Below, piece after piece: positions 1 through 64,000 of a stretch of DNA of 64,000 nt (within the stretch, counting starts at the first letter, position 1; each line of letters starts with the position of its first letter). The DNA comes from Porphyra umbilicalis. Taxonomy: Eukaryota > Rhodophyta > Bangiophyceae > Bangiales > Bangiaceae. The position numbers and the translations under genes were made by a program. The stretch lies in assembly GCA_002049455.2 (NCBI GenBank), contig KV919066.1, forward strand, positions 29,593-93,592, in the 5' to 3' direction. The notes under the pieces were generated by a model. It searched no databases. It was not told where the DNA came from and saw only the letters and a program-made list of their open reading frames with translations.

Positions 1-197
1 TTGGACCACTTCTCCAGGTACGCGCAGTCCTTGAGATAGCACGTGCCCGCCTTGTGGAATGGGTGGGTGGGGGGCAGGCGATGGAGGCACGGGTGAGACT
101 TCAGGGCACACGTGCGCTGCGAGTGTGAACCCGTCCGCTTGTTCCCTTCGTCATCTCGTCCCAATTCAAACCCGCAAAGAAGGCATTTGCCCGTCAT
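1..197 (-). CDS. Possible partial cysteine/histidine-rich protein running off the left edge
   Basis: Reading leftwards from an ATG at 195-197 the frame stays open to the edge of the window. Its first residues contain a C-x2-C pair (KCLLCGFELGRDD) followed by further His and Cys residues, which looks like a zinc-binding fold. A different frame near the edge reads AGTCYLKDCAYLEKWS, so an intron may lie between about 60 and 110. No family is recognised. It could equally be chance coding in GC-rich DNA. Confidence 0.2.
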   Translation of the reverse strand, partial: MTGKCLLCGFELGRDDEGNKRTGSHSQRTCALKSHPCLHRLPPTHPFHKAGTCYLKDCAYLEKWS

Positions 198-1197
198 CCC
201 CGGAGCAACGCACACACACAAACACGCACAGCTCCCCGCACGGCGCTCTGCACAGCCGTACCCGCGTCACAGGTCAACAGTCGGGCGACACCTGCTCCCT
301 GACCCTCCGGTCGAACTGGGCGAGCCCGCTCGAGTACGTGACGGACTTCGCCACACACACACTCCCTCCTGGTGAAGGTGCTGAGGATCTTCACGGCGAC
401 AGAGGGCGATTGAGGGGGGTGTGCCCAGGAGTGCATGAGGGGAGTGCATGCGGAAAGGGTGGTGAGCAACATGCAAAAACGCTCGTCGCCGCAACTGAGC
501 AGATGCTGCGGGGATGCAAACACCCGTCGCGTGACTCTCGGACGTGTGGCCAAGCTTTGTGCTTCTCTGACGACAGCAAGGCCCTGCACGCGCAAGCGAC
601 CAATCAGATGAAAGAATATCCATGCACAGGGGATCACGAAAGCACGCCGCGGAGGCTGAGGCGCTCCCGGAAGCCATGGAGCCCTCCATTTTTAAGCTTT
701 GCACACATCTTGTACCGTTTGCACCTCATCGACCGGAGCACGAAGTGGAGCATGTTTCCTTTCAGACAAGCATCGGCACGCCGCTCAAGTGCTCCGAATT
801 TTCACGAAATAGGTGCACCTACCCGGAAGGGGTCTCTGGGAGCCGCCTTATGATCTCAGTTAGGGTCCGATCCGCACAGTGCTGGTCGCTGCTACACGAA
901 GTGGCGCACGTTTCCCATGGGATGAGTCTCACTAGGGCCTAAATGAGAATCGGTCCACCCAACTCAGGCTCTGGTAGTCGCAACCCACTCGCGAGCTGGC
1001 CCACATGTCTTGGCGTTTTATCGTGCGATCGCACTGTTCTGTAAGCAAACGCGCACGCTCGACGAAACGTGCCACCCCTGACGGGCCCCCAGGCCGGGAT
1101 CAAACGTGCACCGCCGACGAAAAGGGTCCATTTTTTGCGGAAGTGCCATACGCTTTTCGGTCGGGTCGTCAACGATAGGAAACGCAGCCCCCGGAGC
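198..1197. other. Stretch without an assignable gene
   Basis: Several frames are open on both strands, as expected for this base composition. None shows a recognisable domain or a convincing start. A (CA)n-type microsatellite run lies near 210-225. Confidence 0.4.
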
Positions 1198-1202
1198 ACC
1201 TG

Positions 1203-1620
1203 TGTTGGACTGTGATGCTCGTCGCCGGCTCCACTGGCGGTTCGCGGATGGATGATGGTCGGTGACCCTTATGGTACCCCACATGGTACATTTGCAAGAC
1301 GTGGTCAAGTTGCACACATTCGTGTTGGGTGATCTTGGGGCGTTACTTTTGGCATGTTTTGGAGTTGATCTTCGCTTTGCTCTAGTGGCTTTTGATTTGG
1401 TGAGTGATTCGATTTGGTGCGAGGGCGTGGGCGTCGGTGTGGGCGCGAGAGGGGGGAGCACTTGGGCCGGTGGGGACTATTTGAGAGGTGCTCTCGGTTG
1501 GGAGAGGCGGGCGAACCTTAGGACAACCAACAAAGCACGTTCGCACACACACACACAAGCTCAAGCCACTCAACCACTTCACCGTGGTCCCCCACCCCTT
1601 ATCCCCACTGCGTTTCAACA
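1203..1620 (+). repeat. Solo copia LTR (LTR-A, 418 bp) with perfect 5-bp TSD
   Basis: The repeat starts TGTTGGACTGTGATGC and ends GCGTTTCAACA, so it has TGTTG/CAACA ends. It matches the LTRs of the copia copies in this window end to end. It is flanked by ACCTG at 1198-1202 and ACCTG at 1621-1625. A single LTR with an intact target-site duplication and no internal region is the normal product of LTR-LTR recombination. This copy fixes the exact boundaries of the LTR-A family. Confidence 0.95.
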
Positions 1621-1625
1621 ACCTG

Positions 1626-2730
1626 TAAGAGCTTACCAAGCAACGTCGTTTGCGAACCGTTTTTGCGTATGATTCGTTAAACGTGGCATATTTACCAGTT
1701 ATGGGCAAAGGTATGGGAAAACCTGTCATCTCACCACCGTCGCGAACCGGATCTACGATCCGAGACCCTGGTGGGCCAAAAAACAAGTCCAACCGGATAA
1801 TATGGCGCTGGTTTGCAGGAGGTTCGCATTTTTTCCCCGACCATACCACTGACGTTTGGGCAGACGTTTTTGCATTTCCGAACATTTTGCGAACCGAAAC
1901 CGTCTGCAGTTGTGTCTAAACGGGGGTCAAGCACCCCAATCGGGACGATCGCAGACAAACAAACGGTGCGTTGACGATCGCACAGGCGTCTCGAGATCTG
2001 ATATTCATCAGCATGCGGCCGGGAGTGGCCGCAGATCCCGTTCCAGGCGAAAGCGGCGCACATTGTCGGGACCTGTGGGGGGTGGGGGCGGGCGGGACAC
2101 GGTTTTTCCTGGTGGACATCTGCCGCCACGCGCGATTCTGGGTCGGCCCCCCCACGGCTGAATGGATTGAATAGGGCGGCGGGGCCGCCTAGAGGCACTG
2201 TCGCATTGCTTGGCGAACGGTTCCATTGCGGTCGTGCAGCGGTATTCTTTCGCAATGTCGCCCCCCCTGTTGACGCGCTGCTGGTGCCACCAACCTGCGC
2301 TGAGAGCCAATCTGGGGGGGGTTCCGCGCAGCGCAACATTGTATGGCCGGCATGTGACTGTCCGCGCGCAGCCGCACGCGCGGGAATGGGCCGCGCATGG
2401 GGGTTTTCAGGCAGCGCCGCGCAGCCCACAGTATTGGCCACGCGGCCGCCCAGGACCTGCCAATTGCGCATTCTGTTGGGGGGGGGGCGCGGAGGGACAG
2501 ATCGACGCGGTGCGCCCGCCACCAGCGGCGCGTCGACCGCACCGTCGTCGTCGGGGGGTGCGCAATTGCGGCACCGCCTTCGTCGGCGACGTCCTTCCCG
2601 TTTCCCTGTTCAGCCCGTCTCCTTTGCCAGCGAAGCGGCCGTGAGCGGCCGTGAGCGATTGTGTGTGCGGCGCCTTTGCTGCCGCTTCTGCGGCCGCTCC
2701 AGGTCCCGTGACGTCGGCTGCCCTGGTGGA
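1626..2730. other. Unassigned stretch, AT-rich then GC-rich
   Basis: Bases 1630-1960 are relatively AT-rich and repeat the word TTTGCGAACCG. The remainder is GC-rich, with many GCGGCCG motifs. A minus-strand frame is open over 1731-2522, but its composition is arginine/alanine-rich and no domain is recognised. No gene is called. Confidence 0.4.
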
Positions 2731-3148
2731 TGTTGAAAACATAGAAAGGATGGGAGTTGGGGGACCACGGTGAAGTGGTTGAGTGGCTTGAGCTTGTGTG
2801 TGTGTGTGCGAACGTGCTTTGTTGGTTGTCCTAAGGTTCGCCCGCCTCTCCCAACCGAGAGCACCTCTCAAATAGTCCCACCGGCCCAAGTGCTCCCCCC
2901 TCTCGCGCCCACACCGACGCCCACGCCCTCGCACCAAATCGAATCACCCACCAAATCAAAAGCCACTAGAGCAAAGCGAAGATCAAATCCAAAACATGCC
3001 AAAAGTAACGCCCCAAGATCACCCAACACGAATGTGTGCAGCTTGACCACGTCTTGCAAATGTACCATGTGGGGTACCATAAGGGTCACCGACCATCATC
3101 CATCTGCGAACCGCCAGTGGAGCCGGCAACGAGCATCACAGTCCAACA
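2731..3148 (-). repeat. LTR-A, 3' LTR of copia copy 1
   Basis: The 418-bp repeat begins TGTTGAAA and ends GTCCAACA on the plus strand. The adjoining minus-strand sequence AAGGAGGAG just upstream of the LTR is the likely polypurine tract. Confidence 0.92.
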
Positions 3149-3183
3149 CTCCTCCTTGCTTGTTGCCGCGACAGTTCTTGTTT

Positions 3184-6100
3184 TCAGCAAAGCCCCATGG
3201 CCTCGAAATGCTTGTCGTGCTTGGTCTTGCCGAGCTCCTTCGTCATTGGGTCCGCCACCATGTCGTCCATTGCACAATGCTCCATTGTCACCTTGTCCAT
3301 CGTGATGGCCTCGCGCACGAAGTGGTAGCGAATGTCGATGTACTTTGTGCGCTTGTGCTCGACGGGGTTCTTGGAGAAGTCAATGCACCCGCTGTTGTCG
3401 ACCTTGATGTTGATCGGCCCGCCCGAGATCGCTGTCCGCAGCCCTTGAGCTGCAACGCTTTGCACGAGCTTGTTTAGCCAAACAGCTTCCTTGCTGGCCT
3501 CACATAGAGCCATGTACTCGGCTTCCATCGTCGACAGCGCCATCGTCTTCTGCAACTTAGAACGCCAGCTGACGGCTGCTCCCCCAAAAATGAAGGTGAA
3601 GCCCGTCGTAGAACGTCGAGTCTCGTGGTCACCCGCCCAGTAGGCATCACTAAAGCCTTGTAGAACACAGGAAGAGTTCTTGTTAAAGACCAGCCCCTTG
3701 TCCATCGAACCCTTGACGAACCGAAGAACGCGCTTAATCGCCGCCCAATGCTCCTTGCCGTAGCACGAGACAAAACGACTCAGCTTCCCGATGGCGAAGG
3801 CGAGGTCAGGACGTGTCCCGACCATCAGGTACATAAGACTGCCGACAGCTTCGCGGTAGGGCAGCACGTCGTCGCTCTCGTCGGCCTTGACCAGATGCAG
3901 GCCCACCTCCAGCGGCGCTCCGATCGGGTTGCACTCCGCCATGCCGAACTTCTCCAGCACTTGCGCCGCGTACTTGCCCTGCGACAGCTTGAGGGTGCCC
4001 AATGCTTTGTCACGTCTAATCTCTAGCCCGAGAATGACGTTCGCCCCGCCCAGGTCCTTCATCTCAAAACGGTTGTGCAGAGCGGCCTTAGTCTTTTTGA
4101 TCGCCACCAGGCTTGATGCCACCAAAAGAAGATCGTCGACGTTCACCAGGACGATGATGATTTTGCAGTCATCCATAAGGAGGTAGAGGCATGCATCCGA
4201 GTCAATGTTGTCAAACCCCTGTGACTTGAGGAAGTCGTCGAGCTTGGCATACCTCATCTTTGGGGCTTGCTTCAGCCCATACAGCGCTTGGAGGAGACGA
4301 CACACTTTGTCAGGATACGTCGGATCGACAAAGCTGTCTGGCTGCTTCATGTAGACCTCCTCGTCTTGGTCTCCGTTGAGGAATGCCGTCTTGACGTCCA
4401 TCTGATGAAGCTCCCACCCGTTCGCCGCCGACATTGCCAGGATGCATCGAGCGGTGGTGAACTTGGCCACCGGCGCGAACGTCTCGTTGAAGTCGAGCCC
4501 CTTGATCTGCCGGTTCCCCATGAAGCACAGGCGCGCCTTGTGCCGCTTCGTGTTGCTCCTGTTCTTGTCAATCTCGTTCTTGACCTTGTAAACCCACTCG
4601 CCCTTCAGCACGCGTCGACTGGCCGGCCGATCCGTCAAGCGCCAAGTCTTGTTCTTGCGGATGGCTTCCATCTCCTCGTCCATAGCAATCTTCCACTTAG
4701 CCGATTCTTGCCCTTGAACGGCTTGCACGTACGTCGTGGGCGCCTCGTGAGCAACCAGGCTCACCGGTCGCCAGTACTCGACAGGTGGTCGCCGCGCTCT
4801 GCCGCTCCGACGAAGCGTGTCTTGAGAGCCGCCACTACCTTGATTGTCGTCCGCGGACTTGTCAGATCCATCGTTTTGCTTGTCGTCCTTGTCGTAATTG
4901 TCAGCATCTACGTCTTCGCCGTCGCTTGCAGAACGCAAGCCCGTCTCGACTTCGACAACTTCGTCTTCGGGAAGCTCCTCTGCAACTTTTGCGACCTCGC
5001 ATACGTTCGTCTCGGCGAGCACGACGCTTCGTGCCTTGACGACCTTGCCGTCGTCGAGGATGACCTTGTACGCCTTGCTGCCGTCGGGATAGCCTAAGAA
5101 GACGCCTTTCGCCGCCTTGTCGCCAAACTTGCCGTCGATGTGACTCTTGTGCAGCACGACCCAGCATTTCGACCCAAACAACCGCATGTGGCTTACGTTG
5201 GGCTTATTCCCGGTCCACAGCTCAAAAGGCGTCTTGCCAACGGGAAGCGCCCTGCTCGTGACGCGGTTCTTGATGTACACCACCGTCTTGATGGCATCCG
5301 CCCAGAGATCCTGATCAACGTCCTTGTGTCGCATCATGGTGCGAGCCATCTGCACGAGAACTCGGTTAAGCCGCTCAGCAACTCCGTTCTGCTGCGGCGT
5401 GTCGGGCACCGTGGTGTGGTGCGTCGCGCCGTTCTCATCGTGGAGAGCCTTGAATGCGTTCGACACGTACTCGCCGCCATTGTCGGAGCGAAGGATCTTG
5501 ATTTTGGTTCCCGTGTGCAGCTGGACCTTAGTCAGCCACCTCTTGTACTCAGAGAGCAGATCGCTCTTCTTCTGCAGGAAGACCACGTCGGTCCAACGGG
5601 AGAAGTCGTCGGTGAAGGTGCCGAAGTAGAGCGCACCGCCACGCGACGGCTCCGACATTGGCCCGCCCAGGTCCGAGTGCACGAGCTGCAGGCGCTTGGT
5701 CACTCGACCTCCTCCTGCACTCGGCATTGGCGTCATAGCCGCCTTCCCGTACACGCACGGCTCGCAGACGTCCGTGACAACCATGGAAGAGGACTTGAGT
5801 CCGTCAATGTCCTTGTTTTTGATCATCCGCTTGACGCCAGCCACGTTGACGTGCCCAAGGCGCTCATGCCAGAGCTGAAGAGAGGACAACGTAGCAATAT
5901 TCGACAGTGGGGCCATGTCCGGGTGGTAGAGCCCGTTCTTGAGAGTGCCGCACGCAGCAGTCTTCTCGTTCATCTTGATGATCGTCTTACCGCCCTTGAA
6001 TGACACTTCCGCCCCACGCTCCTCCATCATGCCGACCGACACGAGGTTGAAGCCCATTGAAGGAACATGGAGTACCTTCTCCAACTTGATCTTGCGCGTC

Positions 6101-7110
6101 TTGCCGTGCACGATGACATTGAGCACGACGGTTCCGACGCCCGCCGTGGCTACGGACCCCTTGTCACCCATCGTGACGCCCCGTCCCGTGGTCGTATGGT
6201 AGTCGTCGAAGCACCCGCGCATCCAGCATATGTGTGCAGACGCCGCAGAGTCCACAAGCCACGACATGGAGATGTCATCGGTGTCAGCTGCATTGCCCAC
6301 CAGACAGATGGCGTCGTCGCTGTCGCTACCATCGTCAGCCGCAATCGCGGCCACCTTGTCCTGTCTCTGCTTCTTGGCCTTGAGCTCTGGGCAATCGCGA
6401 GAGATGTGCCAAAACGTATGGCAGTAGTAGCACTCGATCTTGGAGAGGTCACCACGGCGACCTTGTCCTCGATAGTTGGCGCCGACGAGTGCCATGTCGC
6501 CAATGCGCTTCGTCGCCGGTGACTTGTCCGCCTGCCGCCGCTCCTCCTGAAGCAAGCGGCTCTTGACAAAGTCAAGGCTCAGCTTGTTCTCTCCCTTGAC
6601 GTCGAGAACCACCAGCAGGTTCTAGTACTTTGACGTCAGCCCGTTGAGGACGCTCATGGCAACGTCCATCTCCGTCATCTCGCCGCCCATGGCCTAGAGG
6701 TTCTCGCCGAGGTTGCGCACGCGGTTGATGTAGCCATGCATGCCCTCGCCGACGGTCATTTCGACGGTGTAGAACTCGGGTCGCGCCTTCATCTTGTTCA
6801 TCAAACTCTTGCGCAGGAAGACACCTTGCAGCGTCGACCACATTTCCGCCGTCGTCTTGCAGCCCGACACGTGCTCGAGCTGCTCAGACCCAAGGGTGAG
6901 CCCGATGATGGCGCTCGCCTTCGTATCTCGACGCTTCCACACCGCCAACTCGAGGGTCTCCGCGTCCGTCGGCTTGCCGTCTTCGTCAAGCATATCGTCC
7001 AGGTCGCGCAGCACGAGGACCATCTTAATGCGCTGACGCCACTCGTGGAAATTTGTCTTCGTCAACTTTTCGATCTTGATGCTGCCCGTGCCGGCAGCGC
7101 CTCCGTCCAT
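3184..7110 (-). pseudogene. Copia copy 1 gag-pol polyprotein, one frame with two internal stops
   Basis: One frame runs from the ATG at 7108-7110 to the TGA at 3184-3186 (1,309 codons). TAG codons lie at 6694-6696 (gag, after GENL) and 6622-6624. Visible domains, in order: UBN2-type gag; zinc knuckle with CX2CX4HX4C spacing (CYYCHTFWHISRDC); aspartic protease (SWLVDSAAS); integrase with its HHCC zinc region and DD35E core (VHSDLGG, RSDNGGEY, GVAERLNR); reverse transcriptase; RNase H (MEAEYMAL, DNSGC). The reverse-transcriptase YVDD motif reads NVDD (codon 4141-4143), which should cripple polymerisation. The pol part after the second stop is otherwise uninterrupted for more than 1,140 codons, so the copy is young. 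Confidence 0.93.
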
Positions 7111-7259
7111 GATGTCTTCTTGTCGTAGTGCCCGACCTTGCCGAGCCGTGCGCCTTGACCGTCACGTCCTTGAACCAACTTGACCTCGACTTTTTCGCAC
7201 TTGCGGCGACCGCCGCGACACCAGCTGGCACACCTTGCTCTTGTCACAGCCCCGGCTCT

Positions 7260-7271
7260 GGGCCCATTACC
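7260..7271 (-). other. Primer-binding site of copia copy 1 (initiator tRNA-Met anticodon arm)
   Basis: Directly inside the 5' LTR the minus strand reads GGTAATGGGCCC. It differs by one base from GGTTATGGGCCC, the complement of the conserved GGGCCCATAACC in the anticodon stem-loop of eukaryotic initiator tRNA-Met. A site complementary to the middle of the tRNA rather than its 3' end implies priming by a tRNA half. Confidence 0.75.
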
Positions 7272-7688
7272 TGTTCAAACGCAGAGGCGATAGGAGTTGG
7301 GGGACATCGGTGAAGTGGTTGAGTGGCTTGAGCTTGTCTGTGTGTGTGCGAACGTGCTTTGTTGGTTGTCCTAAGGTTCGCCCGCCTCTCCCAACCGAGA
7401 GCACCTCTCAAATAGTCCCACCGGCCCAAGTGCTTCCCCCTCTCGCGCCCACACCGACGCCCACGCCCTCGCACCAAATCGAATCACTCACCAAATCAAA
7501 AGCCACTAGAGCAAAGCGAAGATCAAATCCAAAACATGCCAAAAGTAACGCCCCAAGATCACCCAACACGAATGTGTGCAACTTGACCACGTCTTGCAAA
7601 TGTACCATGTGGGGTACCATAAGGGTCACCGACCAACATCCATCCGCGAAACGCCAGTGGAGCCGGCGACAAGCATCACAGTGCAACA
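7272..7688 (-). repeat. LTR-A, 5' LTR of copia copy 1
   Basis: The 417-bp repeat starts TGTTCAAAC and ends GTGCAACA on the plus strand. It matches LTR-A throughout and contains a short (TG)n run. Confidence 0.92.
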
Positions 7689-9041
7689 GGGTATTAAGAT
7701 TTACGCGTCCACTGATGATGGGTCTCGGTCGTCGAGCGCTGACGGCTGCGGGCAGTCGAAGGGCTCCGGGGACGAGCTGCTTGTGGCTGTCATCGGACAG
7801 CAATCTCTGTCTCTGATGCGCCGTCATCGCAGGAATGCGGCGCAGCGAGCGCGCAGACGGCGTTTTGTCGGGTCTGGGGCCAGGCGGCGTGCCAACAGGC
7901 CACGTGATGTCGACCAGGGTATGCGCGGCACCATACGGGATTATTCTGGTGTGGATGGGCAGCCGCCTGTGTATGGAGAAGAGACGTTTGAGAGTCGTTT
8001 CCGTTTGCCACGGTCTGCTTTCATGCGCATTTATGAAGCCATCCGGGACCGGCTATTTTGGCGGCAGAGCATCAATGCGACGGGGCGGCCACAAGTTTAT
8101 GCTCTGGAGAAGCTGGTGGCCGCCTCTCGTGTCCTCGCGTACGGGGAGACGTCTGATCGTGCGGGTGAGTATTTCCAAATGTCCAAGTCTACAATTGAGG
8201 TGGCTACGAAGAAGCTGATTGAGGTTATTGTTGAGGAGTGGGAACCCGTCTACCTGCGACCCCCTCATGACGAAGAGGTCAAGCGCATGCTGGAGCGCAA
8301 CGCAGCACGGGGCATGCCGGGATGCATCGGCAGCCTCGATTGCTCGCACTGGGAGTGGGCCGCGTGCCCACAAGGGCTTGCTGAGCAGTATCAGAATTGC
8401 AAGAAGCGGCGCTCCATTGTCATGGAGACGGTTTGTGATGAGGACCTTTACATCTGGCATATCTTCATCGGGGCGCCGGGGAGCCTCAATGACCTCAACG
8501 TGTTACGCATCTCACCGGCGTATTTCGATGCGGTGGAGGGTGTTTGGCCGCCGAAGTCTTTCTCTTTCTGTGTTAATGGTTGTTCACGTCGTTTGTTGTA
8601 TTATCTCACTGACGGTGCTTATTCCAAGTATCCATTTTTTGTTTCTCCGTATCCAAACCCCATCTTACCCGCCTGCAGAAAGCGCTGCGCAAGGATGTCG
8701 AGCGGCTTTTCGGGGTTTTGACCGCGAGGTTCCACACTCATCTGCACCCTGGCCGATTTGGCTTTGTTAAGCAGATGATGCTTGCCGGCAAGGCGGCAGC
8801 CATTCCTCACAACATGGTCGTTGAGCAGAGGCGTGGCCGGTATGTTGCTCATGAGCGTATGGCAGCGGTGGCGGCCGCAAGGGATGAGGAACCTGCGGCT
8901 ACCGCCGATGATGGCGATGCCAGTGGCGCAGACGACTTCCACTGGGCTGGAGATACGGGATCTGGTGCGGCGGCCGTCGGCGATATCGAGTCGGCGGCGG
9001 CCGCCGGCGGAGTCTCCTTCGCCGGCGCAGTTGGGCAGTGA
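7689..9041 (+). pseudogene. PIF/Harbinger-type transposase, 5'-truncated and frameshifted
   Basis: The frame is entered directly from the copia LTR, so the original start is lost. The protein is a DDE transposase of the Harbinger/plant-transposon type. It carries the N-terminal block YGEETFESRFRLPRS, a first catalytic Asp in SLDCSHWEW (codon 8338-8340), a second in LTDGAYSKY (8611-8613), and the Glu in KDVERLFGVL (8700-8702). A small deletion near 8658-8670 removes a few residues found in the 43-kb paralogue and shifts the frame. The C-terminal part therefore reads in another frame (LTRLQKALRKDVERLFG to the stop at 9041). A converging Myb-like partner gene lies beyond the minisatellite at 9.05-10.13 kb. 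Cut-and-paste transposition is its family role, and this copy is dead. Confidence 0.88.
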
Positions 9042-9049
9042 GGAGCTGG

Positions 9050-10130
9050 TGCCGATGGTGCCGCTGCCGCGGCCGCCGGCAATCGATCGCCAGTAGGCAT
9101 CGGCATTGGCGGAGAATCTGATGGTGCGGGCGCCATTGCCGCGGCCGCTGGTCTGGTTGGCCCGGCGGCGGCCGTCGGCGGTGGCTCGTCAGCGGGCGTG
9201 GGGGGCGGTGGAAGAGCTGGTGGAGCGGGCGCCGCCGCCGTGGCCGCCCACTTCGGTGGCTGCGCGGCCGCCGCCGGCGGCGACTCGTCACCGGGCGCGC
9301 GTGGCGGGGAAGGAGCTGATGATATGGGCGCCGTTGCCGCGGCCGCCGACTTTGGTGGCTCGGCGGCCGCCGCCGGCGGCGACGCGCCAGTGAGCGTGCG
9401 TGAAGGACAACCAGCTGATGGTGCGGGCGCCGCCGCCGCGGCCGCCGACTTTTGTAGCTCGGCGGCTGCCGCCGCTAACGACTTCGTGCGTCAAGGAGAA
9501 GCAGCAAGTGGTGCGGGCGCCGCCGCCGCGGCCGCCGACCTTGGTGGCTCGGCGGCCACCGCCGGCGGCGACTCGTCACCGGGCGTGCGTGGCGGAGAAG
9601 GAGCTGGGAAGGCGGGCGCCGCCGCCGCGGCCGCCGACTCTGGTGGCTCGGCGGCCGCCACCGGCGGCGACTCGCCAGCGGGCGTGCGTGGAGGACAACC
9701 AGCTCGTGGTGCGAGCGCCGCCGCCGCCGCCGCGGACTTTGCTGGCTCGACGGCCGCCGCTGGCGCCGACTCGCTAGCGTGCGCTTGCGGAGAAGAAGCA
9801 GCTGGTGGTGCGGGCGGCGCCGCCGCAGCCGCCGACTTTGGTGGCTCGGTAGCCGCCGCCGGCGGCGATTCGTCACCGGGCGTGCGTGGCGGAGAAGGAG
9901 CTGGGAGTGCGGCCGCCGCCGCCGCGGCCGCCGACTCTGGTGGCTCGGCGGCCGCCGCCGGCGGCAACTCGCCAGCCGGCTTGCGTCGAGGAGAAGCAGC
10001 TTGTGGTGCGAGCGCCGCCGCCGCGGCCGCGGACTTTGCTGGCTCGGCGGCCGCCGCTGGCGCCGACGTGCCACCGGGTGCGTGCGGAGAAGAAGCAGGG
10101 GTGGCGGCGGAGGTGCTGATGGTGCGGGCG
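9050..10130. repeat. 99-bp GC-rich minisatellite, about ten to eleven units
   Basis: A unit around GCCGCCGACTTTGGTGGCTC recurs every 99 bp, with related variants. In one forward frame it would encode a 33-residue Ala/Gly-rich repeat (ADFGGSAAAAGGD core). Open frames exist on both strands because the unit is a multiple of three and lacks stop words. It therefore need not be coding. It starts right after the stop of the transposase relic. Confidence 0.85.
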
Positions 10131-10542
10131 CCGCCGCCGCGGCCGCTGGCCTTATCGGTCCGCCAGCGGCCGCGGGAGGTGGCTCCAGAGCCACAGGACC
10201 TGCCGCTGATGCGGCCGCCGCGGCGGCTGCAGCTCCTCGTTTGGTGGCTTTGCCACATGCTCCCGTGAATCTGGGCGGCGCGGACCCCCCGCCGGGTTTT
10301 TTTCAATTTCAGTTGCGGGCGCGCCAGACTGCCACGGAGAGAATCGAGTTCTTCTCTCTCCGCGAAGACCTGGCAGTCCGTATTTTCGTGTATTGCGGGT
10401 CCCTTCTGATGCCGTATCTGTGGCGTTCAACAGGTTTTTTTCCCGCCATCATGGCTTTTTTTTTTCCTCACACATTGGCACGTCGGCGGACGCCGCCACG
10501 CCGACCCGGGATAGCAAAGACTTTTGGACGGCCTCCGTTTTA
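10131..10542. other. Short spacer with poly-T runs
   Basis: The spacer lies between the minisatellite and the converging partner-gene fragment. It holds two T-rich runs (near 10297 and 10447) in otherwise GC-rich DNA. No gene was seen. Confidence 0.4.
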
Positions 10543-11714
10543 TCAAGGCAGACGGACGAGGCCACCGCTCTGTCTGGCGTAGGCGGATGTTCGCGAGTGG
10601 CTTATACTTTCATGCTGCAGCATGAATGGTAGACAAGTAAGAAGATTGTGCCGTGCTTGCTTCTCAGACGGAGTCGCTGAGTCGGACGAAGTCGATGTGT
10701 AGGAAAAAAAAAACCCGGCGAAGGGGAACCTAGTACCACAGGCAGCGACCTCCTCTTCGTCGCCCGATTCGCCAGCGGCCGCATTATGCGGCCGCGGCGT
10801 CATGAAACGGCTTGGACCCGACAGGGTGATCCTGGCCGCCGTGAAGCGGGCCTGCTTGGTCTGAAACGCGTCACATCCTCGCCCCTCCCTCTGCTTGACC
10901 GAGCCGACACCGGCCGAGGCCGCAGCGCGGCGGGCAACGGCCGCGCTTGCGGCTGCGGCTGGTGATGCGCCGGCACGCGGCGACGCGTCGACGCCGCCAC
11001 TCGAAGGAGATAAAGACGGAGGCAATGCGGCCGCACTCGCGGCAGCGCCAGGCGCATGGGACCCGACAGTGCGGTCTGCGGCCGGCGCCAACTCGGCCAC
11101 TTCGCCGCCGTTCACAGCCACGCCGCCGGGAGTAGCGGGCGTTCCACCAAACCCGGGAGACATGGCCGCGCCGCCACTTGGAGAAACTGCAGATGCTGAC
11201 CATGCGGCCACACTTGGATCCTTACCTGCGGCCGCACCCGCCGCCGCCTCAGCGGCCGCGGTAGCGGCCGCAGAGGTGCCCGACACAGAAGGCGCCGTTG
11301 TTGTCGAGCGGGAAGCGACCCGTGCCTCTGCGGACTTGGCTTTGCGAAGGCTGGCGTTGAAAAGCAGAAGCCGCAGCTCCCTCTCGTTCTTGCGCCACTG
11401 CTCCTTCTCACCCGTCTCACGCACGTCCTTGGCCTTCCAAAAGTCGATGTCGGCGCGCTCGATGGCCGTCTCAGACAAGAACTTGACGGCAGCCGCCGTC
11501 GTGGCGGCCTCCCTTTAGATAGCAATGTCAGTCGAGGCCGCCGCTTTGGCCGCCTGCGTACCGATAGGCCGCTCTTGACAGAGGCCGCGCCGCCTGCCGA
11601 CCGTGGAGCTCGAGTGGTCGTTTGAAATGTCCTCGACGGCCTCGTCTGGCAGAGGACGGCAGCCGTGGGCGGCGGCTGCCGTGGCGGCCGTCCCCCACGC
11701 GCCTCTGAACTTGT
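10543..11714 (-). pseudogene. C-terminal half of the Harbinger Myb-like partner gene
   Basis: The minus strand reads from the edge of the LTR at 11714 through FRGAWGTAATAAA, then a TAA near 11515, then AIERADIDFWKAKDVRETGE and the coil KNERELRLLLFNASLRKAK. It ends in a low-complexity tail. This acidic/basic coil after a long Ala/Ser linker is typical of the second protein of plant and algal Harbinger elements, which helps the transposase enter the nucleus and bind DNA. The missing N-terminal half is at 22051-23290 on the other strand. The two halves fit in frame once one copy of a 5-bp target duplication is removed. Confidence 0.75.
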
Positions 11715-12132
11715 TGTTGAACTGCAGTGGAAATAGGGGTTGGGGAACCACGGTGAAGTGGTTGCGTGGCTTGAGCTTGTGTGTGTGTGTGCGAACGTGC
11801 TTTGTTGGTTGTCCTAAGGTTCGCCCGCCTCTCCCAACCGAGAGCACCTCTCAAATAGTCCCAACCGGCCCAAGTGCTCCCCCCTCTCGCGCCCACACCG
11901 ACGCCCACGCCCTCGCACCAAATCGAATCACTCACCAAATCAAAAGCCACTAGAGCAAAGCGAAGATCAAATCCAAAACACGCCAAAAGTAACGCCACTA
12001 GATGACCCAACACGAATGTGTGCAACTTGACCACGTCTTGCAAATGTACCATGTGGGGTACCATAAGGGTCACCGACCAACATCCATCCGCGATCCGCCA
12101 GTGGAGCCGGCGACGAGCATCACAGTCCAACA
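11715..12132 (-). repeat. LTR-A, 3' LTR of copia copy 2
   Basis: The 418-bp repeat starts TGTTGAACTG and ends GTCCAACA on the plus strand. The left flank is CTTGT (11710-11714). It matches nothing at the other end of copy 2. Its complement ACAAG differs at one base from ACGAG in front of copy 3. Confidence 0.93.
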
Positions 12133-12167
12133 CTCCCACTTGCTCATTGCCGCGGTGGTTGTCATTT

Positions 12168-15100
12168 TCAGCAAAGCCTCATGGCCCCGACATGCTTGTC
12201 GTGCTTGGTCTTGCCGAGCTCCTTCGTCATTGGGTCCGCCACCATGTCGTCCGTTGCACAATGCTCCAGTGTCACCTTGACCGTCGTGATGGCCTCGCGC
12301 ACGAAGTGGTAGCGAATGCCGATGTGCTTTGTGCGCTTCTGCTCGATGGGGAAGCGTCCTTAATCTTGTAGATCGCCGCCAGGCTTGATGCCACCAAAAG
12401 AAGATCGTCGACGTACAGCAGGACGATGATGATTTCGCCGTCATCAAGAAAGCGGTAGAGACATGCATCCGGGTCAATGTTGTCAAACCCCTGCGACTTG
12501 AATAAGTTGTCAAGATTGGCATACCACATCTTGGGGGCTTGCTTCAGCCCATACAGCGCTTGGAGGAGACGACACACTTTGTCAGGATACGTCGGATTGA
12601 CATAGCTGTCTGGCTGCTTCATGTTGACCTCCTCGTCAAGGTCTCCGTTGAGGAATGCCGTCTTGACGTCCATCTGATGAAGCTCCCACCCGTTCGCCGC
12701 CGTCATCGCCAGGATGCATCGAGCGGTGGTGAACTTGGCCACCGGCGCGAACGTCTCGTTGAAGTCGAGCCCCGTGATCTGCCGGTTCCCCATGAAGCAC
12801 AGGCGCGCCTTGTGCCGCGTCGTGTTGCTCCTGTTCTTGTCAACCTCGTTCTTGACCGTGTGAACCCACTTGCCCTTCAGCACGCGTCGACTGGCCGGCC
12901 GATCCGTCAAGCGCCGAGTCTTGTTCTTGCGGATGGCTTCCATCTCCTCGTCCATGGAAATCTTCCACTTAGCCGATTCTTGCCCTTGAACGGCTTGCAC
13001 GTACGTCGTGGGCGCCTCGTGAGCAACCAGGCTCACCGGTCGCCAGTACTCGACAGGGGGTCGCCGCGCTCTGCCGCTCCGACGAAGCGTGTCTTGAGAG
13101 CCGCCACTACCTTGATTGTCGTCCGCGGACTTGTCAGATCCATCGTTTTGCTTGTCGTCCTTGTCGTCATTGTCAGCATCTACGTCTTCGCCGTCGCTTG
13201 CAGAACGCAAGCCCGTCTGGACTTCGACAACTTCGTCTCCGGGAAGCTCCTCTGCAACTTCTGCAGTCTCGCTTACATTGGTCTCGGCGAACACAACGCT
13301 TCGTGCCTTGCCAACCTTGCCGTCGTCAACAATGGCTGTGTATGCCTTGCTGCCGTCAAGATAGCCTAAGACGACGCCCTTCGCCGCCTGGTCGCCAAGC
13401 ATGCCGTCGATGTGATTCTTGTGCAGCAAGACCGAGCATGTCAACCCAAGCACCCGCATGTGGCTTACGTTGGGCTTATTCCCGGTCCACAGCTCAAAAG
13501 GCGTCTTGCCAACGGATAGTGCCCGGTTCGTGAAGCGGTTCTTGATGTACACCACCGTCTTGATGGCATCCGCCCAAAGATCCTGATCGACGTCCTTGTG
13601 TCGCATCATGGGGCGAGCCATCTCCACGAGGACTCGGTTGAGCCGCTCAGCAACTCCGTTCTGCTGCGGCGTGTCGGGCACCGTGGTCTGGTGCGTCGTG
13701 CCGTTCTCATCGTGGAGAGCCTTGAATGCTCAAAAGGCGTCTTGCCGACGGATAGTGCCCGGTTTGTGAAGCGGTTCTTGATGTACACCACTGTCTTGAT
13801 GGCATCCGCCCAAAGATCCTGATCGACGTCCTTGTGTCGCATCATGGGGCGAGCCATCTCCACGAGGACTCGGTTGAGCCGCTCAGCAACTCCGTTATGC
13901 TGCGGCGTTTCGGGCACCGTGGTCTGGTGCGTCGTGCTGTTCTCATCGTGGAGAGCCTTGAATGCGCTCGACACGTACTAGCCGCCATTGTCGGAGCGAA
14001 GGATCTTGATCTTGGTTCCCGTGTGCAGCTGGACCTTAGTCAGCCACCTCTTGTACTCAGAGAGCAGATCGGTCTTTTTCTGCAGGAAGACCACGTCGGT
14101 CCAGCGGGAGAAGTCGTCGGTGAAGGTGCCGAAGTAGAGCGCACCGCCACGCGACGGCTGCGACATTGGCCCGCCCAGGTCCGAGTGCACGAGCTGCAGG
14201 CGCTTGGTCACTCGACCTCCTCCTGCACTCGGCATTGGCGTCATAGCCGCCTTCCCGTACACGCACGGCTCGCAGACGTCCGTGACAACCATGGAAGAGG
14301 ACTTAAGTCCGTCAATGTCCTTGTTCTTGATCATCCGCTCAACGCCAGACACGTTGACGTGCCCAAGGCGCTCATGCCATAGCTGCAGGGAGGCCACCGC
14401 AGAAACATCCGACAAAGGGGCCATGTCCAGGTGGTAAAGCCCGTTTTTACGCCTGCCGAACGCAGCAATCTTCTCGTTCATCTTGATGATCGTCTTACCG
14501 CCCTTGAATGACACTTCCGCCCCACGTTCCTCCATCATGCCGACCGACATGAGGTTGACGCGCATTGTAGAAACATGAAGTACCTCCTTCAATTTGATCT
14601 TGAGCGTCCTGCCCTGAACGATGACGTTGAGGACGGCCGTTTCGACACCCGCCGTGGTCACGGACCCCTTTCCAAACATGGTAAAGCTGCGTCCCGTGGT
14701 CGTCTGGTAACCATCGAAGCTCGCGTGCACGCAGCACATGTATGAAGACGCCACAGAATCGACGAGCCACGACTTGGAGATGTCATCGGTGTCAGCTGCA
14801 TTGCCCACCAGACAGATGGCCTCGTCGCTATCGCTAGCGTCGTAAGCAGCCATCGCGGCCACCATGTGCGTTTCTTGCTCCTGGGCTTTAGAACTGGGCA
14901 ATCGTCAGAGTTGTGTCCCAACGTTTGGCAGTAGTAACACTCGATCTCAGAGAGGTCACCACGGCGACCTTGACCTCGATAGTTGGCGCCGACAAGTACC
15001 ATGTCGCCAATGCGCTTCGTCGCCGGTGACGTTTCCGCCGGCCGCCGCTCCTCCTGAAGCAAGCGGCTCTTGACAAAGTCAAGGCTCAGCTTGTTCTCTC

Positions 15101-15617
15101 CCTTGACGTCGAGAGCCACCAGCAGGTTCTCGTACTTGGACGTCAGCCCGTTGAGGACTCTCATGGCAACGTCCATCTCCGTCACCTCGCCGCCCATGGC
15201 CTAGAGGTTCTCGCCGAGGTTGCGCACGCGGTTGATGTAGCCATGCATGCCCTCGCCGACGGTCATTTCGACGGTGTAGAACTCGGGTCGCGCCTTCATC
15301 TTGTTCATCAAACTCTTGCGCTGGAAGACACCTTGCAGCGTCGACCACATTTCCGCCGTCGTCTTGCAGCCCGACACGTGCTCGAGCTGCTCAGACCCAA
15401 GGGTGAGCCCGATGATAGCGCTCGCCTTCGTGTCTCGACGCTTCCACAACGCCAACTCGCGGTCTTCCGCGTCCGTCGGCTTGCCGTCTTCGTCAAGCAT
15501 ATCGTCCAGGTCGCGCAGCACGAGGACCATCTTAATGCGCTGACGCCACTCGTGGAAGTTCGTCTCCGTCAACTTTTCGATCGTGATGCCGCCCATGCCG
15601 GCAGCGCCTCCGTCCAT
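12168..15617 (-). pseudogene. Copia copy 2 gag-pol relic
   Basis: The reading starts at the ATG at 15615-15617 and ends at the TGA at 12168-12170. Defects: TAG after GENL in gag; a one-base loss at the gag-protease border that puts protease and later domains in another frame; TAG directly after the integrase DNGG motif (13978-13980); a 236-bp tandem duplication in the integrase (about 13494-13965); and a deletion of about 713 bp removing the end of reverse transcriptase and nearly all RNase H. The reverse-transcriptase YVDD is present. All these defects are shared with copy 3, so they predate the split of the two copies. Confidence 0.9.
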
Positions 15618-15778
15618 GATGTCCTCTTGTCGTAGCGCCCGACCTTTCCGAGCCGTGCACATTGACCGTCACGTCCTTGAACCAACTTGACCTCGACTTT
15701 TTCGCACTTGCGGCGACCGCCGCGACACCAGCTGGCACACCTTGCTCTTGTCACAGCTCCGGCTCTGGGCTCATAACC

Positions 15779-15864
15779 TGTTGGGATTCGAAAGTTGTAC
15801 CACTCAGCTACAGCCACAATACCAGTGTGAATGGACCTGAGGAGTTCAAACCTATAATCCAACA
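15779..15864 (-). repeat. LTR-B (86 bp), 5' LTR of the chimeric element
   Basis: On the plus strand it runs from TGTTGGGATTCG to ATAATCCAACA. It closely matches 27928-28013 (also 86 bp) and the two 86-bp ends of the TRIM at 31889-32225. It abuts the copia primer-binding site. It is followed by TTGAC (15865-15869), the complement of GTCAA found after 28013. Confidence 0.88.
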
Positions 15865-16446
15865 TTGACGAGAAGGTCTACATGGAGCAGCCAGATGGCT
15901 ATATCAATTTGATGTGTACTGAAAAGATGTCTTTTCTGCTTTAAGCGCTGTATGGTCTGAAAGAAGCCAACAAGATGTGCTTCACCCAGCGGGACGACTT
16001 CCGGGCGTCGCAGGGGTTCGATCACATCGACCCGGATGCATGTTTTTACCTCCTCATGGATGACGGCAAAATAATCATCGACCTCGTGTACGTCGACGAT
16101 TTTCTTTTATTGGCATCAAGCCTGTCGGCGATCTACATGATTAAGGACGCTCTGCACAGGCGTTTTGAGATGAAGGACCGGGGCGAGTCGAAGGTCATCC
16201 TCGGGCTAGAGATTAGGTGTCACAAGGCGTTGGGCACCCTCAAGCTGTCACAGGGCAAGAACGCGACGCAAGTGCTGAGGACGTTCGATATGGCGGAGTG
16301 CAACCCCATCGGAACACCACGAGGCGTTCACTACGGAAAAGGTGACACTGGAGAATTGTTCAACAGACAACATGGATGCGGACCAAATTTCGGAGGAGGT
16401 AGGCAAGAAAAAGCAACATAAGCATGTCGAGACGATGGGACTTTGC
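15865..16446 (+). pseudogene. 3' part of copia copy 4: reverse transcriptase to C-terminus
   Basis: The frame opens at the LTR-B edge as DEKVYMEQPDGY. It continues with ALYGLKEANKM, DPDACFYLLMDDGKII, LVYVDDFLLLASS and ILGLEIRCHKALGTLKLS. A TAA lies at 15942-15944. Most of RNase H is deleted after the NPIGTP block, and the end of the polyprotein (KHVETMGLC) follows. The preceding part of the same reverse transcriptase ends at 28014 on the minus strand, and the two join in frame through the shared GTCAA duplication. No LTR-A follows the GLC end, so the original 3' LTR is lost or diverged. Confidence 0.88.
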
Positions 16447-17655
16447 TGTGTGAAGTCGACGATGTTGAGTGGGTCCGTTGATTCTTTAGGCACGGCGTTC
16501 CCAGGCATGCGAAGACGCACATGATAGCCGCCAGGCCACCTCAGCCGCAGCGTCCTCCCAGGCAGCCCCTCTGGCGCGGCCGAAGAGACCCGCACGGCGT
16601 CTTCCAGGGCAGCTGCCGCACTTTCGATGGGTGACCATAGCCTTCCACTCAAGGCGCAACTTCCCACACAAATCTCCCCTGGAGCTCAACCCCTGATGGG
16701 TTCCCCGCTAAAATCGTGCAAACATGTACATGCAGTGTCACAAAACACATGCAGCGACTGACGACCTTCGCAAGGGCCGGTTGTCACTGGGGATTGTAAA
16801 AGTACACTTCACACTCCCCCCCAGTTCTGCGGGGATCATTGCAGCCACCCCGTCGAATACCAGTCAGCAGAAGTCCGTGCAAGGCTCTCCGGGGACGATC
16901 CAACCAAAAGGTCTCAAGCCCTGTAGGCCGCCTTCATGCAGAGCGGTCTGAATCCCTTCAGCCCCATGTCCAGAATTCAGATTTTGAACCAACCTCCGAT
17001 GGGGACAAATCAGACCCGGGAGGATGCCAGAGGCACGTCCGGGCCTGTCTGGCTCACGTACGACCCCATCCGGTACATCGGAGAACACACCCACAGTGAT
17101 CGTTCTGGCCTCGAGGCTGAAGCCCGTGAGAAGCCTTCCAAATCTCAGTTTTTCAACCGTCTTCGGAAGGGGCCCAGGAGGGTCCGGGCAGGTGCTCCGG
17201 TGACGCCCGACCCGTCCAGGTGCCCGTTCGACCACATCTATTCCGTCGAGCCCTACCGAAGGAAAGCCTAGAGTTATTTCGCCCCATGACCACGTGTTGC
17301 AGTGACCTCACGTGTTGCAACGACGCCGCGTGTTGCAACGTCGCCACGTCTTGCTCCCGGAACAATCTTCCATGCCACGACATTCGGGCCCGAAATCTTG
17401 AAATCGGCGCCCGGGCCCGCCCAGCCGGATGCAATCACGCCCGTTAGCGCCCCATAGCCGGGCACTTTGACGACGCGCCTTAGCACGCCGGGTCCGGCAG
17501 GGATGCAAGCGTTGCGGGCGACGGCGCAATGCGCGGAGTCGCCCGTAGCCCACTCAGCCCTCCAATCACAAGCGCGCGCCTTGCACTACAGTCTCGCCAA
17601 CTGTGCAAAGCCGGAGATGTACATTTTTATAGCCAAGCGGGCCGCTGGCGTTTTG
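16447..17655. other. Unassigned stretch
   Basis: Open frames are present but no domain is recognised. TGTTGAGTGGG near 16463 resembles an LTR start, but no matching end was found. It contains the small tandem repeat at 17290-17355. Confidence 0.35.
17290..17355. repeat. 18-bp tandem repeat, about 3.5 units
   Basis: The word CACGTGTTGCA recurs every 18 bp with point changes (cgcgtgttgcaacgtcgc and relatives). Confidence 0.7.
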
Positions 17656-18270
17656 TCAACTAGGAGAATAAACTCGCCCAGGCGCTGCGTGGTTTGCGCT
17701 TTGCGCTTGACGTTGAATTTGGGAAGGACCGCTTTTTTCCGTCGCCGTGTTCACAGTACACGACTCTTTGGCGCAAGCCCAAACGACCAGGTACTTGTCG
17801 AAAACCACGCTCGACCGCCAGGGCGCGTCCTTGGCAGCTTGCCGCAGCCACCACGGCAACCAGAGCCGCAACCGCCGCGCGCACGTCCCTCCCGCAACGG
17901 CCGCGTTCCTCCCAAAAAGGGCACAATGTAGCCGCGTTAGGAGTTTGATGGACGCGTCGAGCATGCCGCGGAGCAGGTCCTCGGCGTGAGACGTCGGGAT
18001 CTGGCTCGCCGGTTTGTTGTGCATCGCCGAGGCTAGGTGCTGGCAACGCTGCCGCTTCTTAAGCCTGCCGCCGACGTGCTTTTTCTGCAGCTTTCGAACT
18101 TCACGCCGCGTAGAGCCTGACGCTCTCTCCAAGGCAAAGCTTTGAGAGCTGTCTGAGTTGCCCGAGTAGTCAAATTCGCCGTCATCGATGCTTTTTCGGC
18201 TGTCGACAGGCCCAGCAGGACACAGCGCCACCTGCAGCAGAGATTGGCGCGTCACCCTCCGGCGAAACAC
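17656..18270 (-). CDS. Unrecognised ORF with a basic segment
   Basis: This is a 204-codon frame. Its middle is rich in basic residues (STRREVRKLQKKHVGGRLKK), preceded by an acidic/serine stretch (DDGEFDYSGNSDSSQS). That composition suggests a nuclear or nucleic-acid-binding protein, but no family is recognised and the C-terminal part looks like random GC-rich coding. It may be a transposon relic. Confidence 0.25.
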   Translation of the reverse strand: MFRRRVTRQSLLQVALCPAGPVDSRKSIDDGEFDYSGNSDSSQSFALERASGSTRREVRKLQKKHVGGRLKKRQRCQHLASAMHNKPASQIPTSHAEDLLRGMLDASIKLLTRLHCALFGRNAAVAGGTCARRLRLWLPWWLRQAAKDAPWRSSVVFDKYLVVWACAKESCTVNTATEKSGPSQIQRQAQSANHAAPGRVYSPS

Positions 18271-18722
18271 TGCCGCTAAAAGCTACACCACCTCGCCCCA
18301 CAACCACTTCACCAACCCCCATCACAACGCCGCTGCCCTTGGTCGCTCCGACAGATCCAGCCTCAGCGGCCAAACATTCAGCATGCTGAATGTCGTCGTC
18401 GGCCTTGAACACCACTGCAGCAGCACCTTGAGCCCGGGCAAGGTCTTTTAACTTGGATTGAAGTGCAGTGACGCCTTTGCCGTGACGTTGTCAGTGGGCG
18501 CGCCGCCAGCTGCACACGTGATGCCGCCTGCTGCGGCTCCGCGGCTGCCGCTTGCGACCCGAGTGGAAACATTTTATGTCCTCCTTTTCTCTCCCGCAGT
18601 GTGCCACTTACGCGTCCTCTGACCTCTGCCCCTTCCCTGCGCGCCCCTCCGCAAACCGTCACTTCGCCACCGGTCCCTCCGCTGGCCGCCGATTCGCCAG
18701 GAGGCGCGACTAGTTCGTCGTC

Positions 18723-18989
18723 CTAGGTGGTCAGAGGATGGAAAAAGTCGAATGAGATGCGTGCGGTTTCGGCGGACGCAGGTTTGAGCGCTAGGCGGAA
18801 GCCAGAAGCCGCCATCATGCCGCCCGCGCTCTCAAGGTACCGATACGGCATGCACAGCATTTGCGTGCCGGGAGCGCTCTCCAACACGTTAGGGTCCTCA
18901 AGCATCGGCAGCCAAATGATCTGATTCGTGATGTCGTAGCCAGACACGTGCTCGTAAAAGTTGAAATCGATTTTCGCAAGCGTGTGCAT
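18723..18989 (-). CDS. Unrecognised small ORF (88 aa)
   Basis: The ATG is at 18987-18989 and the product starts MHTLAKIDFNFYEHVSGYD. Composition is balanced and protein-like (WLPMLEDPNV, MLCMPYRYLESAGG), unlike the surrounding low-complexity frames. The frame is open further upstream but turns proline-rich, so an intron or an unrelated upstream region is possible. No function can be assigned. Confidence 0.3.
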   Translation of the reverse strand: MHTLAKIDFNFYEHVSGYDITNQIIWLPMLEDPNVLESAPGTQMLCMPYRYLESAGGMMAASGFRLALKPASAETARISFDFFHPLTT

Positions 18990-19211
18990 CCGGGCCGACG
19001 GGCGGGATTCGCCGACACCAGCAACGGCAGAGAGTGTGTTCGGCAACCGCACTGGGAGCAGCGGCGACGAGAAGGGCAGGCCAAGAGCGGGGCACCCCGG
19101 GGGCCTGTGTGGGACCGGCCGAAGCGTTAGCAGCACAGGGCACGCAATTGCAAGCTGGGGGGAGAGAAAACTTCTCGCGCGATTTATGATCTGAGGCACA
19201 GCGGCATTCAC

Positions 19212-20620
19212 GTGCCACAGAAGCGTCTGTTAGAGCATACCGAGAAACGTCGGTTGCGAACGGTCTGCGAACCGTTGAAGAGCGCAACGTGTGCGCCTAA
19301 GAGTGGCCAAAAGAGTTTCGGCAGCGATATGCGCAGGCTCTGCGAACCCGCTCCGCTCGGATCGAGAGAACTTGTTGTCTTCTGTCGGCAGATCGCAGTT
19401 ATCGGGAAACGGAGAAGGCGACGTTGCTGGGTTGTCGACCTGCAAACTGGAGCCTGTGAGCAGCTTTCCCGTGAGATGTCCACATTCCAACAGTCCCGTG
19501 CTACATTTCAAGCAAACAGGCCATCCATCGACCTTGCGATCAAGCTGATGTGGACCCCAATTGTCAGCAAATCAGACGGTCAAGAGAGACACGCAGCGCG
19601 ATAGTCTCCAAATGGCTGCAAATTCTTTCGATCGAGTTGACACGACGAGGTCAAATGCATAAATGTTGGAGACACGTTGGCAGTATCTCGCATCATCTCG
19701 CGGCGCTGTCGCATCTCGCGACTTACAGCAGGGAATTGTAGGTCTCCCGTTGGTCCGGTCAGCTGGCAGACGTACTGCGTACGTGCAATCTGGTGGCGCT
19801 TCCGCCTCGGTCGGCACTGGAGCATTCTATTCTGCAGCGCCTGTGAGGCGGCCGCTTGGTGTCTGCCGGTCACCGCGACGCAGAGCGGGCTCCTACGTGG
19901 TCGCCTGCGGAGGTCGAGCGACCCGGCCGGCAAGTCTGCCGAGACGCGGCAGGGTCCACTTACGATCGCGTCCCTTGCGGAGCAGCCCCATCGTGCGACC
20001 CCCTCCGATTTCTGTGTCAGCGATCCGCATGCTCATTGGTCAGACGCACTCTCGCTGTGCTCTTCCCCGGTCACACCCTCGATTGGCCGTCCACAGTGAA
20101 CGCCCGACCGGGCGCCACATGTGGCTCAGAGAGCTCTGCGGCGTTTGAGCGACGCCCGCGAGCCCGGCAGGCCACGCGTAGAGCGCAGCGCCACGCTTGG
20201 CGTGACCTGCTGGGCCCCTGAGCTTGGCAGGCAAGAAAGGCGGCCGCCCGATTCCCCCCGAGCGAAAGGACGATCGAGGGCGGCCTCCTGTTTTTAGGGC
20301 GTACGGCGGGGTCGTGCCACCTGCGAGACCGTCGAGAATGGCCGGGGCGAAGCCTTGCGGGCCCCTTTGCGATCGTCTTCGCAGTGGCAGAGTGGAGGCG
20401 CCGCGCATCGTCTTGAACTAACGCTTGAGCTTGGAGCAGACTCTATTTGTTGACCATCTGTGGGCGTAGTTCCAGCGCCGGGGGCAACCGCCTTTGGGCT
20501 GTGACCCGTTCGGCGCCGAGAGAGTAGCCGTGTGCATCCGCATGTGTGCGTACCGCCGCAATCGTCGCCAGCGGCCGCCGTTGCAGCGCGGGAAAGGAGA
20601 CGTCGTGCGCGCGTGCTTTG
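19212..20620. other. Unassigned stretch
   Basis: Frames on both strands are open but unremarkable. No conserved motif, TSD or terminal repeat was found. Confidence 0.35.
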
Positions 20621-20624
20621 TTGC

Positions 20625-20647
20625 GGCCGCCATCTTCGATGGCGGCC
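20625..20647. repeat. Perfect inverted repeat, 10-bp arms, 3-nt loop
   Basis: The arms GGCCGCCATC and GATGGCGGCC enclose TTC. It lies in DNA full of GCGGCCGC words. Confidence 0.7.
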
Positions 20648-21177
20648 ACGTTGCATCACTGGAGGAAGGACGTGCGAGTCGGCGCGCTTTTTCGCGGCCG
20701 CCGCTGTCGTTGGCGGCCGCGGCGGCACTGTGTGTGCGTGCGCGCTGCTCTTGGCGGCCGTCTTTCTTTGTGCCCGCCGCTGGTACACGACCGTTCTTGA
20801 ACGAGGGTGCAGCGGGAGGCCTGGTGCCTCACCTTTTTGGCGGCCGCTCTGTGCAGAAGCGGCCGCCTTTCGCTCGCTGCCCACGAGGCGTCGTACTGTG
20901 CAAGGACCGGCCGTTGCGGCAGCATGGTTCTTCATGCGCCGCGTCGAATATCCAAAATGGAGCGCCGGCGCGGTCTGCGGCAGTTCTGCCGTATGTGCCG
21001 ACGCACGCTGGGCGTCGGTGACGATCATCCCCTGTGCGCCCCATCCTGCCCATGTCCGTGGGCGGCGCGCACTCGTTTCATATAAGAGGCTTAACCATGA
21101 GCAGCTGGGGCCGACGCGCCACCACCACCAGCTGTACACCCTCCTTGCCTCGGTCCACTGCCGTCCCGTCCGCCGAG

Positions 21178-21566
21178 CCCGCATCTTCAAGACACGCGTA
21201 TCTCCGCGTTGCGGCCGCCGCCGACGCGGCCTACCAGCCCATCCCGTCAAGGCCCGAGTCCCCCGGACAGGCGGCCGGGACCGTGCCTGCCGCCAAGCCC
21301 GACCGGCCGAGGTCCGCGTTGTTCCGACTGGCAGCCGCCGCCGCAGCTGCCGCCGAGCCCGCTTCGTCAGGGCCTGCGTCTCCCCGATTGGCGGCCGCCG
21401 CCGCGGCGGCCGCCGACCCCGCCCCGTCAAGGCCTGCGTCCCTCCGATTGGCGGCCGGGACCGTGTCGGACACTAAACCCGCCCCATCAAGGCCCACACT
21501 CTTCCGACTGACGGCCACCGCCGCAGCAGCCGCCAAGCCCGCTTCGTCCAGGCTTGCGTCCCCCTG
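21178..21566. repeat. 60-bp minisatellite, about 6.5 units
   Basis: In the forward frame each unit gives 20 residues of the pattern PASSRPASPRLAAAAAAAAD. Unit lengths are constant and substitutions fall throughout. It lies upstream of the Myb-like N-terminal fragment at 22051. Confidence 0.85.
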
Positions 21567-22050
21567 ATTGGCGGCCGGCACCCGCGCGGCTGCCGCGCCC
21601 AACTCGCGCGTACCAGCTGTCGCGAGGATAGCAATCACCGGCGAGCCCACCTCGAGCAAGCGCGCGCCGCACCAAAGTCCGCCCGTCATCATCGGATCCG
21701 GGGAGCCTTATTCGGTAAGGCGCATCTGGGTCCGCCTGGCGCCCGCCTCCGACGCGGCCGCCAAGCCCACTCGGTCGAGGTCCACCGTCTGCTACCAGGC
21801 GGCCGTCGCCCCAGCGGCGGCCGAGTCCCCCGAGCCCACCGCGTCCAGGACCATCTGCACCGACGTGGCCACCTGTCGAAACATCCAGTCCGCCAGGTCT
21901 CTTGGAGCAAGTGCGGCCACAAACTCCACCTGTGGCCGCGGGGGAACTGCGGGAGCTCCAGGAGCTTGCCCACAGAGCGCACAACATGGACCGGACGGCG
22001 CGATGGCTGCTGCTGGAGGGCAGTCCTGACTCCCTGGAGGAGAGCAATTG

Positions 22051-23290
22051 ATGGGAGGCGCGGCAGAACAGGCGGCAGCAGATGAGGCATGGTCACCTGC
22101 CGCCTCCTCGGCCGCGCCCGGCGGGGCCGCCGATCGGGCGGCCCCCGATGCCGCCGCCACGGCCGCAGACCCACGCGCTGACGGAGATTTCGGGGCCCCT
22201 CCAAGCCGCAGCGTCGTGGAACGAGGATACAACCTCATTGCGGGGCGGTCATCAAGGCTGGGGCGAGGCCGCAGAGGTGCACTCGGCGGACCAATCGGCG
22301 CCGGCGGACGCGGTGAAAGCGGCGTCGGAGATGCCACCCTTGACTCCGATGCCAAGCTTGCAGTCAGCGACCGCGGGGCGGGCAGGCGCGGAGCACTCGG
22401 AGGGCGCTGCCCTATCGGCGGCCGCGGTGCAGTGGTTGCAGAGGTGCGCGAGGCTGAACTGTCTGTCGCCGCGGCCACTTCCGGTATCCCGGCCTCTGAC
22501 GCTGCACGAGGCGATGGCGGCGACGCAGAGTCCCGCAGCGCCGCGTTGCCCAGCCGATCAGGTTACGGAGCGGCCGCCTCAGCGGCCACTCACGGGAGTG
22601 GATCTGGCGACACAGCCGGAGCCGCGGCCGCCGACGGCGGCTGCGGCGGCGGAACCGGAGTCGACGATGAAGGGCGTGCACCACCCGCCAAATTCGGCGG
22701 GGTTGGGCATGGAGAGGGTGCAGCGGCCGCCGGTGGAGGCGGGGACGGTGGCGGGCCCCCTTCCTCCTCAGCCACCGCTGCCACTGCCGACGCCGTCGCT
22801 GCTGGCGACAGCGAGTCTTCTACCGGCAGGGACAGAGGAGGCTGCCGCGGATGGACCGAGGCAGAGCGAGAAGCTCTCTGCAAGGCCTTATTGGCGGTGG
22901 CGCAAGACCCGGTGGACGGTACCGACCTGAGCCGAGCAACCTTTGCCGCTGAAATCGTCAACGGGTACGAGTCCCATTGCCCGATGGGCCCTGGACGCAG
23001 GGCGTGCACGGACACCGCCATCGACCGCGAACTGCGTTATTCAGGTTTCAAGCACTTTCAACACTTTTCAACCCCGATGGTGGCCGTCGGGCGTCGCCAG
23101 ATGACGGGCAATTTGACCGAAAAGGATTTGATACGCATGGCCACCGCGCACTTTGACGCCGAGAACCTGTATGAGTCCGTGCAGGTGCATGACAACGACA
23201 AAGGACGCGCTGATGTTGGTGGTGAAGGAGAGCGGCACGGGAGCAGCCGATTGGGTCAAGCGTTGGACGCTCATGCGCAAGTGAAACGAG
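22051..23290 (+). pseudogene. N-terminal half of the Harbinger Myb-like partner gene
   Basis: The frame begins at the ATG at 22051 after an Ala-rich region. The diagnostic part is WTEAEREALCKALLAVAQD, a Myb/SANT-like helix-turn-helix start, followed by FKHFQHFSTPMVAVGRRQ, LTEKDLIRMATAHFD and YESVQVHDNDK. This resembles the helix-turn-helix protein of Harbinger elements that works with the DDE transposase. After a small frameshift near 23235 the true frame reads ADWVKRWTLMRK, then TGA, then the LTR of copy 3. The C-terminal half is at 10543-11714. Confidence 0.75.
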
Positions 23291-23708
23291 TGTTGGACTG
23301 TGACGCTCGTCGCCGACTCCTCTGGCGGTTCGCGGATGGATGATGGTCGGTGACCCTTATGGTACCCCACATGGTACATTTGCAAGACGTGGTCAAGTTG
23401 CACACATTCGTGTTGGGTCATCTAGTGGCGTTACTTTTGGCGTGTTTTGGATTTGATCTTCGCTTTGCTCTAGTGGCTTTTGATTTGGTGAGTGATTCGA
23501 TTTGATGCGAGGGCGTGGGCGTCGGTGTGGGCGCGAGAGGGGGGAGCACTTGGGCGGGTGGGGACTATTTGAGAGGTTCTCTCGGTTGGGAGAGGCGGGC
23601 GAACCTGAGGACAACCAACAAAGCACGTTCGCACACACACACACAAGCTCAAGCCACTCAACAACTTCACCGGGGTTCCCTAAACCCTATCCCCACTGCG
23701 TTTCAACA
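23291..23708 (+). repeat. LTR-A, 5' LTR of copia copy 3
   Basis: The 418-bp repeat starts TGTTGGACTGTGACGC and ends TTTCAACA. It is preceded by ACGAG (23286-23290) and followed by a mutated primer-binding site (TGTTACGGTCCCAGAGCC). Confidence 0.93.
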
Positions 23709-23869
23709 TGTTACGGTCCCAGAGCCGGGGCTGTGACAAGAGCAAGGTGTGCCAGCTGGTGTCGTGGCGGTCGCGGCAAGTGCGAAAAAGTCGAGGTCAA
23801 GGTGGTTCAAGGACGTGACGGTCAATGTGCACGGCTCGGAAAGGTCGGGCGCTACGACAAGAGGACATC

Positions 23870-26800
23870 ATGGACGGAGGCGCTGCCGGCATGGGCGGCA
23901 TCACGATCGAAAAGTTGACGGAGACGAACTTCCACGAGTGGCGTCAGCGCATTAAGATGGTCCTCGTGCTGCGCGACCTGGACGATATGCTTGACGAAGA
24001 CGGCAAGCCGACGGACGCGGAAGACCGCGAGTTGGCGTTGTGGAAGCGTCGAGACACGAAGGCGAGCGCCATCATCGGGCTCACCCTTGGGTCTGAGCAG
24101 CTCGAGCACGTGTCGGGCTGCAAGACGACGGCGGAAATGTGGTCGACGCTGCAGGGTGTCTTCCAGCGCAAGAGTTTGAGGAACAAGATGAAGGCGCGAC
24201 CCGAGTTCTACACCGTCGAAATGACCGTCGGCGAGGGCATGCATGGCTACATCAACCGCGTGCGCAACCTCGGCGAGAACCTCTAGGCCATGGGCGGCGA
24301 GGTGACGGAGATGGACGTTGCCATGAGAGTCCTCAACGGGCTGACGTCCAAGTACGAGAACCTGCTGGTGGCTCTCGACGTCAAGAGTGCGGACGATCTG
24401 AGCCTCGACTTTGTCGACAGCCGCCGGCTGCAGGAGGGGCGGCGGCAGGCGGACAAGTCACCGGCGACCAAGCGCATTGGCGACATGGTACTTGTCGGCG
24501 CCAACTATCGAGGAAAAGGTCGCCGTGGTGACCTCTCTAAGATCGAGTGTTACTACTGCCAAACGTTGGGACACAACTCTGACGATTGCCCAGTTCTAAA
24601 GCCCAGGAGCAAGAAACGCACATGGTGGCCGCGATGGCTGCTTACGACGCTAGCGATAGCGACGAGGCCATCTGTCTGGTGGGCAATGCAGCTGACACCG
24701 ATGACATCTCCAAGTCGTGGCTCGTCGATTCTGTGGCGTCTTCATACATGTGCTGCGTGCACGCGAGCTTCGATGGTTACCAGACGACCACGGGACGCAG
24801 CTTTACCATGTTTGGAAAGGGGTCCGTGACCACGGCGGGTGTCGAAACGGCCGTCCTCAACGTCATCGTTCAGGGCAGGACGCTCAAGATCAAATTGAAG
24901 GAGGTACTTCATGTTTCTACAATGCGCGTCAACCTCATGTCGGTCGGCATGATGGAGGAACGTGGGGCGGAAGTGTCATTCAAGGGCGGTAAGACGATCA
25001 TCAAGATGAACGAGAAGATTGCTGCGTTCGGCAGGCGTAAAAACGGGCTTTACCACCTGGACATGGCCCCTTTGTCGGATGTTTCTGCGGTGGCCTCCCT
25101 GCAGCTATGGCATGAGCGCCTTGGGCACGTCAACGTGTCTGGCGTTGAGCGGATGATCAAGAACAAGGACATTGACGGACTCAAGTCCTCTTCCATGGTT
25201 GTCACGGACGTCTGCGAGCCGTGCGTGTACGGGAAGGCGGCTATGACGCCAATGCCGAGTGCAGGAGGAGGTCGAGTGACCAAGCGCCTGCAGCTCGTGC
25301 ACTCGGACCTGGGCGGGCCAATGTCGCAGCCGTCGCGTGGCGGTGCGCTCTACTTCGGCACCTTCACCGACGACTTCTCCCGCTGGACCGACGTGGTCTT
25401 CCTGCAGAAAAAGACCGATCTGCTCTCTGAGTACAAGAGGTGGCTGACTAAGGTCCAGCTGCACACGGGAACCAAGATCAAGATCCTTCGCTCCGACAAT
25501 GGCGGCTAGTACGTGTCGAGCGCATTCAAGGCTCTCCACGATGAGAACAGCACGACGCACCAGACCACGGTGCCCGAAACGCCGCAGCATAACGGAGTTG
25601 CTGAGCGGCTCAACCGAGTCCTCGTGGAGATGGCTCGCCCCATGATGCGACACAAGGACGTCGATCAGGATCTTTGGGCGGATGCCATCAAGACAGTGGT
25701 GTACATCAAGAACCGCTTCACAAACCGGGCACTATCCGTCGGCAAGACGCCTTTTGAGCATTCAAGGCTCTCCACGATGAGAACGGCACGACGCACCAGA
25801 CCACGGTGCCCGACACGCCGCAGCAGAACGGAGTTGCTGAGCGGCTCAACCGAGTCCTCGTGGAGATGGCTCGCCCCATGATGCGACACAAGGACGTCGA
25901 TCAGGATCTTTGGGCGGATGCCATCAAGACGGTGGTGTACATGAAGAACCGCTTCACGAACCGGGCACTATCCGTTGGCAAGACGCCTTTTGAGCTGTGG
26001 ACCGGGAATAAGCCCAACGTAAGCCACATGCGGGAGCTTGGGTTGACATGCTGGGTCTTGCTGCACAAGAGTCACATCGACGGCATGTTTGGCGACAAGG
26101 CGGCGAAGGGCGTCGTCTTAGGCTATCTTGACGGCAGCAAGGCATACACAGCCATTGTTGACGACGGCAAGGTTGGCAAGGCACGAAGCGTTGTGTTCGC
26201 CGAGACCAATGTAAGCGAGACTGCAGAAGTTGCAGAGGAGCTTCCCGGAGACGAAGTTGTCGAAGTCGAGACGGGCTTGCGTTCTGCAAGCGACGGCGAA
26301 GACGTAGATGCTGACAATGACGACAAGGACGACAAGCAAAACGATGGATCGGAAAAGTCCGCGGACGACAATCAAGGTTGTGACGGCTCTCAAGACACGC
26401 TTCGTCGGAGCGGCAGAGCGCGGCGACCCCCTGTCGAGTACTGGCGCCCGGTGAGCCTGGTTGCTCACGAGGCGCCCACAACGTACGTACAAGCCGTTCA
26501 AGGGCAAGAATCGGCTAAGTGGAAGATTTCCATGGACGAGGAGATGGAAGCCATCCGCAAGAACAAGACTCGGCGCTTGACGGATCGGCCGGCCAGTCGA
26601 CGCGTGCTGAAGGGCAAGTGGGTTCACACGGTCAAGAACGAGGTTGACAAGAACAGGAGCAACACGACGCGGCACAAGGCGCGCCTGTGCTTCATGGGGA
26701 ACCGGCAGATCACGGGGCTCGACTTCAACGAGACGTTCGCGCCGGTGGCCAAGTTCACCACCGCTCGATGCATCCTGGCGATGACGGCGGCGAACGGGTG

Positions 26801-27319
26801 GGAGCTTCATCAGATGGACGTCAAGACGGCATTCCTCAACGGAGACCTTGACGAGGAGGTCAACATGAAGCAGCCAGACAGCTATGTCAATCCGACGTAT
26901 CCTGACAAAGTGTGTCGTCTCCTCCAAGCGCTGTATGGGCTGAAGCAAGCCCCCAAGATGTGGTATGCCAATCTTGACAACTTATTCAAGTCGCAGGGGT
27001 TTGACAACATTGACCCGGATGCATGTCTCTACCGCTTTCTTGATGACGGCGAAATCATCATCGTCCTGGTGTACGTCGACGATCTTCTTTTGGTGGCATC
27101 AAGCCTGGCGGCGATCTACAAGATTAAGGACGCTTCCCCATCGAGCAGAAGCGCACAAAGCACATCGGCATTCGCTACCACTTCGTGCGCGAGGCCATCA
27201 CGACGGTCAAGGTGACACTGGAGCATTGTGCAACGGACGACATGGTGGCGGACCCAATGACGAAGGAGCTCGGCAAGACCAAGCACGACAAGCATGTCGG
27301 GGCCATGAGGCTTTGCTGA
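23870..27319 (+). pseudogene. Copia copy 3 gag-pol relic
   Basis: Gag starts at the ATG at 23870 and meets TAG at 24284-24286, with ATG four bases after the stop codon. The zinc knuckle is CYYCQTLGHNSDDC. The frame is lost by one base before protease, which is read from about 24586 (SWLVDSVASS). Integrase has its zinc region and the first catalytic Asp, then TAG at 25507-25509. A 236-bp duplication (units from 25522 and from 25758) follows. Reverse transcriptase is intact to YVDD (VLVYVDDLLLVASS), then a deletion at about 27134 joins it to the last part of RNase H. The gag segment near 24390 reads KSADDLSLDFVDSRR, like copy 4. Copy 2 there reads like copy 1, so the copies are mosaics. Confidence 0.9.
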
Positions 27320-27354
27320 AAATGACAACCACCGCGGCAATGAGCAAGTGGGAG

Positions 27355-27771
27355 TGTTGGACTGTGATGCTCGTCGCCGGCTCCACTGGCGGATCGCGGA
27401 TGGATGATGGTTGGTGACCCTTACGGTACCGCAGATGGTACATTTGCAAGACGTGGTCGAGTTGCACACATTTGTGTTGGGTCATCTAGTGGCGTTACTT
27501 TCGGCGTGTTTTGGAACTGATCTTCGCTTTGCTCTAGTGGCTTTTGATTTGGTGAGTGATTCAAATTGGTGCGAGGACGTGGGCGTCGCTGTGGGCGCCG
27601 AAACGGAAAACACTTGGGCCGGTGGGGACTATGTGAGAGGTGCTCTCGGTTGGGAGAGACGGGGAACCTCAGGACAACCAACAAAGCCCGTTCGCACACA
27701 CACACACAAGCATAAGCCACTCAACGACTTCACCGTTGTCCCCCAACCCCTATCCATACTGCGTTTCAACA
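27355..27771 (+). repeat. LTR-A, 3' LTR of copia copy 3
   Basis: The 417-bp repeat has TGTTGGAC and TTTCAACA ends. The polypurine tract AAGTGGGAG precedes it. Confidence 0.93.
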
Positions 27772-28013
27772 GGTTATGGGCCAAAGAAATTCCAGCTGAA
27801 GCTTGTTGACTTTGCCGGAGGTCGCAGGTTCAAATCCCACCTGAGGGCGACTTGAAATCGCCGGAGTCTGAGGATTGGCTTCGTGAGTGAGACCTGGCGG
27901 CTTGAGTTCCTTTGAAGTTAGGACGAGTGTTGGCATTTATGTTTGAACTCCTCAGGACCATTCACACCGGTATTGTGGCTGTAGCTGAGTGGTACAATTC
28001 TCGAATCCCATCA
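27772..28013 (+). mobile_element. TRIM body plus 3' LTR-B, joined directly to a copia LTR
   Basis: The primer-binding site GGTTATGGGCC starts at 27772. A 156-bp internal segment and a purine-rich end (TTAGGACGAG) follow, then LTR-B at 27928-28013 (86 bp). It matches the complete TRIM at 31889-32225. The flank after it is GTCAA (28014-28018), identical to the complement of TTGAC at 15865-15869. The expected 5' LTR-B is missing here and is found at 15779-15864, beyond the inversion. Confidence 0.85.
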
Positions 28014-31000
28014 GTCAAGGGCGCCGCTTACGGAGGCTGACTTGACGTCCATATGATGTAGTCCCTATCCGTTCCCCGCTGTCAGCGCCAGCAAGGAACG
28101 GATGGTAGTGAACTGGGCCACAGGCGTGAACGTCTTGCTGAAATCGCGCCCCCCCCTATGCTGGTGACCAATGAATGAAGGGTGCGCCTTGTGCCGCGGC
28201 GTGTTGCTCCCGTTTTTTTCCACCTCGTTCTTGACCGTGATGTCCCATTTGCCTTTGAGCCCGCGTCCAATGGACCCGAGCGATATGTTAAGCCCCAATT
28301 CTTGTTCTTGCGGATGGCATTCATCTCCTCGTCCATCACAACCTGCCTTTCAGCTGCTCTTCGCCCTTGTACTACTTTCAAATACGCCATTGGCTCCTGG
28401 TGAGCCGCCAGGCTCTTCCGGCGCCAGTACGCGAATGTTGGTCGCCACGCTCTGCCGCTCCGACGCAGCCTGTCTTGAGAGTGGGCACAACCCTGATATT
28501 CGTTTATCGACTTGTCGAATATATTGTCTTGCTTTTCATCCTTGTCAAAGTTGTCAGTATCTACGGCTTTGCGGTCGCTTGCAGAACGCAAACCCGTCTC
28601 GTCTCAAACAACCATGTCACCGGGCAACTCCACTAAATCATCTGCGACGTCGCTTACTTGCGTCTCGCCGAGCACGATTCTTCGTGGCTTGAAGATCTTG
28701 CCGCCTTATACGCCTTGCTGCCGTCGAGAGAACCTGAAAAGACGCCCTTTGCCGCCTTGTCTCCATACGTGCCGTCGTTGTGACTATTGTGCATCACCGC
28801 CCAGCATGTCGACCTTAACACCCACATGTGGCTTACTTTGGGCTTGTTCTCGGTCGAAAGCTCAAAAGGCTTCGTGCTTCCGGGAATCGCTCGGCTGGCA
28901 ACGCGATTCTTGATGTAGACCGCCTTCTTGATGACATCCGCCGAGAGATCCATATCGACGTCCTTGTCTCGCATCATGCTTCGAGCCATCTCCTTTAGGT
29001 CTGGGCTGAGTAGTTTCGCAACTCCGATCTGCTGTGGCGTGTCGGGCACCGTCGTCTAGTGCGACGTGCCGTTCTCATCGTGAACAGGCTTGAAAGCGCT
29101 CGAAACGCATTCGCCGCCATTTTCTGAGCGCAGGACCTTGATCTTGCCTGCAGTGGGCAGCTGGGCCTTGATCAGCCACTTGTTGTATTGCTGGTTGCCC
29201 TTTTTTGTCCTGGGGGACTGGGACTGGGACTGGGACTGACTGTATTCCACCAATCAGGTGACCCCCTGGGACCGACTCTGTCCTTTTCACAGCACCGATG
29301 TGCTCATACGCATTGGAAATGCACAACGGCATCTCAGCAGTTTTTCATATCTCTAGGGCAAACAGTGAGAATTCTCCGGATCACGGCACGATCTGGACTC
29401 GGAGCGGCAATGATCCCCTTGCAGGGTAGGAAAACAGTGACTTCTCGTCTGTGCAAGGCCCTCGTCACGAACCCGCACGTTTTATTGGCTGAAGTCGCGT
29501 CTGACAGCGCTTCTCAGCCAAATGTAGGCCCTTATTCGCAGTCAGTCCCAGTCTTAGTCCATTAGGAAAGAATTGGGCAAGAAGCAATGCTCCGCAACAG
29601 TATCGCTCTTCTTCTGTAAAAATATCACGTCCTTGCAGCGGGAGAAGTCGTCTGTTGAGATGCCGAAATAGAGCGAACCACCACGCGACGGCTCTGACAG
29701 TGGCCCGCCCAGGTCCGAGTGCACGAGCTCCGAGCGCTTGGTCACTCGACCTCCTCCTGCACTAGTCATAGGCGTCATAGCTGCCTTTCCATACACGGAC
29801 GGCTCGCAGACGTCCTTTTACGCCGTAAAAGAGCACTCGAGTCTGTCAATGTCCTTGTTCTTGATCATCCGCTCAACGCCAGACACGTTGACGTGCCCAA
29901 GGCGCTCATGCCATAGCTGCAGGGAGGCCACCGCAGAAACATCCGACAAAGGGGCCATGTCCAGGTGGTAAAGCCCGTTTTTACGCCTGCCGAACGCAGC
30001 AATCTTCTCGTTCATCTTGATGATCGTCTTACCGCCCTTGAATGACACTTCCGCCCCACGTTCCTCCATCATGCCGACCGACATGAGGTTGACGCGCATT
30101 GTAGAAGCATGAAGTACCTCCTTCAATTTGATCTTGCGCGTCCTGCCCTGAACGATGACGTTGAGGACGGCCGCTTCGACGCCCGCCGTGGTCACGGACC
30201 CCTTTCCCAACATGGTAAAGCTGCGACCCGTGGTCGTCTGGTAACCATCGAAGCTCGCGTGCACGCAGCACATGTATGAAGACGCCACAGAATCGACGAG
30301 CCACGACTTGGAGATGTCATCACTGTCAGCCGCATTGCCCAGCAGACAGATGGCGTCGTCGCTATCGCTAGCGTCGTAAGCAGCCATCGCGGCCACCATG
30401 TGCGTTTCTTGTTCCTGGGCTTTAGAACTGGGCAATCGTCAGAGTTGTGTCCGAACGTTTGGCAGTAGTAACACTCGATCCTAGAGAGGTCACCACGGCG
30501 ACCTTGTCCTCGATAGTTGGCGCCGACGAGTGCCATGTCGCCAATGCGCTTGGTCGCCGGTGACTTGTCCGCCTGCCGCCGCCCCTCCTGCAGCCGGCGG
30601 CTGTCGACAAAGTCGAGGCTCAGATCGTCCGCACTCTTGGCGTCGAGAGCCACCAGCAGGTTCTCGTACTTTGACGTCAGCCCGTTGAGAACGCTCAAGG
30701 CAACGTTCATTACCTTCAATTCGCCACTCATGGCCTTGAGGTTCTCACCTAGGTTGCAGACGCGGTTGATGCAGCCCAGCATGCCCTCGCGGACGTTTTT
30801 CTTGACGGTGTAGATCGTGCGTGGCGCTTTCATCTGGTTCATTAACCTTTCGCGCTGGTAATCACCCAGATGTGTCGTCCACATTTCCGCCGTCGTCTTG
30901 CAGCCCGACGCGTGCTCGAGCTGCTCAGACTCAAGAGTGAGCCCGATGATGGCTCTCGCGTTCGTATCTGGCACCTTCCACACAGCGAAGTTATGGTCTT

Positions 31001-31308
31001 TGTCGTTCTTCGGCTTGCCGTCTTCATCAAGCACTTCGTCCAGGTCGTGCAGCGTGAGGACCATCTGTATGCACTGACGCCTTTCGTGAATGTTCGTTTC
31101 CGTCAACGTGTCGATCGTGATGCCGCCCATGCAGGAGCGCCACTGTCCATGATGCCTGCTTGTCGGAGCGTCCTAGCGTGCCGTACCTGGCGACGTGACT
31201 GTCACGGCCTGGAACCAACCTGTGCTTTACATGCCCGCACTTGCCACGACCGCCGTGACACCATACATCACACCTTGCCATGGTCACAGCCCCGGCTCTG
31301 CGTTAATA
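28014..31308 (-). pseudogene. 5' part of copia copy 4: gag, protease, integrase, start of reverse transcriptase
   Basis: This is the oldest and most degraded copy. Gag is open from about 31130 without the TAG found in the other copies (GENLKAM), and its zinc knuckle CYYCQTFGHNSDDC is intact. It shares the one-base gag-protease frameshift of copies 2 and 3. Protease (SWLVDSVASS), integrase and a Ser/Asp-rich linker follow with several frameshifts. A MITE at 29215-29560 interrupts the integrase. The reverse transcriptase stops at HMDVKSAS next to the GTCAA junction, and its continuation lies at 15865-16446. Confidence 0.85.
29215..29560. mobile_element. MITE inserted in copia copy 4 integrase
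   Basis: The left end GGACTGGGACTGGGACTGACTG (29221-29242) and the complement of the right end (29539-29560) agree at 20 of 22 positions. One extra GGACTG unit lies outside on the left. The 340-bp body has no coding capacity and interrupts an integrase frame that other copies show as continuous. No clear TSD was found. Confidence 0.75.
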
Positions 31309-31728
31309 ACCTCCTGAAGCGCAGTGGGCATAAGGTATGGGGGACCATGGTGAAGTCGTTGAGAAGCTTGAGCGTGTGTGTGCTTGTGCGAACGTGCTTT
31401 GTTGGTTGTCGTAAGATTAACCCACTTCTCCCAGCCGAGAGCACCTTTCAAATAGATCCAATCGGGCCAAGTGCCCCGCCCTCCCGCGCCCACACTGGCG
31501 TTCACGTCCTCGCACCGAACCAAATCACTAACCAAATCAAAAGCCACTAAAGCAATGCAAAATTTAAATCTAAACATGCCAACAAAAAAGCCTCAAGATG
31601 TCCCAACACGAATGCGTGCAACTTGACCACGTCTTGCAAATGTTCCATCTGGGGTACCATAGGGGTCACCAAGCATCATCCGTCCGCGACCCGCAAGTCG
31701 AATCGGCGATGAGCATTACAGTCGAAGG
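31309..31728 (-). repeat. Degenerate LTR-A, 5' LTR of copia copy 4
   Basis: It aligns with LTR-A over its whole length but with many substitutions, and its terminal TGTTG/CAACA is lost. It is inserted in gypsy coding sequence: the adjoining minus-strand frame ends KKLPHVP at the LTR edge. Confidence 0.85.
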
Positions 31729-31888
31729 GACATGTGGCAGCTTCTTGATGGTGACCTTGGTCAGGGGCGTGGCGATCTGCGCAGAACCCTTGATGAACCG
31801 CGGGTAGACACTGTCCGGTCCCATGAAGCTCTTGCGCTCGGGATTTTTGTTGGGTGGGAGCGCCTGCGCCAGGCTCTGGATGAGTTTC
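31729..31888 (-). pseudogene. Ty3/gypsy pol fragment (connection/RNase H start)
   Basis: The minus strand reads KLIQSLAQALPP, then YPRFIKGSAQIATPLTKV. The latter is the gypsy block just after reverse transcriptase (consensus of the type YRRFIKGFA.IA.PLT). It continues the fragment at 32226-32880, from which the TRIM separates it. Confidence 0.8.
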
Positions 31889-32225
31889 TGTTGAAATGCG
31901 GAAAGTGTACCTGTCAGCAACAGCCACAATACCTTTGCGAATGATCTTGGGGACTTCAACCGTATAGTCCAACACTCCACCTAACTTCTTCGGACCTCAA
32001 GCAGACAGGTATCTTCTCAGCAGCCAATCCCCAGACCCCTGCGACTGATTTATGTTCAAGTCGCCCACACGTGAGAATTGAACCTGCGACCCCGTGCAAA
32101 GTCAATCAGCTCTAACTGGAAGATTCTGGGCCCATAACCTGTTGAGATTCGAAAAATGTTCCAAGCAGCTACGGCCACAATACAGGTGTAAATGGTTCTG
32201 GGGATTTCAAACTTACAGTTTAGCA
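31889..32225 (-). mobile_element. Complete TRIM (miniature LTR element, 337 bp)
   Basis: Two 86-bp LTR-B repeats (31889-31974 and 32140-32225) enclose 165 bp. The primer-binding site GGTTATGGGCCC is perfect (plus-strand 32128-32139) and the purine tract lies at the other end. The interior resembles a tRNA: AGAGC, then CTTTGCACG, then GGTCGCAGGTTCAATTC (B-box-like). There is no coding capacity, so it must have been mobilised by another element, most simply the copia family that shares its primer-binding site. The flanks GTTTC and TAGTC do not form a clear TSD. Confidence 0.83.
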
Positions 32226-32880
32226 TAGTCATTGGTTCACCAGGAGCTTCTCAGGCCGGACGATGCGCCCAAGGAAATCGACCTCTCGAAGGGAGAAATG
32301 ACACTTGCACGGCTTGAGCGAGAAACTAGCACTCTTGAGGAGGAGCAGTACTTTCCAAAGGTGCCGAGCACGGTCGTCCGCCGTGCGGGAATAAACAATG
32401 AAGTCGTCCAAGTAGACCAAGCTCTAGTGCGATCGGAGGCTCGAACGCATGATTTCCAAAGCGCGCTGAAAGGTCGCCGGGGCGTAGACGGGGCCAAACA
32501 GCGAGCCGGAGACCCCGAAAGAAGGTCCGTGTGGGGAGTAAAGGTGGTCTGGTCCCGATCCTAGAATGCCACCGAAACCTGCCAGTACACTGTATTACAA
32601 CCCAGGGTGAAGAAAACAGTGGCGTCCATCAGCGAGACCATGCAGTCGTCAATCCGAAGGGCCGGGTACACATCCTTGATGGCTCGCTCGTTCTGGTGGC
32701 GGTCGTCAACACTTATTGGGAAATAGCCATCCTGCGTAGAGACCACCAAGATAGGAAACGACCATTCCGCGTCCGACGGCTCGATGACGCCCAGCGTCAG
32801 CATCTCCTTGACCAGGGGGAGTCAGAATTTGCCTTTCGGGACAGAGTAGAATACGGGTACACACCAATGCTTTGTATATT
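32226..32880 (-). pseudogene. Ty3/gypsy reverse transcriptase fragment
   Basis: The minus strand gives LTLGVIEPSDAEWSFPILVV and further fingers/palm motifs. After a frame change it gives the catalytic block VYLDDFIVYSRTADD and the thumb-end FSLREVDFLGRIVRPEKL. YLDD with FLG downstream is characteristic of gypsy rather than copia. At least two frameshifts are present. No protease or integrase was found nearby. Confidence 0.85.
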
Positions 32881-32944
32881 ATATCGGATGACTCCCGTGC
32901 CTGAGATTCGCATACGGACATCTGCTGCCGAAGCCGCATTATTA

Positions 32945-33625
32945 CGAAGAATGAATCATTAACTGAATTCCATGGCCTTTAGACCAGGGTGCTCTCAAAG
33001 TGTTGTGATGCAAACATATACTTAGATCACGGGACTTGCTCTCCGTTTCAGATGTGGCAGTCTTCATTCGTGTCAGCAGGGATTTGAGGACGTGTCGACG
33101 TTGAAAGGGTCGCAATGACGCTGAAAGCAAATAGAGTCACGTGGCTGAGAAGGACTGTCCTGCCACAAGGGTCACAGGGCCCGGACGGTGCCTGCCCCCC
33201 AATCACCCCCCACCGCCCCGAGTTGGGCGCGGCGACCGCGCGCAGCGACTGTGGTGGTTGAACGCGCCCGTAATGACCCGCGGGTAATCGTGCCTGCGCG
33301 CCGGCTTTGGTTGCGGCGGCCCGTCGGCCTGCCATCTAGCGGCGCGGTTAGAGGTGCGCTGCGCGGCAGAGTGAAGGCCCCTCCCGTCGGCGTAGCGCGA
33401 CGCCGGCGAGCCTCCGCCGCTGCGTTGCCGGCGGCGGCACCCTTTTCCCCGCCCCACGTTTCTCCCGCCACGGAAACGTGGCTGTACGTGCCCCCGTGCG
33501 CGCTCGCGGCTATGGAGTCGGCCTGTGTGCCCGAAGTCGGTGCGTCGCTAAGCGCACCATCGCCCTGAGCGCCAGGGTATTGCACGCACGTGCCTGGAAT
33601 CGATGATCGTATTAGATTATATTTC
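32945..33625 (-). repeat. Dispersed repeat R, copy 1
   Basis: It matches the reverse complement of 59935-60690 over most of its length, from TCGATTCCAGGCACGTGCG to a TTCATTCTT word. Both copies keep one open frame with the same product (GTYSHV.VAG..WGGE). This suggests a coding segment of a dispersed element rather than a simple satellite. Confidence 0.75.
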
Positions 33626-34014
33626 CACCCATCCGCCAGACAACGAGACAAGAACGCACGCGGCCCGGACACGTGGACGCCTTGGTCTGCGTCCTGGGGA
33701 AGGGCGCTTAGCAGCGCGCCTTTTCCACCTCGTTTTCGACTCCGAGGTGCCTGGCGAAGTTGTGTGATGCTAAGGATGGAAATTAATGTCCTCCGGGCTC
33801 TCCCTGTACAGGGTCTCTTGCACGCTTTGAAGGGTGGCGAGCTGGAGGTTGTGAACTGTCTCGGGGTTCCGCCTCCCGGGGACGAAGCCTTGGTCTGCCG
33901 GTCATCCCAGCGGACCGCCTTGGCCAACTGGATGCCTCGGCGGGCGAGCTTCTCCTGCAAACCCAGGGGTACCTCTGGACAGGACACCGCAATGTGGTTC
34001 TCCTTGTTGCGCAT
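33172..34014 (-). CDS. Unrecognised ORF overlapping repeat R, possibly gag of the gypsy relic
   Basis: This is a 280-codon frame starting MRNKENHIAVSCPEVPLG, followed by QEKLARRGIQLAKAVRW. It then runs through the frame shared with repeat R and ends arginine-rich. It lies upstream of, and on the same strand as, the gypsy reverse transcriptase, where gag would be expected. No zinc knuckle is visible, so the assignment is only positional. The second half is shared with 59.9-60.3 kb. Confidence 0.3.
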   Translation of the reverse strand: MRNKENHIAVSCPEVPLGLQEKLARRGIQLAKAVRWDDRQTKASSPGGGTPRQFTTSSSPPFKACKRPCTGRARRTLISILSITQLRQAPRSRKRGGKGALLSALPQDADQGVHVSGPRAFLSRCLADGWKYNLIRSSIPGTCVQYPGAQGDGALSDAPTSGTQADSIAASAHGGTYSHVSVAGETWGGEKGAAAGNAAAEARRRRATPTGGAFTLPRSAPLTAPLDGRPTGRRNQSRRAGTITRGSLRARSTTTVAARGRRAQLGAVGGDWGAGTVRAL

Positions 34015-34263
34015 TCAGCAGGCCGCATCCATCTGGGTCGCATCCCCCCCTCCGAGCCAGAGAAGGAGTGAAGAGCGTCACAAATCCGCGCCAGCCCTCA
34101 GGTCGGCCGCCCGTTTCTGAGAAGGATTCACCGACAGCTATTATAGGTGCCTTGGGCGGGTACCGACAAGCTCGACGGGACAGTTACGTATTGGGAGCGC
34201 CGGTTGCAGGAGCTGAAGTGCATTGACGTGCTCATGCGTTCCCTGTGTGAAGGACTCCAGTTG

Positions 34264-34767
34264 CTACAGGGTGTGCTCGGTGAACTGGAGGTTGTACTGC
34301 TGGGCGTCCACTTGCAGGTGCAGCCAAAGACCTTGAATAAAGGCTATATTGAGCTGTTCATTCGAGTACACGTTTCCACATGCCTCACCCGGGTCCCGCA
34401 GACCGGCACCAAAGAAACAAGGTACCTCACGCACCGCGAGGGACGCCCAGGTCACGCTAGACACGGCCAGGTTCAGGGTGTTGGAGTCCGCGCAGTTGAC
34501 CAGCAGCCACTGGTTCGTTTTCGGGAGGTAGGAAACCGCCTGACCTAGAACGTGGCCCGTACTTTCTGAGGGGTTGTTGTTGAAGCGTGTCGTGGCGATC
34601 CTTGTAAGGAAGGAGCTCTGCAGGTCCAGCTCCGTTACCTCCCAGACGTTGCTGTCATGACAAGCACGTAAAAAAAGGGCGTTCAACAGAGAAGAGCACG
34701 CCCGGCTTGGTCTCGTCAAACCGTATACGGTCCATAAACATTCGGAGCTACTATTGGTGTTGGGCAT
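34264..34767 (-). CDS. Unrecognised ORF (about 167 aa)
   Basis: The product has balanced composition (WEVTELDLQSSFLTRIATTR, YLPKTNQWLLVNCADSNTL), which is unusual among the frames nearby. The upstream minus-strand sequence to about 35080 gives related-looking segments in other frames (HKVGENLLNIVTDRNLCRLD). A longer, frameshifted gene is therefore likely. It could be part of a retroelement capsid gene or a decayed host gene. No family is recognised. Confidence 0.3.
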   Translation of the reverse strand: MPNTNSSSECLWTVYGLTRPSRACSSLLNALFLRACHDSNVWEVTELDLQSSFLTRIATTRFNNNPSESTGHVLGQAVSYLPKTNQWLLVNCADSNTLNLAVSSVTWASLAVREVPCFFGAGLRDPGEACGNVYSNEQLNIAFIQGLWLHLQVDAQQYNLQFTEHTL

Positions 34768-35330
34768 TTTGCAGGCGCATCTGGCAGGTGAACTTCTGGC
34801 TCTGGTTGTCGAGCCGGCACAAGTTTCTGTCGGTCACAATGTTCAGTAGGTTCTCCCCGACCTTGTGGACCGGGATGTGGAGGTCAGCCAACACCTTGGG
34901 GACCATCCCGTCGTCACTTTTGGAAGTGGATTCATATGAGAAGGAACGGGGACGGCGGCTTCTGTGGCTGCGCCATCTCCAGCGCGACTATTGGTCCTGG
35001 CGCGAGTCGTCGCTGGAGCTCCCGCCCGGTCCTCCGCCTTCACCTCCACGGCCTACTGTCCGCACCTGAATTCCTGCCGCCCCCGTCTGTCCGGCGGGCG
35101 GCGTCAGCCTGCTGAGCGTTCGCGGTGCGGCTAATGTCTGTACCGTCCGGGCAATGTCCGCCAGGAGTTCGATTTGAAGATCGGCCAGGTGGAAAAGGAC
35201 AGCTGGTAACGAGGCGAGATCGACGGGGCACCTGTCGCATTCCGGTCTGATGGGCCCAGGGGACTGGCGCTCCTCGCCTTTTTGCCCTTTGCCGTGGCAG
35301 TGCCTGCCTCCGTGATTTCTTAGGGCTCAC

Positions 35331-37887
35331 TCTTCATGGCAACTGTCACGCGGTGTGGCCCGTCTGCACCTGTGCCGTCGGCCACGGTGAGCGAGGGCGG
35401 AACAAGGCCCGGTGCTGCAGGCATCCCAACCCCTGCCGCTCTTGGGGGCTTGCTTGGCGACGAACGCCGGAATGGCGTCCTTCACGTGGAGGACTGTGGC
35501 TCCGACATAGTTGTATTCGACAGTGAACGACAAAACTGGTGAGAAGACAGGTGCGACCACAAAAAAGGGGTAATCGAACTAGGGACAGTGTTGGAAAGTC
35601 CACACGTGTCATGAGATTACGATCCCGATCGGGAGAACCACGCACGTAAAAGATCGTTTGTTACATGAGAACCAACGCCGGTCGACAGAGTCCCACGCTA
35701 CTCCACAAATATGTCGCATTCAACTACGTGCCACCTCAGCCCACAAAAATATACTGGGGTACCTGCCAAGCTGAGGGGACCCGCAAACGTGCCCTGCTCT
35801 ACTTTCGCCCGGTGACACGGTCTCCAAGGATGACACTCGAAGGCTTGAAGAGAGAAGAGGGTCTCAAGAACGCAGTTGAAAGTTTGTGAGGAAGCTGGGT
35901 CACGGGCGCATCGCTTTCCCAGTATAATAACAAAGCAAGCGGGTCAAAAAGGCCCCAAAATCTGCACAGAAGCCTTCCGAAGGGGAGATTTGGGGATCCA
36001 TTGTATGGACCCACGTCCTGACTAGCATACAACAACAAGCAATGGTGAGAGAATGCTGGCGACCCACAATCAATCACTATCGCGGGCGGGGATTTCAGGT
36101 CATTCAGCCAATCTGTGCTCCCTCATGACGGCCCCGACGGTTGGCCCCTCTCTCAAGGCACCCGTTCCGTGTGCACGTATCGCCCGGCGCCACGTCATGC
36201 GACAGTCGCTTCTCTTGTGAGACCGTGGAGTAACTCAAGCATCAGATGAAGCCGGGCCGGCCAGTCGAGATGAACGCGCACACGGGTGTACTGCGCGAGG
36301 CGCATTTACCACCTACCCGCACGCAAGTAAGGAGCTTCGTTGGCATGCGCACCGATTTCTACCCGTTCGGGCCGAGCTCCGACTGCACGGTAGCGTCATT
36401 ATCGGACCTCATAGAGTCCTCGGCCGCCTTTGGCATGCCCCCGGCCACGGCATTGCTGCAGCAGGCGTTCGATTGACACAAAGTGGCACCTACAACCTCA
36501 CCGGTCCTTGCCCTTTTGCGGAGCTGGCGGAAACACGTTGTTAACGTGGGCTCCAGTGTAACGCAGGCAGGCGCTGCCCAGCAACAGGAACAAACGGATG
36601 CCTCTTCTCTCTCTCGTTGCCACCACTTGCTGTCAGCTCTAACTACCACCCCCCTCGCCATCCCCTTCGCTCCCCTCAGCCGGTTCCTGCTTCAGCAGAT
36701 GCTCACCAAGTAGTAGGACGTCGGCTCATGGAATTGAACCATCCGAGTGTCATTCACTCAAATTGTAGTACCACAATTTGGGGGGTGACCTCAAGAGGAG
36801 GGAAGAAAAAGCCGTCTTAGCCGCTCGCGCAACATCCGCCATGGGCCTCGAGGACCGGAACGTCAGAGCGATCGAAACGCCAAGACATTGAGACACGGCT
36901 TACGTGCCGGCGACGACGCTGCCTCCCACCGTCGTCGCCCTTAGTCCTTGAAAGGCGGAAGCCAGCGCCCGCGCCCAAATTCCCCTGATGGGATTTGGCC
37001 CGGGCCGTCACCAGCCAATAAAGAAAATATCCTCCATGCATATGAAGTCCCCCGAAGCAATCATTATCAGATGACGGGGAGTCACCGTCCCGCGCACCAC
37101 ACGTTGCACCGGCCGCGTGGCGCCCGGACAGCCAACGCATGCCTCGCCCTCTCGGCCGCGCCAACCTGGCCCCCGGCCGGGCCCGCGCGCACGCGGTGGG
37201 GTAGGTGAGGGCTGTTCCTCCGCCGCCTTGGGTCAGGGGACGGGTGACGCACTTTTCGTCCCTCTCTCCACGTCGCCGTCCCCTTCCCCGCCGGTTGCCG
37301 CGTGCCTCGGCGTCTCCAGCGCACGATCGGCAGCCCCCTCCTGCCACAAGGGTCCCGTAGGACAACATGACTTGCGCCTGAGATGGAGCCGTCCCCAAAG
37401 ATCTCCCCTGCTGGCCGCGCCGGTACGTCGCCCGCCACAACCTCGCTGCGCTCGGATGCCTCCACCGCCTTGTCGTGGCCGGGGCGGCCGCCACCATGCC
37501 GGCAGCGCCAGGGTCGGCTGGGCATCGTCCGCCCGTTCCCGCCCGCCCGGCGGTGCCGCCGGACATGCTGTTGCCGTACGATCCGAACGGCTGGTAGTGG
37601 CGGGCGGTGCCGTGCTCCACGGGCGCTGCTGCGGCGGAGAATTACGGGAGCGAAGCCACCGCATCTCCGGGGCCCGTGCGCGGGTCGGCTCCTGCTCCGA
37701 CTTCAGGCGGGGGCCCCGCGGTCGTGCCGGTACAGAGCCCCCTGTTGCTGAGACAGGTTGACACGGCGCTCCCGGCACGCGCAGCGGGGCCCGACGTCCG
37801 GGGGGGTCTCGCCTCGCTGGAGCCCACCGTGGTCACGGCCGACTGGCTGCTCATCAGCGAAGCGTTTGCCCTGCACATCCTCACGCA
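35331..37887. other. Unassigned stretch
   Basis: The first 1.4 kb has near-average composition and no convincing frame. From 37,080 it becomes GC-rich with open frames on both strands. A sequence near 36,725-36,745 resembles a tRNA B-box on the minus strand, but no tRNA fold could be built around it. Confidence 0.35.
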
Positions 37888-38932
37888 GTGGGCGAGGCGT
37901 CCGCCAAGTGGCGGGCCTTTCGCGAGTTTGCAACCGCGTCGGGATATGACGCCCGGCCGGTGGCCGAGAACGACTTCGCGTCCTTCGTCCGCTCCAATGG
38001 CGACAGCGCGGGGTGGCTGGGCTGCATGTTGCGGTGCAGCCCGGGGTGTGTGATATTGGTCCCGCACCCCGCGGTCGAGCTGCGGTTCGTCGCGTGCGAC
38101 GGGGCGTATGCCTACCTCGAAGAATGGCACAACCGCCTGCGTCACCTTCTTGAGGTCCCGTCCGGCCACTTCCTGTCCCTTGTGCACTTTGAGGGTGTCG
38201 CCCCCTTTATCGCCCTGGCCCTGGTGGGCCCAACGACGTCCGCCGCAGACTTGGCGCTAAACTCCGAGCGGCGCGCGCGCGGCGAGCCCGTGAGCGCACC
38301 CGCGAGCGAACCACGGAGCCATCTTTTTGACTGTCTGTTCCGGCATTGCCTTGACGCCCGAAGGTGCTCCCTTGCCGCCGGCGATGATCAAGCGGTGCGC
38401 GATGCCGTGGATGCTGACGTATGAGTGCCCGCCCGTGATGCACTATCAGAAGTTCCTGCTCCAGGCGTTCCCGTGCAACCCCATCCAAGGCACTGCCTGC
38501 GTCATGATGACGGCCGCGGTCGTGTCGGGGCTGCTGCGGGCGTTTCGCGAGACGAATGGCGTGTTCGAGCCGTCTCCTTGTCACTACGCCTTGACGGAGA
38601 GGTTATCGGTCGACGACCTCGCGGCGGGCGACCACGCTGTCGCCGACGCCTTGAAAATGTACGACGCCATCGCCAGGGCGGCGCCCTGGGCGGCCGTTCA
38701 CGACTGGCTGCCCTACCACCACGACCCCACCCGTCAAGCCCGAGCACTCGGTTCTCCCAACAGGTCAGTACCGCTTGACTTCTTCGTCGGCGCCGCGGGG
38801 CGGCGCCGAGGACACGGCCGCCAGCCCGACGCCGGGGTGCTCGGCGTCGTCGCTTTCGGGCAGGCACCTACGGCCGCGCCGACCGGCGGTGGCGATCTCG
38901 ACGGCGGCGGCGGATGTCGGTGGCGATGGTGA
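37888..38932 (+). pseudogene. Unrecognised protein gene in two overlapping frames
   Basis: The first frame (37888-38424) reads ASAKWRAFREFATASGYDAR, then HFLSLVHFEGVAPFIALALV. The second (38327-38932) reads ALTPEGAPLPPAMIKRCAMP, then HYQKFLLQAFPCNPIQGTAC. Shifting by one base in a run of five T near 38320 joins them, so either an indel or a sequencing error splits one gene. The start of the first frame (SAKWRAFREFATASG) is reminiscent of the core-binding helix of tyrosine recombinases. No catalytic R..H.R..Y set was found, so this is not claimed. A triplet-rich block follows it. Confidence 0.35.
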
Positions 38933-38939
38933 TGCGCCG

Positions 38940-40080
38940 GACGCCGCTCGTGGGGGTAGGGGGCGACGCTGGCGCCGCCGCACCCATGTCGATGACCAAC
39001 GTCACCACCTCGGCGGCGGCCGCGGTCGAGGCCGGGGCGGCCGACAAGGCGGCGCGGCGGTGACCGTCGGGGGCTCGATGGTGAGAAAAGACCACGCCCC
39101 GTCGCCCACTGCGACGGCGGCGGCTGCCACCGATTCGTCGGCGCCGGCGCTGCCGCGGCCGCCGCCGTGGCTGTCTTTGGAAGCAGTGGCGTTCGGGGCG
39201 GACACCGCGGCCGCGGCGACGGCGCTGGCGGCGGCAGCGGCGTAGGCGGCGGCGACGGTGTAGGCGGCGGCGGCGATGCAGGGGGCGGCGGCGGTGTAGG
39301 CAGCGGTGGCGCGCCCGTGGCCACCCCACGGCGTCCCGCGCTGCTGCCCCCGCACACCACACGGCGGCGGCTTTCGCTGCCGCCCCTGTAGCTGTCGTTG
39401 CGTAAAGTGGTGCTCGTAGCGCACACCGCGTCCGCGGCGGCGGCGCTGGCGGCGGCGGCGGCGCGGGCGGCGGCGGCGGTGTCGGTGGACGCGGTGGTGT
39501 AGGCGGCGGCGGTGGTGTGCGCGGCTGCGGCACTAAAGGCGGCGCTGGCGCGCCCGTGAGCACCCCACGGCGCCCCGCGCGGCTGCCCGCGCAGCCCAGA
39601 CGGCGGCCACGCCCACGGCCGACGACGGAGCGGAAGTGGGCGGCGCCTTCGCAGCGCCGACGACGCCGCGGGCCATGGCTGCCGCCGCCGCCGCCAGCGG
39701 TAGCAACCGCACCAGTGCGGGCGGCGAGGCGGCCGTCGCGCCGTGGGGGGGGGGGGGGGGGGAGAGGGGGTGCCACCCCAGCATGGACGCATTGACAGCT
39801 CTTCCTCCGCCACGTCGCGGCCGTTGGCCGGCTGGCCCGGCGGCCGACCGACGGGCCGCCGGCGGCGCCCGCGTCGCCGCCGCCGTCACTGCCGCCGCGG
39901 GTGGACGGGCGCCCCGCCGTCTGCGTGCGTCGCCCGTGCGGTGGCCGCCGCCCCCACCGCTGCGGCCGCCGCCCTTCGGGCGCTGCCGCCGGCGCCGCCG
40001 CCGCGGGGCTCCACGCGGCGGCGGCCGCCGGCGACGGCGGCGACGGCGCGACGCGCCGGCGGTGTCTCGCACGTTGCTTC
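38940..40080. repeat. GGC/GCC triplet-rich low-complexity block
   Basis: Long runs of GGCGGC-type triplets occur with interspersed CGCGTCC words and a G-run near 39750. All frames on both strands are open for long distances and encode Gly, Ala, Pro or Arg homopolymers, so no gene is called. Confidence 0.8.
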
Positions 40081-40256
40081 CGGTGGGCGACGACGCGGGT
40101 GAGAGAGCCGCGGCTTTGCTCGATGTTTCCTTTTTTCATTTTTTACGCCTACGTCTCACGTCCTGTCTCATCTCCATCCCACTTGAGCGCCACGTCTCTC
40201 AAAAATGTGAATGAATGTCGTAAACTCAACGCAAGCACATACCCACAGAGAATGAG

Positions 40257-40670
40257 CTACGCCCGCTGGCCGCGGATGCGGCGAGCAAGCTGGATGTCCT
40301 TCAACATGACAGTCACACGCTTGTCGTGGATGGCGCACAGTTGGGCGTCCTGGAAGAGGCCCACCAGGTAGGCCTCGGACGACTCCTGCAGCGCCAACAC
40401 CGCAGACGCCAAAAAGTGTGGAGAGTTAGTGTACTTCGGCGCAATCTCGCGCATCAGGTGCGGGAAGGGGACCTTGCTGATGAGAAGCTCCCCTGTCCGC
40501 TGGAATTTGCTGATGTCCCGTAGGGCGACCGTCCCAAACCGGTAACGGCGCTTGACTGCGGCCTTGCCTCCGGACTTGGACTTGGTCTCCCGCCTGGCGG
40601 CAGCCCTAGACAGAAAGGCCGCGGCCTTGCCGCCAGTGGACCGCCGCGCCGTCTGCTTCGTCCCCGCCAT
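40257..40670 (-). CDS. Divergent histone H3 variant (137 aa)
   Basis: The start is the ATG at 40668-40670. The frame is open further upstream, but only this Met gives the histone N-terminus [14 protein letters not shown]. The tail keeps K4, T6, R8, S10 and K14. R2 is Gly, K9 is Arg, and the K18-K37 region is unrecognisable (no ARKS around K27). The fold is complete: [20 protein letters not shown], then [10 protein letters not shown], then [14 protein letters not shown]. Loop 1 has canonical length ([10 protein letters not shown] in place of QDFKTDLRFQ), so it lacks the two-residue CENP-A-type insertion, and K79 is lost. It would package DNA in nucleosomes. Unlike a replicative H3 it cannot carry H3K9 methylation. 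No TATA box or histone 3' stem-loop was seen. Confidence 0.9.
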
Positions 40671-41520
40671 GTCTGGCGGGGTGCAGGTGTAGTAGTCGCC
40701 ACACGTAGCAGAGGAGAGGGAAGACAGGAGGGGGGGGAGTTGAGGCGCGGCGAGGGGGGGGGCAGGTCCACACCAGAGCACGGGCGGCGCGGCGGGGGTA
40801 GGTCGCACCACCGCTAGAGATTGGTAGGGCGGGGGCGGGGAGGGGGGCGGGGTGCCGGGGGGTACAGGTCAACCTCAGACCACAGTCGGCGAGGCGAAGG
40901 CAGGCCGCACCGCCGGTAGAGGTAGGTTGGGCGGGGGTGGGAAAGGGGTCGGGAAGAAGGGACAATACTGCGGAATGACGCCGAAAGGCGATGGCAGGGA
41001 TGGGCTCCTCATTAAACCTGGAATGGGTCTGCCCTGGGTGCACTGGGTGAGGGGCACGGCTGCTGCCTGCCAGAGACCACCTGGGCAGGACCAAAAACCC
41101 CTCCACGACTCATAGTGGATGCATCTGTGGGGACTTTCCTTCGCCTTTGTATTGGGCTCGCAGAGTCATCCGAATCCGCCGTCTCCATGACTCCGCTCAA
41201 GCGTGGAACTGAATATTTCCTCTCATCTTCGTGAGTGAGTGTCCGAGAAAGTGCGGAAACTATTGCCAGAGAAAGGAATGCGTATCCAAAGAACCGCGCC
41301 ACCCGGTCGCTGACGCCCAACTGTATGCGGGATCGACTACCACAGATCGCCGCAGCTGGTGGCCCCCCCCCCGAAAGCGATCTTCGGGTGACAAACCGCC
41401 TCCCCCACGCTCCCTGCAGGTCTTGCTGTCGCCGCCGTAGATCTCATTCGCAGCCATCTCCTCGACGACGTCATTCACACAGCGTTACGGCAACCAATGG
41501 GGTACATGGAAAAGCTATTT
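40671..41520. other. Upstream region of the H3 variant gene
   Basis: It contains several C/G homopolymer runs (for example 40728-40760) and no recognisable coding or promoter motif. Confidence 0.35.
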
Positions 41521-42000
41521 TCCAGCGACGCGGTTCAGAGCTGAGCCGTGTAAGATAGATGCAAGTGTTCTGATTGGAGCTTGAAAAATAAACGGTAGGG
41601 ACCGTGTGATTCTATGTCGTTCGCCCACTGTGGGCATTGAAACAGCGCCACGACAGCCGATGAAATGGCTGAGACATGTTAATCGAGAACGACGAGGGGC
41701 CAAGTCTTGCAATGTGTAGTAGATACGAGTGTTCTCATTGGTTCTTGAAATTATAGAAGGACTCACGTGATTTTCTGGCGTCTGTCAACTGTGGGACATC
41801 ATTCGTGAAGAGCCTTAAACACTTATGGGATCACTTACCTGTGTTAATCATCAAGCACTCAGTTCAAAGCCTTGCATCGTATAATGAATACAAGTGTTTT
41901 GATTGGTCGCTGTGGTCATGTGGGGGATCACATGACTTTCCGCACGTTCTTGACATGTGTACCTCTTCTGAGCGAAGCCATGTCATTGGACTGTGCCGTC
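41520..42000. repeat. Three direct repeats spaced about 164 bp, each with CCAAT and E-box-like words
   Basis: AAGTGTTCTGATTGG, GAGTGTTCTCATTGG and AAGTGTTTTGATTGG begin at about 41563, 41728 and 41892. Each is followed 20 to 40 bp later by a GTGTGATT, CACGTGATT or CACATGACT word. The units are diverged but their spacing is constant. Confidence 0.65.
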
Positions 42001-42159
42001 GTCAGGACACATGTGGCAATGAATTGTTTTTGCTATATTTTCATGGCGAGCGATGACGACAGAAAAAAGTGAAAAAATAATGTCAATCGGTAGTGTATCG
42101 AGCCACGAAATCTTGCGAGCTCGCACGCGCCACCATTGTGCGGCACTTGGCACGAGTGC

Positions 42160-43060
42160 CGCCCCCACCGCAGGCCGCCGCCCTGTCCACCGTGCTGCTG
42201 CCCGCAATCCTCCCCCTTCGCCCCCCCGCCAGGCGACTGCCGGCAATCTCCGTGGCTTGGTCGCCAGGTGCCGCTCCGCCGCCGCGGCGCGGGAGTTGCG
42301 GACTTCCCCGCCGCCGCACCTGCGCTCGCCGGCGGTGACGGCGGCGGCGACGGCGGCGGCCCGCTACGGCTGCCTGCCACCTCCGTGCCGTCCCCCTCGG
42401 TGGGCGCCGCGGCGCAGCCGTCGCCTACCGTCCCGCCGCCGCACCTGCACTCGCCGCCAGCTTCGACGCCGCCCAAGCGCAGTGCTCGGCGTCGGTGGCG
42501 GTCAACTGCGGCGCAGGCAGCAGCTGTGGCGGCGGAAGCACCGGTGGCTGCGATGGCGGCAGCGGCGACGGCGGCGGCTGCGGCGGCGGCAGCGGCGACG
42601 GCGGCGGGGGCGGCGGCGGCGGCGGCGAAGGTGGCCGCTCGCTGCCGCTTCCTGGAACCTTCGTGCCGTCCCTTTTCAGAAGCCGCCGCGGCGCAGCCGT
42701 CGCCTTCCGTCCCGCAGCGGCATCTGCGCTCGTCTCCAGCCTCGATGCCGCCTAAGCGCAGGGGGCGGCGTCGGTCGCGCTCAACGGCGCCATGAACGGC
42801 GACGGCGGCGGCAACGGCCGCGGCTGCGGCAGCAGCAACGAAAGCAGCGGCGGCAGTGGTGGCGGCGGCAGTAGCGGCGGTGGCGGCGGCGGCGGCGGCG
42901 AAGTCGGTTACACGCCGTCGGGCGCTGCGAGACCGCCGTCGCGGGAGCCGCGAGCGCCATCATCACCACGGGTCGGCACCGTGTTGAGTCCGCGGCGGGC
43001 CGGCGCGGACGGCCCTCACGACAGCGACGACCGCGGCTGAGGAAGTCCGGGGGATTTTCC
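42160..43060. repeat. GGC/GCC triplet-rich low-complexity block
   Basis: Dense GGCGGC and GCCGCC runs occur, with the (GGCGAC)n-type core at 42560-42640. It sits beside the 3' end of the transposase relic that begins at 43206, as the 99-bp minisatellite does beside the 7.7-kb transposase. Confidence 0.7.
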
Positions 43061-43205
43061 GCCGTACCCTTTGGCCAGTCACTCCAGGCTACCGGCGCTG
43101 GGGGCCGCTTGCCGTTTTGCACGATCGTTACAAAGGTGTGTAGGAAAAAAACCCTGCCCAGCGGAAACATATTTTTGTGTCTACTCTACTTCGCCCTGCA
43201 TCACG

Positions 43206-44792
43206 TCACCCAATGTACAAGGCAAGCAGTTCGCCTCGGTTGCGATAAATGTCCGCATTTGGGTCAGCTCGCACGCGCTCGTTCTCCTGCACGTTCTGCG
43301 TCGCAGCCCAAGCATCAAATATGGCAGCCATGCCGGCGGCAGGCGGGTGGGCGACGGGATGAAGAGCAGGGGGCGCGTTGCCGACGGCGTCAATGTCGTC
43401 CATTGCCGCAGCGACGCCGCCGACGCCACCGCCAGGTGCTGGAGCCCCGGCGGCAGCAATAACACCGCCGACGCCAGGGGCGCTGCCGCCGCCAGGTGCA
43501 AGCGCCCCGGCGGCAGCAATGCCGCCAGCTGGAGTCCCACCGCTCTGTCCTCAACCACCATCTGATCCACCAACAGCATCGCCACCTACGCCACAGTTAG
43601 TCCCACCATCACCCCCCACCGCACGTCGACGGCGACTCAAAACGTTGCAACGTCGACTCTCCACACACCTTTTATGCAGAATGCAAATGGCCTTGTAGGT
43701 CGTCACTAGCTGCGACACAGAGCGGTAGCGCTTATGGTGGAGCGCAACATGAAAGCGCTTCATCAATACGCCAAACAGGCGCTCCACGTCCTTTTGGATG
43801 GCCTTTTGGAGGCGGTTGAACATCGTCTGCTCCTCGGCGGACGGCTTGGGGTGCGGCGACATCAGAAAAGCGTAGCGCGGGTAAATCCCGTCGACAAGGT
43901 TGTAGGGTAGCGTGCGGGTGTGGCCATTGATAGTAAAGGGCGTGCCGCGAGGCGGCCACCGGCCGCCAGTGACGTCCGGGTACAGCGGCGACTGCTGCAT
44001 GACTTTGATGTCGTTCAGACTGCCGGGGGCCCCTTCAAACAGGTTCCACACCCACAGGTCCTCGTTACACACAGCTTCTCTGACGATGCCCCGCTTGCCC
44101 TTGCGACTCTGGTACGCACCTGTCATCCCCGTCGGGCACTGGTTCCACTCCCAGTGGCAACAGTCGAGGGAGCTCATGCACCTCGGCATCCCGCGTTCCT
44201 TGTTGCCCTCCATGATGGTGTTCAGCTCGTCTTGATTCGGTCGTCGCAGGTAGGTAGGTCCCCATCGCTTGAGAATAAACTCCATCAGCAACTTGGTCAA
44301 CTTGGCGATCACCGTCCGGTACAGGCGCACGTACTTGTCAGCTCGGTCGGCCGCCTCGCCGTAGGAGATCACGCGAAAGGCTGCCACCACCTTCTGTAGT
44401 GGATGCGCTTACAGCTTGCCCGTCGCATTAATGCGTTGTTGAAAGAAAGGCTCGTCCTTAGCAGCCAAATAGAAACGCCCAAAGATGGCGCGGGGAACAC
44501 GGAACCGCGTCTCAAAGCCCCGTTCAACTTAGATAGGAAGCAGACCGCCAACACCGAAGTAGTCTCGCGAAAAGGCGTGCACACCGGCTGCAACGTTGCG
44601 GCGCTTGTTGCCACGGCGCCCCGCGGTGAAGCCACGATAAAGCCATCGTCGCGCGATGCGCTTAGCGCGCGCGCGTCGGCGCACCGCCATCAGCACATTA
44701 ACGTGCGCCTGCACCACAGCAGCAACGTCCGCGCCGTCGTCGTTGGCCAGCAGGGCGGCGGTGGCCGAGACCTCCTCCTCCTGGACGTCCAT
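43206..44792 (-). pseudogene. PIF/Harbinger-type transposase with two stops and a C-terminal frameshift
   Basis: The ATG at 44790-44792 starts MDVQEEEVSATAALLAND. The frame continues through RDYFGVGG, meets TAA at 44529-44531, continues with FETRFRVPRAIFGRFYLAAK, meets TAA at 44409-44411, then runs to 43551. The catalytic residues are all there: Asp in SLDCCHWEW, Asp in LVDGIYPRYAF, Glu in KDVERLFGVL. After a frame change the C-terminus reads IFDAWAATQNVQENERVRAD, ending at 43206. It is homologous along its length to the relic at 7689-9041. It retains the segment that copy lost, and it keeps the N-terminus that copy lacks. Confidence 0.88.
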
Positions 44793-45787
44793 ACTGAACG
44801 CAGGGGCCCAGACGACCGGAACCCGTGGGGCACGGGGTGGGAATGGGGAAGAACAGCAGGGGCGCCTAGTGCGTCGTGGAAAAAGAGGAGGGGGGGGGGA
44901 GGGGGGACGAGCGGTGCGAGCAGCGCCCGTGCCCAGCGTGATCGAAGAGGGGAGGGGAGTGGCATGGAGCCCAGCGGTGATAGCAGAGCGCGTGGCCAGC
45001 GCGATGGAGGAGGGGCCGCGTGGACCGTGCTCACGGGTGTGGTGGGTGGACAAAATTCGGCGGCGGCGGGATGGGGGTGACAACGGCGGTGGCAATCAGC
45101 GGGCGGCCCGTACCGTCCTCTGAAAGGCGTGTCCGGCTGACCACTGCGGACAGCCACCCCAGCGCATCCTCCCACTGTTGATGCTCGCCGGGATGCCCCG
45201 CCACCACCGCCCCCAGGCAGCGCTCGTGTGGGCGCCCCTGCCACGGATGCACGGTGGCTGGGCGGCCACCCCCCTCCAAATTGTGCCGATCGCGGCCACC
45301 GCCATCCAGGCGCGATTGTTCGGGCTGCAGGACCCCCTCATTGTCCTTTCAGGGCGCCCCAATAGCTGTAGCACAGCGACCGGCCCGATCTCTCCCCTCC
45401 ACGCGGCGCTGTCGACGGCCCGCGCCGCCCTCGCGAAACGACCTCCCGCCACGAAAGCCCCCAGAGAGGCCCTACGCAAACGCAGCACACCTGGGTCGAC
45501 AGGCCCACCCCTCTCAGATTGCTCTGTGAGCGATGCGTGGGATCCACGCAGGCGCCAAAAGATCCAACGCGCTTCCCTCTGTGCATGCCGTAACCAAAAT
45601 ATCAGGCAAGAGCCGTGGGTCCGTTTTCGAGAGGAGTGGTCCAGATCGACGATTTCTAGTTTCTGAATGACTGATAAAAACCAAGGCTGATCGTGGGCCC
45701 ACACGTTGCTCGCTTAAGCGTGATATCTTAAATACTATTTCGAATCGTTCGACCAATGAGAGAACATAGAAGAATGGGGTCGGCTTC
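44793..45787. other. Unassigned stretch upstream of the second transposase
   Basis: GC-rich with open frames on both strands. G-runs lie at 44885-44910. No domain was recognised. Confidence 0.35.
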
Positions 45788-45825
45788 GGACCAACCCCAT
45801 TTCCGGTCGGGAATGGGGTCGGTCC
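45788..45825. repeat. Inverted repeat, 14-bp arms with one mismatch
   Basis: GGACCAACCCCATT and AATGGGGTCGGTCC enclose ten bases. Confidence 0.7.
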
Positions 45826-46224
45826 GGCATGGGCCCTATTTCTGAAAGCAACATATGCGTTGTACTTACGTCATTTGATTTGGTAGAAATGAAGCCCAAA
45901 TGGGGTTGGAGACGTTGATGCGGGAGTGTTCTGGCCCCATTTCCTTAATAATGAGACACATTTTCGCCACGTTGCTCCACGTTTCGCAAATATGACTTGA
46001 GGCTGACGTTGCAGGGTTTGCTCTGAAGGCGTGGTGGGAAGCACGCAAGTGGCGGCAAAACCTCAACGAGGCCACGGTCTGCTCGTGGCTCGGCAAACAC
46101 GCGCATGAGCCATTTTGGCTGAGAATGACAGCAACACCACCGAAGTCTTCGGCGCAAGAGAATCGCGGGTGACGAATGAAGCAGTCTTTCGACGATAAGT
46201 GGTGTTGGAAGCTGGCTGCGCAAG

Positions 46225-46360
46225 TACAGCCGTTCTCCCAAAATTCCCGCACTCCAAATGTTGCAAAAAAGTTTCAAATCGGGCTCTGCGGGGTCGTAGA
46301 GGCCGATTTGGAACTCTTTTGCAAATGTTGGAGTGCGGGGTTTTTGGGAGAACGGCTGTA
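46225..46360. mobile_element. Foldback MITE, mariner/Stowaway-like, 136 bp including TA ends
   Basis: About 60 bp at each end are inverted repeats of each other: TACAGCCGTTCTCCCAAAA on the left, and the complement of TTTTTGGGAGAACGGCTGTA on the right. The ends TA-CAGCC...GGCTG-TA fit a TA target duplication as made by Tc1/mariner-type transposases. The whole element would fold into a long hairpin. Confidence 0.8.
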
Positions 46361-47527
46361 GCATCACGACTGTCGGAGACATGAAGGCTTTCGATGGTGT
46401 TAAAATACGCAGCTTCCCAGGGTCCGCTCAGATCTGTCATGTTGACTTCCAAGGATACATCGGTACATCACACCCCCTGAGGGCAGGGATGTGGGTCGAT
46501 AATTGTCACGCGGTAATGATCGTCATAATTATTGCAAAATTATAGAAATCATGCCAGCACGCGCTGATAATGATCGTCGGTGGGCCACGTGTTCGCAATA
46601 AATTTGAAGAACATACATGTCATGCCGCAAGTGGAACAAGCCGATCATTGACTCGCTAACACCGCCTCTGGTCGTCTTCGTTTCCGGTAGGGTTAGTGAA
46701 CACGCCTCCATTTCCGGGGCGTGTAGGCGTGACACCTTACAACACCTTACAACACGCCAGGCCCTACCATACGTATATCGTGAGTAGGTGTTTTTACAGG
46801 TGTAAGTGTCTGAACTCCCGGACCCGTAGGCAGCAAGGCGGCTGGCACCAACACCCAAATGAACAATTGTGTAGGTAGCCGTGGGTATCTATCAATTCCA
46901 AACGACAGCGGATTTAAAGACAGAAGAGCGCGCCATTCGAATGCAATTATGTCGTTTCACCTCCGCTAAGTACCAGTTGATCTTTAGACTTGATTTGAAT
47001 ACTACAACGGTTCCAGTTCGGGGGAATTCTTCGAACCGTTGTGTGCTCGCCAAAGGGCGCCCGTTAGAACTCTCACGTGAGCCATTGACAGCGCCGCAAA
47101 TAGGAACACTCACGTGACGGAGCGGATCCGACATGCTCGGGAAACATAGGCGCTTGGCGCTGCTAAAGGTAGGCAGCTGTTCCAAGTCAATCAATTTCGG
47201 AATTGATTCGTACCCGTGTTCTCAAGGTATATTTCGTATTGATACACTTGAAGACATACGTGGCCAGCACTCGTACTTGAATTCAACGATTTGTATATAC
47301 CGTACCCGAAGCTGAAAACGATACGTATGACAGGGCCTGCAACACGCCTTAAATCACAATCCCGCCCCCGAGGTGGACCCCCTGCGCTACATCAGCAGAG
47401 CCCCTTTTTGTTCTACATTTATTTGCCTGGCAGAACGGTCGATGACACTTTAAGCCACTCAATGACAGAGCAGCCAACTGGCGAATGGTGTGGAGTCTTC
47501 TAAGTTGGACCAATCCTGTCCAATTGT
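46361..47527. other. Unassigned AT-richer stretch
   Basis: No convincing ORF. A word GGCGTGACACCTTACAACAC near 46729 recurs in similar form near 49292. Confidence 0.35.
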
Positions 47528-48835
47528 TTAGTTCGGCACGAGCGCCGTTCGTCGCCGACGCCGGAGGAGCCTGTTGGCAGCTCTGTTGTCCAGGCCGTTC
47601 CTGTGTCGGGAGCGGCGGTGGTCAGCACCCTTCGCGGGGCGACTGTGGAAGCGGCGCCCAGCGCGCTGCTCGTCGTGGAGGAGGGTACGACTAATGAGAA
47701 AGGCAGCGGAGAGGATTGGCCATTGCTCCGCCGGGTGTCGGGTGCCATAGACACCTTTGGCGAGGCAAGCGCTCCCGCTCAGGTCGCGGCCGCCCGCAAT
47801 ACGCATGTGTTTTTGCTGGGAGACGTCTTTATGCACGGCACTGGATGCATTGCGACTTCGGATGCCGCGTGCCACGAGGGTGGGGTCGGGTGGAAGAGGG
47901 TCAGAGTAGGGGAGGCTGGTGTCGTGCGGCCTGTCGTGGCAGCCCTGTTCTGACCTCATGGTCCCCGCTCTGTGTTTCTGCTCCTGTGCGCTTTTAACGT
48001 AGCGTATGGCCCCCGCAGTCCACGCCCGGTTGTCCCGTGTCACGGACCGTCCCCGCCTGTTTGGTGGCGTAGTCTGGCGCCTCCCTAACTCCTTCGTCGG
48101 AAAGGGAGTGATGTGGGCCGGGATGCGGCAGGGTGGCAACGTGACAGCGGCAGGGTGATGCGCGGGGATGGGACGGACTCGGAAGCTGTCGGGTGGTGGG
48201 CGGGGGGGGGTTCTCACGGTTATCGGAAAAAAGTACCAGCGCTTATGTACCAGGTCATGCCAGTGGAGGGCGTCTTCTGGCGCAGCCAAGACGCGAGCCC
48301 GCAACGCACGCCAGTGGCAAGGGAGAATCGCGTTGCACACGAGCTCACACAGGTCTGGGGAGAGAGGGGCTCTCCAGGACGATTGTTGTGGTAGGACTGC
48401 AGCGACAGCAATGGGGTGAGCGCCAAACGCCCCCGCGGGGCGGTAGAGCTGTGTGGCTGCCCGTGCTCTGCCCCACCCCAAGAATGTCAGCGGAGCGTCG
48501 CGCGGCGTCGAGGAGGATAAGGGGCACCCGACCGCTCCCTCGAATCCACCCGCGCTCAGGCACGACAATGAGGCAAATGATGAAACGGCCTTCAGACGGA
48601 CGCGCCACACAACGATGAGGGAGCAGCGAGACACAGCCCGGTCAGGAGGCCCGTTCTCTTCCATTGCCTTGTGAAAAGCGGAAGGGGGGCGGGGGGGGGG
48701 AGGATGGCGAGGAGGGAGACGCATAAGACGGCAGCGATCGATGACGGCTTGACGGTGCGTGCCACAACACATCGCCCCGGGGAGCCTGTGGCACCCTCCG
48801 AATTGGACCGGATCACGTGTCGCGCTGATGGCCAT
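47528..48835 (-). CDS. Unrecognised ORF, both strands open
   Basis: This is a 435-codon minus-strand frame. Part of it looks protein-like (LSPDLCELVCNAILPCHWRA, LHWHDLVHKRWYFFPITV). The rest is Pro/Arg-rich. The plus strand is also open at 47603-47953 with a plausible product (VFLLGDVFMHGTGCIATSD). The true coding strand cannot be decided and no family is recognised. Confidence 0.25.
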   Translation of the reverse strand: MAISATRDPVQFGGCHRLPGAMCCGTHRQAVIDRCRLMRLPPRHPPPPRPPSAFHKAMEENGPPDRAVSRCSLIVVWRVRLKAVSSFASLSCLSAGGFEGAVGCPLSSSTPRDAPLTFLGWGRARAATQLYRPAGAFGAHPIAVAAVLPQQSSWRAPLSPDLCELVCNAILPCHWRALRARVLAAPEDALHWHDLVHKRWYFFPITVRTPPRPPPDSFRVRPIPAHHPAAVTLPPCRIPAHITPFPTKELGRRQTTPPNRRGRSVTRDNRAWTAGAIRYVKSAQEQKHRAGTMRSEQGCHDRPHDTSLPYSDPLPPDPTLVARGIRSRNASSAVHKDVSQQKHMRIAGGRDLSGSACLAKGVYGTRHPAEQWPILSAAFLISRTLLHDEQRAGRRFHSRPAKGADHRRSRHRNGLDNRAANRLLRRRRRTALVPN

Positions 48836-49836
48836 TTTAAGTCCTGTTGCATGCGTGCGCGGCCACGCCCCCCCCCTCTCTTATTCGAGTGGATCAAGCG
48901 TGCACCTGGCGGCCTCTCCCGGCGTCTCTCTGCCAGCTGCAGGGGCACCTCAAATCCCTCGACTTTTATCGGGGGGATGGAGGCCGTGCCTCAGCAGCGT
49001 CACGCGCACCCCTTGCCTGCCGACCCACACGTAGCTCCGCGCCGTCGCCAAGGCCGCGCTGACTAAGCAGACTGTCAGCCAGCGCTGCAAGCCGACATCG
49101 AGCTCGCGGGCGAGCGTGGCAGTTACGGCCGCGACGCACATTTGTGGGCAGCCGACAAAACAGCTTCGTGCCGCCGCGCCAGCCACCGCCGCTTGTCACC
49201 GTGCAACTTTCGTAAAACGTTGCACTGCTTTCCGCGAGATTGTCAAAACCGGGGGGATCGCACGACCCAAAACACGCCCTTTTCATGTTGGGCGTGAGGC
49301 GTGACACGTCTTACAACACGTTAGAACCCGCCTGGGGCGTGATTTTATACACGCCCCAGGCGTGCGAACCAACCCTAGTTTCCGGAGATTGCCTGCCCAA
49401 TGCCCCTACTGAGGGCGATTTACGATTCGAGGATAAGCCGGGTCGACTCAAGTTTAGTTTCATATGAGGAAATGGTTGGAAGCCACATGTCGTCTATCGA
49501 CAGGCTCAAGCCTGAGACGCCCCTTCGAGGTGTCCCAGATCCTGAGTCTAGACCCCCTCAAGCGAGTCATTAAATCCCCGACTTGCCTCGAGTGATGGGG
49601 CCGCGCGGGAACGGAATGCGAGGGGGACCGCGCGCGCGTTCCACCCACACGGCGGGCCCGGTTCTCACAACGAGACGACGCCCACCCTTGTCACCCACCA
49701 CTCGAGCCCACCTTAGCGCTGTCGCGTACCCGCTGCCGCCGCTCTCTGACGGCAGGTGTTGACCGGACCCGGTTCGAGCGGTCGCTGGGCGCCCCTCTGC
49801 CCACGTTTGAAACGGTCAACTGCGCGCCCCTTCACT
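48836..49836. other. Unassigned stretch upstream of the third transposase
   Basis: It holds the hairpin at 49329-49362. It also holds the word GGTGTCCCAGATCCTGAG at about 49529, which resembles GGTGTCTTGGATCCTGAG at about 53327 on the far side of the Harbinger gene pair, in the same orientation. Confidence 0.4.
49329..49362. repeat. Perfect hairpin, 13-bp arms, 8-nt loop
   Basis: CGCCTGGGGCGTG and CACGCCCCAGGCG enclose ATTTTATA. Confidence 0.8.
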
Positions 49837-51735
49837 ATGGCCGCGCTACCACGCGACGACGTGGCTGCTTTTCGGGTCGCAGAGGAGCTTGAGCCGGACC
49901 TCCGGGAGGTTTCTAAGGCGCTGGAAATACAAGAGGCCGCGGCTTAGCTCTGCGAGGGTGCGGCTGAGGAGTCGCTGGGTGACTGGTTGGGTCGGATCGT
50001 GAGACTGATGCGGACCATGGAGTCTTGTGAGGGGAGCCACTGGGATGCACTCGAGAGCTCTCTTCTCACATTTTCGTCTGCCTTTGGGCCAGCAGGAGTG
50101 GGGGTGGGTGATGCGAGTGAACTCCTTGAGATAGCTGAGTTGGCCGACCTGGTAGAGATATGCGGTCAGAGTTACAGGGCTGCTCCTCACTCCCGTGACT
50201 TGGTCGGGCGCTTTTTCCAGAAGAGCATCGCCACTGGGTCTTTTTTCCGCGACGTGCGCATGACCCCGGTCCTCTTTGATGAGGTCGTCAAGTTGGTGAC
50301 CCCGTACCTCCCGTGCGGCCAACGTGGCCTGGCGGCTCTCCCTCCTGCCTGGCGTGTGTTTGCCGTGCTTTTCTGGCTTGCACAGGGAGGGCGTCAGCGC
50401 GTCGTTGCCCGGGCGGTGAATGTGGCCGAGTCCACGTTCGGCAAGTTTTGCGCGCCTGTCGTGCGGGCACTCTGCGTCGGCCTGTCCGCACCTACGTGGC
50501 CAGGTCGTGACGAGCGTCGGAAGATTGAGCTCGACTTCTCCAAGCTAACTGGTGGAAACCATGCTGGGTGGAAGGGCCTGTACTGTGCACGTTGACTCCT
50601 CTTCTGGGAGAGGAGAGTAGGGTGTCGGGGGTCGGATAGGGGTGGAGAGAGAACCAAAGGCGGCTGTGCACTCGCCGCTCGTCACTGAATATCAGTCCCG
50701 CTGCTAATAACAGTCCGGCACCCTTTTCTTTCTGGCCTCCATTTCTTGTTTTCCTAGGTGCGGAGCTGTGGATGGCTGCCACACGAGACTGCTCACCCCC
50801 TTTGGCCAGCACAAGGAAGATTACACAAACAAGAACGCGACGTCGTCGCTTCTACTTCTGGTAATCACGGACACAAGCCGCATCCGGTACTTGGTGGGCG
50901 GGTTTCCGGGCTCTTGTGGGGACTCAACTGCATTGAAGGGGCGCTCGTGGTACAAGGCAATGTTGCTGGAAGACGCTACCCTCCGGCCACTCTCTGCCAA
51001 CGAGTTCATCTTAGGTGATGCCGGCTTTGGTTTAACTCCCTTTTTGGTATGTTCCGTATCGGTTTCCACGCATACGAGAGGCATGACCGCATTCTATCCA
51101 CGACGTGAGAACCGGCGGGGCGGACGAATGAGGGGGGCCAGGACGACAGTTATGAGAGCGTTCCGTGCGGGGCGTTGGGGAGGATTGCTCAGAAATGTAT
51201 CTCGTCCAGTCCCGAATGCAATGCCGTCATGAGCTAACGCGACAGCCGCTGCTCGCTCTGTACGTCGTCGAGCGCCGCCGTTCGGAGTCAACCTGCTTTT
51301 TTTTTTTTTGGCACGCTCGTTGTCGCATTTAATGTCCGCCCCCTTTTATTTTTTTTCTATGCACAGATAACGCCATTCAGGGAGGTGGACATGCATGGTC
51401 CCAATGTGGCTACAATGCGGCGTTTCAACCACTATCACGCAAAAATGCGAGTGGTGGTGGAGAACGCCTTCGGGCGACTAAAAGGGCGGTGGCATGTGTT
51501 GAGGATGATCCACGCACACCCATGTCTGTCTGCATCCGTACAGGAGGCCTGCACTGCACTTCACAACTTTTTGGAGGAGCGCGGCGGCGAATACGACGCC
51601 GACCTGGAGGTGACGGACGAGCAGCCCGAGAGCAGCGCGATGGCTGCTGTGGGAGACGCCTCCCTGCTCTCGGCGGGGCAGGCACGGCGGCTGGAGATCG
51701 TCAAGGCTCTTGGGCTGCCGTGGGTGGAGGTGTAG
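49837..51735 (+). pseudogene. Harbinger-type DDE transposase, three exons, early amber codon
   Basis: Inferred exons are 49837-50567, 50758-51046 and 51367-51735. The introns (190 and 320 bp) both run GT..AG. The splices restore the family blocks AGCGAVDGCHTRLLTPFGQ and LGDAGFGLTPFLITPFREV. Catalytic residues: Asp 50771-50773, Asp 51017-51019, Glu 51460-51462 in VVVENAFGRLKGRW. That is the complete DDE set of the DDE_4 superfamily. The frame from the ATG at 49837 (MAALPRDDVAAFRVAEE) is broken only by TAG at 49945-49947. An alternative start at 50008 avoids the stop but loses 57 residues. Length without the stop would be about 462 aa. It converges on the Myb-like gene at 52020-52985. Of the three Harbinger copies here this one is closest to intact. 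Confidence 0.85.
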
Positions 51736-52019
51736 AATTACACAGGATCACCTTGTAGCCGAGGGCGGGGCGCGGGGGCGAGGGGAGGGAGGGGGGGTGA
51801 CGCGGATTGGTAGCATGGTCAGCAACGGGGGTGCCCTGGACGCTATCATGGATTGCCATTCGCAAAAATCATGAAACAAAAACGAAGCTGTGATAAGAAA
51901 AACACAGAAAATGAGGCAACCAAGAACAGCAAGACAAATATCCAAGATGACATGCTTGAGTCGATACTGCTACATCCTGCAGGTTTGGTAAAGCAAGGCA
52001 CGCCCTACTGCCCACGGGC
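51736..52019. other. Intergenic space between the convergent transposon genes
   Basis: A G-rich run lies at 51761-51800, followed by AT-rich sequence. This is room for two 3' UTRs, and no ORF was seen. Confidence 0.5.
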
Positions 52020-52985
52020 CTAGTCCGCGTACGCATTCAACAAATTGACAATCGCCAGACGCACGTCGCCAACACTCGCTCCGTCGGACGCAGTGGCCTC
52101 TTCAATCCGGCCCTCCGCACGCCCACCGCCAGCACTACCAGTGGACGTCGCAGCGCCAGCTAACTTGACCTGCAGGTAGTCACGCAAGACACTGGCGGCC
52201 GAGTCTTTCTTCACGGTCTTGGCCTTCTTGCTCCGCACATTATTCTCAATGTCAACCGCCGTCGGGTCCTTCCCCGGGGACGCCGTCATAGATGCGGCCA
52301 GTCGTGCGCCCGACGGCGGCGTCCCGTCGCTGTCGCCGTCCGAGTAGTCGTTCTCGCTGGCTTCCCCGCCGTCGCACTGGCCGACCTCCTTGTCGCGTGA
52401 GCCGCCGCGGACCGTACCTGTGCTGTCCGCCGGCGGCACCACGCCGCCGTCCGACACGTCGCCCCCAGCGACGGCGGCCCCCCCGCCATGCCCGGCGGTG
52501 TCGTCATTCGCACCTTGCAGGAAGTCCACCAGCTCGAGGACTGTGTGCTCATTAGACACGGGGCAGTCCTCGAAAACGACCTTAGCCATCTCGAAAAGGA
52601 CAGCCCCTCCAAACTTGATAATGGCGTCCTTCTTGTCAGCCTTGCTGGCCCCCGTCCGTCGACACTCCTTTGCGGCAGTGTTGTAGCTAGAGCGCATGTT
52701 CTTGAGCTTCTTGTCTAGCGCCTTGGGGTCGCGCGCCGCAGCCGCGGCCTTCTCCGCCGCCGGCACGAGGCTGACGAACACGTCCGAGAGCTCCCTCCCT
52801 GTGCGGCGGGTCTTGTCTCCCGTACGGCGACCACGGTACTCCGACCAGTGGTCGCGCGCGGCAGCCAGCAGGGCCTTGCGCTCGCCAAAAGTAAAGTTCT
52901 TGGCGGGGGGCGCGGGTGGACTCGCCACACCCGCCGCCGCACGCTTGCGGCCACGAGAAGCAACAGCAGTAGGCGTGCCCTCCAT
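52020..52985 (-). CDS. Myb/trihelix-like partner protein of the Harbinger element (321 aa)
   Basis: The ATG is at 52983-52985. The frame is open further upstream, but the TATA box at 53121-53126 shows those codons are 5' leader or promoter. Residues 11-15 (RGRKR) and a C-terminal KKAKTVKKD-type stretch look like nuclear localisation signals. Residues about 31-140 form a helical basic domain (FTFGERKALLAAARDHWSEY, then LDKKLKNMRSSYNTAAKECR) resembling Myb/SANT- or MADF-type DNA-binding modules. An acidic Gly/Asp-rich linker and a C-terminal helix follow. Lying tail to tail with a DDE_4 transposase is the usual Harbinger layout. The reading frame is fully open, so the gene may still be expressed. 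A domesticated host gene is an alternative. Confidence 0.72.
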   Translation of the reverse strand: MEGTPTAVASRGRKRAAAGVASPPAPPAKNFTFGERKALLAAARDHWSEYRGRRTGDKTRRTGRELSDVFVSLVPAAEKAAAAARDPKALDKKLKNMRSSYNTAAKECRRTGASKADKKDAIIKFGGAVLFEMAKVVFEDCPVSNEHTVLELVDFLQGANDDTAGHGGGAAVAGGDVSDGGVVPPADSTGTVRGGSRDKEVGQCDGGEASENDYSDGDSDGTPPSGARLAASMTASPGKDPTAVDIENNVRSKKAKTVKKDSAASVLRDYLQVKLAGAATSTGSAGGGRAEGRIEEATASDGASVGDVRLAIVNLLNAYAD

Positions 52986-53120
52986 CGAGCTCGGGTAGAT
53001 GTGCGAAGTGGTAGTAGGTGGGTGTGATGACAATAGTTTGGCAATGCGAGGGGTACGTGCGGATGTGTACAAGTCGGTGAGAGATAAACAAAAACGCACC
53101 GCCACCGACGGTGCACGGCC

Positions 53121-53126
53121 TTTATA
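53121..53126 (-). promoter_or_regulatory. TATA box of the Myb-like partner gene
   Basis: CATATAAAGG on the minus strand, about 140 bp upstream of the start codon, in a GC-rich context. Confidence 0.6.
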
Positions 53127-53279
53127 TGCCTCGGGACACCCATCGGCGCGGACCGGCTTCGCCACGCTCCGCCGAGTAAGCCTTATCGGGGCACGACCGC
53201 GCGAAGGCGAGCGTGCACTGTCCAAAAAAGGCGCGACCGCACCATCCAAGAAAGCGGGTGCACCAGAGATCCGGTTCAA

Positions 53280-54060
53280 GTGCGCCCGTTCAATACAGCA
53301 AATATGCTGTCAACTCCTTTCTGAGGGGTGTCTTGGATCCTGAGATCCGACTTAAGCAGCAGAAAACCGTGAATCGTCCTCTGCACCACAGGCATGTGCG
53401 CACCCGACCACCGCCGTGCAGGTTAGAGGAGTACTGATATATGCCATGCTACACTCCTGCCCGGCCGCACGCCGCTTGGCGGCCGCCGCCGCTATCGCCG
53501 TCGTGATGGTGTGTGTCGGTTTGGTGGTCGTCGCCGCCACGTTCCCGCTCACATGCATGCCATCTCTTCTCAAGCTGGTCGCCATTTCTCCTCCCCCCTG
53601 CATTTCCGAGGGCAACGCCTCACACACCCAAACCCTGGTGAGGGTGTCCGTGTGGCGATCGCGGTCGGCCCACAACCCCCCCCCCCTCGGCCCCCCCCCC
53701 CGTCCCGAAGGCGGCGGCGGCTGCCGCGCGAGCTGTCCCCCCCCTTCGCCCCAAATGACGGCGAGTGCGTGCCGCACGGTGGAGGCGGCGGCCCACCCCC
53801 ATAGGCATCGTTTGGAGGGGCGCGAGAGACGTACTGAAGGAGAACCAACAGGCTGTGAGACGAGACATGATCCAGATCGTCCATCAAGTACTGTTAGAAG
53901 AAGTCGGGCTGATGGTTTCTGTAACCATGAACGATAATTATCATTAACTATGGAGAAAAAAAACCATCAATGATGATTTCGTCGAAATCTTACAACCCTG
54001 CCTGAGGGCCCCCCCCGTCGATTGTAGCCCACCTACACGTCGAATCCACGGGTTGCGTTT
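53280..54060. other. Unassigned stretch between the Harbinger pair and the dehydratase gene
   Basis: It contains long C-runs (53670-53720) and GCC triplets. No domain was recognised in the open frames. Confidence 0.35.
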
Positions 54061-54065
54061 TTTTT

Positions 54066-54074
54066 TAAATATAA
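54066..54074 (+). promoter_or_regulatory. TATA box of the prephenate dehydratase gene
   Basis: TAAATATAA preceded by a T-run, 147 bp before the start codon. Confidence 0.6.
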
Positions 54075-54212
54075 CCTCGTTGACGGCGTCGTGGGCATTG
54101 GCTGCCGCGCACGTCTATTTAGCAGCGTACTCCTCTCCTTTGCTGCCGATGCCGCTTGCTGTTTTTCCTTGATTATTTCGTCGGTCTTCACCCTGCCCCA
54201 CTCGTCTTCACC

Positions 54213-55337
54213 ATGGTAACTGTTGCGTATCAAGGCGAGCCCGGCGCCTACTCCGAGTCGGCCGCTCTCCAGTTCTTCTCCTCCACCGGCGGCAGCGGAG
54301 GCGACGGCCGCGGCGCTTCCGTCCCGCGCCCTTCCGATGTGCCGCACATCAACACGATGCCGACGCCATCGTTCACGGCCATGCTGGCCGCCCTGACTAG
54401 CTCTACCGCTACGCACGCGGCGATGCCCATTGAGAACTCGCTCGCTGGCACCATCCACCCCAACCTTGACCTGCTCCTTGCCAACCCCCTCGTGTCCATC
54501 GTCGGGGAGACGGATTTTCGGGTGCGCCACTGTCTGCTCGGCTTGGCCGACGCGCCACCCGGGGTGTCGTTGAAACGTGTGCACTCGCACTACATGGCTC
54601 TCGCGCAGTGCACCGGTTACCTGGCGGACCGGGGTTTGACACAAGTCGTCGCTGCCGACACGGCCGGCGCGGCGCGGGCGTTGAGCCGCGGGAAGCTGGT
54701 CACGGCCGGTGACAGGGGCGGCGTGCACGGGGAGGATGCGGTGCTTGCGTCGCGGCGGGCGGGGGACATCTACGGTCTCGCAGTCCTCGACGAGGGCGTG
54801 GAGGACGACCAGGGCAACTACACCCGCTTCCTCATCCTCGCCATGAAAAGGGTCGACAGCACCGACAGCGCCGATAGCGGCGGCATCACCAACGTCCCGC
54901 GGAGCGTCGGCATCGACGGCGCCGTCAAAACTTCTGTTGCGTTTACGCTTCGCAACGTGGCCGGGGAGCTCTTCCGCGCCCTGTCTGTCTTTGCAGTCAG
55001 CGGGGCGGACTTGACCAAAGTCGAAAGTCGCCACGTCGCGACGCTCCGCCAGCTGTCCGAGGGGGCAAACGGGTCGGGGGCGGCGCCGCTCCAGGCCACG
55101 CCCCGAGGGGACGAAGATGGCGGGAAGGGCGGCGACAAGGAGGCGGCGACGAGTGACAACAGCAACGGGATTGGGAGCGTGGACGGCCGGGACGTCGAGC
55201 GCCGCTGGGGGTACATCTTTTATGTGGACGTGGCGCACGAGGCAGGCGACAAGGGCTTGCAGATTGCGTTGAGGGCGTTGTCCAACGCCGCCCTTTTCTT
55301 CCGGGTGCTTGGCACGTATCCGCGGTGCGGGCCGTGA
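54213..55337 (+). CDS. Prephenate/arogenate dehydratase with C-terminal ACT domain (374 aa)
   Basis: It dehydrates and decarboxylates prephenate (or arogenate) in phenylalanine synthesis. Start: ATG at 54213 in the strong context CACCATGG. The upstream frame lacks an ATG. Family motifs: VAYQGEPGAYSE (4-15), PIENSLAGTIHPNLDLLL (72-89), RVRHCLLGL (103-111), VHSHYMALAQC (123-133), and GNYTRFLIL (201-209) with the catalytic-site TRF. The ACT domain starts at about 240 (KTSVAFTLRNVAGELFRALS). The regulatory Phe-binding motif usually written ESRP reads ESRH (271-274). A low-complexity insert of about 55 residues then splits the ACT domain before YIFYVDV. Nothing precedes the catalytic domain, so no plastid transit peptide is visible. 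Either the enzyme is cytosolic or an upstream exon is missed. AATAAA at 55357-55362 could serve polyadenylation. Dre2 lies convergent, 216 bp away. Confidence 0.93.
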   Translation: MVTVAYQGEPGAYSESAALQFFSSTGGSGGDGRGASVPRPSDVPHINTMPTPSFTAMLAALTSSTATHAAMPIENSLAGTIHPNLDLLLANPLVSIVGETDFRVRHCLLGLADAPPGVSLKRVHSHYMALAQCTGYLADRGLTQVVAADTAGAARALSRGKLVTAGDRGGVHGEDAVLASRRAGDIYGLAVLDEGVEDDQGNYTRFLILAMKRVDSTDSADSGGITNVPRSVGIDGAVKTSVAFTLRNVAGELFRALSVFAVSGADLTKVESRHVATLRQLSEGANGSGAAPLQATPRGDEDGGKGGDKEAATSDNSNGIGSVDGRDVERRWGYIFYVDVAHEAGDKGLQIALRALSNAALFFRVLGTYPRCGP

Positions 55338-55356
55338 CAGGGCGCGTGCCGGTGAC

Positions 55357-55362
55357 AATAAA
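55357..55362 (+). terminator. Candidate polyadenylation signal
   Basis: AATAAA 20 bp after the dehydratase stop codon. Confidence 0.45.
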
Positions 55363-55553
55363 CAGTACACACCTCAAGAATTTCCACATCGATAGCCGCC
55401 TGCAGCTTCTGGACACCGGTGACCGGTCCACACCCACACGAAGTCAAGCCAACTGAAAAACAAAAGAGCATGCGCACGCTCCGCGTCAGATGCCGGCCCT
55501 CGGCAGCGAAACACCACCCACCCACCGGTGGCTGGTTGCCCCGCCTGACTGCC

Positions 55554-56383
55554 CTAGAGGTCACTCGTCGTCACGTCGGTCCTCAAAGACACGGCCTCCC
55601 CCGGCCGGAACGGCGGGAGCCCTAAGAACGGACACCCCGCACACCGGAACGCATCGCCGAGCGCGCAGTTGCCGCAGGAGCTCTTGCCCGCGGGCGGTGC
55701 CGGCACGCTCGCCACAGCCACCTCGTCCCCATCGTCGGCGAGTAACAGCGCGGCCACGCCCACCATGGCGGGACCGCAGCCGGCCGCCGCCGTCTCCTCT
55801 GCCTCGAGCTCCTCCTTCAACCCACACGAACATTTCAGGCACGGCGCGCGGCTGGCCGTGCATGCGCCGGCAGGCACTGGCACGCAACCGCGGGCGTCGA
55901 CGTCAGCGTCGCCCGCGAGGAGGGCCTCTTCATCGATCAGCTCCTCGGCCGCGGGCATGTCGATGCGGGCGGGAGGCACTGCCAGCGCCATGGGGGCGGC
56001 GGGCAGGGACGCCTTGGCGCCCGCCGCGTGGGCAGGCTTGGCCCACCCGCCACAGTCCGCAGTGGCGGCGCGGACGAGCCCACCGAGCACCACCGCCATC
56101 GCGTCGACGCCAGCGGATGCCAAGACGCCGCCGGAAGCGAGGGCGGTCACCCCAGCCGCCACGACCGGGGAGGCCAGCGGGCCGTCGGGGAGGTGAGCCG
56201 GCGCAGGCTGCCCGCGGGGATGGCCGCCAGGGCGGACGCAATATCCACGGCGGAGGTGGTCGTCAGGTTCAGGACACCAGCAGAGGTGACCGCCGTGAGG
56301 GTACAGGTCTTATCGAGAGGAGTGGTCCCGGCATCCAGGGAGGAAGCAACTGTCTCGGCGGCGGGGGCTGGGGATTGCGCCAT
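55554..56383 (-). CDS. DRE2: Anamorsin/Dre2-type Fe-S cluster assembly protein, with one apparent frameshift
   Basis: Dre2 (CIAPIN1) receives electrons from Tah18 in the cytosolic iron-sulfur assembly pathway and binds Fe-S clusters through two C-terminal cysteine motifs. Both are present: [20 protein letters not shown] followed by CGLKEE, and [20 protein letters not shown] followed by PPFRPGE near the C-terminus. The N-terminus starts at the ATG at 56381-56383 ([19 protein letters not shown]) in one frame. The frame changes near 56200, where SLRRL meets [11 protein letters not shown]. Total length about 276 codons matches plant Dre2. With no other damage the shift is more likely a sequencing error or a missed tiny splice than decay. 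A TATA box lies at 56519-56525. Confidence 0.9.
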
Positions 56384-56518
56384 ATCCGTCTGTCACCAGT
56401 TCTTGACACTTGCACCAGTTCTTAGCAAATCGGGGTTGTGTGGGAAATCCACAGTGTTTACATATGAAATCGGGTTCCTGGAGATGCTCCGGAACCGCCT
56501 ACGGCGCAGTTCACTGTT

Positions 56519-56525
56519 TTTTATA
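56519..56525 (-). promoter_or_regulatory. TATA box of the Dre2 gene
   Basis: TATAAAA on the minus strand, about 140 bp upstream of the start codon. Confidence 0.6.
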
Positions 56526-56539
56526 AAATAAACAAAGCA

Positions 56540-57998
56540 TATCAGCACTGTCTGAGTCACACCACTGGACTCGTGAACTCATCAGCTCTCCAACGATGCC
56601 TTGTGCGCCTCAAACGGAGCACTTCTGGACGAGAACAGCGTGTTTCCCTGGAAAAGAGCAGGAAAAAGTACATGGCCGGATCGGTGCAATTCCGCGTCCA
56701 CAGAGCCCTTCCAGTGATTTCCGATCGGAGCGTCTTGCTCCCGCCCGCGTTCGTCGCAGGGATCCGGATGTCGAGTCACTCCGATGCACCCCGGAGCCCC
56801 GTAGTGGCTGTATGGGCCGATTTCTCGGCCAAGGTCGACGAAGAGGTGTGGTCAGCACATGAGAGAGGCTCTGGAGCCCGAGTTTCGTGGTCACATTGTA
56901 CTGTGCGAATTTTTCAGGGCTACCCATCGCCCCCCCCATCCCCCGCCCTTCATGTCACCACAGCACAACCCTGTCCCAGTTCCCTGCGTACCAGCACAGG
57001 CTTACTCATCATTTTATCGTCCATCTGATAGCCCCTGAGCCCCCCTAACCCACCTCCCCCCTTCCCATCCGCCCCCCTTCCTCCCCCACGCGTGCGCCCC
57101 CCGTCCCCACGTCTGTCCTTGGCCTGCAGCCTTTCCCCCCCGCCTCCCCCCCTCCCTCCCCCCTGCTCTATCCTCGACCCCCGCGCAAAGTCTTGCTTTA
57201 GCAACCCTCTGAGTCTCATGACCCTAGAGGTTCCTCGACAACTCATGTGCCCCTCGTCTGCGAAGCGTCTAGAGCTACACGCGCTCCCTTCGCTGTCCAC
57301 ACAGCTCTTTCGTGTGGTCGAAGGCGACACAAGGATGGAAACTCGGGGCTCCAGATGATCAAATACTCCATTCATACTAAGTTTTTCTGACTGTAATGTG
57401 CGATTCCGAGCCGTTCTCATACGAGAAATCATTGTGTCAAGAACTGGTGCAGACATTTTCTTGGGTGCATTTTCCAGTAGAAGAACGAAGGCGCCCCAGC
57501 GGAAACGGAAAAAACCGCCGACCCCGCCAGACTCTCCTGAGGTGAGCCATATTTTTATTTTCCGGTGGGGATAAGTTTAAGCCTTCATCACAGGCCAGTT
57601 GCTAAGAATTGGTGTCGGACGGATAGTGGGAAGATCTGGGAGCAAGGCAGCGCAGCGGGCCCAGAACCCACGCCTAATCAACAGGCAGTGTTCCTACTCT
57701 TCTGGGTTTTGAAGCAATTTGCGGGCCTTGGTTGGCTGCTCCGTCCAAATGTGACAGCTCATTGGTCACAGATGAGAGTGTCAGATCGGGCATCTGTAGT
57801 TTCAACCGTAGTACCACGTGGAGAACAGCACCCCCTCTCACCAACCCTGCCGGGCAGTACAGCGTGATCGTTTCGAGAGGCTCTCGTGAAAATCTGGTCG
57901 GAGAGAAGCGGTGTTTGAACGGCCCCGCTACTCCGTCGGAAGCGACGCACATCACTGCAGAACGACAGAATCGGCAACAACTCCGACACTGTTCACGC
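56540..57998. other. Unassigned stretch with a pyrimidine-rich tract
   Basis: Bases 57030-57175 are almost pure C/T with runs of C. The rest has average composition and no convincing ORF. Confidence 0.45.
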
Positions 57999-58556
57999 TG
58001 TGGCAGCATTCTTTGGCTTATTCTGCTGCACTGTGCGGTGTATCGCATAAACCGGCACCGCCAGAGCACGTGCATTTCCCGCAAAAAAGATAGCTGGCAG
58101 ATATACGAGTCCATGTACACGGGGTTGTCAGAGGGTCGCAAGTGCTCCGATGCTCGTTCTGACGACGGATTCTGACTCAGAGTACCCCAGTTACCCTAGC
58201 TATCATAGGGGGAGCTTCTGGTTGCGCCTTGTGGCGTCCACAGACCCCCCCGACCGATTTGGTACCCGGGCATGCCGGGCCGAGTCAAGCGATCTAGTGG
58301 GAAAACGGGCATAACTCCGGCTGTGTGTATGCATTTTGACTGTTCTTTGGCTCATTCTGCTGCGCTGTATGGTGCTGAATAATGCAGCACCGCCAGTGCA
58401 CGTGCATTTCCCACAAAAAAGATAGCAAGCAGACATACGTGTCATTGTACACGGGGCTGTCAGAGGGTCGCAAGTGCTCCGATGTTCATTCTGACGACGG
58501 ATTCTGACTCAGGGTACCCGAGTCATCATAGCCATAATAGGGGGAGCTGGTGGTTG
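57999..58556. repeat. Direct duplication, units of about 215 bp at 332-bp spacing
   Basis: TTCTTTGGCTTATTCTGCTG to CCATAATAGGGGGAG-type sequence occurs twice (from about 58007 and 58339). It is clearly alignable, with scattered substitutions. A shared core is GTGCATTTCCC(G/A)CAAAAAAGA. No coding capacity is conserved. Confidence 0.8.
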
Positions 58557-58699
58557 GGTCGGTTGGCGACCACGGGCTCGTACTTTCGCTCTTCGTCGTC
58601 ATCCGCCATATTGCGCCCCACCTCAAAAGGACGGCGAACAGGCAGCGTCGACAGGCAAAATCAGGTATAAAATCGCCTGCAAGACGAGGCGCGGGCAAG

Positions 58700-58722
58700 A
58701 CGTGATCCGCCCCGGATCACGT
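58700..58722. repeat. Perfect inverted repeat, 10-bp arms, 3-nt loop
   Basis: ACGTGATCCG and CGGATCACGT enclose CCC. Confidence 0.75.
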
Positions 58723-59395
58723 CGGACCGCTGCTGATCCGGTGACGCCGGCGACCCCGCTCAGAGCGGCCATCAGCCGGGGTCCGTAATGGGGTCGCGAC
58801 CCAATTTTGTATCGACCACTAGAATTTCAGCACGTTGCAGCGCAGCTTTCACTGATAGAGTGTAATGCCCAGACCCAGAAGAGCAGCCTTGACTAGGCGT
58901 GAACCGTCGTCAAAAGCACGTCTGTTTTTGCCTGTTTTGAGCCTCTTGGAGGCCCGTGTTCCTGTTTGAAGAAACAGATTTCCTGTGCAAAAAACAGATC
59001 GACCCCCCTTGACAGGCTCTCAGAGGCCATCCCATGCGAGGTCCTTGCGTAGTTGTGTTTGAGAGAACAGGAATCGTTCCTCACTCCACACATTGCGCCT
59101 GCTAGCAGGGCCATAGATGCTTCTGCGCCTCTCTCTCTATCTGGAAGGGTGAAGTGTATACGTCTTTTGCTGTGTCTCTCTTTTTACGAGTGCAGATGCA
59201 TCTGTCCCGGCGAACAGATGATTTTGGCGCCCTTTCTGGAAAAACCCAGCCTTGACAGAGCCCCAGGGCGGTTTGCAGATAATCTGTTCGTTTAGGCCCG
59301 CTGCGCAGGTCCGCAGAGTAGCAGGAGTGCGGACTGAAGGCACGTTCGCGCAAATACCCTGGCCCGGACTGGCTTCGCTATTTGACACGCTCAAA
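58723..59395. other. Unassigned stretch
   Basis: Average composition, short frames only, nothing recognised. Confidence 0.35.
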
Positions 59396-59641
59396 GTATA
59401 TTGCGCGTCGCCAAAGAATGATCGGATCCGAGCAACTTCCACAGCAAGTTACAGCATGCTGTGACCGTGCTGTGACTGTGCTTTGAAATAAAATTGCATG
59501 CTGAGGGCTCCTGGATGGCTCTGTGGGAGGCAAGGGCGATCACAGCAATTTTAAATTCTGTGCTGTGAGCTGCTGTGAACTGCTGTGACTTGCTGTGAGT
59601 GTTTCTCAGATCCGATCATTCTTTGGCGACGCGCCATATAC
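59396..59641. mobile_element. MITE with long TIRs and CACAGCA subterminal repeats (246 bp)
   Basis: The left end GTATATTGCGCGTCGCCAAA... and the complement of the right end GTATATGGCGCGTCGCCAAA... agree over about 38 bp with few mismatches. Inside both ends lie multiple copies of GCTGTGA or its complement (at least four near the right end). The interior is AT-rich and non-coding. TIR plus clustered subterminal repeats is the structure used by DNA-transposase binding domains. No unambiguous TSD was found, so the superfamily is open. Confidence 0.85.
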
Positions 59642-59934
59642 AGACCGCCCATGTCGACCTGCCACCAGCCCGGGGACCATGCACACACATGATGCCGGAT
59701 GTGAGAGCGATTCTCAGCGTGTCGTTATCTCCGCGAGAAATGACGATAGGCTGTCGTCGCTCCTGAGAACGCCTCTCAGCCATCCGAGATAACGATAGGA
59801 TATGCACGTCCCATGCGCAAGCAATGTGAGCCATCCAATATCCGCCCCATATTGGGCTCAAAAGTGGCGCATCTCTTTTCATATTTTTATGAGTCCGCAT
59901 CCGGTTGCCCTTTCTCTCTGCTGCCCGGAATCGC

Positions 59935-60690
59935 TGGTGCCGAATCTTTTTCGATTCCAGGCACGTGCGTGCAACACCCAGGCCTTCAGGGCGGTAGCGC
60001 GCTCGGCGACGCATCGACAACGGGCACGCCGGCTGGCTCCATGGCCGCGAGCACGCCCGGGGGCACGTACAGCCACGTTGCCGTGGCGGGGGGGGCGTGG
60101 GGCGGGGAAAGGGGGGCCGCCGCCGCTACCGCAGCGGCGGCAGCCCGCCGGCGTGGCGCAACGCCCACGGGCAGGACCGTCACCCCGCCGCGCAGCGCAT
60201 CTGCGCACGGTGGGCGGGGCAGCCGACACGGCGCACGGGTGGCGGGTGGAATCGACCGCCGCGCGAAGGGGCGCTTCTAACCGCGACGGTAGATGGCGTC
60301 AGCAACCGCCGACGCGCCGCCGCAACAGAAGCCGGCGCGCATGCACGATCATCCGCGGGTTATCGTGAGCGCTTCGAGCCCCGAAAGACGCTGCGCGTGG
60401 TCGCCGCGTGCAACTCGGGGCGGTGGGGGGGGGCAGGGGGGCACGCGCCGTCCGGGCCCTGTGACCCCTGCGGCGGGGCAGTCCTTCTCAGCAACGTAAC
60501 TCCATTCGCTTTTAGCGTCATCGCGAGCCTTCCAACGCTGACACGCCCTCAGATTCCTGAGGACACGAATGCAAACTGCCACCTCTGAAACGGAGAGCAA
60601 GTCCCGTGATCTAAGTCTATGTGTGCATCACTACACTCTGAGAGCACCCTGTCCTAAAGGCCAGGGAATTTAGGTTCATTCTTTTCACAT
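59935..60690 (+). repeat. Dispersed repeat R, copy 2
   Basis: Reverse-complement match to 32945-33625. It starts at TTTTCGATTCCAGGCACGTG and ends at about TTAGGTTCATTCTT. The shared frame again reads GTCVQ.PG, then GGTYSHV.VAG. No terminal inverted repeat was found. Confidence 0.75.
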
Positions 60691-61084
60691 GGGTATCCCT
60701 GTTTCTTGCCTTGTCCATTGCGAAATCCGCCTGTTCTGAAAAATGCTGAGCAAAGACCTCAACGTCGACCCACCTGCCCCCCACCGCGACCGTCCTGGAA
60801 ACCTCAATCAACCAGTAGGTATCCCCTGCCCCGCGATGATGACACTCGCGACGTCGCGACTGTCTTCTAAAGCCACAACTCCCACACACCTTTGAGCCGC
60901 AGCCCATGCCCCTAGACCAGCTCTTCCCGTCAGCCCCCCCTGGCCAATATATTTTCTGCATGCTTTGCCTGAGTACGCCATGTTTGTTGTTGCCCAGAGA
61001 CAGCACCAGCAACAGAAAGTCGTCCCTGCCGAAGGTCATTGTTCCTTTTTCACAGAGCAAGGTCGCACTCGATCTTTTTTGCAC
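60617..61084 (-). CDS. Unrecognised ORF (155 codons)
   Basis: The product has balanced composition (MTFGRDDFLLLVLSLGNNKH, then EVFAQHFSEQADFAMDKARN) and a small Cys/Gly cluster. It overlaps the end of repeat R. No family is recognised. Confidence 0.25.
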   Translation of the reverse strand: MQKRSSATLLCEKGTMTFGRDDFLLLVLSLGNNKHGVLRQSMQKIYWPGGADGKSWSRGMGCGSKVCGSCGFRRQSRRRECHHRGAGDTYWLIEVSRTVAVGGRWVDVEVFAQHFSEQADFAMDKARNRDTHVKRMNLNSLAFRTGCSQSVVMHT

Positions 61085-61362
61085 TGCGACCCGCCCCTTT
61101 CTTCGTCGTTGGCTCTGGTATTTTCTGGGCCCTTTGCGCTCGGAACCTCGCCTAATGCAGAGAATGGCCGTCGACCGGACGAGACTGGCGTGTCAGCGTC
61201 GTCAGTGTTTCTGGGAAACAAGCTACACTTGTTTGGGCCATGATCACCCCCATGATCCAGATGGGCGACTACTAAAATTGTGTACTTCAATCTCATATCT
61301 GTGTTATCCATGAGGACTGATTCCGGCACCGCTGGAGTGGGCACGAGACGCTTGCCCGCTTG

Positions 61363-61986
61363 TCAATTCCGGAACGCGTCAACGTTGATGCCCATGTCGC
61401 CGAGAACAGCGATGACGCTGCTGTGAACGGCCTTGTGAGTCCCAAAGCGCAAGAATGATTCATGTATTTTTTTCCCTCCGAAGGTCACAGCAGCCAGAAC
61501 TATCGCCACCTCCCCACTACACCCTACCTGTCTGCAGGCCAGCCTTCTGTGTAGAATTACATAAACATCCCCTAGGCCCTCCACAGAGTGTGGACACGCT
61601 GTGGCTCGACGCCGGCGCCCGCTCTGTGCTCGAGGTGGCAAATTGGGCGCCGCGGACGGGCGCGTATAGGCGGCTTTTTGCGCGCCTGCCGCCCCCCCCG
61701 TCCGCGCCGGCCGTGGCGCAGACGCTGTAAACGACCGGCGCGCCCGCATTTTTGGCTGCCGACGGCCGCCCGTCAGAGCGGCGGCCGTCACCGCCCGTGG
61801 CACCCCGTGAAGGCCGCGGAGGTGGCAACGGCGGGCGCCCCCCCGCCTCACGATGGGGACCGGTGCGAGAGCGACGGGACGGGTGACTCCGGCAGTTACG
61901 CATCGGCCGGCGGCACGGGCGCCGGCTGCGCGTCGAGGCCGCGCCCGCCGCGCTACCGCCGCAGCACCGCCGCCCTCCCAAGCCAT
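61363..61986 (-). CDS. Unrecognised ORF with a protein-like C-terminus
   Basis: The first part is arginine/alanine-rich low-complexity coding. The last 45 or so residues (VTFGGKKIHESFLRFGTHKA, then SSVIAVLGDMGINVDAFRN) look like real protein and could be the last exon of a gene. No family is recognised. Confidence 0.25.
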   Translation of the reverse strand: MAWEGGGAAAVARRARPRRAAGARAAGRCVTAGVTRPVALAPVPIVRRGGARRCHLRGLHGVPRAVTAAALTGGRRQPKMRARRSFTASAPRPARTGGAAGAQKAAYTRPSAAPNLPPRAQSGRRRRATACPHSVEGLGDVYVILHRRLACRQVGCSGEVAIVLAAVTFGGKKIHESFLRFGTHKAVHSSVIAVLGDMGINVDAFRN

Positions 61987-62340
61987 GACCGCGGCGAGGC
62001 GGCCGCGCTCAAAGCCGCCGCCTCGGTCGGCCCCAGCCGCCGCTCGAGTAGCGACGCAGCGTGAGGTGTGGCGACGGCTGCATCGTCGTCGCTGGCGGAG
62101 CGGCCGCGCCGCGGCGGCCGTGGCCCCCTCCTGTTGGTGACTCTCTCAGTTGGGGGCAGCGATGATCCGATTTCTGCGAATCAACTCCATATTTTTTGAG
62201 AAAGTCTTTTGTAATCATTTGTAGCCCCCCATGTCAGCGCTCGACGTAACCACACGAAAGAAACAGAGTGAAATGCAAACACGACTGACGGCGAGGGATA
62301 AGAGCGGGTACGATCACCGAGGCTGCGTGTTAGATAAGAG

Positions 62341-62700
62341 GTGACGAAGCCTGTCACGTTGACGATGATGGGACACAGAGAGTTCCACATTGACGACGGC
62401 GTCATGTTCGACAGCCTACGGCTCATGCCAGTATCGCGTGCACAAAATAAGCGATGGACGAAAACTCGACTGGAGGTTGCTGTCCTGGAGCCTGGTACGC
62501 GTAGAAACGAAGAGCCTCACGCACAGGAGAACGGCTTACGATCAATAGAAGGATGTGGAGGAAAAGTATTGCTAAGCGATTCAGACGCCCTGGTCGGACC
62601 AATCTTGTCTGCCATCGACGAAAAGCTCATTGTGACTTTTGATTTGTTTCGCCGGATAAGTAATAAATATTCGCACTTATATCGCTCCCTGTTTGGGTGA
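62341..62700 (+). CDS. Unrecognised small ORF (119 codons)
   Basis: This frame lies in a stretch of near-average GC, so its openness is less trivial than elsewhere (VTLTMMGHREFHIDDGVMFD). No motif was recognised. It may be chance. Confidence 0.2.
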   Translation: MTKPVTLTMMGHREFHIDDGVMFDSLRLMPVSRAQNKRWTKTRLEVAVLEPGTRRNEEPHAQENGLRSIEGCGGKVLLSDSDALVGPILSAIDEKLIVTFDLFRRISNKYSHLYRSLFG

Positions 62701-64000
62701 ATTCAGAGCAAAAAATATGTGTGTGCATCGTCGGGAAGGTGTACCAATGTACCTGGGCGTTCTGGCCTGTACAGCGCGTCGAACTTCAGATTAAGGTGAA
62801 ATGGGCACAGCACACATATTCGCGGGGTTACTTGCCTCGTTTCCCCACAGTGTTCTTCCAAACTAGGACACCAGCGATTATTTGCGTTTTAAGACGTGCA
62901 TGTAATGTGACACTGGCCGATGATGTCTCTGGGAGGGGGGGTGGTTATCATACACCCCCCCCTCAAGGGCTCTGTTGGGGCCCTGTCCAGACGGAATGTA
63001 AATGCACAAGACTTGAAGCGTAGCCAACCATCCCGTTGAAACGTATCGCGCGCCGACAACGGTACGTGTCTCGCAGAGATGCGTCCTGCCGAAGTTGTTG
63101 GCGCTACGCCTTGGGCCTGCCGGCAGTCGTTCTAGTAGATTGCTGACACTGCGTCCGGGCTTTTCTTCTTACGCTTCATCAGCTTTACTGCCCACAACCA
63201 CATGCATGCCGAGACTACCACTATTGAAGGCAGGCATACACCTGCGCACTACCCAGGACACCAAGAAAACGGACAACAGGCAGAAAACAGAAGAAACATC
63301 CAGGGCAGAGGGCAGAGAGTGCAGGCGGAACGCGAACACGATAAGAAGCAGGCCCCCATACCATGCACGCACCTCGTTTCGGCTTTTGATTGCGGGAGAA
63401 AAGGAGGTAGGGGCCTACCTCATTATCCGGCAAAACAATACAAAAGATGAAATAGGCGCTCTCAGCACCTCCCAAGGGCAGGATGAAGATTGACATTTTG
63501 GCACTGGGAGCATCTGAATGTATGAATGCCAGTACCTTTTACGTGACCCCACCTCCGAGGAGATAAGGATCCCGACACGATGGAGAACCACCGTGCACCG
63601 TAGATGGGAGGATGTAAAGCCATAGTAGTGTTTCTTTTCATGGTTCTCTTGAAGATGGACTCGACCTATCCCATGTTTCTTTTCAGCCGGCCCTCAAAAG
63701 TCAGATTTGTTAGGATTCGCATCAGCAATAGCATTTCTGAATTGATGAGTGTATAGGGGCTACTGTCGTAACATTATACTTATTCTCTGGGCTACCAATA
63801 AGTGTATAGAATCAAGTGCGCTGAATCAACACGGTCATTGAAATCAAAGGACGTATGACAGTTGGCGCCCGGCCCTTTCTTTCGACTGGAGGTGTTGGTG
63901 GGGGCGAGGCGGGGAGCGAGCGGGGGGTGGTGCAGCTGGCGATCGCTGTCGCCGGCTCGAGGTGGGGCGGAGGTCCTACTGTAGTCACATTTTTCTGAGG
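62701..64000. other. Unassigned right end of the window
   Basis: Short frames only. A hairpin GAGGGGGGGTG / CACCCCCCCCTC with a 9-nt loop lies at 62933-62964. The last 150 bp become GC-rich. Confidence 0.4.

Follow-up and report, generated by a model that had tools for sequence, protein, structure and literature searches.

Swapped target-site flanks and chimeric copia elements mark a probable retrotransposon-mediated inversion in Porphyra umbilicalis

Recombination between two inverted elements is a textbook mechanism for inverting DNA. Galileo inversions of Drosophila buzzatii, such as 2z3, are described in the excerpted report as carrying transposon copies in opposite orientation with exchanged target duplications and chimeric structure, their cause being ectopic recombination (PMC2775673). 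For tandem LTR retrotransposons of plants, the portion of the literature considered here reports an outer target duplication (PMC11899658), and recombination, complex insertion or template switching are proposed there as origins of LTR tandems and of Cassandra TRIM arrays (PMC11899658, PMC7215508). Here we describe a 64,000-nucleotide stretch of contig KV919066.1 of the red alga Porphyra umbilicalis (the window), in which the DNA between two copia copies was very probably inverted by ectopic homologous recombination between the inverted internal regions of two parental elements, X and Y, accompanied by gene conversion.

The two elements, copies 2 and 3, place homologous sequences in opposite orientation at both breakpoints. 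Their internal regions, INT2 (12133-15778, minus strand) and INT3 (23709-27354, plus strand), were claimed in the original prediction to be inverted, near-identical and exactly 3,646 bp long, which sequence comparison confirmed (98.7% identity, 47 differences). The neighbouring copy 1 belongs to Ty1/copia, its ORF encoding RVT_2, rve, gag_pre-integrs, Pol_BBD and SH3-like domains, and INT2 and INT3 were placed in the same group by DNA identity to copy 1. Pfam searches with ten ORFs of the window left eight without a family. The window also encodes a prephenate dehydratase, and red algae are among its named relatives (about 40-41%) in the 120 matches listed.

Both copies are chimeric, with an LTR B at one end and an LTR A at the other, in contrast to the like ends of four Y and six plain elements, the mosaic switch within INT being resolved only in part. 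Copy 2 (minus strand) comprises the copia 3' LTR A3 (11715-12132), INT2 and LTR B (15779-15864), whereas copy 3 (plus strand) comprises the copia 5' LTR A1 (23291-23708), INT3 and additionally a second copia LTR, A2 (27355-27771), a 155-bp TRIM interior beginning GGTTATGGGCC (27772-27928) and LTR B (27928-28013). The original prediction overlooked that the elements terminate at 15864 and 28013 not in the copia LTR but in the TRIM-like LTR B of ~86 bp. We assign A1 and A3 to parent X, and A2 and the LTR B of copy 2 to parent Y. A1 and A3 are 95.5% identical, with A2 at 89.9% and 90.6% to A1 and A3, respectively. Rare LTR states are shared at two sites by A1 and A3, at two by A2 and A3 and at three by all LTRs, and thus do not support an A1-A3 pairing; A2 equals A3 over the first 40 LTR columns.

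Compared with other internal regions, copies 2 and 3 lack about 713 bp, and the complete deletion junction is confined to them among the 40 candidates scored. A 236-bp tandem duplication (25522-25993, plus strand, in INT3) is present in INT2 as well. We initially regarded it as private to both copies, wrongly, since the short contig C637 harbors a third internal region of this type with the same duplication; by itself it is therefore not a sign of exchange between the copies. C637 stops before the deletion junction, and it was absent from the 40 candidates scored in further comparisons. High INT divergence was likewise dropped as a mark of Y-type elements, because young plain copias also diverge more in INT than in the LTR.

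From these ends we infer that X had the plain copia structure LTR A-INT-LTR A, whereas Y was a composite in which a small TRIM-like element enclosed copia INT-LTR A (LTR B-INT-LTR A-TRIM-LTR B); in this the original prediction needs correction, as one of its copia parents would have been a copia/TRIM composite. Uninverted elements of the Y structure exist elsewhere in the genome (L039-L042), all four with matching 5-bp target duplications, which were found in 5/6 plain copias. The TRIM assignment follows from the LTR B length of about 86 bp, a primer-binding-site-like start, the short interior and a target duplication. LTR B appeared tRNA-like by eye, a candidate that was rejected as ARAGORN found no gene in the window and Rfam no match in four loci. 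Reverse composites (Z) occur besides Y composites, and the tandem TRIM L050 has CAACA on both sides. The primer-binding-site-like sequence that TRIM and copia have in common is only suggestive of TRIM mobilisation in trans by an autonomous copia. We tentatively consider, with somewhat less than even confidence, that Y belongs to a recurrent composite class of alternating copia and TRIM units with different LTRs, whose junctions lie at the primer-binding site common to both; the outer LTRs of such an element are alike, and it has a single 5-bp target duplication. Such composites could form in the virus-like particle by plus-strand transfer to the primer-binding site of a co-packaged partner. 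If so, parasite and helper would enter the genome together as a heteromer, and the scattered copies could afterwards act as substrates for inversions and gene conversion.

The flanks of both copies indicate how these parents were rearranged. In the present order, neither copy 2 nor copy 3 has a matching duplication pair. Read directly, the flank at 11710-11714 is CTTGT (ACAAG on the minus strand) and matches ACGAG at 23286-23290 in four of five letters, the two representing the target duplication of X, whereas TTGAC at 15865-15869 (GTCAA on the minus strand) equals GTCAA at 28014-28018 in all five, the target duplication of Y. All four flanks lie exactly where the original prediction had put them, and their swap delimits 15865-23290 as the non-element part of the inverted segment. 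By simple arithmetic, one 5/5 and one at least 4/5 match have chance odds of about 1/1024 x 16/1024, although the ends were picked after looking. A missing duplication alone proves little, because copy 1, which has no known rearrangement, also lacks an exact one (GTGGA vs GGGTA).

We therefore sought paralogs of both target sites within the same 83.8-Mb genome. Among junction-reaching matches, 37/38 paralogous places of a repeat, R1, have the left flanks of copies 3 and 2 side by side and overlapping by 5 bp; in four of these the alignment includes the last base, whereas in 33 it was extrapolated across 4 to 9 bases. At the locus, R1 runs from 19230 to 23290 (plus strand) and continues at 11714-10730 (minus strand), as delimited by paralog alignments and by protein P0002, which covers both halves (residues 45-385 at 22183-23199 and 414-554 at 11715-11293). 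The right flanks of both copies join within a single old copia, c4. Its 3' part (15865-16448, plus strand), delimited by alignment to eight copia internal regions, would have been cut by Y and moved into the inverted segment, while the 5' part of its internal region occupies 28014-31314 (minus strand), followed by an LTR-like end at 31315-31726. Here, the 5-bp overlap is exact against 5/8 copia internal regions; two end one base short and one begins two bases late. The uninterrupted paralogs decide the flank pairing and uphold the swap beyond the 5-mers alone, and chance matching was dropped as an explanation since they join both sites. The claim that two split genes rejoin across the swap is borne out as well, for the R1 repeat gene (P0002) and the polymerase region of c4. 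The c4 halves are not equally close to the family (about 81-85% versus 76-78% identity), a point against the inversion reading. The matches listed from this genome contained no second haplotype.

The internal regions themselves record sequence exchange. Diagnostic sites reveal a c4-derived gene-conversion tract in INT3 at internal-region positions (INT) 678-1439 (24386-25147, plus strand), whereas INT2 holds it over INT 854-1439 only (14340-14925); each copy carries 55/63 c4 diagnostic sites in INT 832-1400. This common tract, together with the 98.7% identity, shows that the copies exchanged sequence. The original prediction proposed aligning the copies in search of a switch point, and one clear switch is indeed visible where INT2 enters the tract, at INT 722-854 (24430-24562, plus strand; 14925-15057 in copy 2), but one clean crossover point was sought and not found. 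As the internal regions were patchily homogenised by conversion, no single clean crossover is left, and the switch may mark the edge of a conversion tract instead of the crossover.

These features are consistent with the following scenario. Y would have inserted into the older copia c4, and X nearby into the R1 repeat in the opposite orientation. Ectopic recombination between their copia internal regions on the same chromosome, with a crossover at some point in the internal region, would then have inverted all DNA between them, splitting both host repeats and producing a pair of chimeric elements whose target duplications had changed places. The internal regions were homogenised by gene conversion, both from one copy to the other and with c4 as donor, either during the inversion or after it. 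Swapped flanks, chimeric ends and paralogs collectively support the originally claimed inversion via two inverted copia copies.

Could the present order be an assembly artefact, the segment having been turned around at its bounding inverted repeats although the chromosome is uninverted? The presumed breakpoints fall within an inverted repeat of 3.6 kb and 98.7% identity, where such errors typically arise, and the third internal region of this type sits on a short contig. We nevertheless consider misassembly unlikely: among younger copias, whose LTR pairs reach 99.5-100% identity, 5/6 were assembled with exact duplications, suggesting reads longer than the elements, and the c4 tract common to both copies would still require sequence exchange. 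Independent insertion of two chimeric elements with coincidental flank matches is scarcely credible, since each target site is one continuous sequence in the paralogs, joined exactly across the swap, even though the element L048 (LTR B-INT-LTR A), with unlike ends and no matching duplication, shows that elements of this kind occur elsewhere too.

A very improbable further route starts from copia units arrayed in tandem (LTR A1-INT3-LTR A2-INT2-LTR A3) with an intact TRIM next to them, and a break at the short primer-binding-site homology of array and TRIM. It restores the same flanks, yields an ordinary TRIM and accounts by tandem duplication for the internal features in common, and tandem arrangements do exist in the genome (L043, L045, L050). 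We disfavor it mainly because A2 diverges from A1 by 10% and from A3 by 9%, against a divergence of 1.3% between the internal regions; ordinary tandem duplication would have kept A2 like its neighbouring LTRs. Moreover, the composite required by recombination between X and Y was found as four uninverted copies.

Relative to Ty1/copia, copies 2 and 3 are distinguished by the 236-bp duplication and the missing 713 bp or so. LTRs and internal regions alternate here as in the plant LTR tandems (PMC11899658) and Cassandra TRIM arrays (PMC7215508), as far as the excerpts of these reports extend, in which we found no case, comparable to Y and Z, of a TRIM alternating with a unit from a family whose LTR differs from its own. 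Such recurrent copia/TRIM composites are a more unusual by-product than the inversion and bear on the recombination of non-autonomous elements with their likely helpers. The locus also records local gene conversion among adjacent retrotransposons. Its closest counterpart is Galileo 2z3, which, judging from the excerpted report, likewise combines inverted copies, swapped target duplications and chimeric copies (PMC2775673). Galileo, however, belongs to the DNA transposons and makes duplications of 7 bp, whereas the elements here are LTR retrotransposons; its switch lies within 141 bp, whereas that seen here is blurred by conversion; and non-inverted chromosomes were observed for it, whereas here, in one genome, the target sites were checked by paralogs instead (PMC2775673, same excerpt). 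The event is of a known kind and is unusually well documented, as the genome retains both target sites elsewhere in uninterrupted form. With these sites as an internal control, parents, target sites and exchange products are nearly all readable from one genome.

Direct reading of copies 2 and 3 bore out the flanking 5-mers, the two internal regions of 3,646 bp and the inverted orientation described in the original prediction. The element anatomy proposed there held for the internal regions and flanks but not for the ends, copy 3 also holding a second copia LTR, a TRIM interior and the TRIM-like LTR B. Copy 3 reads ACGAG, LTR A1 (copia; 23291-23708), internal region INT3 (23709-27354), LTR A2 (the second copia LTR; 27355-27771), a TRIM interior starting with GGTTATGGGCC, and LTR B (~86 bp, ending at 28013), followed by GTCAA. 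Copy 2, read in reverse, consists of GTCAA, LTR B (15864-15779), internal region INT2 (15778-12133) and LTR A3 (copia; 12132-11715), followed by ACAAG. Each copy has unlike ends. LTRs A1 and A3 are 95.5% identical, with A2 at 89.9% to A1 and 90.6% to A3; a count on the alignment gives 9 differences over 86 positions between the LTR B copies. Rare LTR states are common to A1 and A3 at two sites, to A2 and A3 at two and to all three at three, and do not decide which LTR A copies pair. Both A2-A3 sites fall within the first 40 columns, where A2 equals A3, as if exchange had reached slightly into the LTR.

Paralogous sites in the genome (83.8 Mb, 665 contigs) confirmed the predicted pairing of outer flanks across the two copies, both pairs being continuous there. 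Run as separate queries, the left flanks of copy 3 (22500-23290) and of copy 2 (reverse complement of 11714-10700) match one dispersed repeat, R1 (40 candidates scored per flank). In 37 of 38 junction-reaching matches the second flank adjoins the first on the same strand, with a 5-bp overlap in 37/37, four of them (C80, C48, C114, C189) aligned through the last base and 33 by extrapolation across 4 to 9 bases; the remaining match, on C152, has no partner among the matches listed. Protein P0002 (575 aa) covers both R1 flanks, its residues 45-385 aligning to 22183-23199 and its residues 414-554 to 11715-11293. On the other side, in coordinates of copia internal regions, the right flank of copy 2 starts at 2905 and that of copy 3 ends at 2909 (2884 and 2888 in locus L048). 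This 5-bp overlap is exact in L036, L038, L039, L048 and L052. The alignment of the copy 3 flank falls one base short in L034 and L037, and against copy 1 the alignment of the copy 2 flank begins two bases late. The R1 and copia paralogs with their 5-bp overlaps therefore indicate that each outer pair was one continuous sequence, cut by one insertion and later separated.

Undoing the swap yields two parents, X, a plain copia, and Y, a composite of the order LTR B-INT-LTR A-TRIM-LTR B. Y anatomy occurs uninterrupted at L039, L040, L041 and L042 (LTR A being recognised in its last third only in L040 and L042), and 5-bp target duplications flank all four (L039 once its end is set one base further). 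Plain copias have exact duplications in five of six cases, L036 showing four matching bases with a shift. The reverse composite, LTR A-TRIM-LTR B-INT-LTR A, is found with a duplication in L044 and without one in L047. L048:1502-6106 (C102) reads LTR B-INT-LTR A; its two ends are unlike, it lacks a matching duplication, and it is a candidate second rearranged copy. Copia/TRIM composites recur (L039-L045, L047; window 27355-28013 and 15779-15864), their units joined in either order at a common primer-binding-site-like sequence, and several have a single outer target duplication. Among 19 junctions of composites or TRIMs at other loci, twelve carry the letters GGTTATGGGCCCAGA, including the L047 B-INT junction, where the motif lies four bases past the end as set; the other seven have a changed form. 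As in Drosophila copia, this motif may match the complement of the initiator tRNA-Met anticodon arm, and we infer that the composites arose by strand transfer.

Other features of the window include copia copy 1 (2731-7688), whose open frame of 1,103 aa encodes copia domains and which has no exact target duplication (GTGGA vs GGGTA), and beside it an ORF encoding the transposase domains Plant_tran and DDE_Tnp_4 (7600-8721). At 1203-1620 lies a solo copia LTR A whose duplication, ACCTG, is intact, and a diverged TRIM copy (31903-32215) adjoins the old copia c4, which neighbours copy 3. Positions 16450-17498 hold a dispersed repeat with many matches at about 78%, some arrayed ~5.5 kb apart on C75 and C476. 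For a prephenate dehydratase gene (54213-55337), close relatives among the matches listed are solely unnamed metagenome proteins; red algae, at about 40-41%, are among the named ones.

Between INT2 and INT3 there are 47 differences; none of the 19 other internal regions aligned exceeds 92.6% identity to either one. An alignment of the two had been proposed for locating a switch point. The differences are patchy: the first 100 bp hold 8, positions 678-831 hold 20, 2235-2781 hold 14 and the remainder 5. Identity runs unbroken for at most 760 bp (permutation P 0.00055; 0.034 when the 678-831 cluster is left out). Most of that cluster arises because INT3 is c4-like there and INT2 is not (c4 state at 7/7 and 0/7 diagnostic sites). 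Across 832-1400 both carry the c4 state at 55 of 63 sites, with exceptions patterned alike, and outside the tract they match c4 at 2/103, 2/28, 1/11 and 3/178 sites, stretch by stretch. Within it, both are about as distant from a mainstream copy as c4 is, which points to transfer from c4, or an unseen close relative of it, into the copies. The c4-derived gene-conversion tract spans 24386-25147 in copy 3 and 14340-14925 in copy 2 (donor c4, 28014-31314); its left edge lies between 623 and 678 in INT3 and between 722 and 854 in INT2, and its right edge, 1439-1469, is common to both. One tract in both copies implies that they exchanged sequence after it formed, unless they were separately converted with the same edge. 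INT2 also has rare states in common with copy 1 (e.g. 67, 680, 698), making other conversions likely.

Flank swap, both uninterrupted sites, unlike ends and sequence exchange are evident from the sequence. The inversion itself was probably made by crossover in the internal region, judging from the 3.6 kb of inverted homology. The inferred breakpoints lie inside this inverted repeat, as they also would had the assembler flipped the segment of an uninverted chromosome, which we consider improbable: plain copias whose paired LTRs are 99.5-100% identical were assembled in 6/6 cases, 5/6 with exact duplications, and such well-assembled young copias suggest reads longer than the element. The flank searches showed no second haplotype among the matches listed. 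Contig C637:7-882 carries a third internal region, 98% identical across 881 bp and with the 236-bp duplication that copies 2 and 3 have, which could be an allele or another copy. Divergence alone would place Y first, its LTR B copies being about 10% apart, and then X, whose LTR A copies differ by 4.5%. The c4 tract, about 2.5% away from c4 across 801-1400, would come next, followed by the last exchange between INT2 and INT3 (27 differences outside the 678-831 cluster, about 0.8%). The inversion is younger than X and may fall anywhere among the later steps.

The Galileo inversion 2z3 was attributed to ectopic recombination because its copies lie in opposite orientation, have exchanged duplications and are chimeric (PMC2775673). 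All three are found in copies 2 and 3 too, with chimerism at the level of the ends. Plants commonly have LTR elements in tandem, flanked by an outer duplication (PMC11899658), and recombination or template switching has been put forward as the origin of Cassandra arrays (PMC7215508); the composites described here alternate two families.
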